A stretch of 30,803 nt of DNA. Source: a virus. Under the pieces are notes generated by a model. The model had not been told where the DNA came from. It did not search any database and worked only from the letters and a program-made list of their open reading frames with translations. The stretch spans positions 1 through 30,803 of the IMG/VR virus record IMGVR_UViG_3300034073_002852, one strand, 5' to 3'. The position numbers and the translations under genes were made by a program. Shown here piece after piece: positions 1-30,803 of this stretch; positions within the stretch are counted from its first letter, which is position 1; every line of letters begins with the position of its first letter.

Positions 1-8
1 TTTTTTCG

Positions 9-16
9 TACATTTG
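9..16 (+). promoter_or_regulatory. Possible -7 promoter element (TACATTTG)
   Basis: TACATTTG matches the Bacteroidota -7 consensus TAnnTTTG at every fixed position and lies 34 bases before the first start codon. The matching -33 TTTG would fall off the left edge, so only half of the promoter can be seen. Confidence 0.4.
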
Positions 17-50
17 TATTACATCAATCAACCACCTCAAAGGTAACGCA

Positions 51-323
51 ATGAAGAAAGTCCGACGAATACAACCATTCAATTGGTCACGGACACCCTC
101 GAAAGAAAATATCCACAAGGTATTTCTTGCAGATCCAAATGCTTATACGTCATTGGGTAAGCACATTACAAAAGACGAACTTTGCAATTCGTTAGCGGTC
201 TACAACAAGATTCGTTTACTCGAACAGAAAAAGCAAACGTTCCGTAATATGTTCTACTTTACACTCGCAGCAATTCCGTTTTCTATTTTCTTTTACAACT
301 TTTTTATTGGAGTAACTCGATGA
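51..323 (+). CDS. Small protein with one C-terminal membrane segment
   Basis: A 90-residue protein I do not recognise. The first 60 residues are charged and hydrophilic, with a possible short helix rich in Lys and Gln near residues 53-64. Residues 67-87 form one hydrophobic stretch that can span a membrane, followed by a short tail, so it looks like a tail-anchored membrane protein. An AAAGG about 8 bases before the ATG fits a ribosome binding site. Its stop overlaps the next start as ATGA, which implies translational coupling and a shared operon. The function is unknown. Confidence 0.7.
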   Translation: MKKVRRIQPFNWSRTPSKENIHKVFLADPNAYTSLGKHITKDELCNSLAVYNKIRLLEQKKQTFRNMFYFTLAAIPFSIFFYNFFIGVTR

Positions 324-679
324 GTCAATCATCACACGTAACGTCTATCATTATCACACCGAAGACGTTGAAGGAACAGATCATCATTCGTATGGCCACC
401 CTAATCAATAAGGCTGGTGGTGAATTCTACAAGTACGATGATACAAATACACCAACACCTATCGTAACAATCGAAGATGTGGATGTTTATGGTGTAGAGA
501 CAAAGGGACGGGACGTATATCTTATGACCGTTGTAAACAGTGACGAATGGAACACTGATGGAGAGTTTACACCGTATAACGCAAATGACTTTTTCCTCGA
601 ACAACTTTGGGAAGTGTATCTCGCTCTCGAACCAATCTATCAGTCAAAATTCAATGACTATGCAACATTCCAAGACTAA
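320..679 (+). CDS. Hypothetical acidic phage protein
   Basis: A 119-residue soluble, acidic protein without a recognised family. Residues 1-35 are mostly aliphatic with a possible helix; residues 45-75 look like alternating beta strands around an IEDVDVYGVETKGRDVYLM segment; the C-terminal part is aromatic and acidic. The start overlaps the previous stop by four bases (ATGA), and the end overlaps the next gene by about 20 bases. It is part of a tightly packed run of small genes that probably act early, but nothing in the sequence identifies a role. Confidence 0.65.
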   Translation: MSQSSHVTSIIITPKTLKEQIIIRMATLINKAGGEFYKYDDTNTPTPIVTIEDVDVYGVETKGRDVYLMTVVNSDEWNTDGEFTPYNANDFFLEQLWEVYLALEPIYQSKFNDYATFQD

Positions 680-908
680 CCAATTTCCAATCGGTAAAAA
701 GATATTCGCTCGGTATTCCGACGAGTACAACGATTTACAGATAAACTTTATACCTGTTTATCTTGTAGAAGAAGACGGAAATTTGTATATTGGAACAAAG
801 AACGATATGGTAGGGTGTCATAAAGGGTACTTCCCATTACACTCTCTCATTGGAACCAACCAACTAAATACAAAGTACTTATCAAACATTTATAAAAAGA
901 AGGATTAG
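660..908 (+). CDS. Hypothetical protein, 82 residues
   Basis: The frame is open from 540, but that long form would overlap the preceding gene by 140 bases. I take the ATG at 660 (an in-frame ATG at 654 is equally possible), giving an overlap of about 20 bases like the neighbouring junctions. No good ribosome binding site is visible, so translation may be coupled to the upstream gene. The protein is rich in Tyr, Asn and Lys; its middle (IPVYLVEEDGNLYIGTKND) reads like a small beta sheet, and it ends in a basic YKKKD tail. I recognise no family. Confidence 0.6.
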   Translation: MQHSKTNQFPIGKKIFARYSDEYNDLQINFIPVYLVEEDGNLYIGTKNDMVGCHKGYFPLHSLIGTNQLNTKYLSNIYKKKD

Positions 909-910
909 TT

Positions 911-1117
911 ATGGCTTTCTATCTAGCAAAAGTTCAATTTGAAATCACCCACGATAATGGTAAGGTGAAAAAGCAATCTCGTTCATACATGGTAAATGCC
1001 GTGTCTGTAACGGATGCCGAAGTTCAAGTGAACAAGTATCTATCAACGTGTGTTGATCCATTCGAGGTCAAGACTATTTCAGAATCAAAGATCGTGGACT
1101 ACATCAATGAACAATAA
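911..1117 (+). CDS. DUF4494-like protein
   Basis: A 68-residue protein whose whole length resembles the DUF4494 family, small proteins of unknown function common in Bacteroidota and their phages. The pattern remembered from that family is an initial beta strand (here FYLAKVQFEITHDNGK), a turn, then a strand and helix of the type YxVxAxSxTDAE (YMVNAVSVTDAEVQV, residues 26-40), and a final FEVKTIS-type strand. The start follows the previous stop after two bases, with a purine-rich AAGAAGGA just upstream. The match is from memory of the family, not from a search. It is one of the clues to the host group. Confidence 0.6.
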   Translation: MAFYLAKVQFEITHDNGKVKKQSRSYMVNAVSVTDAEVQVNKYLSTCVDPFEVKTISESKIVDYINEQ

Positions 1118-1523
1118 TTTCAAACAACTACTCGAACAGTTTTCTGCACGATGGGACGATGTTGCAAATGCGGCAAATCTCGAAGAAGTAGAACGTAGTT
1201 TTACAATTCTTGAAGGACTACGAGAAGACATTTTGGTTTGGGTTTTTGAAAACTCAGAGGATGAGGCTGAACAAGGGACATATTTCTCGACGTTCGGTGA
1301 GCTAGAATCAAGTCTTGTTCAATTGTCAGGTGGTATTCCAATCTTCGATGATAAGTTTGACATCTACGAATCATTTGATGAGTATGAAGCATACTATCAA
1401 CGTTACGGTTGTATGGTGCCAGAATTCGTTGTTTCATGGGATGACCAAAGAATTCTGTGGGCGGATGACCTAACAATCGAATACATCCAACGTCCCGATA
1501 TTCTCATGGGCGAAAACGACTGA
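1107..1523 (+). CDS. Hypothetical acidic protein
   Basis: The frame is open from 1050, but the ATG at 1107 gives a 138-residue product with an 11-base overlap with the preceding gene, as elsewhere in this operon. The protein is strongly acidic and aromatic (many Glu, Asp, Trp and Tyr), with a helical N-terminal half and a region around residues 85-115 dense in Tyr, Glu and Asp. Phage proteins of this composition sometimes mimic DNA or bind basic host proteins, but that is speculation here. It is the last gene before a strong terminator, so it closes the first operon. Confidence 0.65.
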   Translation: MNNNFKQLLEQFSARWDDVANAANLEEVERSFTILEGLREDILVWVFENSEDEAEQGTYFSTFGELESSLVQLSGGIPIFDDKFDIYESFDEYEAYYQRYGCMVPEFVVSWDDQRILWADDLTIEYIQRPDILMGEND

Positions 1524-1546
1524 TTTTCTGTAAGTAGTTGATTTAT

Positions 1547-1575
1547 AAGGACTTACGTCATCGGCGTAAGTCCTT
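1547..1575 (+). terminator. Rho-independent terminator closing the first operon
   Basis: An 11-bp perfect stem (AAGGACTTACG at 1547-1557 with CGTAAGTCCTT at 1565-1575) encloses a 7-base loop and is followed by TATTTTC. It lies 23 bases after the stop of the preceding gene. Confidence 0.85.
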
Positions 1576-1625
1576 TATTTTCATAGACTTAAATATGGTG
1601 TTTAACTCGTTTATACGGAGATTTT

Positions 1626-1757
1626 ATGGGTGGAGGTATAGTTGGGTATGGGTGGTCAAATAAAAACGTCTCTAGGACGTCGGTAGGGGTCAAAACAGGG
1701 GTATTTACAGTCCATAAAAACACCCATTTTCTTCCTACGGAATCTGAAGGAGGCTAG
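1626..1757 (+). CDS. Possible 43-residue Gly-rich peptide
   Basis: A short open frame between the terminator and the next gene. It starts with ATG, has GGAG five bases upstream (1617-1620), and ends in TAG at 1755-1757. The peptide begins MGGGIVGYGWSNKN and is rich in Gly, Val, Thr and Ser, with no recognised family. In favour: well-placed ribosome binding site in an otherwise empty 409-base gap. Against: short length, no visible promoter of its own, and it lies in a region full of regulatory repeats, so the sequence could instead be leader RNA. Confidence 0.4.
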   Translation: MGGGIVGYGWSNKNVSRTSVGVKTGVFTVHKNTHFLPTESEGG

Positions 1758-1794
1758 TTTTACAGAACATCAACAATGTTGACAGACTGTAAAA
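1758..1794. promoter_or_regulatory. 37-bp dyad upstream of a promoter (possible operator)
   Basis: TTTTACAG at 1758-1765 and CTGTAAAA at 1787-1794 are perfect inverted copies. Inside them TCAACA (1770-1775) and TGTTGA (1777-1782) are also inverted copies around a single central A at 1776. The whole element is symmetric about 1776 and ends six bases before the -33 box at 1800. No T-run follows, so it is not a terminator; it has the form of a binding site for a dimeric repressor or activator. Confidence 0.55.
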
Positions 1795-1799
1795 TAACA

Positions 1800-1831
1800 C
1801 TTGACTCGTATTGATTTATTTTGTATCTTTA
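1800..1831 (+). promoter_or_regulatory. Promoter, CTTG-N20-TATCTTTA
   Basis: CTTG at 1800-1803 and TATCTTTA at 1824-1831 are separated by exactly 20 bases. This fits the Bacteroidota primary-sigma pattern (TTTG / TAnnTTTG) with one mismatch in each box. It would drive the gene at 1933 through a leader of about 95 bases. A TTTACAG heptamer overlaps the -7 box (1828-1834), so a protein bound there could block the polymerase. Confidence 0.55.
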
Positions 1832-1832
1832 C

Positions 1833-1867
1833 AGTGAACACGGGAAAAGAGTGAACACAGAAAAAAG
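1833..1867 (+). repeat. Tandem direct repeat in the leader
   Basis: AGTGAACAC occurs at 1833-1841 and again at 1850-1858, a period of 17 bases. Each copy is followed by a purine-rich A tract (GGGAAAAG and AGAAAAAAG). The repeats start at or near the predicted transcription start, so they could be protein-binding sites or a leader RNA element. Confidence 0.55.
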
Positions 1868-1932
1868 AAGTTCTTATTCTACTTATTATCAGAGTTAAGT
1901 TAAGTAGCAGTTAAACTAGAGGTTATGTTAAT

Positions 1933-2193
1933 ATGAATAGTGTTATTAGACTAGAAGATAGTATCTATGTTATACGAAGAGTGTTGAGTAATACTACTTC
2001 TGAGGAAGCTGCAACTATAATCCACAACAGTCTTGGAACAGATTCTTTACTCCGTGATAAAGATGGAAAATGGTTCTGTTGTATGAAAGCCAAAGACGCC
2101 GAATATAGGGACATTGAACTGATCCCTACCGAATCACGTGAAACCTACGAGGGTACACAATTTGAACTTGGAGACACCGGCGGTATCGGATAA
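1933..2193 (+). CDS. Hypothetical protein, 86 residues
   Basis: An unrecognised 86-residue protein. The N-terminal half is amphipathic helix (EEAATIIHNSL), the middle has two adjacent cysteines (WFCCMKAKD), and the C-terminal 20 residues are acidic and end in GDTGGIG, which is probably disordered. It stands alone behind its own promoter, dyad and repeats, which is unusual for such a small gene in this window and suggests it is regulated separately, perhaps as an early or regulatory protein. AGAGG lies 11-15 bases before the ATG, a rather long spacing. Confidence 0.65.
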   Translation: MNSVIRLEDSIYVIRRVLSNTTSEEAATIIHNSLGTDSLLRDKDGKWFCCMKAKDAEYRDIELIPTESRETYEGTQFELGDTGGIG

Positions 2194-2199
2194 AAATCG

Positions 2200-2231
2200 C
2201 TTGGAATTGTCCCAAAAATTTCCTATTATTG
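2200..2231 (+). promoter_or_regulatory. Promoter, CTTG-N20-TATTATTG
   Basis: CTTG (2200-2203) and TATTATTG (2224-2231) are again exactly 20 bases apart and match the Bacteroidota -33/-7 pattern with one mismatch in each box. It lies just after the stop of the preceding gene and would transcribe the lytic transglycosylase gene with a leader of about 105 bases. Confidence 0.5.
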
Positions 2232-2250
2232 TAATAACAAAAACAACTGA

Positions 2251-2258
2251 TATTTATA
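2251..2258 (+). promoter_or_regulatory. TATTTATA motif (candidate late promoter)
   Basis: TATTTATA preceded by CTGA, in the 151-base gap before the lytic transglycosylase. The same octamer occurs 34-44 bases before the starts at 7350, 17684 and 26612. Here the distance to the ATG is larger, 86 bases, with a leader hairpin in between. A lysis-type gene would be expected to be late. Confidence 0.35.
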
Positions 2259-2289
2259 CTTGGTCGGTATAATGTTGTTGTAATACACC

Positions 2290-2305
2290 TACGTCTTCGG
2301 ACGTA
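2290..2305 (+). promoter_or_regulatory. cUUCGg tetraloop hairpin in the mRNA leader
   Basis: TACGTC (2290-2295), loop TTCG, GACGTA (2300-2305): a 6-bp perfect stem with the extra-stable C(UUCG)G tetraloop known from T4 mRNAs. There is no T-run, so it is not a terminator. It is more likely to stabilise the 5' leader of the following gene. Confidence 0.6.
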
Positions 2306-2344
2306 AAGAATGAAAACAAATTATCCACAAAAGAGAGAGTTGAT

Positions 2345-2845
2345 ATGACTAACAAATGGAAACGGGTTACAACCGTTGGACTCATTGTTGCTACGTTTGT
2401 AGTAATTGCAATGACCCCTTTCAAGAAGGGTGAAATCCTAAAAGACGTGTTGTATTCATCTATCGTTTGGGTTGAGTCAAAAGGTGACGCAAACGCAAAA
2501 TCAAGAGATGGTTCGGTTGGAATTGTCCAAATCAAACCAATCATGGTGAAGGAAGTAAATCGTATTTGCAAGATTCAAGGACTTGATAAAAAGTTTACTC
2601 TTGCTGATAGAAACGATCCTGAGAAGTCGGCAGAGATGTTTTGGATCTATCAAGAGTTTTACAACCCAAACCTGAATAGAGATTCACTTTCAAAAGAAGA
2701 CATGGAATTGATGGCAAGGAAGTGGAACGGAGGCCCCGACGGGCACAAGAAGAAGTCTACTAAAAAGTACTGGCGAAAGGTATCTAAGAGACTTCGAATT
2801 GAGTTAGAGGAACGCAACCTTGCTCAAGTAATGATAACAGAGTAA
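2345..2845 (+). CDS. Membrane-anchored lytic transglycosylase-like protein
   Basis: Predicted to cleave peptidoglycan glycan strands, either for host lysis or cell-wall entry. The 166 residues start with a basic end and one hydrophobic segment (about 9-24) that can act as a signal anchor, placing the enzyme domain outside the inner membrane. The domain has the SLT/goose-lysozyme layout: catalytic Glu44 in VWVESKGD, the strand segment SVGIVQIKP (57-65) that lines the active site, and ARKWNGGPDGH (124-134), equivalent to the family's YNxG motif. The C-terminal tail is a basic helix. GAGAG lies 6-10 bases before the ATG. It has its own promoters and a structured terminator, so it is a single-gene unit; no holin is recognised beside it. 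Confidence 0.75.
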   Translation: MTNKWKRVTTVGLIVATFVVIAMTPFKKGEILKDVLYSSIVWVESKGDANAKSRDGSVGIVQIKPIMVKEVNRICKIQGLDKKFTLADRNDPEKSAEMFWIYQEFYNPNLNRDSLSKEDMELMARKWNGGPDGHKKKSTKKYWRKVSKRLRIELEERNLAQVMITE

Positions 2846-2850
2846 ACAAT

Positions 2851-2926
2851 AGGGGCTGAAGAATGTTGTATAGAGTGATGAACCTTTTCATCAACATATA
2901 CCGACCAAATTTATTCTTCAGTCCCT
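2851..2926 (+). terminator. Large structured terminator or small RNA
   Basis: An outer 14-bp stem (2851-2864 with 2913-2926, one G-T pair) is followed by GTTTTGTTTTT. Unlike a simple terminator it holds a second structured arm: GTATA/TATAC (2868-2872 with 2897-2901) leading to GATGAA-CCTT-TTCATC (2877-2892). It ends transcription of the transglycosylase gene and could persist as a stable 3' RNA. Confidence 0.7.
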
Positions 2927-2945
2927 GTTTTGTTTTTACAACTAC

Positions 2946-2953
2946 TATTTATT
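2946..2953 (+). promoter_or_regulatory. TATTTATT, variant of the late-promoter motif
   Basis: One mismatch from TATTTATA and 37 bases before the GTG at 2991, directly after the terminator. A host-type reading is also possible: TTTG (2929-2932), 17-base spacer, TATTCTTG (2950-2957). Confidence 0.3.
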
Positions 2954-2990
2954 CTTGTAACTAACTTACGTCATAACCGAGGTGTTTTCA

Positions 2991-3245
2991 GTGGAATTTA
3001 TCGTAGTTTTCTTATTAGGGTTCTTTAGCTTTTGGTTTCTTACGAGGGATGATTTTCTTCCTGTCTACTTTCAAAGTAAGTGTCCAAAAAAAGAATCTGT
3101 TGTTAGAATGGCTGAGGTTTGTTCATCTTCAAAGTTGAAGAAAGAGATAAAAGAATTTTCTCTTATGAGAATTAGAGATGGACACTATGAGTATGAAGAA
3201 GTTCTAAGTACACTTATGAAGAAAGACAAAAATGACAAAGCGTGA
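2991..3245 (+). CDS. Small N-terminally anchored membrane protein
   Basis: The start is a GTG at 2991, with GAGG (2979-2982) eight bases upstream; the in-frame GTG at 2982 overlaps that ribosome binding site and is less likely. The 84-residue product opens with a very hydrophobic segment rich in Phe (about residues 3-18), followed by a 65-residue charged, mostly helical domain with two Cys in the first half (SKCPKK and AEVCSSS). It overlaps the next gene by 14 bases. I recognise no family; lying next to the transglycosylase, a part in lysis is possible but not shown. Confidence 0.65.
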   Translation: MEFIVVFLLGFFSFWFLTRDDFLPVYFQSKCPKKESVVRMAEVCSSSKLKKEIKEFSLMRIRDGHYEYEEVLSTLMKKDKNDKA

Positions 3246-3714
3246 AAGACAACTGAAATCCATGTTGAACTATTTTGAAATAGACATGGGTGGAACACGT
3301 AATGAAAAGATGACTAAGCAAGATGCAAAGAACTTTTTTGATAAGTTCAATTCCATCTATGATGGTTATACAGTAGAAGAGATCGTAAAGAAAATTCGAG
3401 ACAAACAAACCGATGATATAGACAATGAAGAAGATAAAGATCCTTTTTTTGATTCATTGAAAGATGAAGCAGATGGGAAATCTGACACGGGTGACAAACA
3501 AAACCCGTTCTTCAATAATTTCAAACCTCCTTTTGATTTTGGTTCAAGACAACCACAGGGATTGAACATAAACCCTGAAATAGAGAAGTTTTTAGATTGG
3601 ATGACAGACCTGTTGTATTCGGCAGACCATAAGGTTGTGATTTCCGAAGAGGGTAATATCACTCACATCAAACTTCAAAAAATAAAATCGAAACGAGGTG
3701 GAAAGAAAAAGTAA
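3232..3714 (+). CDS. Hypothetical charged protein with disordered middle
   Basis: A 160-residue protein of unknown function. Residues 1-60 are helical with a TVEEIVKKIRDK segment. Residues 60-112 are acidic and then rich in Asn, Pro and Phe, with a repeated (N/D)PFF motif (DPFFDSL and NPFFNNF) and a GSRQPQG linker, probably disordered. Residues 113-160 form a compact end with IEKFLDWMTDLLYSADHKVVIS and finish in a basic KSKRGGKKK tail. It overlaps both neighbours by 14-17 bases. The short repeated motif suggests a peptide that docks on a partner protein. Confidence 0.6.
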   Translation: MTKRERQLKSMLNYFEIDMGGTRNEKMTKQDAKNFFDKFNSIYDGYTVEEIVKKIRDKQTDDIDNEEDKDPFFDSLKDEADGKSDTGDKQNPFFNNFKPPFDFGSRQPQGLNINPEIEKFLDWMTDLLYSADHKVVISEEGNITHIKLQKIKSKRGGKKK

Positions 3715-3976
3715 CTATATCGAATGGCTATTCAACTTGGAACACATATTGAATGGGTACAATATTGAATTCTCTGACTATGATGAATTTCATGTTAGTG
3801 CTGCTATAGAAGTTACTGAGAACATAATAAGCCAGTACAAGATAACAAGAAATAACAATCTAACTGAAGAATTGATAGATGAGTACCTCAATAGTGCTAT
3901 AAAACAAAGTCCAGAAAAAAAAGATTACTATGAGACAATTTCAGGATATGTCAAAAAGCGATTACTCCAACCCTAA
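3698..3976 (+). CDS. Hypothetical acidic helical protein
   Basis: A 92-residue, mostly helical protein with no recognised family, starting at GTG 3698; no in-frame ATG exists near the beginning, so the start is uncertain. It is acidic, with several Asn and Tyr. It overlaps both the preceding gene (17 bases) and the following one (29-47 bases), typical of the compact small-gene clusters of T4-like phages. Nothing suggests a function. Confidence 0.5.
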   Translation: MERKSNYIEWLFNLEHILNGYNIEFSDYDEFHVSAAIEVTENIISQYKITRNNNLTEELIDEYLNSAIKQSPEKKDYYETISGYVKKRLLQP

Positions 3977-4316
3977 TGACCAACTCAGTGAAATACCACT
4001 TTGGCATTTTCATGAGACACTGGAATTCAACAGTAGTGAATCGATGTTGGAATGGGCAGCAGATGACAAACTGAATTTCTCACTATCCGATAAAGTGTAT
4101 CTTGCGATGGTTGATTGTTTAGAAAACGATATAGAATCGATGATAGTTGCTTCTATTTTAGTACAAGGTCAATCACAAATAGATGTTCTTATTAGAAGAG
4201 ATAACTTTCAGAAAATTCTATCGGGATATACCAAGCGACTTTTAGATGCAGAACGATATGAAAAGTTAGATGAAATAAAGAAGTTTGTTCAAAAATTTGG
4301 TTTGGAAATCTTCTAA
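3930..4316 (+). CDS. Hypothetical protein, 128 residues
   Basis: An all-helical, acidic protein of unknown family. Features are PLWHFHETLEF near residues 23-33, an EWAADDKLNFSLSDKVYLAMVDCLENDIESM stretch in the middle, and a C-terminal helical pair ending in KFVQKFGLEIF. Two starts are possible: ATG 3930 and ATG 3948. Neither has a well-spaced ribosome binding site, so coupling to the upstream gene is likely. The end of this gene carries the -33 box of the next promoter. Confidence 0.55.
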   Translation: MRQFQDMSKSDYSNPNDQLSEIPLWHFHETLEFNSSESMLEWAADDKLNFSLSDKVYLAMVDCLENDIESMIVASILVQGQSQIDVLIRRDNFQKILSGYTKRLLDAERYEKLDEIKKFVQKFGLEIF

Positions 4317-4332
4317 CTTTTTCGTAGCTTTA
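4301..4332 (+). promoter_or_regulatory. Promoter, TTTG-N20-TAGCTTTA
   Basis: TTTG (4301-4304) and TAGCTTTA (4325-4332) are 20 bases apart and match the Bacteroidota -33/-7 pattern with one mismatch. It would start the unit that carries thyX, about 30 bases before the ATG at 4369. Confidence 0.5.
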
Positions 4333-4368
4333 TAACATAACTCAAATTCATCAACAATACAACGTATT

Positions 4369-4563
4369 ATGGGACGAGATTACAGACACCACACGAAGAA
4401 ATCCGATCGGTTTGAAGACGGATATGAAATGTTCAAGGAAAGAAAATTAGATTCTTATGACCGAAACAAAGGTCGAAAAGAAAACAAAATCAATCTAAAC
4501 CAATTCCAACTTCAAGAAGAAGACGATAACTTTGAAATGGAATTTGAAGAAGGCGAGGAATAA
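4369..4563 (+). CDS. Small charged, probably disordered protein
   Basis: A 64-residue protein made almost entirely of charged and polar residues: a basic first half (RHHTKKSDRF, KERKLDSYDRNKGRK) and a strongly acidic end (EEDDNFEMEFEEGEE). It has no hydrophobic core and is probably disordered. It is the first gene behind the promoter at 4301 and its stop codon touches the thyX start (TAAATG), so the two are co-translated. No clear Shine-Dalgarno precedes it. The function is unknown. Confidence 0.6.
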   Translation: MGRDYRHHTKKSDRFEDGYEMFKERKLDSYDRNKGRKENKINLNQFQLQEEDDNFEMEFEEGEE

Positions 4564-5250
4564 ATGTCAGTAAAGTTGGTTTCAATTACACACCCGTCAC
4601 TCGAAAAAGAGATGACACCAGAAGAGTTTGTTGTTTATATCGCTCGTGTATCTAATCCATCGAATCAGATGAATGTAGAGACAGCCCCACGTCTTATCAA
4701 CTATCTCATCAAACACAAGCATTGGTCTCCGTTTGAGTTCGTTGATATGACCGTGGAAATCGTAACAAGACGTTCTATCGCTGCACAAATTCTTCGTCAT
4801 AAGTCATTCTCGTTCCAAGAATTTTCACAACGATATTCTTCTGCTACATCTGTTCAAGAAGTTGAACTTCGTAAACAGGCAGATAAGAATCGTCAATCCT
4901 CCGCAGAATCATTTGATCCTATGTTATCTGGATCTATTTTGTCCAACTATAAAGTTGGTGGAGAAGTCAAAGCATCTGATGCGGTTAGTGACTTCTTACA
5001 ATCTTCTATGAGACTGTATTCCGAATTGATAACTGCTGGTGTTGCTCGTGAAGTTGCTCGTGATGTTCTTCCTCTTGCAACTGAAACAACGATGTATATG
5101 AAAGGTTCACTACGATCCTGGATCCACTATCTTGAACTGAGAACCGCTGAGGATACACAGAAAGAACATAGAGATATTGCAAACGGAATACGTGACATTT
5201 TCACACAGAACTTCCCGAACATTTCCGAGGCAATTGGATGGGAGACGTAA
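4564..5250 (+). CDS. thyX: Flavin-dependent thymidylate synthase ThyX
   Basis: Makes dTMP from dUMP using methylene-tetrahydrofolate and FAD/NADPH, supplying thymine nucleotides for phage DNA replication. The 228-residue length is normal for the family. The ThyX signature RH(R/K)xxSxxxxSxR is intact at residues 78-90 (RHKSFSFQEFSQR), preceded by HWSPFEFVDMTVEI and the RRSIAAQILRHK substrate-binding region. The C-terminal half has the expected LPLATETTMYMKGSLRSW and HYLELRTAEDTQKEHRDI segments, which contribute to the nucleotide and flavin sites. It follows a small charged protein without a gap and overlaps the next gene by 13 bases. I see no missing residue. Confidence 0.97.
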   Translation: MSVKLVSITHPSLEKEMTPEEFVVYIARVSNPSNQMNVETAPRLINYLIKHKHWSPFEFVDMTVEIVTRRSIAAQILRHKSFSFQEFSQRYSSATSVQEVELRKQADKNRQSSAESFDPMLSGSILSNYKVGGEVKASDAVSDFLQSSMRLYSELITAGVAREVARDVLPLATETTMYMKGSLRSWIHYLELRTAEDTQKEHRDIANGIRDIFTQNFPNISEAIGWET

Positions 5251-5489
5251 AGAAGTTTTACGAAGAGTCCCTGAATTTCAATTGGGAAATGTTGGAACAA
5301 AATCCAAACTACTACATTGAAATGACTTCGATGACTGACTTTCAAAAGTTAGATGAACTATATGATATGTACATCTACTTTCTTGAGAACGATGAGTTTG
5401 AAAAATGTGAAGTAATACAAAATAGTATTGTTACTGTTAGAAATAAATACCACAAAGTAATTAGAGGAAACAGTTATGGTAGAGACTGA
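5238..5489 (+). CDS. Hypothetical acidic helical protein after thyX
   Basis: An 83-residue protein, helical, rich in Tyr, Glu and Asp, with no known family. The pattern of the middle (KLDELYDMYIYFLENDEFEKCEVIQNSI) resembles short helical-hairpin phage proteins, and resembles the end of the protein at 3930-4316 (AERYEKLDEIKKF), so the two could share a helical fold. It overlaps thyX by 13 bases and the next gene by 14, so it is translated with them. Confidence 0.6.
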   Translation: MGDVKKFYEESLNFNWEMLEQNPNYYIEMTSMTDFQKLDELYDMYIYFLENDEFEKCEVIQNSIVTVRNKYHKVIRGNSYGRD

Positions 5490-5787
5490 AAAGATTATGA
5501 AGAGAGTACTGAAGAAGTTACCTAACGCAAAAATGCTTTTCGATTCGGAAAAAAATTTGTATATTGACGTAAATGGAGTGAATCTATCGGAAGAGCATCT
5601 ACTTCCCCCGACTAAAGACCCACATAGGGCATGGGAAATGGCTGAGTTGAGTTTGAAGATGACACAAAATTTCAATAGAACACATCCGATGAGGACTGAA
5701 CATTGTTCATCAACCGATACGAAGAAGCGTATCAATCGTAGAAGAAAAAAGACAATGGATTTTTATGGATACTACAACAATGACTAA
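5476..5787 (+). CDS. Hypothetical basic protein, 103 residues
   Basis: An unrecognised protein. The N-terminal 50 residues contain a helix (KIMKRVLKKLPNAK) and a small strand region (NLYIDVNGVNLSEE). The C-terminal 35 residues are basic and polar (KKRINRRRKKTMDF). GAGGAAA lies 7-13 bases before the ATG. It overlaps the genes on both sides (14 and 23 bases). The basic tail would suit nucleic acid binding, but nothing else supports this. Confidence 0.6.
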   Translation: MVETEKIMKRVLKKLPNAKMLFDSEKNLYIDVNGVNLSEEHLLPPTKDPHRAWEMAELSLKMTQNFNRTHPMRTEHCSSTDTKKRINRRRKKTMDFYGYYNND

Positions 5788-6313
5788 TGCTATGGATGAG
5801 TTAACTATTTACGATGAGATTATAAACTGTGGAATACTCGACGAAGATTCTGTTTTGAATTTCGGATCCGGAAATGAATCCGGAAAATTCATAGAGACGT
5901 ATTTGGAATATACGACGATAACTGAACCTGGTTCTTTTATAGCGGTTGACGCGGATCCAACGAAGGTCGAGACCTTGAAAGATAAGTTTGTAGATGATAA
6001 TGTATTATTTGTTGAAACATCCTTGCAAGCTTACATCGATTCAGAACCAGACAAAAAGGATTGGGTCGTAATAACTGGTGTATTTGATAAACACCTGTAT
6101 GGTGAATTTCAACATGATTATGTCACTTCAGTTATTGAAAACGCAATGTCTATTGCGAACAAGGGTGTGATTTTCACACTGAAACCAAACCTTAGTGATT
6201 CGTTTATGTATTCAACGCTTTACTTTTTTGTTACGTTCACCAATACTTATGGTAAAGTAACCATCAAAAAAGTAAACGATAACAACTACGTTTATTGTAT
6301 TTTCAAATATTGA
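5765..6313 (+). CDS. SAM-dependent methyltransferase-like protein
   Basis: Likely a class I Rossmann-fold methyltransferase or a degenerate relative. The glycine loop appears as VLNFGSGNESG (residues 30-40). The acidic residue that binds the ribose of SAM ends a strand in FIAVDADPTKVE (58-69). A third strand, DWVVITGVFDKHLYG (99-113), occupies the motif IV region. A last strand pair (GVIFTLKPN, NYVYCIFKY) completes the sheet. At 182 residues it is a minimal domain with no separate target-recognition domain, so the substrate cannot be read from it. In-frame ATGs at 5780 and 5792 are alternative starts. The fold is fairly clear; catalytic activity is not certain. Confidence 0.65.
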   Translation: MDTTTMTNAMDELTIYDEIINCGILDEDSVLNFGSGNESGKFIETYLEYTTITEPGSFIAVDADPTKVETLKDKFVDDNVLFVETSLQAYIDSEPDKKDWVVITGVFDKHLYGEFQHDYVTSVIENAMSIANKGVIFTLKPNLSDSFMYSTLYFFVTFTNTYGKVTIKKVNDNNYVYCIFKY

Positions 6314-6324
6314 GAGGAAATGTT

Positions 6325-6636
6325 ATGTCTCTTACTTTACTTATAGTTTTGATCACGGCTATTGTTTCGGGTGTTGGGTTTTGGTTCTACAATCGTAGAC
6401 AAATTAGTTCACTCACCGAAACATTAGAAGACAAGAACGCGGTAATAAATAGCCTTCGTGTTCATATTGAAGCACCCACCAACACTGACAAAGCTACTCA
6501 GACTAAAAAGAAACGCTATAGCAACCGTCCCAAAAAGAATGCTAATGATGATCAACGAAGTAATGGTGCCTCTAGAAAAGGTGATCAAAATGGAAAATCT
6601 GGTCGTGGTAGAAAACCTAAAAACAACAATAACTAA
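6325..6636 (+). CDS. Small membrane protein with basic tail
   Basis: The ATG at 6325 has GAGAGGAAA just upstream; the frame extends to 6295 but the earlier ATG lacks such a site and overlaps the methyltransferase. The 103-residue product has one N-terminal membrane segment (about 3-21), a short coiled coil (SSLTETLEDKNAVINSLRVHIEA, roughly 27-49), and a long, basic, Asn/Gly/Lys-rich disordered tail. By the positive-inside rule the tail probably faces the cytoplasm, where it could contact nucleic acid or acidic proteins. No family is recognised. Confidence 0.65.
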   Translation: MSLTLLIVLITAIVSGVGFWFYNRRQISSLTETLEDKNAVINSLRVHIEAPTNTDKATQTKKKRYSNRPKKNANDDQRSNGASRKGDQNGKSGRGRKPKNNNN

Positions 6637-6659
6637 CTAAGAACTACTTATACGAAAGT

Positions 6660-6682
6660 ACCGACGCCTATGTTGGGTCGGT
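6660..6682 (+). other. Intergenic hairpin before hsp20
   Basis: ACCGAC (6660-6665) and GTCGGT (6677-6682) form a 6-bp perfect stem with an 11-base loop. It is followed by AATAACAA, not a T-run, so it does not look like an intrinsic terminator. It may be a processing or stability element in the leader of the Hsp20 gene. Confidence 0.4.
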
Positions 6683-6724
6683 AATAACAAGTCTAACTGA
6701 TTGTTCAATTTATAGGAGTTCAAT

Positions 6725-7246
6725 ATGAAAAGATATGAACTGGCACAATTGCCATCCTCACTATGGAACGAACCGTTCCTTCCAACCGATAGGTTATTTG
6801 ACAATTTGATTTCAACTGCATTTCCTGAGTTTAGGAAAACATTTGGAGTAGATGCAATTCAAAAGGCATCTTACCCAAAGGTCAACATTCTTGAAACAGA
6901 TACTGAAATCAAATTTGTTGCAGAAATTGCTGGACTCACAAAGGACGAGGTTACAATCTCCATCAAGGATCAGGAATACCTGAATGCAAACTATGATGGT
7001 GACGTAGCAAAGATTCTTACTATTGCTGGTAAGAAGGAAGCTGAAAAACGAGATGATAACATTAGGTATCTTCTTCGTGAGTTGAAACACTCGTATTTCG
7101 AACGTACATTTGTTATCAATAACCACACCCAATACGACTTCGATTCAGTTTCTGCAAAACACGAGAACGGTGTATTGACAATTTCAATCCCAAAGGTTGA
7201 AGTAAAACGGATTGAAAATACGGTCAAGTATATCAAAGTAGATTGA
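6725..7246 (+). CDS. Hsp20 / alpha-crystallin small heat-shock protein
   Basis: An ATP-independent holdase chaperone that binds unfolding proteins; small heat-shock genes are frequent in T4-like phages of aquatic bacteria. The 173-residue product has a variable N-terminal arm (1-48) and an alpha-crystallin domain (about 50-160), starting with YPKVNILETDTEIKFVAEIAGL and ending with the family signature AKHENGVLTISIPK (144-157). A final YIKVD offers the I-x-V type C-terminal anchor used in oligomer assembly. The region between (NANYDGDVAKILTIAGKKEAEKRDD) carries the usual beta-loop. AGGAG lies 7-11 bases before the ATG. It is followed by a terminator. Confidence 0.92.
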   Translation: MKRYELAQLPSSLWNEPFLPTDRLFDNLISTAFPEFRKTFGVDAIQKASYPKVNILETDTEIKFVAEIAGLTKDEVTISIKDQEYLNANYDGDVAKILTIAGKKEAEKRDDNIRYLLRELKHSYFERTFVINNHTQYDFDSVSAKHENGVLTISIPKVEVKRIENTVKYIKVD

Positions 7247-7263
7247 GGAAAAACATAAACACC

Positions 7264-7293
7264 AAACGGGAAATCAGAAATGGTTTCCCGTTT
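7264..7293 (+). terminator. Terminator after hsp20
   Basis: A 10-bp stem (AAACGGGAAA at 7264-7273 with TTTCCCGTTT at 7284-7293) with a 10-base loop, followed by TCATTCAT and leading straight into the motif at 7301. Confidence 0.75.
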
Positions 7294-7300
7294 TCATTCA

Positions 7301-7308
7301 TATTTATA
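7301..7308 (+). promoter_or_regulatory. TATTTATA motif (candidate late promoter)
   Basis: TATTTATA lies between the hsp20 terminator and the FISUMP gene, 41 bases before its ATG. Something must restart transcription after the terminator, and no host-type -33/-7 pair is visible in this gap. Confidence 0.4.
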
Positions 7309-7349
7309 GTCAGTAAGATATTTTTTTTCTTGAACTGTTGGAGATATTC

Positions 7350-7985
7350 ATGGCAATTGTAACTATTGGAACCCAAGACTGGGATGATCAAAATCTTGAT
7401 GTTGATGCGTTTGGAGATGGAACACCAATACCAGAAGCGTCTTCATCTCAGCAATGGATAGACTATTGTAGCAATAGTACACCGGCATGGAGATACTATG
7501 ACAATAGTGATAGAAATGCCAGTACATATGGGAAACTGTATAACTGGTACGTTGTAAGTGCTTCCCTTACAGCACATCCAATAACTGAGAACCCTCAATT
7601 TAAAGTTCCAACCGCAGATGACTATAACACACTCATAACCTATTTAGGTGGTACACGTGCAGCTGGATTTGCAATGAAGAATACTGAAAATTGGGGAACA
7701 CTTACACGTATTTCTGGTAATGGTTCTAACTCATCTGGATGGAAAGGTAATCCTGGTGGATTTGTTACAGTTGGTGGTGAATTTTTCGATCTCACATGGA
7801 GTGGAAACTGGTGGTCAAGTACTTCAGCATCCGCAAATGATGCTTACGCATACAAACTCTATTGGCAAAATCGTAATGCTATATCAGTACTCACACCACA
7901 GATTATGGGTCTATCTATACGACTTATATCGGATGGTGAGTGGACAGGAAGTGTTGGATTCAAACCAAGTGAGAACTGGGGCTAA
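7350..7985 (+). CDS. FISUMP-domain (C-type-lectin-like) protein
   Basis: The protein (211 residues from the ATG at 7350, with GGAGA six bases upstream; the in-frame TTG at 7338 is rejected) is one FISUMP domain, the Fibrobacter succinogenes major paralogous domain common in Fibrobacterota and Bacteroidota surface proteins. Landmarks are IGTQDWDDQNLDV (6-18), YGKLYNWYVVSA (60-71), FKVPTADDYNTLITYLGG (84-101), PGGFVTVGGEF (135-145), NWWSSTSAS (153-161) and GLSIRLISDGE (187-197), equivalent to the usual GFSVRCV end. No signal peptide is visible. The fold is related to C-type lectins, so a role as a virion adhesion module or host-derived surface protein is likely. It is flanked by a terminator and motif on the left and a terminator on the right, so it forms its own unit. 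Confidence 0.85.
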   Translation: MAIVTIGTQDWDDQNLDVDAFGDGTPIPEASSSQQWIDYCSNSTPAWRYYDNSDRNASTYGKLYNWYVVSASLTAHPITENPQFKVPTADDYNTLITYLGGTRAAGFAMKNTENWGTLTRISGNGSNSSGWKGNPGGFVTVGGEFFDLTWSGNWWSSTSASANDAYAYKLYWQNRNAISVLTPQIMGLSIRLISDGEWTGSVGFKPSENWG

Positions 7986-8011
7986 TTGTAACTATTAGTT
8001 TGAAATTCTTG

Positions 8012-8043
8012 AATGGGAGACAAGATTTTTCTTGTTTCCCATT
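8012..8043 (+). terminator. Strong terminator after the FISUMP gene
   Basis: A 14-bp stem (8012-8025 with 8030-8043, one G-T pair) with a TTTT loop, followed by G and a seven-T run. It is the best intrinsic terminator in the window. Confidence 0.92.
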
Positions 8044-8062
8044 GTTTTTTTCCTTATATTAG
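8031..8062 (+). promoter_or_regulatory. Promoter, CTTG-N20-TATATTAG
   Basis: CTTG (8031-8034) lies in the right arm of the terminator and TATATTAG (8055-8062) just after its T-run, 20 bases apart. One mismatch per box from the Bacteroidota consensus. It would start the uvdE unit about 20 bases before the ATG at 8091. Confidence 0.45.
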
Positions 8063-8090
8063 AACTCACATTATTCATCATAGGATTGTT

Positions 8091-9008
8091 ATGAACCTCG
8101 GTTATGCCTGTATCAATATGACTCTTGGTAAGAAAAAAATCACCACCAATCGGTCAATGATAAAGAAAACATTTCTCCAACGTGGTATCAATTATGCCGC
8201 TGAACTTGGACTTCAAAATGTCAAAGACTTGGAGACCATCATCCATTGGAACGTAGAAAACAACATCAAACTATTTCGTATATCGTCCGATATGTTCCCG
8301 TGGGCATCGGAATACGGTATAGAAAACCTCCCTAACATCGATGAAATTAGTGAGGTGATGAAACGCACGGGTGAGTATGCAAAACTTCATGGTGTCCGTT
8401 TAGGGTGTCATCCAGGCCCATTCAACGTTCTTTGTTCGACCAACGAAAAGGTAGTTCAGAATTCTATTACAGACCTTGAGCTACACGGTAAGGTTCTTGA
8501 TTTATTAGGACTCTACAACTCACCATTCAACAAGATAAACATCCATTGTAACGGTGTATATGGTGATAAAATTGCATCTATGCAACGTTTTTGTGACAAC
8601 TATGACAGATTGTCACACTCTGTCAAATCTCGTCTTACGGTTGAGAATGATGACAAAGCTAGTATGTATAGTGTGAAAGACCTGATGTATATTCATGAAC
8701 GTATCGGTATTCCAATCGTATTTGATTATCACCACCATACGTTCAATACAGGTGGTTTGTCTGAACAAGAAGCCCTTGAACTTGCCATTTCAACGTGGCG
8801 TGATGGTATCATCCCCGTAGTTCATTACTCATCATCTAAACCAAAGGAAACCGGTAATCCAAAAGACAAACCACAGGCTCACGCGGACTACATTTTGGAG
8901 AAAATAGATACTTATGGTCATGACGTAGATGTCATGTTGGAATGTAAAGCTAAAGAACTGGCACTACTAGAATATCGTAAAACAATGGGAAACATGGATG
9001 TCATCTAA
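8091..9008 (+). CDS. uvsE: UV damage endonuclease UvdE
   Basis: A metal-dependent TIM-barrel endonuclease that nicks DNA 5' of UV photoproducts, starting an excision repair route that would help a phage exposed to sunlight. The 305-residue length is normal. The N-terminus has the family hallmarks LGYACINMTL (3-12), a TNRSMIKKTFLQR segment, LETIIHWNVENNIKLFRISS and MFPWASEYG. The metal ligands known from the Thermus enzyme have clear equivalents: His107 (GCHPGP), His152 (INIHCNG), Glu185 (LTVENDD), Asp212 and the His214-216 cluster (FDYHHHTFN), His245 (VVHYSS), His264 (QAHADY) and Glu284 (MLECKAKE). The frame is open from 8013, but that lies inside the terminator, so ATG 8091 is chosen. It overlaps the next gene by 11 bases. 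Confidence 0.95.
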   Translation: MNLGYACINMTLGKKKITTNRSMIKKTFLQRGINYAAELGLQNVKDLETIIHWNVENNIKLFRISSDMFPWASEYGIENLPNIDEISEVMKRTGEYAKLHGVRLGCHPGPFNVLCSTNEKVVQNSITDLELHGKVLDLLGLYNSPFNKINIHCNGVYGDKIASMQRFCDNYDRLSHSVKSRLTVENDDKASMYSVKDLMYIHERIGIPIVFDYHHHTFNTGGLSEQEALELAISTWRDGIIPVVHYSSSKPKETGNPKDKPQAHADYILEKIDTYGHDVDVMLECKAKELALLEYRKTMGNMDVI

Positions 9009-10230
9009 AATATTCAACCTCAAAAATCTTATTTGGTTTTGTGCGATTGGATTGGCAGCTTTCTCTGGATACTACTCAGTATTTGGAATATCTAAACTCT
9101 TTGCAGGTGGTTCTTGGTCAATTATTGGTATGGCGGCAATGTTGGAATTTTCCAAACTTGTTGTTGTAACCTTTTTACACGATCACTTCAAGACACTAAA
9201 ACTTGCATTCAAAGCATATCTTCTTTCTTCCGCGATAGTTCTGATGGCTATAACATCTATCGGTGTTTATGGCTACCTGACTAACTCGTATCAAGAAACC
9301 GCAAAGGTTATTTACAAAACACAGAATGAAATAACTCTTCTCGATCAAAAGAAAAAACTGTTCGAGGATCAGAAGGTTCAGATTGATAAGGCGGTAGAAG
9401 AAAAAAGTAATCGATTGAAATCACTTGACCAAGTTCGTGTATCCCAACAAAATGCTTACACAGAACAACTGTCCAAGAACAAAGGAACGTGGTCTTTATC
9501 AAAGAATATGTCTTCTATTGATAAGTCATCGGAAACAATCAACAACGATATTTCCACACTTACTCAGAAGTCATTTGCACTTTCAGATTCTATTGCTGCG
9601 ATAGAACAAACAAAACTAACTCTGAATAACGAAACATTCTCATCGGAACTTGGACCATTACTTTATCTTAGTAGAATAACTGGTGTTCCAATGGACGTTG
9701 TTGTGAATTGGTTTATTCTTATCCTCGTTGTAGTGTTTGACCCACTTGCAGTTAGTTTAGTTGTTGCTGCTAATCACCTGAGACATAAGGAAAAACAAAA
9801 ACAAACCTTAGATGAACTTTCTCAAATAGGTCAGGAGATTGAAACGGATCCACCGTTGGAGGAACCCGATTTTTTTCAAGATGAGGTTTTGGAAAAAGAG
9901 TCTGAACAAATAGACGAGTTACAGGATAAAGATGTTGTTATCATTCTGAATAACAATGATGTAGTAGTACAACCTGAAATAGAACCTGAGACTAAAACAG
10001 AAGAAGACAAACTACTCAATACAGAAAATAGTATTCCTGTTATAACTCGAAAGAGAGTAAAGCCCAAACGAAATAAACGCTTGAAAAAGAAGGAGATAAG
10101 TAGTATATTACAGGATTCATCATTGGTAGATGAACAGAAAGAGTTCTATCAAGAAATCAATGAGGTGAGTGAAAAAAATACACCACCACCACCTGCATTT
10201 GAAAGGTATAAAAGAGGTATATCTGTATGA
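8998..10230 (+). CDS. Four-helix membrane protein with coiled-coil domain
   Basis: A 410-residue inner-membrane protein. Three hydrophobic segments (about 11-30, 41-60, 72-93) are followed by a helical, coiled-coil region (100-215), a fourth membrane segment (236-258) containing VVVFDPLAVSLVVAAN, and a 150-residue tail, first acidic, then basic (KRVKPKRNKRLKKKE), with a PPPP run near the end. I recall proteins with a coiled coil between membrane segments and a FDPLA motif in the last one from other large phages, but know no function. With the tail in the cytoplasm the coiled coil would lie in the periplasm. Membrane remodelling, superinfection exclusion or host sensing are all possible. It overlaps uvdE by 11 bases and the next gene by four (ATGA). 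Confidence 0.75.
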   Translation: MSSKIFNLKNLIWFCAIGLAAFSGYYSVFGISKLFAGGSWSIIGMAAMLEFSKLVVVTFLHDHFKTLKLAFKAYLLSSAIVLMAITSIGVYGYLTNSYQETAKVIYKTQNEITLLDQKKKLFEDQKVQIDKAVEEKSNRLKSLDQVRVSQQNAYTEQLSKNKGTWSLSKNMSSIDKSSETINNDISTLTQKSFALSDSIAAIEQTKLTLNNETFSSELGPLLYLSRITGVPMDVVVNWFILILVVVFDPLAVSLVVAANHLRHKEKQKQTLDELSQIGQEIETDPPLEEPDFFQDEVLEKESEQIDELQDKDVVIILNNNDVVVQPEIEPETKTEEDKLLNTENSIPVITRKRVKPKRNKRLKKKEISSILQDSSLVDEQKEFYQEINEVSEKNTPPPPAFERYKRGISV

Positions 10231-10655
10231 AATACTTAGTTTGTCAAAATAGTGAAACTGATAGTAAGTACTTCAAAGGTAGAAGATGTTACGAAGAAGT
10301 TTTGGTTGATGAAAATGCAACTAAAGTATTGTGTTGGCGTTGTACGGCTATGTTACTACCACCACCCGAAGAGAAAAAACCATCTGGCTATCCGAGAGGT
10401 TGGAAGTTTATGAACGAGTTTGTTGACAAAGATGGTAACGTTTACCATAAAGGCGAATTACAAAAAGATTTGTTTGGAACACTACCACCGACTGAAATAA
10501 AAGAAACCAAAACAGAACGTAAAAAGAAAACAACTATCGACGATAAAATAACAACTGAGTTTTCTAAGCTGGTTCAAGCTGGTAAGAAAAAACCAACATC
10601 GGTTAGAACAAAAACAGCTAAGAAAGGGTCTTCTAAAACTAAGAGGAGTAAATGA
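10227..10655 (+). CDS. Cysteine-motif protein with basic tail
   Basis: A 142-residue protein with four cysteines in its first 40 residues (Cys6, Cys21, and CWRC at 36-39), which could bind zinc or form a ribbon. The central part PRGWKFMNEFVDKDGNVYHKGELQ resembles a small beta domain I have seen in uncharacterised proteins of other large T4-like phages. The last 50 residues are Lys/Thr/Ser-rich, basic and probably disordered, suited to binding nucleic acid. It begins inside the stop of the preceding membrane protein (ATGA) and is followed one base later by the ClpP-like gene. Confidence 0.65.
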   Translation: MKYLVCQNSETDSKYFKGRRCYEEVLVDENATKVLCWRCTAMLLPPPEEKKPSGYPRGWKFMNEFVDKDGNVYHKGELQKDLFGTLPPTEIKETKTERKKKTTIDDKITTEFSKLVQAGKKKPTSVRTKTAKKGSSKTKRSK

Positions 10656-10656
10656 T

Positions 10657-11316
10657 ATGGCAGGATTTTACGACGATGAAACAGAGAACGAAAACAGACT
10701 GGTTAGTAAAGAATCAACAGAACGTGGAGAAGATCTGCCGGTAAAGTGGAAAGAAGCACTTTCACAAATAGATTACGGTATGGATGTTGAGACTTCTACC
10801 ATTTATATGTTTGGTGATATTGCAGACGGTACATTGTATGATTTAGTTTTACGTGTACGGGCAATTATGCATATGAGGGATGAAAGTAAGAAAAATGATC
10901 CTGTCACTATTGTAATCAATTCAGATGGTGGTGACGTATATGAGGCACTCGGTATGATTGATTTTATTCAATCACTGAATGTCAAAGTGAATACAATTTG
11001 CCGAGGACGTGCAATGTCAGCTGCAGCACTTCTTTTATGTGCAGGAACGGGAGTTCGTGCGGCTTCGAAACATAGTACAATCATGTTCCATGAATTGAGC
11101 ACTGGTCTTTACGGTAAGTCATCTGACATGAAAGCTAATGCTCGTCATATGGAAAAGTTGGAAGATATTCTTCTAACAATCATGACTGATAATTCGAATA
11201 AGGATAAGAAGTTTTGGAGTGATGCCACTATCAAAGACTATTATCTAACACCCGATGATGCTGTCAATCATGGAGTTATTGACAAAGTAATTGAACCAAA
11301 ATTTACAAGAGGATGA
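10657..11316 (+). CDS. ClpP-like serine protease
   Basis: A self-compartmentalising serine protease of the ClpP/crotonase fold (219 residues). After about 40 extra N-terminal residues the fold starts with STIYMFGDI. The glycine-rich oxyanion strand is INSDGGDVYEALGMIDFI (87-104), the nucleophile Ser121 is in GRAMSAAALLLCAGT, and the catalytic His145 is in TIMFHELSTG. The acid is probably Asp189 or Asp194 in the FWSDATIKDYYLTPDDAV segment, where ClpP has RDxxRD. The end, GVIDKVIE, matches the ClpP C-terminal strand. In tailed phages such proteins act as prohead proteases or, with host ClpX, in protein turnover. No capsid gene is beside it, so the target is unknown. Confidence 0.85.
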   Translation: MAGFYDDETENENRLVSKESTERGEDLPVKWKEALSQIDYGMDVETSTIYMFGDIADGTLYDLVLRVRAIMHMRDESKKNDPVTIVINSDGGDVYEALGMIDFIQSLNVKVNTICRGRAMSAAALLLCAGTGVRAASKHSTIMFHELSTGLYGKSSDMKANARHMEKLEDILLTIMTDNSNKDKKFWSDATIKDYYLTPDDAVNHGVIDKVIEPKFTRG

Positions 11317-11317
11317 T

Positions 11318-11650
11318 ATGGAGTTTATGGTTTTGTTTTTGGTTTTATTACTACTTGTATCATTCTATGTAATATACAATCTTTACACAAAGTACCAGGC
11401 ACTCGAAAGAGTTGCTCAGGAAAATGTAGACTTTATCTTCTCCATGCGAAACCGTGTACTAAGTCAACAATCGTATTTGAAACAATTGGATAGAAAGGGT
11501 TCGTTTGAGGCGGATGATGAAGTAGGAGTCTTTTTCAATGAGCTAAAGAAAGTAATCAATGATATTGCTGTCTACTTAGAAATAGATGATGAACCATCGG
11601 AAGAAGAAACATCAAGAAATTCTTTCAATGGTAGAATAGAGAGGATCTGA
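11318..11650 (+). CDS. Small membrane-anchored coiled-coil protein
   Basis: The ATG at 11318 follows the preceding stop after one base and has AGAGGA (11309 region) upstream; the in-frame TTG at 11291 is not needed. The 110-residue product has an N-terminal membrane segment (3-20, mostly Leu, Val and Phe), a coiled-coil helix (22-55), and an acidic C-terminal helix and tail (EIDDEPSEEETS). No family is recognised. It sits between the ClpP-like protease and the late sigma factor, separated by two bases from each, so all three are in one operon. Confidence 0.65.
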   Translation: MEFMVLFLVLLLLVSFYVIYNLYTKYQALERVAQENVDFIFSMRNRVLSQQSYLKQLDRKGSFEADDEVGVFFNELKKVINDIAVYLEIDDEPSEEETSRNSFNGRIERI

Positions 11651-11652
11651 TT

Positions 11653-12384
11653 ATGGAAGTAAAGAAAAAGAAGCAGAATATCTATTTCACACAGGAAACA
11701 GAGGATGCAATAAACGAGTACAATAAGTGTGAAGACCCGGTTATTAGAAACATAATCTACACGAAGAAAATTCATCCTGCATTTTACAAGTTGGCAGAGA
11801 TTATGATACACCGATTCAAGTTTTATAGTTTCGACGTCCCACATGAAGATGTAAAACATGAAGTTGTTACGTTCTTACATGAGAAGATAAGTAAATACGA
11901 TGGAGAAAGTGGGTTCAAGGCATTCTCTTATTTTTCAATAGTTGCAAAGAACTATCTGATAGCTGAGAATAACAAGAACTATTATCACTATAAGAAAAGA
12001 CATAGTTTAGAGACAATAGATTCTGAACGAAATATCGTAAATGAACAGTTACGTAGTGAATATATTGACGAACAAAAAGACTTCATAGATATGTTTGCAG
12101 AAATCATGGAACAATTTTTGCCTTTGATTTTTACAAAGAACAGAGATTTACAAGTAGCAGACTCGGTATTGTATCTTTTCAAAACTCGTGACAACATAGA
12201 AAACTACAATAAAAAGGCTCTATATATTCTCATTAGAGAAAGAACAGGTATAAAAACACAGTACATAACAAATGTCATTACCAAGTTCAAGTTTATCTAC
12301 GGAAGACTCTATGAGGCATATTCAGACGGAAGAAACATAGCCGATATGGATTGGTTTGACATTCAAGACATTATTGAGGATTAA
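11653..12384 (+). CDS. 55: Late-transcription sigma factor, T4 gp55-like
   Basis: A small, phage-encoded sigma factor that redirects host RNA polymerase to late promoters. The 243-residue protein has the layout of the gp55 group in T4-like phages: a short N-terminal FTQETEDAINEY segment, then a region-2-like helical domain with RNIIYTKKIHPAFYKLAEIMIHRFKFYSF (32-60), HEDVKHEVVTFLHEKISKYD (64-83) and FKAFSYFSIVAKNYLIAENNK (88-108), the part that binds the polymerase clamp and the -10 motif. The C-terminal half is helical and less conserved. Like gp55 it lacks a normal region 4, so it would need a sliding-clamp co-activator; none is in this window. It lies just before the tail genes it would activate. 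Confidence 0.82.
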   Translation: MEVKKKKQNIYFTQETEDAINEYNKCEDPVIRNIIYTKKIHPAFYKLAEIMIHRFKFYSFDVPHEDVKHEVVTFLHEKISKYDGESGFKAFSYFSIVAKNYLIAENNKNYYHYKKRHSLETIDSERNIVNEQLRSEYIDEQKDFIDMFAEIMEQFLPLIFTKNRDLQVADSVLYLFKTRDNIENYNKKALYILIRERTGIKTQYITNVITKFKFIYGRLYEAYSDGRNIADMDWFDIQDIIED

Positions 12385-12399
12385 CATAGTTATAGTTAT

Positions 12400-12771
12400 A
12401 TGAGCTTTGATACAGAAATATTTGGAAGTAAAAAGTTCTCGGATTTACTCAAAGATATTTACGAGAACCAAAAAAAGAAAGACCGGCAGATAAATCTTCT
12501 GATTGCGGACTTGAAGCCTCTTATCACAAATATAAGTGATGCGGCTTTACTTGTACCCGTAATCAAAGATTACATGGAAGTATCCGTCAAGAATGACGAA
12601 CATCTTGTAAAACTCGCTGCTGTTGTTCAACGTATGGTCTCGAAAACTACGGATGAAGGGAGCTCATTCTTGACAGACGAGGAAAAGGATGCTCTTCTAA
12701 AAGAGATAAAAAACATCGGTGAAGCAAAGGAGGAGACAAAAATAGATGAATCCCAAAAAGATAATACTTAA
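12400..12771 (+). CDS. Conserved phage protein beside the hub gene
   Basis: A 123-residue helical protein of a type that I remember from marine T4-like phages next to the baseplate hub gene: MSFDTEIFGSKKFSDLLKDIYENQKKKDRQINLLI at the start, a central VIKDYMEVSVKNDEHLVKLAAVVQRMV (55-81), and a polar, Glu/Lys-rich end. The function has not been assigned. It overlaps the gp5-like gene by 26 bases, and its end carries the strong ribosome binding site of that gene. Hub assembly or chaperoning is a reasonable guess based only on position. Confidence 0.65.
   Translation: MSFDTEIFGSKKFSDLLKDIYENQKKKDRQINLLIADLKPLITNISDAALLVPVIKDYMEVSVKNDEHLVKLAAVVQRMVSKTTDEGSSFLTDEEKDALLKEIKNIGEAKEETKIDESQKDNT
12728..12735 (+). 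promoter_or_regulatory. Strong ribosome binding site for the hub gene
   Basis: AGGAGGAG lies ten bases before the ATG at 12746, inside the end of the preceding gene. It is among the strongest Shine-Dalgarno sequences in the window and fixes the start of the gp5-like protein. Confidence 0.7.
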
Positions 12772-14068
12772 CGCCGAAGAATATGAATGGGCACCCGCAG
12801 AAGTCGTTAGTGTTGATTATGAGAATAAAACTCCTAACCGACTTTTTACTATTCAATGTAAGTTTCTGAATTCCGATTCGGCTGGCTCACCAATGGACTT
12901 GGTGCAGGCTAAACCAATCAACGCAAACATAAAACAAATACCACTAAAAGGTGAGGTAGTTTTTGTTTGTAAGGGGCCAACCGCATATCATTCTGGTGCT
13001 GGTAGTGGTCGTGAGTATTATTACACATCACCCATTTCAATTCAATCATCGGTACACCAGAATGGACTTCCTGGTGCAAACAGAGTTGTTTTAGATGAAC
13101 GGAGTAATACAAATAAGGCAACTGATTCTAGTCTTGGGTTACCATCAAGACTAACTGACAATACTCTTGTAAAAGATACCATCGATCCTACATTTCCAGA
13201 AAGACTCGACGTATTTCCGATCCAGCCTTACTCAGGTGATATTATTTTTGAAGGCAGATGGGGTCAATCTATTCGTCTAGGTTCAACAGTTGACACGAGA
13301 CGTAGATACCAACAAAATCCTACATGGGGTGTTGGAACTGGTGCAACAGGAAATCCCATTACAATCATTTCAAACGGGACGAATCCAAAACGAAATGAAA
13401 AAACTTTCAATCAGTTTCACATCGAAAGTCCGGATAATGACGATGCATCTATCTGGCTTACATCAGGACAGTCTGTAAAATTCAAACCCGCTTCTGAGTA
13501 TACCCCATCTATTTTTGATAAGGAGATTGGACTATTTAGAAAGAACCTATTTGGTGGAAATCAAATAATACTAGCATCTGATAGAATCGTATTGAATGCC
13601 AACAAACAAGAAATAGTTGGATTCTCTAAAGCCGGTATCGGGTTCGCAACAGAGGCCACACTTGCACTAAACGCAAAGAATATCGTTGAAATAGAAGGTG
13701 GTAGAATATCAATCGGTTTCAATGCTACCTCACCTGTGATATTGGGTGATAGACTGATAGATCTTTTGAAGTTTTTGATGGACGTATTGATAGATATGAA
13801 TACGTCTATAGTTCAGATGACACATCCAACTGGAGTAGGCCCGTCAGGAACTCCTGTCAACAGTGGGGACTATATCAATTACATAAATCAACTAAGTCGT
13901 CTTATAAGTACTCTTCCTAATTTGGCAAGTAAGTTTGCTTTTGTGAATGAATTTTCAGGTGGTGCCAATCAGGCTGATAAAAACAGATTCAATGAATCTA
14001 AAAATAACAATTTTGTTGTAACTATCCCACAAAAACAAGATGGCGACGGGACATCACGTTTAGTATAG
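12746..14068 (+). CDS. 5: Baseplate hub/spike protein, gp5-like without lysozyme
   Basis: Forms the central hub and spike complex of the contractile tail. The 440 residues begin with an OB-fold-like domain (about 18-100) containing IPLKGEVVFVCKGP (65-78), followed by a linker and PYSGDIIFEGRWGQSIRLGS (161-180), a segment typical of gp5-like hub proteins of marine T4-like phages. Next come strands with NQFHIESPDNDDASIWLTSGQ and a repetitive stretch (IILASDRIVLNANKQEIVGFSKAGIGFATEATLALNAKN, about 274-312, as overlapping short strands) that would make the beta-helical spike stem. A helical region follows and the end is polar. T4 gp5 carries a lysozyme domain between the OB fold and the spike; none is visible here. 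Confidence 0.78.
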   Translation: MNPKKIILNAEEYEWAPAEVVSVDYENKTPNRLFTIQCKFLNSDSAGSPMDLVQAKPINANIKQIPLKGEVVFVCKGPTAYHSGAGSGREYYYTSPISIQSSVHQNGLPGANRVVLDERSNTNKATDSSLGLPSRLTDNTLVKDTIDPTFPERLDVFPIQPYSGDIIFEGRWGQSIRLGSTVDTRRRYQQNPTWGVGTGATGNPITIISNGTNPKRNEKTFNQFHIESPDNDDASIWLTSGQSVKFKPASEYTPSIFDKEIGLFRKNLFGGNQIILASDRIVLNANKQEIVGFSKAGIGFATEATLALNAKNIVEIEGGRISIGFNATSPVILGDRLIDLLKFLMDVLIDMNTSIVQMTHPTGVGPSGTPVNSGDYINYINQLSRLISTLPNLASKFAFVNEFSGGANQADKNRFNESKNNNFVVTIPQKQDGDGTSRLV

Positions 14069-14090
14069 TTTGATTCAGGTGAGAATCTAA

Positions 14091-16730
14091 ATGGCAACAC
14101 AAGCTGAAATACAACAACAATATGATAATGAAAAAAGCCAGAAGATACTTCAACTTCAAACTACGTTTGTTGGTAGATCAGTTCAGTCTGCAAAACAAGC
14201 AGGATTACTAAAGAATGGTATTTCTGTAATAAGTGCAACTGCAACCGCGGATGATTTTTCTCCTAAACTAAATTCGTCTATATTAGGTAAATCTGATACC
14301 GAAAATAGAGGCTTCATACTTTCTACTATACGTGACGGTATGGTTGAAAAGTTCTCAACAACTGATGGTGTGTTTTCGTATGTAATCTTGGAATGTATTT
14401 GTTCAATTACAAGTATCGATTCGAGTAAAATAACACTGAATTATTCAATCATAGAAAGATTGTACCTGAAGGGTCAGAATTCTGGAACTGCTAGTGAGAT
14501 ATTCACCGGAGGCGGTGGGATAAGAAAAATAGAAGTGCCTAATAATTCAAATGCGTTCTCTCAGCTTAGGAAAGAACTTTCTGCTTTTGATTATCCTGTA
14601 GCGAACATAACTTCAAACGGTAGGTTTGATACATATCTACAATTCGTAAACACAAAATTGAAAGTTGAATCTATACCTCAATTAGATTCACTTGCATTAG
14701 TTGGGTTCGCCGTTTTTAGTTTGGGGGACTATAATAGTATATTTCCTAAACCAGACGGATTGATCGAGACACCAACAACCCTCACACCAACAGATACTGG
14801 TGTGGTAGTACCATCTGTACCTACTGATTCTGTTGATGTAACCGGAGATTCAAATTTAGGTTCTGTAACTTCGCCTATTTCAACTACACCATCAACTCCT
14901 ACGACTCCAACTAGTACTGGTGGTATAAAGTATCTTTCTATCGAAGCCGTAAAAGACGATGACCCCGGCATTAGAAGTGAAACTGTTCCAACTGCACCGA
15001 TTAGATATATCTCGGTTAGAGCTGTTACAGATGAGGAGGTTGAATCCTCGTTTAGATCGGGTGGATTGAATGCAATAACAACACAACAGACAGCAATTAG
15101 AAATACGGAGAATCCACTAAAGCCGACTGATGGGGTGAATACTGTAGTTGCAGAAAATGAACGAATTGAAATAGAAAAAAGAACGCTTGCACAAATAAAG
15201 GCCGAGGAATCTGATGCTCTTGCTAAGGCACAAGCCAAAGAAAAAGCTTTGTCTGGGCCTGTTGGCCCAAATCCAGACTTGAAGGACGGAAAAACTGCAA
15301 GCACAGACAGTAAAACTGATCCTATACCAGAAGAACAAAAACCTGATAAATTAGATCCCGAAACGTTGAATACAGAAACGCCAACATTCGTATCTTGGAT
15401 AAACAAAAATCCACCAAAATCCGGTGATAGATTTATATGGAATCGTAGGCTTTTGGGAGAACGACCGTATCCACCAAAGCAACCACCACCTGTAAATCTA
15501 AATGTTTCTACCCCAAAAAATTACAAGAGTTTATTCGACTGGGGTACTAACTTATCTAAATTTTTTTCTGGATATGAAAACAAAATACAATCACCACTTG
15601 ATGTTTGTTTGTTGATGAATACCATGACTGTTGGTGGTTTCAATAAAAATCTACCATACTTATTCGATGAGGGTTCTGAGCCACATCTTCTTATGATAAA
15701 AGGATCTTACGTTACTGATGAAGAAAAAGGTGTATTGGGACAAACGGGGGCTAATGTGAATAAGGGTAATTTGGACTCTAATTGGAGTGAAACCCCATAT
15801 TGGTGTGGACTTACGGTAGATTTTATGTTGTTTAAAAACGGCATATACGTTTCAGATGAAACTAAGTTGCCAATAGTTGGAACTGGTGTTATTACTACAT
15901 ACTTTGCTAATTCTCCAGTGAACAATCCTAATGCAGAAGCCGAAAGGCAAAGGAAAGCTATCAATAAGTTAGATGGTGATATAAAGTCAAAAAAGAAACT
16001 AATAGCAAGTATAGACGACTCACTTCAAAATAAGAAAAAGGGTTTATATGGAAAGCGAACGAAGTTGACCGCTGACTTAACACAAATTCAAGCTGATTTA
16101 TTAGTAGATCCAACTCCTAAGCTCGAAAAGACTGAACGTAGTAAGAAAGTTGACCTAGATAAGGTTGAATCTGATATAAGAAATAAAGAGGCAACAAAAG
16201 AAAACTTACTTTCGGAAATAGTTGAATTGGAAAAACGGCGAGAAGAGATCCGGAATACGCCCATTTCAAAGTATGTTGTTACAAATGATGTTATCAAGTT
16301 TGAAAAGGGTATACATTTTACGGATAGTGGATTTACCACTGAAGGTCTTGAACTGTGGAATATTTTGAAAGACTGGCCTGGTGCGTATATTGTTAGACCT
16401 GGTCATACCGAGTTATTATTACATATAAGTAAAACTTCAAAGGTATATGTCATATTTGGAAACTCTGGTTATTCAGATGGTACCAGAAACGGTACAACTT
16501 TAGGTCTCAAGGCATACCCTAACATCAGTAAATTTGGTGGTTCTGTAATTTATATTGTAAAACGTGGAACAAAAACCCCCTACACTAATGGACTTGGTAT
16601 TAGTGTGAAAAAAACCGAGCTATACAATGAATATATTCAACGAGTACAAAATAATGATAAAAAACTAGGTCTAGTCAAGAAAGATCAGACAAGTGCTTAT
16701 AACTTGCTACGTGATATAATGGAGGTGTAA
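14091..16730 (+). CDS. Large baseplate-region protein with possible split cysteine amidase
   Basis: An 879-residue protein directly after the hub gene, so probably a tail or baseplate component. Residues 1-220 form a mixed domain ending in FAVFSLGDYNSIF. Residues 225-440 are rich in Thr, Pro and Ser and probably flexible; they contain a duplicated 12-residue motif (280-291 and 305-316). Residues 500-610 and 725-845 look like two halves of one enzyme domain: Cys572 in YWCGLTVDFMLFKNG, His772 in RPGHTELLLHI and Asn791 in VIFGNSGYSD, the order and context of CHAP/NlpC-type amidases. A long coiled coil (611-722) separates the halves. This could supply the peptidoglycan-cleaving function missing from the hub. 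The enzyme call is tentative. Confidence 0.6.
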   Translation: MATQAEIQQQYDNEKSQKILQLQTTFVGRSVQSAKQAGLLKNGISVISATATADDFSPKLNSSILGKSDTENRGFILSTIRDGMVEKFSTTDGVFSYVILECICSITSIDSSKITLNYSIIERLYLKGQNSGTASEIFTGGGGIRKIEVPNNSNAFSQLRKELSAFDYPVANITSNGRFDTYLQFVNTKLKVESIPQLDSLALVGFAVFSLGDYNSIFPKPDGLIETPTTLTPTDTGVVVPSVPTDSVDVTGDSNLGSVTSPISTTPSTPTTPTSTGGIKYLSIEAVKDDDPGIRSETVPTAPIRYISVRAVTDEEVESSFRSGGLNAITTQQTAIRNTENPLKPTDGVNTVVAENERIEIEKRTLAQIKAEESDALAKAQAKEKALSGPVGPNPDLKDGKTASTDSKTDPIPEEQKPDKLDPETLNTETPTFVSWINKNPPKSGDRFIWNRRLLGERPYPPKQPPPVNLNVSTPKNYKSLFDWGTNLSKFFSGYENKIQSPLDVCLLMNTMTVGGFNKNLPYLFDEGSEPHLLMIKGSYVTDEEKGVLGQTGANVNKGNLDSNWSETPYWCGLTVDFMLFKNGIYVSDETKLPIVGTGVITTYFANSPVNNPNAEAERQRKAINKLDGDIKSKKKLIASIDDSLQNKKKGLYGKRTKLTADLTQIQADLLVDPTPKLEKTERSKKVDLDKVESDIRNKEATKENLLSEIVELEKRREEIRNTPISKYVVTNDVIKFEKGIHFTDSGFTTEGLELWNILKDWPGAYIVRPGHTELLLHISKTSKVYVIFGNSGYSDGTRNGTTLGLKAYPNISKFGGSVIYIVKRGTKTPYTNGLGISVKKTELYNEYIQRVQNNDKKLGLVKKDQTSAYNLLRDIMEV

Positions 16731-16731
16731 A

Positions 16732-17160
16732 ATGAGTTTAGACAAATTACTAAAACAAATACGGGTTATCATTCGTGAAGAGATAGAATATGCTCTTGAG
16801 AAAAAACTGAACGAGAGTCAGGTGAAGAAAAAGTTGGATACCGAAACTCTAAACCACGGTATGAGTTTGATGAAAGAAGTTGGTTTGGTAAAAAAACCAA
16901 AACAGAAACCATCTAAAACTGGTTTGAGTAGTATTCAAGATATACTGAATGAGACACGATTATCAATGGAAGCTGCGATGTCAGATGATGAGTACCCTGA
17001 GATGCGTTTTACTACGGACTCTATCGTAGCTGGCAGACAAACCCCAAGTATGGTTCCTGACGGTTATTCGGATAGCGAACTAACTCCTGAAGTATCAAAG
17101 GCTCTTACTCGTGATTACTCATCTCTCATGGCTAAGATAAACGAGAAAAAGGGAGCGTAA
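16732..17160 (+). CDS. Conserved small tail-region protein
   Basis: A 142-residue protein that starts one base after the previous stop, with GGAGG about 8 bases upstream. It has a helical N-terminus (IRVIIREEIEYALEKKL), a basic linker (KKPKQKPSKTG), a conserved-looking LSSIQDILNETRLSM helix (residues 65-79), and a final helix LTRDYSSLMAKINEKKGA. I recall similar small proteins before gp25 in T4-like phages of marine bacteria, but no role is known. Its place between the hub-region protein and gp25 suggests a baseplate assembly factor or minor component. Confidence 0.6.
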   Translation: MSLDKLLKQIRVIIREEIEYALEKKLNESQVKKKLDTETLNHGMSLMKEVGLVKKPKQKPSKTGLSSIQDILNETRLSMEAAMSDDEYPEMRFTTDSIVAGRQTPSMVPDGYSDSELTPEVSKALTRDYSSLMAKINEKKGA

Positions 17161-17162
17161 TA

Positions 17163-17684
17163 ATGGCATTTAGAAGAAAAACCATTCTCATCAACTCACC
17201 CGTAGATCAAAACACATCACAGATTCGTGATTTGACAAAACCAGGGACTCTAAAACCGATTGGTATTACTATACCATTCAACAATCCGAGTGGAGTATTC
17301 TTCAAGAGTTTTACGAACCGTGAGCAAGTTTTGAGTAACCTAAGGAACCTGTTACTTACAGCTAAAGGTGAGAGGTACTTTGAACCAGAATTTGGTACGG
17401 ATATACGGGGTGTTTTGTTTGAAAATATCAGTAATGAGGAGGACTTCTCATCAAGACTTAGAGGCGAAATATCTTCAGCGATTTCTCGTTGGTTGCCGTA
17501 CTTGGTTATTACGGATCTTACCGTCGATATAAACATAACAGATGAAGGTCAAGTGGATAATCCCGAACACGCAGTAAGCATATTTTTACGTGTTCAAATC
17601 TCAGGAACAAACATATATTTGCCGGTCAGGATATTTATATCTGAAACAGCAACTATTCGTGTAACAGAAGAGGCTCAGAACTAA
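17163..17684 (+). CDS. 25: Baseplate wedge protein gp25-like
   Basis: A member of the gp25 family (GPW_gp25), a sheath-polymerisation and wedge component conserved in all contractile injection systems. The hallmark NLLLTAKGERYFEPEFGTDIRGVLFE stretches over residues 62-87 and includes the family's conserved E-F-G core. Further strands (VITDLTVDIN, SIFLRVQISG, LPVRIFISE) complete the lysozyme-like gp25 fold. An additional 40 residues at the N-terminus are longer than T4 gp25. It overlaps gp6 by one base (TAATG), the same order as in other T4-like tail operons. Confidence 0.92.
   Translation: MAFRRKTILINSPVDQNTSQIRDLTKPGTLKPIGITIPFNNPSGVFFKSFTNREQVLSNLRNLLLTAKGERYFEPEFGTDIRGVLFENISNEEDFSSRLRGEISSAISRWLPYLVITDLTVDINITDEGQVDNPEHAVSIFLRVQISGTNIYLPVRIFISETATIRVTEEAQN
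17632..17639 (+). promoter_or_regulatory. TATTTATA motif inside the gp25 gene
   Basis: TATTTATA lies in the end of the gp25-like gene, 44 bases before the gp6 ATG. The distance matches the motif positions before 7350 and 26612. Being inside a gene it may be chance, since the octamer also occurs at 26492 and 28608 without a clear purpose. Confidence 0.25.
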
Positions 17685-19585
17685 TGGCAGATTTAGTAAA
17701 AAAGGATATTCGTTATCTCGCTAGAGATTTCGGATCACTACGTCAAAATCTAATCGATTTTGCAAGGAATTATTTTCCTAACTCATACCAAGACTTCAAC
17801 GAGTCTTCACCTGGCATGATGTTTCTTGAAATGTCTGCCTACGTTGGTGATGTACTTTCTTACTATACCGACGTAGCTCTACAAGAATCCATGATTCTTC
17901 AGGCATCAGAGACTCAGAATATTTTGAACCTTGCACAATCATTTGGATACACACCAAAGACATCTGTTGCTGCTAATGTAACTCTTGATGTATTTCAAAT
18001 TGTACCAGCTATTGGTAGTGGAATAAACAACAGACCCGATTGGAACTATGCTTTTGCAATAGAACCCGGTATGCAAGTATCGGCGGAAAACGATAGTAGT
18101 ATTCAATTCAGAACAATAGAGTATTTAGACTTTAGGTTCAGTAGTTCTTTTGATCCAACTGAGATAACAGTTTTCGAAGTTGATGATATATCAAACGAAC
18201 CAACCTTTTACTTACTAAAGAAGTCTGTGAATGCGGTTTCTGGTGTTCTAAAGACTACAACTTATGATTTCGGATCACCAAAACCATATGATAAAGTCAT
18301 ACTACAAGACGATAGGATTATCGAGATACTATATGCTATAGACTCCGATGCAAATAAATGGTATCATGTACCGTATCTTGCACAAGATACTGTCTTTGAG
18401 GCAGTTCCGAACATTCCAAGAAATGACACATCATTGAATATCCATAGAAATGAAACACCATACTTGTTGAAGTTGAATAAAGTTGCACGTAGATTTTCTT
18501 CTCGTGCGTTTGGTAACAACTTCTCTAGCTCATATGAGATAAACTTTGGAGCCGGAGTTTCTGATTTTGATGACGAGGAAATCATACCAAATCCAGACCT
18601 AATCGGTTCATCTTTATCAGGTATAGAAACGTCAGCTTCGCCAAACATAGATCCTTCAAACTTTCTCTATACGAAGACATATGGATTGGCACCTAATAAT
18701 ACAACACTAACGGTTTACTACACACAAGGTGGTGGAGTTCGTGACAACGTTAGTTCTGAAACTTTGACTCGAATCATAAGTAGAACTATAACCTTGGATG
18801 AAACTGGTTTAGATACGACGCTTTACAATCAGGTAATTGGTAGTTTAGCAACAACAAACACTCAACCAGCAACCGGTGGTATGGATGGTGAAACCATAAA
18901 CGAAATCCGTCAGAATGCACTTGCCTCATTTGCGTCACAGAATAGGGCGGTAACAAAAGAAGACTACATAATACGTGCTTATAGTTTACCACAACGTTAC
19001 GGGTCAATTGCAAAAGCTTACATCACAAAAGACACACAACTTACCGAGGAATCTATCTTCAATAGTGATCGTGTTGCGAACGATCTGGCTTTGAATTTAT
19101 ATGTACTTGGATATGATGCTAATAACAAACTAACTACTATAAATGATGCGACTAAAGAGAATCTAAAGACATACATAAATCACCACCGTATGCTCACTGA
19201 TGCCATAAACATAAAGGACGCATATGTTGTGAATATCGGTGTGGAGTTTGACATCATAACGTTACCAGATCAAAATGGTAACCAAGTAATACTTCGATGT
19301 ATAGAACGACTAAAGAGATATTTCGATATAAAACGTTGGCAGATAAACCAACCCATTGTGATCAGTAATGTTTTCACTGAACTGGACAGAGTTGAAGGTG
19401 TTCAAACTGTAATTGATGTGAAGTTTGTGAACTATTATGATACAACATTAGGTTATTCACCATATGCTTATGATTTAGTTCGTGCAACGAAGGATGGTAT
19501 CATTTTCCCATCCCTCGATCCATCTATTTTTGAAATCAAATATCCTGACAATGATATTGTTGGTAGAGTGAGGGCATTTGGATGA
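17684..19585 (+). CDS. 6: Baseplate wedge protein gp6-like (Baseplate_J)
   Basis: Core of the baseplate wedge that joins wedges into the inner ring. The 633 residues start with the typical DIRYLARDFGSLRQNLIDFARNYFPNSYQDFNESSPGMMFLEMSAYVGDVLSYYTDVALQE region (about 8-68, seen as consecutive conserved helices), which is diagnostic of gp6 in T4-like phages. A beta-rich middle follows, then the Baseplate_J part with GETINEIRQNALASFASQNRAVTKEDYIIRAYSLPQRYGSIAKAYI (around residues 405-450) and a C-terminal wedge domain with EFDIITLPDQNG and FDIKRWQINQPIVIS. The length is close to T4 gp6 (660). It overlaps the neighbours by 1-4 bases. Confidence 0.93.
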   Translation: MADLVKKDIRYLARDFGSLRQNLIDFARNYFPNSYQDFNESSPGMMFLEMSAYVGDVLSYYTDVALQESMILQASETQNILNLAQSFGYTPKTSVAANVTLDVFQIVPAIGSGINNRPDWNYAFAIEPGMQVSAENDSSIQFRTIEYLDFRFSSSFDPTEITVFEVDDISNEPTFYLLKKSVNAVSGVLKTTTYDFGSPKPYDKVILQDDRIIEILYAIDSDANKWYHVPYLAQDTVFEAVPNIPRNDTSLNIHRNETPYLLKLNKVARRFSSRAFGNNFSSSYEINFGAGVSDFDDEEIIPNPDLIGSSLSGIETSASPNIDPSNFLYTKTYGLAPNNTTLTVYYTQGGGVRDNVSSETLTRIISRTITLDETGLDTTLYNQVIGSLATTNTQPATGGMDGETINEIRQNALASFASQNRAVTKEDYIIRAYSLPQRYGSIAKAYITKDTQLTEESIFNSDRVANDLALNLYVLGYDANNKLTTINDATKENLKTYINHHRMLTDAINIKDAYVVNIGVEFDIITLPDQNGNQVILRCIERLKRYFDIKRWQINQPIVISNVFTELDRVEGVQTVIDVKFVNYYDTTLGYSPYAYDLVRATKDGIIFPSLDPSIFEIKYPDNDIVGRVRAFG

Positions 19586-20754
19586 TCTACACAATTTACC
19601 CGAAGTTTGATACTACTATCTATGAAAAGACAGAATCCCTAAATACGGGAACTGATCAAATACTTGAGCTTTCACATGAGTTGGTTGGTTCGTCTTCTAT
19701 TTACAACAGTCGAATTCTTATGAAGTTCGATATGACTGATATAGAGTCGAGAGTAAACTCTGGAAAGATTGGGAGTGACGCTAGATATTACCTTCAGCTT
19801 AGAACCGCAGAAGTTAGAGAGATACCACAAGAGTACACCGTGTATGCGTATCCTGTGAGCGGTACATGGGTAAATGGAACTGGAAAATATTTCAACACTC
19901 CAATAACAACAGATGGTGCTTCTTGGACATATCGTAGTTCAAAACAAGTTGGTAGACTTTGGGGTGTAACTGAAGTAACTGGCGGTATAAATTACGAGTG
20001 GGATGAAATATCCGAATCTTGGGTTGACGCTGATTTGATTTTTGGTGCTCTGTTTGCCAGTTCAACTGGATCCTACTTTACCAATGTGGGTGGTGGAACT
20101 TGGTGGACGTTTGAAAACACAGAATGCACACAGTCATTTGCATACGAGTCGTCTGACATTTACATGGATGTTACATCTATTGTGAACAAGTGGATAACCG
20201 GTTCTGGTAGATTTGATAACGAGGGGTTCATACTGAAGTTTTCAACTGAATTGGAAGCTCTAAATCAGTCGGTAACTAGTCTAAAGTTTTTTAGTACTGA
20301 TAGTAACACCATTTACGTGCCAAGACTACAAGCTGTATGGGATGACTCACAGTTTATCACTGGTAGTCTTCCGTCTGTATCACTTGAGGATGTTGTTGTA
20401 GGTGTGAGCTTGAAAAGATCCTATTCTGAAACAGAAAAGGCAAAGATAAGAGTCGATGCTTATACGAAGTATCCTCAGAAAACATACACAACACAATCGT
20501 ATTACACTCAGAAGTATTATCTCCCATCTTCTTCATACTATGAGGTGAGAGATGCGAGTACGGATGAAGTAATAATACCATTCAACCTAACTGGTAGTAA
20601 AATAAGTTGTGATACTGAAGGTAACTATTTCAATTTGTGGATGAATTCTTTTCAACCAGAAAGATTTTACAGAGTCTTAGTTAGAGTCGATACTGATGGT
20701 GGGGATGTTTCCCAAATCTTTGATAACAACTATTACTTCAAGGTTTCAAGATGA
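19582..20754 (+). CDS. DNRLRE-like structural protein
   Basis: A 390-residue, beta-rich protein between gp6 and a coiled-coil protein. The N-terminal 230 residues follow the DNRLRE pattern found in surface proteins: a starting strand KFDTTIYEK, a LNTGTDQILELS segment, SRILMKFDMTDIESR, then AYPVSGTWVNGTGKY, SDIYMDVTSIVNKWI and NEGFILKFSTE. The C-terminal half (TYTTQSYYTQKYYLPSSSYYEVRD, in short repeated Tyr/Ser steps) is an additional beta domain. It starts within the last bases of gp6 (ATGA), so it is likely a tail or baseplate component made together with gp6. Its position might correspond to a wedge-periphery or fibre-attachment protein; the exact role is not known. Confidence 0.6.
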   Translation: MIYTIYPKFDTTIYEKTESLNTGTDQILELSHELVGSSSIYNSRILMKFDMTDIESRVNSGKIGSDARYYLQLRTAEVREIPQEYTVYAYPVSGTWVNGTGKYFNTPITTDGASWTYRSSKQVGRLWGVTEVTGGINYEWDEISESWVDADLIFGALFASSTGSYFTNVGGGTWWTFENTECTQSFAYESSDIYMDVTSIVNKWITGSGRFDNEGFILKFSTELEALNQSVTSLKFFSTDSNTIYVPRLQAVWDDSQFITGSLPSVSLEDVVVGVSLKRSYSETEKAKIRVDAYTKYPQKTYTTQSYYTQKYYLPSSSYYEVRDASTDEVIIPFNLTGSKISCDTEGNYFNLWMNSFQPERFYRVLVRVDTDGGDVSQIFDNNYYFKVSR

Positions 20755-22520
20755 TTCGAATAGAACAGTTTTTGTTTGAAAACGGAATTGAAAGGACTCA
20801 AGCTGAGGCCTTGATAGCACAGTTTCCGACGCTCCAATTTCCAACCGCTCAGGAATTTATAGACTACTTTGAATCACAAAACATTACACTCACATACGAA
20901 ACTAAGTTGGGTGTGAATCGTGAAGTATTTCAACCAAAGGATGAGTTATTACAAAAGTTCAAAGATTTCAAATCTTCAACTGACTACGATTATGTCAAAA
21001 AGTACATAGCTGAGCAGAGGAGAATTCAAGCTGCTATAGATAGTGGTGACATAGTAAGATCATCTAATCTTTTGGAAGGAATTACAAACCAACCTTTAGA
21101 CCCATTTTTCAATTTCATAGTTAGAAAAATGCTAACAGGAAGTGAAACTGGAGTCTTACCATCAGAATCCTTACGTTCACTACTAGATGAACTAACTAAA
21201 AAAACACAACAAGATATAGACACAACTGTTGGTGTTAGTCGAGATGAGTTGGGTCGTATAATTTCATTTGATAACTACCTTAGAAATAAAGGTGTTGTTA
21301 AAGTTGAATTGTTGGATGAGCGGTTTGCTATTGAATCTTTCAATTATGTTGTTGATAAGAAGTTCGACCAACTTGAAAATGCTATTACTGCTGAAAAAAA
21401 TGTTCTACGTCGTGCAGCAGAGTTTGACACTCTATTTCCAGTTGATGCAACTGGAGACGGTGTAGTTGATAATAGGGATTTTATTGAAAACCTAAAGCAA
21501 TTGATAGTCAGTGATTCGAATAGTGTTGCTGCATTGCAATCTAGGTTGGAGGTACTACAAACACAACTATCTGATATAAATGAACTAGTAAACATAAAAG
21601 ACTCTGATCTTGATGACCTGAATAGGATTATAGCCGAACTCTCAGTAGAGAGAAGTATAATAGAAGAAGAAAACGCGGTGAAAGATGAAACTATCATTGC
21701 ATTGAATGCGGTGATAGATGCTACACTGGCACAATTGGAAGATAGAGTTTCACAACAACTAACAAATACAACCGATGCTTTCGATGCACTAGCTACACAA
21801 ATAGAGGCACAAGCTAAGAAGTCGGAGGAAGCTTCCGCTAAACAATTAGCTGCCTTTGAAAAGGCTGTGAGTGGTCTAGCAGATTCTCTAAAACCGGCGG
21901 AACCTGAGCCAGATCCAGAAAATCCAGCGGCAGAAGTGATAAAGCAAATCTTGGACAAATGGGACAAGATAACTGTTATATCAGAAACAACATACACTAA
22001 GTTTGTCAGAGTTTTGGACATACTTGGTGCCAAGAAGCCAACAAAATCAACTTATGTATTTGTTCCACCGGCAAAGGGTAATCCGTTCAATCCATCTGAA
22101 GAGATAAAACAACATCTGAAATGGAATAATGAATTGAAACCACAGATAAAGAGTATAGTTGCTGGTTTAGCGGATAAAGCGGCTGCCGAAGAAGTTTTGA
22201 GAAACGTAAATGATATTCTAAATGATGTGAATGGAAGTCTAAACAACAATGGTATGTATAACACTATAGTTGCTGCGTTAGATGCTTGGGTTGAAGACCA
22301 AGCACAAGTCCGTGGATTTGCAACATCCGTTATAAGAAAGATAGCATTGGAAGTAGGATCCAAGTTTCCAGCCACAAATGATTTAGGTGGTAGTAGATCG
22401 TTGGCATTTCAAGCGGCTACTGGTATAAAAACAAGACTAAGTAGGGATCAAGATCAACTAATAAACATACTGACTATACTAGATGAAATCAAGAATAATG
22501 GTGCAGCATTCGGGTGGTAA
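20751..22520 (+). CDS. Coiled-coil tail protein with calcium-loop motif
   Basis: A 589-residue protein, mostly alpha-helical. The first 65 residues form a small domain (QAEALIAQFPTLQFPTAQEFIDYF). A calcium-binding loop of the dockerin/EF-hand type, DATGDGVVDNRDF, is at 232-244 with Asp at positions 1, 5, 9 and 12 of the loop. Residues 250-385 are a long coiled coil (repeated Leu, Ile and Ala heptads). An acidic Pro-rich hinge (PAEPEPDPENPAAE) at about 383-396 leads to a C-terminal helical domain. It overlaps the preceding gene by four bases. Position suggests a tail or baseplate part, possibly a tape, whisker or fibre-linking element. No specific family is recognised. Confidence 0.65.
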   Translation: MIRIEQFLFENGIERTQAEALIAQFPTLQFPTAQEFIDYFESQNITLTYETKLGVNREVFQPKDELLQKFKDFKSSTDYDYVKKYIAEQRRIQAAIDSGDIVRSSNLLEGITNQPLDPFFNFIVRKMLTGSETGVLPSESLRSLLDELTKKTQQDIDTTVGVSRDELGRIISFDNYLRNKGVVKVELLDERFAIESFNYVVDKKFDQLENAITAEKNVLRRAAEFDTLFPVDATGDGVVDNRDFIENLKQLIVSDSNSVAALQSRLEVLQTQLSDINELVNIKDSDLDDLNRIIAELSVERSIIEEENAVKDETIIALNAVIDATLAQLEDRVSQQLTNTTDAFDALATQIEAQAKKSEEASAKQLAAFEKAVSGLADSLKPAEPEPDPENPAAEVIKQILDKWDKITVISETTYTKFVRVLDILGAKKPTKSTYVFVPPAKGNPFNPSEEIKQHLKWNNELKPQIKSIVAGLADKAAAEEVLRNVNDILNDVNGSLNNNGMYNTIVAALDAWVEDQAQVRGFATSVIRKIALEVGSKFPATNDLGGSRSLAFQAATGIKTRLSRDQDQLINILTILDEIKNNGAAFGW

Positions 22521-22524
22521 ATAA

Positions 22525-25500
22525 ATGGCAAACTTTGAATACAAGAACATAAACGAGATAATCGCAGATAACAATCCAAAGAGGGGAATTACATTTCCAC
22601 TTGAAGATCTTGCATTATTAGAAAAGCGAACGATCGTACCAGAATTTGATCCGAGTGTTATAGATTCAGTTACTGGAAAGAATTCATTCAATGTAGAACT
22701 CCATGTATTTTTACGAAACTTGTTTTACGTAAAATCAGCATACAACATTGATACGTATTCTTTAGTTGATGGTAAAGACTATCCAAGTTTGTCACTACAG
22801 ATTCACAGAGATCTTGAAAATCTAAGCGTTCCACCCACTGAATACAAAGTTGTTTACAACTTCTTACGTGACTTTATAGGGTCATACGATTCTAAAGACA
22901 AGATGTTTATATCCGAAATATCTGACGATAGAACGGAGCTAAAACTTTCACTTGCGAATCCAAACTCTGAACAAGGGGTTGCTCAACTCGCTAGATTTGT
23001 CCTTGAGAATCTAAAACCGAAAACCTTTATACCACCAATAGTCTTGAACTTTGGAGAAAACAAGCTTGTTGATGTTATAAACGTTACATCGGATGGAGAC
23101 CCATTCTCATTCTATGTAAAACTATATGAACCACTTAGTCCAGACTTAGACATTTTCTTTACGTGTTGGGTTGCCGTTCGGTTGATGAAGCCGTACATTG
23201 ACACGGTAAACATTTTACCCGATCAATTTGAGCCAGAGATTCCATTTATAAAAGGGCCAAATTTTGAGGTAGATTACGATTACTGGACTACATCGGATAC
23301 CGAATATAAGTCATGGACGGAAATCCTAAGTGAAAATGTTCAGACATCTGAACAACTGATAAACCGATATATTTCAGGTTCTAGTTTGCCAGTTACACTG
23401 AATGTGGATTATACAGACTTCAAGAACTTTGTCTATTATTCTAATGCAAGAGATCGTGTTGATAACTTCGCATACAAGATGGAGTTGATAGAATTCTACA
23501 AGTCGGAACTAAATACACTTTCTACTATAACAGGATCTGTTGCAACAAACCGTATAAAGATTCAGTTACTGAAGGATAAGGTTATAAGTGGATTCGATGG
23601 ATTTGAAAAATACCTATACTATAACTCAACTGGTAGTTACAACTACACGTATCAAATAAGCGCATCAATAGTACCTTATCCAAAATACGAACTTGATGTA
23701 ACTGCTAGTGTTTATGACATAGCTACGAAGGAAGGAAAATTCAATTTCTATTCATACACATCTTCTTTTGTAGAAAATTGGTTGGACTCACTTCTTGAGT
23801 ATGCAACAGACTATGATGCAAAAAATTACACAGCGTTAGCAAAGGCACTACCAGATCATATCAGAGAAGATAGTGATAACGACCAGGCCGTAACGTTCGT
23901 CAATATGTTAGGTCAACACTTTGATATTATGTATCTGTACACGGATCACATTTTGAAGAAGAACCTAAGAATGGAACATCCAAATGATGGTATTTCACAG
24001 GATCTTATATTTGACGCAACAAGAAACTTAGGTTGGACGTTATCACATGGAACTCAGACAAAAGATTTATGGGAATACGCACTTGGTATAAGTGGTAGTA
24101 CCGAACCAATATGGACTGGAAAAACAACCATAAACAAGTATCTTGCTAAATCATATGAAGAGAGAACAAAAGAGGTGTGGAGGCGTATTTTCAATAATCT
24201 TCCATACATCTACAAGACAAAAGGAACTGCCCGTGGTATAAAGGCACTTCTTGCTGCTTATGGTATACCACAGACTATTCTAACTATTCGTGAATTTGGT
24301 GGGCCGGATAACGCAGACTTGGGAATAATTCCAAGAGCAGAGTGGGAAAAACACACGTACTATCTAAATCTACGTGGTTCTTTACCAACACCAACCACTG
24401 CAAGTTATGTTAGTATTCCGTGGGAAAAGGTCACAAGTCCAACTGGCACATGGCAATATCCAGACACTCTAACATTCCGTTGGAAAATGGAACCAGAAAG
24501 TAGATATACCTACACAGGCAATTCAACACAGACCCTACTTCAGAAGCAGTCGGGAAGTCGAGTGGATTGGTTTGTAACAATGGACAAAAACTCAGGAACA
24601 GATCTTGGTAAAGGTACATTGGCTTTCTGGATAGGTGATGGAACAACATATACTTCAGCGTCATTCTACGATCAGTATTTCTATGATGATGTACCAATAA
24701 GTCTCATGATCCGTAGAAACCTGAGTAATGATTTGACTGCATCAAATCAGACCTATGATGTTTTTGTAAAAACAGCGAAGTATGGCAAACTTGTAATAGA
24801 ACAATCTGCCAGTATTTCTATAAACGGAACAACCAGTGGTAGTTACAATCAGGCGTGGGTATCAGATGGAAATCTGTATATCGGATCTGGATCTAATATT
24901 CAAACTGATAACATCTTATCGGGTTCAATTTTCGAATTGAGATATTGGTCTTCTCCACTTGAAGAAAGTTCTTTCAATAATCACGTTATTGCTCCAAGAG
25001 CATACAACGGAAATAGTTCAACATCTTCGTTCTATGATCTACAAGCTCAATTCAAGTTTTGGCAGGAGTTTGATACTACACTGACTTCAAGTATAGCTAG
25101 TTCACACCCCAATCAAACACTGAGTAGTTTCTACTCGTCTCCAAAAACCGCATCTCTAATTGGATTCAATTATGATGCTTTCGAGTCGATAACTGAAACC
25201 TACAACATGGAAGTTGCAACGGTAGGAAACAATACACCTTTCGCTGAAAAAGTTCGTTTAGACTCTGGATCATTGCTTGGTGGGTTAGACCCCAATTACT
25301 CATCCGAGGTATCTAGATTTGATAAGTTCTCGGTTGACTCAAATAAGCTCATGGTAGCATTTTCGCCTCAGAGTATAATAAATGAAGACATCTACGAGGC
25401 AATAGGTTACACTTCAATAGATGACTACTTTGGTGAGTATTCCAATATAGACAAAGATGAATATCCAAGACTAAAATGGTTTGCGAGAGAGTACTGGCAA

Positions 25501-26553
25501 AAATACCCGAATAAAAATGACTTTACGGCTTACATTCGTCTAATATCACAATTTGACTTTAGTATCTTTGATCAAATTCGCCAAACTTTACCAGCCCGTG
25601 TAAACGAGATTCTTGGTATAGTTGTTGAACCAAATATCTTGGAGAGATCAAAAGTTCGTTTGGTGAAGAATTTTAGCGGGGTGTCTGAAACAGTAACTAG
25701 AACAAACGAGATTAGTTCGTCTGGTACTCCAAGTGCCACCGTATCTTCTAAAAGAGCCACTATCCTGATTGGTTTCGAGAATGAAAGTTCTTATCAAGAA
25801 ATCGATGGTGAAACCGATATAGCTATACAGTTTGAAGGATCACAGGATATAAATGTTGCTGGAGACTATGACACTGTAGTTATTCCAACTGGATTTGCAA
25901 GACAGTATAAGTTAGAAATAACAAGTTCTCGTGGTACGGGATTTGCAAATTTTGTACGTAATACTTTTGTTCCTTACAAAACGACCATAACTACAACTAC
26001 AGGTTCTATAAATTCGTTGCTTACAACTTACACCAGTTTGATTCAAAACAGGACATATGGTAGAGTTTTCGGAAGTATTTCATCTGGAGTCGGCACTGGA
26101 GTCTCGACTATATTTGGTGTTGTTGATACTGCATTCACCAATACGTTTGAAAGAGAAAACGTATTTTACTCTGAAGGAAGTCCAGATATAGGATTTGGTT
26201 CGGGTTGGATTGTTCAGAGAAATGACTCAGGTAAGTCTCAAGCTGTATTTGAATCAACACAATCTTTTAGACGTGATAGTTATTACAGTGAGTACGTTTT
26301 TGCTTACACCAGTAGCAAAGATATGGATGAACGAAATTACTTCTCGTATACATTTACAAGTGCAAGTTTTGAGAATCCACATAACTTACCAAAACCAATA
26401 CGAGACCATCGCTTTGATGGGTGTAAATTGAGTGGGCCGGATATAAATGTAGATTCAAGTGAATCTCCAGACGGTAAGCCAGTAGTAGAAGTATTTATAG
26501 TAGATCCTAATCAGATAAACTTGAATCAAAATTTCACAAATAGTGGAATATGA
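22525..26553 (+). CDS. Large baseplate/tail structural protein with lectin-like domain
   Basis: At 1342 residues this is the largest protein of the window. Residues 1-250 are a domain rich in Asp, Phe and Pro; 250-500 are helical; the segment at about 555-590 (FNNLPYIYKTKGTARGIKA, then LLAAYGIPQTILTIREFGG) reads like the region of tail protein I and related wedge proteins that joins baseplate to fibres. Residues about 640-835 resemble a LamG/concanavalin-type beta sandwich (LTFRWKMEPES, GKGTLAFWIGDG, DGNLYIGSGSN, SIFELRYWSSPL). The remainder is beta-rich with Thr/Ser/Gly repeats, and ends near NQINLNQNFTNSGI. Its size and place after gp6 invite comparison with T4 gp7 (1032 residues), but homology is not shown. 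The lectin-like domain could bind host glycan. Confidence 0.65.
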   Translation: MANFEYKNINEIIADNNPKRGITFPLEDLALLEKRTIVPEFDPSVIDSVTGKNSFNVELHVFLRNLFYVKSAYNIDTYSLVDGKDYPSLSLQIHRDLENLSVPPTEYKVVYNFLRDFIGSYDSKDKMFISEISDDRTELKLSLANPNSEQGVAQLARFVLENLKPKTFIPPIVLNFGENKLVDVINVTSDGDPFSFYVKLYEPLSPDLDIFFTCWVAVRLMKPYIDTVNILPDQFEPEIPFIKGPNFEVDYDYWTTSDTEYKSWTEILSENVQTSEQLINRYISGSSLPVTLNVDYTDFKNFVYYSNARDRVDNFAYKMELIEFYKSELNTLSTITGSVATNRIKIQLLKDKVISGFDGFEKYLYYNSTGSYNYTYQISASIVPYPKYELDVTASVYDIATKEGKFNFYSYTSSFVENWLDSLLEYATDYDAKNYTALAKALPDHIREDSDNDQAVTFVNMLGQHFDIMYLYTDHILKKNLRMEHPNDGISQDLIFDATRNLGWTLSHGTQTKDLWEYALGISGSTEPIWTGKTTINKYLAKSYEERTKEVWRRIFNNLPYIYKTKGTARGIKALLAAYGIPQTILTIREFGGPDNADLGIIPRAEWEKHTYYLNLRGSLPTPTTASYVSIPWEKVTSPTGTWQYPDTLTFRWKMEPESRYTYTGNSTQTLLQKQSGSRVDWFVTMDKNSGTDLGKGTLAFWIGDGTTYTSASFYDQYFYDDVPISLMIRRNLSNDLTASNQTYDVFVKTAKYGKLVIEQSASISINGTTSGSYNQAWVSDGNLYIGSGSNIQTDNILSGSIFELRYWSSPLEESSFNNHVIAPRAYNGNSSTSSFYDLQAQFKFWQEFDTTLTSSIASSHPNQTLSSFYSSPKTASLIGFNYDAFESITETYNMEVATVGNNTPFAEKVRLDSGSLLGGLDPNYSSEVSRFDKFSVDSNKLMVAFSPQSIINEDIYEAIGYTSIDDYFGEYSNIDKDEYPRLKWFAREYWQKYPNKNDFTAYIRLISQFDFSIFDQIRQTLPARVNEILGIVVEPNILERSKVRLVKNFSGVSETVTRTNEISSSGTPSATVSSKRATILIGFENESSYQEIDGETDIAIQFEGSQDINVAGDYDTVVIPTGFARQYKLEITSSRGTGFANFVRNTFVPYKTTITTTTGSINSLLTTYTSLIQNRTYGRVFGSISSGVGTGVSTIFGVVDTAFTNTFERENVFYSEGSPDIGFGSGWIVQRNDSGKSQAVFESTQSFRRDSYYSEYVFAYTSSKDMDERNYFSYTFTSASFENPHNLPKPIRDHRFDGCKLSGPDINVDSSESPDGKPVVEVFIVDPNQINLNQNFTNSGI

Positions 26554-26569
26554 AAAACAAAAAACTTGA

Positions 26570-26577
26570 TATTTATA
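26570..26577 (+). promoter_or_regulatory. TATTTATA motif (candidate late promoter)
   Basis: TATTTATA in the 58-base gap, 34 bases before the ATG at 26612, preceded by CTTGA. The gap is one of the largest in the tail operon, and the following gene has a strong AAGGAG site (26599-26604), consistent with an abundant virion protein. Confidence 0.4.
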
Positions 26578-26611
26578 TGAGTAACAGTATATTCAACAAG
26601 GAGTAACAACA

Positions 26612-27307
26612 ATGGGTTATTTAGACAATTCCTCAATTACAGTGGACGCTATCCTTACGAAAAAAGGACGTGAACTTTTAGCAAAAGGAAGACAAAACTT
26701 CTCTATTACACAATTTGCTTTAGCCGATGATGAAGTAGATTATGATCTATGGAATCCAGCACATCCACTCGGTTCTGATTATTATGGTGTTGTAATCGAA
26801 AGTATGCCGGTAACAGAGGCAGTACCTGATGAAACTCAATCCATGAAGTATAAGCTAATTACCCTGCCTAAGGGTACGACTGCTATTCCATTTGTAACAG
26901 TTGGTAGTACATCTATTACTGTGAACGCAACAGATGCTTCGAGTATTGAACCTAACATTGTACCGGAAACTCGTTACAAGGGTGGTAACAACATAAACGA
27001 AGCAAGTTTGAATGCTACACTTGGTTACACCGCAACACTTCTTGACAGTACATACTTTACACTAAAGGTTGCTAATGGTGGTCAAATTGCAGGACTTTCT
27101 TCTGCTCCACAGGCTTCAATGGCTGGTGATGCAGAGACAGCGAACTCTGTCTCGGTTGTTGGTAAAACTTTCCGTGTTGAGCCAAATAGTCAGGCAAGAC
27201 TTATTGCTACACAAAAGACAACAAAGGTTATCATCACAGCAAATGAAACTGGCGGACGTATCGTAATCGACGTTACGGTAACACCACCAACTCAAACTGC
27301 ACCATAA
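26612..27307 (+). CDS. Conserved virion-type protein (GYLDNSSITVDAILTKKG family)
   Basis: A 231-residue protein with a start that I recall from structural proteins of large T4-like phages: GYLDNSSITVDAILTKKGRELL, then FSITQFALADDEVDYDLWNPAHPLGSDYYG (split here as two adjoining segments, residues 30-60) and VIESMPVTEAVPDETQSMKYKLI. The second half is a beta-rich domain with Thr, Val and Ala, finishing with ITANETGGRIVIDVTVTPP, similar to an Ig-like fold. AAGGAG lies 8 bases before the ATG. The role is not known, but its own promoter motif and strong ribosome binding site suggest a high copy number in the particle. Confidence 0.65.
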   Translation: MGYLDNSSITVDAILTKKGRELLAKGRQNFSITQFALADDEVDYDLWNPAHPLGSDYYGVVIESMPVTEAVPDETQSMKYKLITLPKGTTAIPFVTVGSTSITVNATDASSIEPNIVPETRYKGGNNINEASLNATLGYTATLLDSTYFTLKVANGGQIAGLSSAPQASMAGDAETANSVSVVGKTFRVEPNSQARLIATQKTTKVIITANETGGRIVIDVTVTPPTQTAP

Positions 27308-27349
27308 GTCACGACTGTTATAGATTCAACTAAATGATAGGAACAAAAT

Positions 27350-28456
27350 ATGGCGAATAATTCAAGAATTTTTAGACCTGTTCAAAGACCACTAGATCAA
27401 TCTGGAATGCCGATGACGGCAGCTGAAAAGGTAATCGAAACCCGTGGACTATGGTCGGCTGGAACAGGTGAATTATTGACTTTCTTCACAAGTTCAACCC
27501 AGACTACTTCATCTCGTGAATATTACTATGCTGTATGGAGTTCTGCTTCTTTAGATTGTGAAGATGCTCAAGTGTTTTCCGTTGCATATGGACACTATGC
27601 TGGATCGGGTTCACTATCACAAGGTGGGGAGGCAAGTGATACACCATCGAAAGCTATCTATTCACAGTATAGACTACTTTGTTTAGAACCGACTCAAACT
27701 TTGTTTAGTTTGGGTGATGAAGCTGCAACAACACTTTATGATTTTTATGCTATCAACTTCAACAGAAGTAAAGTCGGTGATAAAATTGACTTGGGTAATT
27801 TTGAACTATGTCTAGCCGAACTTAGTGGTAGTGGGAAGATAAATTCAGCACACACTGGAAGTGCAGTTGAAGTTTCAGGTTCTAATCCAAAGATTATCAA
27901 GCTTATTGATGATTCTGCAGATAAGACTGACGCTTTGGGTTATAATGGTATACCTTCTCCTGTTAGAAATCTTGTAAGTGGTAGTTTAGCCGATGGTATA
28001 CATAATCCATCTGCCCCACACTATTACGGACTTGTTTATGCTGACCTCGGAACAATCATTGTCTCTGCTGATGTGTTGAACATCTCCGCGTCATTCAATA
28101 CCGTTAGTGGTAGTAACATCGCTGGTGACAACTCATTCAAGTTATTCACATCTATAAGTGGATCTGCAACAAAAGACTTTGGATTTACAGCTAGAGCCGT
28201 TGATGTAAAACAACAAGATTTTTACTTCGTAAGAATATCCAATACTGAATTCAACTACAGTAATAATCCTACATATGTAAGTGGTAGTTCCGCCGTTGTT
28301 GCTAATACAAGCTTCACAAATGAACCGATCACATACATAACATCTATCGGACTTTACAATGACAGTGGTGATCTGCTTGCTATCGCAAAAATGAGTAAAC
28401 CACTTCAAAAATCATTCAATAGTGAATTATCAGTTACTGTGAAATTAGAGTACTAA
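27350..28456 (+). CDS. Virion-type protein, paralogue A
   Basis: A 368-residue beta-rich protein, the first of two adjacent paralogues. Shared landmarks with the next protein are REYYYAVWSS, VFSVAYGHYAGSGS, PSKAIYSQYRLL, FYAINFNRSKVGDK, IKLIDDSAD, SFKLFTSISGSA, FYFVRISNTEFNYSNNPTYV and ITSIGLYNDSGDLLAIAKMSKPLQKSF. Such proteins are typical of the tail regions of large T4-like phages of aquatic bacteria, where they are virion components of unknown role. Many SGS steps mark loops. AGGAAC is found about 7 bases before the ATG. It is followed after five bases by its paralogue. Confidence 0.7.
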   Translation: MANNSRIFRPVQRPLDQSGMPMTAAEKVIETRGLWSAGTGELLTFFTSSTQTTSSREYYYAVWSSASLDCEDAQVFSVAYGHYAGSGSLSQGGEASDTPSKAIYSQYRLLCLEPTQTLFSLGDEAATTLYDFYAINFNRSKVGDKIDLGNFELCLAELSGSGKINSAHTGSAVEVSGSNPKIIKLIDDSADKTDALGYNGIPSPVRNLVSGSLADGIHNPSAPHYYGLVYADLGTIIVSADVLNISASFNTVSGSNIAGDNSFKLFTSISGSATKDFGFTARAVDVKQQDFYFVRISNTEFNYSNNPTYVSGSSAVVANTSFTNEPITYITSIGLYNDSGDLLAIAKMSKPLQKSFNSELSVTVKLEY

Positions 28457-28461
28457 AAGTT

Positions 28462-29526
28462 ATGACACAAGAACAAATTCTAATACGTAAAAGCCTTAGA
28501 AACGGTAAAACCTTTACTCCTTTCGTGGATGACATAGATGTGGCTCCAAATCAAAAGGAAGTGGTATCAGCTCCGCTCTGGTCTAAGAGTCAAGCAGCAC
28601 TGACAGCTATTTATACCAGCTCTGCTCAGTCTACTAATCAGAAGAGATATTACTACGAAGTTTACAATAGCCAATCAAACTTACAAGGTGCCGAGTCTCA
28701 GTTTAGCATTGCTTATGGTGATTCTGTAGGGAGTGGTTCATCCACTGGTTCGGGTGCTCAGAATCTATATGACTTTCCTACAAAGGCGGTGTACTCGCAA
28801 TATAGACAGATGCTTTTGAATGCCGGCGATACCTTATTTACGTTCTCTGGTGGTGAGACATCCGAATACATATACGTTGTAAACGTAAACCGAGCCAGAT
28901 TCAAAGATAGAATGGATACAAAGACATGGCAACTTTCATTTTCGGGTTCAGGAGATAACTACATCACATTGATAGATGATTCTTCGGCATCAACAACTGA
29001 CTTAGCACAATTAGGTGGTAGAGTTTTCAATGTTAGAAGTGGTTCTATCGCGAACGGTATTTACACATCAGACACAACACCGTGGGGATTATTCTATCCA
29101 GACCGCGGTGTTATAGTATTGAATGGACAGGCACTTGATGCATCTGCTTCATTCAATACAGAACGTGTTCCTGCGACTGGAAGTGGATTTGATAACGCCT
29201 TCAAGTTATTCACTGCTATAAGTGGAGCTATGGCGGCTGATGTATCATGGTCATTTCAAGGTAGAACAAGTGAAGTAATGTCTTCAACATACTATTTTGT
29301 ACGACTGTTCAATGGTGAGTACAACTATACAACGAATGATAGCTTTATTAGTGGTAGTTCGGGTGTAGTGAAATATGATTCAATGGTGCGTGATCCACAG
29401 GTTTATGTTACTACGATTGGTTTGTATGACGATAATCAGGAATTGCTTGCGGTTGCAAAACTAAGTAAACCTGTAAAGAAGTCATTTGATAGAGAGTTGG
29501 TTATAAAAGTTAAACTAGATTATTGA
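28462..29526 (+). CDS. Virion-type protein, paralogue B
   Basis: A 354-residue paralogue of the preceding protein, colinear over nearly all its length: KRYYYEVYNS, QFSIAYGDSVGSGS, PTKAVYSQYRQML, YIYVVNVNRARFKDRMD, ITLIDDSSAS, AFKLFTAISGAM, YYFVRLFNGEYNYTTNDSFI and VTTIGLYDDNQELLAVAKLSKPVKKSFDR. The N-terminal 35 residues differ (RKSLRNGKTFTPFVDDIDVA), so the two copies may attach to different partners. It was probably made by tandem duplication. No strong ribosome binding site is visible; with only five bases between the genes, translation is probably coupled. Confidence 0.7.
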   Translation: MTQEQILIRKSLRNGKTFTPFVDDIDVAPNQKEVVSAPLWSKSQAALTAIYTSSAQSTNQKRYYYEVYNSQSNLQGAESQFSIAYGDSVGSGSSTGSGAQNLYDFPTKAVYSQYRQMLLNAGDTLFTFSGGETSEYIYVVNVNRARFKDRMDTKTWQLSFSGSGDNYITLIDDSSASTTDLAQLGGRVFNVRSGSIANGIYTSDTTPWGLFYPDRGVIVLNGQALDASASFNTERVPATGSGFDNAFKLFTAISGAMAADVSWSFQGRTSEVMSSTYYFVRLFNGEYNYTTNDSFISGSSGVVKYDSMVRDPQVYVTTIGLYDDNQELLAVAKLSKPVKKSFDRELVIKVKLDY

Positions 29527-29537
29527 GATAAACGCAT

Positions 29538-30803
29538 ATGGCAACAACATTTTCAGAATTGTCACTTAGAAGAGATTATGAGTCAGCGCTCCAAAGGGGT
29601 GATACAATTACAGCTGGACTCATTCGTAACGAGTTTGTTCAAAGATTTGGTATATCTCCTGAACAATCACTTGCCAACTCTGAGGGTATTGCACTTGAAA
29701 GTGCTGTAGCCGCTAGAAATCTTACTCAGGCACTTACATTTGTAGACTCCCCAACTCTAAATGCTGGAAGTCAACTTGTAGATATAACTGGTAGACGTAA
29801 TATCGTCACACCAAATCCAGTGGACGCCAGTGTTGGTGGTAGAACCAATCCTGACTTAGCACCTCAACGGGGTGGTACTGATTTATCAGGCGGGACTAGA
29901 ATTATAGATGACATCACTTTCCCACCAGTACCCCCACCACCCCCTGTTATCATCAATAACGAACCAACTTGTGATTATCGATACTCATTTGGTTGTCCTG
30001 AATTTTCAAAACGACCAGGTGAGGCAGGATGTAGAATACTGTTGCCAATCTACAGAACATGTTATCCATCTGGAAATGCAAGATTGTTTGGTGTTGACGC
30101 GAATAACCTGAGTTCATTTTCATATACGCCAGAACTACTCGGATACATTGATATATCATCATACGTTGATGAATTCAACGAAACGGATACCAATGCTGTA
30201 GAAAATGGTGTAGTTGGTACTCGTAGAACTCGTGGTACTAGAATAACAACAGAAAGACTAAGACAAGCAATTATCGAGCAGGCAAGTGTTGGAGTCAAGA
30301 GTGCTCCTAGATTTATAAAACAGACTGCAGCAAACGGTGAAACGGTAATAGTACCAGACACCTCTTCCAGTGGAACAATTGATCTTGTAGCTGTTGTTTC
30401 TAACTTACAAGATCCAACTCAATCTGTAAGACCTGGATTGGCTCAACCAAAAGCTGATATAAACACCGTTGCGGATTATTGGGCTAGAACTTGTAATCTT
30501 GGTAAGCAGCCTGATTACTGTGTAACAGAGAGAACGTTTACACCAAGACCACCGGCTGAACCACCCGGCCCACGCGGGCCTTTTGTTGGTCTAGATCCAG
30601 TACTTATTCCAGGTACACGTAAAATAGTTGGTACACGTAGACTTTACGATATACCAATTGATGAAGTTCTAAGAATAACGCCATTTCAAAAACATCCAAG
30701 TAAACCATGTAGAATTGCTAAACCAGCAACCTTTGTAGAAGTGCAGGATGTCACTGATGATTTCGGTATACCAGTATACGCAGACGAATCTCGTACTCTA
30801 ATA
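29538..30803 (+). CDS. Partial Cys- and Pro-containing structural protein (runs off the edge)
   Basis: Open from ATG 29538 to the last base, 422 codons without a stop, so the C-terminus is missing. Residues 1-90 are a helical domain (TFSELSLRRDYESALQRGDT, EFVQRFGISPEQS). A Pro-rich run FPPVPPPPPV follows at about 128-137. The later part has at least seven cysteines (TCDYRYSFGCPEF, EAGCRILLP, RTCYPSG, RTCNLG, PDYCVTE, KPCRIAK), repeated GTR steps (GTRRTRGTR and GTRKIVGTRR) and a short collagen-like PPGPRGPF. I recognise no family. The order suggests a tail or fibre component of the same operon as the two paralogues, starting 11 bases after the second. Confidence 0.7.
   Translation, partial: MATTFSELSLRRDYESALQRGDTITAGLIRNEFVQRFGISPEQSLANSEGIALESAVAARNLTQALTFVDSPTLNAGSQLVDITGRRNIVTPNPVDASVGGRTNPDLAPQRGGTDLSGGTRIIDDITFPPVPPPPPVIINNEPTCDYRYSFGCPEFSKRPGEAGCRILLPIYRTCYPSGNARLFGVDANNLSSFSYTPELLGYIDISSYVDEFNETDTNAVENGVVGTRRTRGTRITTERLRQAIIEQASVGVKSAPRFIKQTAANGETVIVPDTSSSGTIDLVAVVSNLQDPTQSVRPGLAQPKADINTVADYWARTCNLGKQPDYCVTERTFTPRPPAEPPGPRGPFVGLDPVLIPGTRKIVGTRRLYDIPIDEVLRITPFQKHPSKPCRIAKPATFVEVQDVTDDFGIPVYADESRTLI

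Follow-up and report, generated by a model that had tools for sequence, protein, structure and literature searches.

A baseplate-cluster gene of an uncultured phage probably encodes an exchangeable papain-like cell-wall hydrolase with a coiled-coil insert

The gene at 14091-16730 of the window, by which we mean the whole stretch of 30,803 nucleotides analysed here (positions 1 to 30,803 of IMG/VR virus record IMGVR_UViG_3300034073_002852), very probably encodes a baseplate-associated cell-wall hydrolase, which has an exchangeable papain-like module with a hairpin insert and probably opens peptidoglycan locally at infection. The fold family, the register of the catalytic triad, the nature of the insert, the swap of the cassette and the pattern of Cys and His loss were established computationally. 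The open reading frame and the triad positions are those of the original prediction, with C572 in TPYWCGLTV, H772 in VRPGHTELL and N791 in VIFGNSGYS. The gene, its parts and its neighbors are arranged as follows.

12746..14068, + strand: preceding hub-like ORF, 440 aa, no lysozyme domain detected
14091..16730, + strand: whole gene, 879 aa, ATG start; N-terminal part, linker and papain-like catalytic module with coiled-coil insert
14091..14765, + strand: N-terminal domain, residues 1-225, presumed attachment part, a fold without a profile match
14766..15284, + strand: Pro/Thr-rich linker and short motifs including AKAQAKEKALSGP, residues 226-398
15285..16731, + strand: exchangeable cassette, residues ~399-879, from BLASTN against L002/L038
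15522..16727, + strand: catalytic module as modelled, residues 478-879 (AlphaFold pLDDT 82, pTM 0.72)
15801..15836, + strand: active-site helix WCGLTVDFMLFK, residues 571-582, from the predicted structure
15804..15806, + strand: Cys572 codon, predicted nucleophile
15933..16106, + strand: coiled-coil insert, ascending helices 615-646 and 652-672, from the predicted structure
16116..16253, + strand: coiled-coil insert, descending helix 676-721, from the predicted structure
16290..16562, + strand: beta-sheet half, strands 734-739, 765-769, 772-779, 785-789, 805-809 and 819-824, from the predicted structure
16404..16406, + strand: His772 codon, predicted general base
16461..16463, + strand: Asn791 codon, predicted third triad residue
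16732..17160, + strand: following gene, 142 aa, conserved right border of the slot
17163..17684, + strand: gp25-like baseplate wedge gene (Pfam GPW_gp25, 2.1e-9)
17684..19585, + strand: baseplate wedge (gp6/J-like) gene, anchor for syntenic relatives

In the reading we favor, residues ~478-879 would form one CHAP/NlpC-type cysteine hydrolase domain, nearest to TIGR02594, in which Cys572 opens a helix, His772 opens a strand and Asn791 comes directly behind the next strand; an antiparallel hairpin of ~110 residues (611-722) is predicted to interrupt this domain after the Cys helix and before the beta-sheet. The N-terminal part would be docked on the baseplate and the Pro/Thr-rich linker would present the enzyme, which may nick peptidoglycan when the tail reaches it; both the location in the virion and the activity on peptidoglycan are what we infer for this protein. 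The module would be exchanged as a cassette, the slot of relatives holding GH19, GH24 or M15 enzymes.

Direct scans found no Pfam, PHROG or NCBIfam family matching the window protein on its own, a profile search of PDB sequences gave no match, tblastn against isolated phages detected no homolog of the protein or of its halves, and scans of bacterial and archaeal genomes recovered no relatives. Since the protein matches no family, nor anything in isolated phages, relatives were gathered by synteny, using the baseplate gene at 17684-19585 as the anchor and defining the slot as what lies after the hub-like ORF and before the 142-aa gene. The cluster is also present in Microcystis phage Mel-JY01 (68% in the anchor gene), in Flavobacterium immuto phages and in many IMG/VR contigs, and the contents of the slot were read in a broad selection of phages sharing it.

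The slot is occupied by window-type proteins of ~880-1060 aa, in which a C/H/N domain carries a coiled coil or another long insert; by compact proteins of 455-477 aa (L051, L056, L061, L083), which have the C/H/N domain without a coiled coil; by related proteins with different inserts at the same insertion point (L109, L111, L123, L127, L128); by versions with Ala, Ser or Asp replacing the Cys; and by unrelated hydrolases, namely GH19 alone in Mel-JY01, L031 and L034, and GH19 together with M15 in L042 and L057 (Pfam M15_4 in L057, 1.7e-13). The suggestion that the cell-wall enzyme sits in the gene adjacent to the hub is supported by GH19, GH19 plus M15 or other hydrolases in the same slot of relatives, and the gene, lying inside a baseplate cluster in a slot that elsewhere holds other muralytic enzymes, has the context of a tail-associated lysin. 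A hydrolase in the slot of every relative was considered and rejected: in immuto (L005) and LR756508 (L006), both distantly related, no hydrolase was recognised there. Several slot proteins (L034, L084, L123) contain long (GTS)n or (TSG)n linker repeats, possibly spacers of variable length.

The ORF preceding the gene (12746-14068) is taken to be a gp5-like hub from its position and appearance, not from a profile match; as had been proposed, it seems to lack a T4-gp5-type lysozyme domain, since neither Pfam nor PHROGs gave a lysozyme hit. Other genes in the region can be described briefly. The gp25-like gene of Mel-JY01 (L004:8505-9008) is annotated as 'tail lysozyme', and its window counterpart matches Pfam GPW_gp25, not lysozyme. 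Beside the baseplate genes, 10657-11316 of the window encodes a ClpP-like protease (Pfam, 6e-32), and the PHROGs label for similar proteins is head maturation protease. The 243-aa protein at 11653-12384 has the appearance of a T4 gp55-type late sigma factor and gives no Pfam or PHROG match, and 7338-7985 encodes a Fib_succ_major domain protein (Pfam, 1e-23), a protein in a similar place in Mel-JY01 being annotated 'major paralogous domain'.

The fold was assigned from a 32-member family alignment (A5); another alignment (A2) was too diverse to serve as a query for a collection search. TIGR02594 was matched by 13 of the 32 members with a best E value of 3e-5, and each half of the domain, the one with the Cys as well as the one with the His and Asn, aligned to its counterpart in the profile; no member scored individually reached the curated cut-off of 70.55 bits (at most 17.7 bits). 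TIGR02594-type phage enzymes for comparison were fetched by motif. In hhalign, alignments built on majority columns gave short local matches only, and using a compact sequence as master gave an alignment over the full domain. With L051 as master, comparison to the real phage enzymes yielded 93.9% probability, an E value of 1.6e-7 and a score of 53.1, which none of 100 column shuffles reached (maximum 19.5) and against which the reversed alignment scored 11.9. The register holds across the whole domain, pairing C91 with C53, H204 with H105 and GN222/223 with GN122/123.

Because the model bearing the insert drew essentially coiled-coil matches in Foldseek and was little informative about the enzyme, we modelled a compact relative instead. 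The AlphaFold model of L051 (pLDDT 86.6, pTM 0.88) has the CHAP endolysin PlyGRCS as its top Foldseek match in the PDB (E 0.011, prob 0.77), and the first ten PDB matches, most of them weak, include PcsB, the tail tip of phage Andhra and LysK CHAP. In a viral library the matches are mostly CHAP, PlyB-like, C51, NlpC/P60 and TIGR02594 endolysins or proteins. Neither the compact nor the coiled-coil-bearing model has a PDB match below 1e-3, and the fold assignment therefore leans mainly on the profile comparison. The AF2 secondary structure follows a papain-like order, with the Cys at a helix N-terminus followed by a sheet bearing the His and a third polar residue. The 'GD' motif on strand beta-1, which is described for the NlpC/P60-CHAP cluster (PMC10318531), is absent from the window protein, where the strand reads WPGAYIV with the D replaced by A; TIGR02594-type members likewise show PGA, PGC or PGS at this position. 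The window protein gives no profile match to Pfam CHAP PF05257 above the gathering score.

The proposal of a single papain-like CHAP/NlpC-type domain broken by a coiled coil is supported by three lines of comparison: relatives free of the insert exist, the halves match the halves of TIGR02594 with C/H/N in register, and the compact relative is modelled as one domain, with CHAP endolysins making up most of its nearest structures. From the proposed label of peptidoglycan amidase we retain the CHAP/NlpC-type hydrolase domain, on the grounds of profile register and compact fold, and drop 'amidase' as a statement of bond specificity, which is not supported.

The coiled coil placed at 611-722 recurs in the structure model, which predicts helices 615-646, 652-672 and 676-721 at pLDDT ~82-98, and it is an insert because compact relatives are without it. 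These helices are predicted to form an intramolecular antiparallel hairpin, two going up and one coming back, with a turn near 673-675. Amphipathic periodicity at 3.5 residues in the window protein is suggestive, not decisive, since 17 of 200 shuffles reach the same level, so it is the structure model, together with the composition, that carries the coiled-coil call. Mean pairwise identity within the window-type set is 27% in the insert versus 49-60% in other segments of the domain. The spacing from Cys to His ranges over 70-321 residues across the 32 members (112-321 in those bearing the Cys) while the flanking parts still align, so that the family, to judge from its alignment, accepts insertions of widely differing size and nature at the point that separates the Cys helix from the beta-sheet.

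Exchange of the catalytic part can be read at the DNA level. The window and L038, which belongs to the same contig as L002, are 94.5% identical over 11400-15284 and 97.6% identical over 16732-28581, whereas 15285..16731 cannot be aligned to L002/L038 by BLASTN save for one 84-base stretch, with both flanks 94-98% identical. On its right side this cassette is bounded by the start codon of the gene that follows. Upstream of it, residues 1-225 are conserved only in the window-type clade, at ~22-35% identity beyond the near twin L002, and the linker motif AKAQAKEKALSGP resembles a segment that immediately precedes the enzyme in other slot proteins. Two GH19-type slot enzymes have an N-terminal leader in common with compact C/H/N enzymes; between the GH19 enzyme L034 and the compact L051 the leader shows 46% identity across 46 aa (E 8e-8 when 20 sequences were compared). 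The shared leader and the sharp edges of the swap support a fixed attachment part that bears different enzymes.

The triad is conserved in homologues: Cys, His and Asn are kept in 20 of 20 members bearing the Cys in the 32-row alignment. The remaining 12 have lost the Cys and retained the domain. When the columns of the Cys and the His are left out of the tree, these members fall into two separate clades, indicating two independent losses, to Ala in one clade (L026, L028, L029) and to Ser or Asp in the other. The His is lost in 8 of the 12 Cys-less members versus none of the 20 others. Each Cys-less member has another hydrolase or hydrolase-like motif in its own protein or slot: GH19 in L084 (PHROG endolysin, 2.5e-29), a phage lysozyme together with VanY in L113, VanY in L120, NAGPA in L076 and L131, an M15-like metal motif in L026, L028, L029, L068 and L070, and no more than a VanY-like motif, spotted by eye, in L119 and L134. 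A second enzyme need not force loss of the Cys, since L128 retains it despite a gp5-type lysozyme (phrog_27932, 4e-37). NAGPA (phosphodiester-glycosidase)-like domains occur within slot proteins or next to them (L026:2811-5168, L076:4223-8026, L131:3170-7336), which is unusual for a tail cluster; the Pfam value in L076 is 1.4e-6, and the domain in L026 was recognised by eye only. N-terminal alpha/beta-hydrolase-like segments (PLIFVVGG...GYSLG) precede the Cys-less domain in L070, L076, L113, L131 and L134.

Retention of the domain by 12 of 32 members without the Cys means that it can serve a non-catalytic role, and the window protein could by analogy be a structural or binding remnant. We regard this as very unlikely, as the window protein retains all three residues, its slot has no other recognisable hydrolase, and losses are seen only beside substitute hydrolases or hydrolase-like motifs. 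An active enzyme directed at something other than peptidoglycan, such as a host protein or a capsule peptide, would agree with the functional breadth of the papain-like superfamily (PMC10318531), but the nearest families are peptidoglycan enzymes and the slot in relatives is filled by GH19, GH24 and M15 cell-wall enzymes, which makes such a substrate equally improbable. A cell-wall hydrolase is the reading we keep, and the alternatives that follow concern its insert.

The hairpin may be a stalk, a partner-binding surface or a regulatory latch. T4-type hubs are trimeric, and an insert that multimerises the enzyme, for example as a trimer matching the hub, would fit such a hub; helical inserts also dimerise USP25/28 (PMC6509359). 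The structure model shows the insert as an antiparallel hairpin within one chain, at odds with a parallel trimeric coil; we therefore disfavor such a coil, do not uphold the earlier idea that the insert trimerises the enzyme, and consider oligomerisation through it improbable. Somewhat less doubtful, though still not expected, is that the hairpin covers the active site or otherwise keeps the enzyme off while the baseplate is assembled, and moves away on tail contraction. A coiled coil autoinhibits another papain-fold hydrolase, the CHAP enzyme PcsB (PMC11627006), the papain-fold insert of USP25 is dimerising/autoinhibitory (PMC6509359), and members of the window-type clade with Cys replaced by Ala, in which there would be no need for inhibition, are also without the coiled coil. 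Against these points, compact Cys-bearing relatives do without an insert, its sequence and length are highly variable, more as in a spacer or a variable binding surface, and loss of the coiled coil in the Cys-to-Ala clade is a single event that removed other domain elements too. The fuller version, a mechanical latch or sensor within the catalytic core that holds a baseplate cysteine lysin off until contraction, we judge unlikely. To our knowledge, no regulated tail lysin with a latch in its catalytic core has been described.

In uncultured relatives of Microcystis phage Mel-JY01, these results name a family of cell-wall enzymes missed by standard profile searches. They also describe a baseplate slot where one hydrolase takes the place of another, unrelated one, and where displaced enzymes decay one residue at a time, losing first the Cys and then the His. 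The insert in the catalytic core offers a testable case for how tail lysins might be controlled. A small literature search found no paper on this enzyme family or on a coiled coil interrupting a CHAP-like domain.

Among known systems, the TIGR02594 group of CHAP-like phage endolysins (~130-150 aa) is the closest in its motifs, with PWCAAFVNW around the Cys compared to YWCGLTVDF here, a (G)HV/T motif on a strand, GN past the next strand, and a PGA-x-x-V strand ahead of the His. It differs in a Cys-to-His spacing of ~52 residues versus 200, and the window protein has an extra region of ~90 residues before the Cys and an extra C-terminal part, occupies a slot in a baseplate cluster, and scores under the family cut-off. 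CHAP (PF05257) and NlpC-P60 enzymes (PlyGRCS, LysK CHAP, Andhra tail tip, PlyB-like) are the top structural neighbors of the compact member and share the Cys-His-Asn order, but have no sequence-profile match with the window protein. We know of no coiled-coil insert in the protein core of these neighbors. PcsB of Streptococcus pneumoniae also combines a CHAP peptidoglycan hydrolase with a coiled coil, which in PcsB is N-terminal to an uninterrupted CHAP domain and in the window protein lies inside the domain. Insertion of this topology is already known in the superfamily, as deubiquitinases have inserts between the core helix and the sheet (PMC10318531). USP25 and USP28 resemble the window protein in a long helical insert within a papain-like catalytic domain, but they are eukaryotic deubiquitinases, and the insertion point and function are not homologous. 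In its role, the protein would be analogous to T4 gp5, the tail lysozyme, a cell-wall enzyme delivered by a contractile-tail baseplate; in T4 the lysozyme is fused into the hub, whereas the exchangeable enzyme of the window has a gene of its own.
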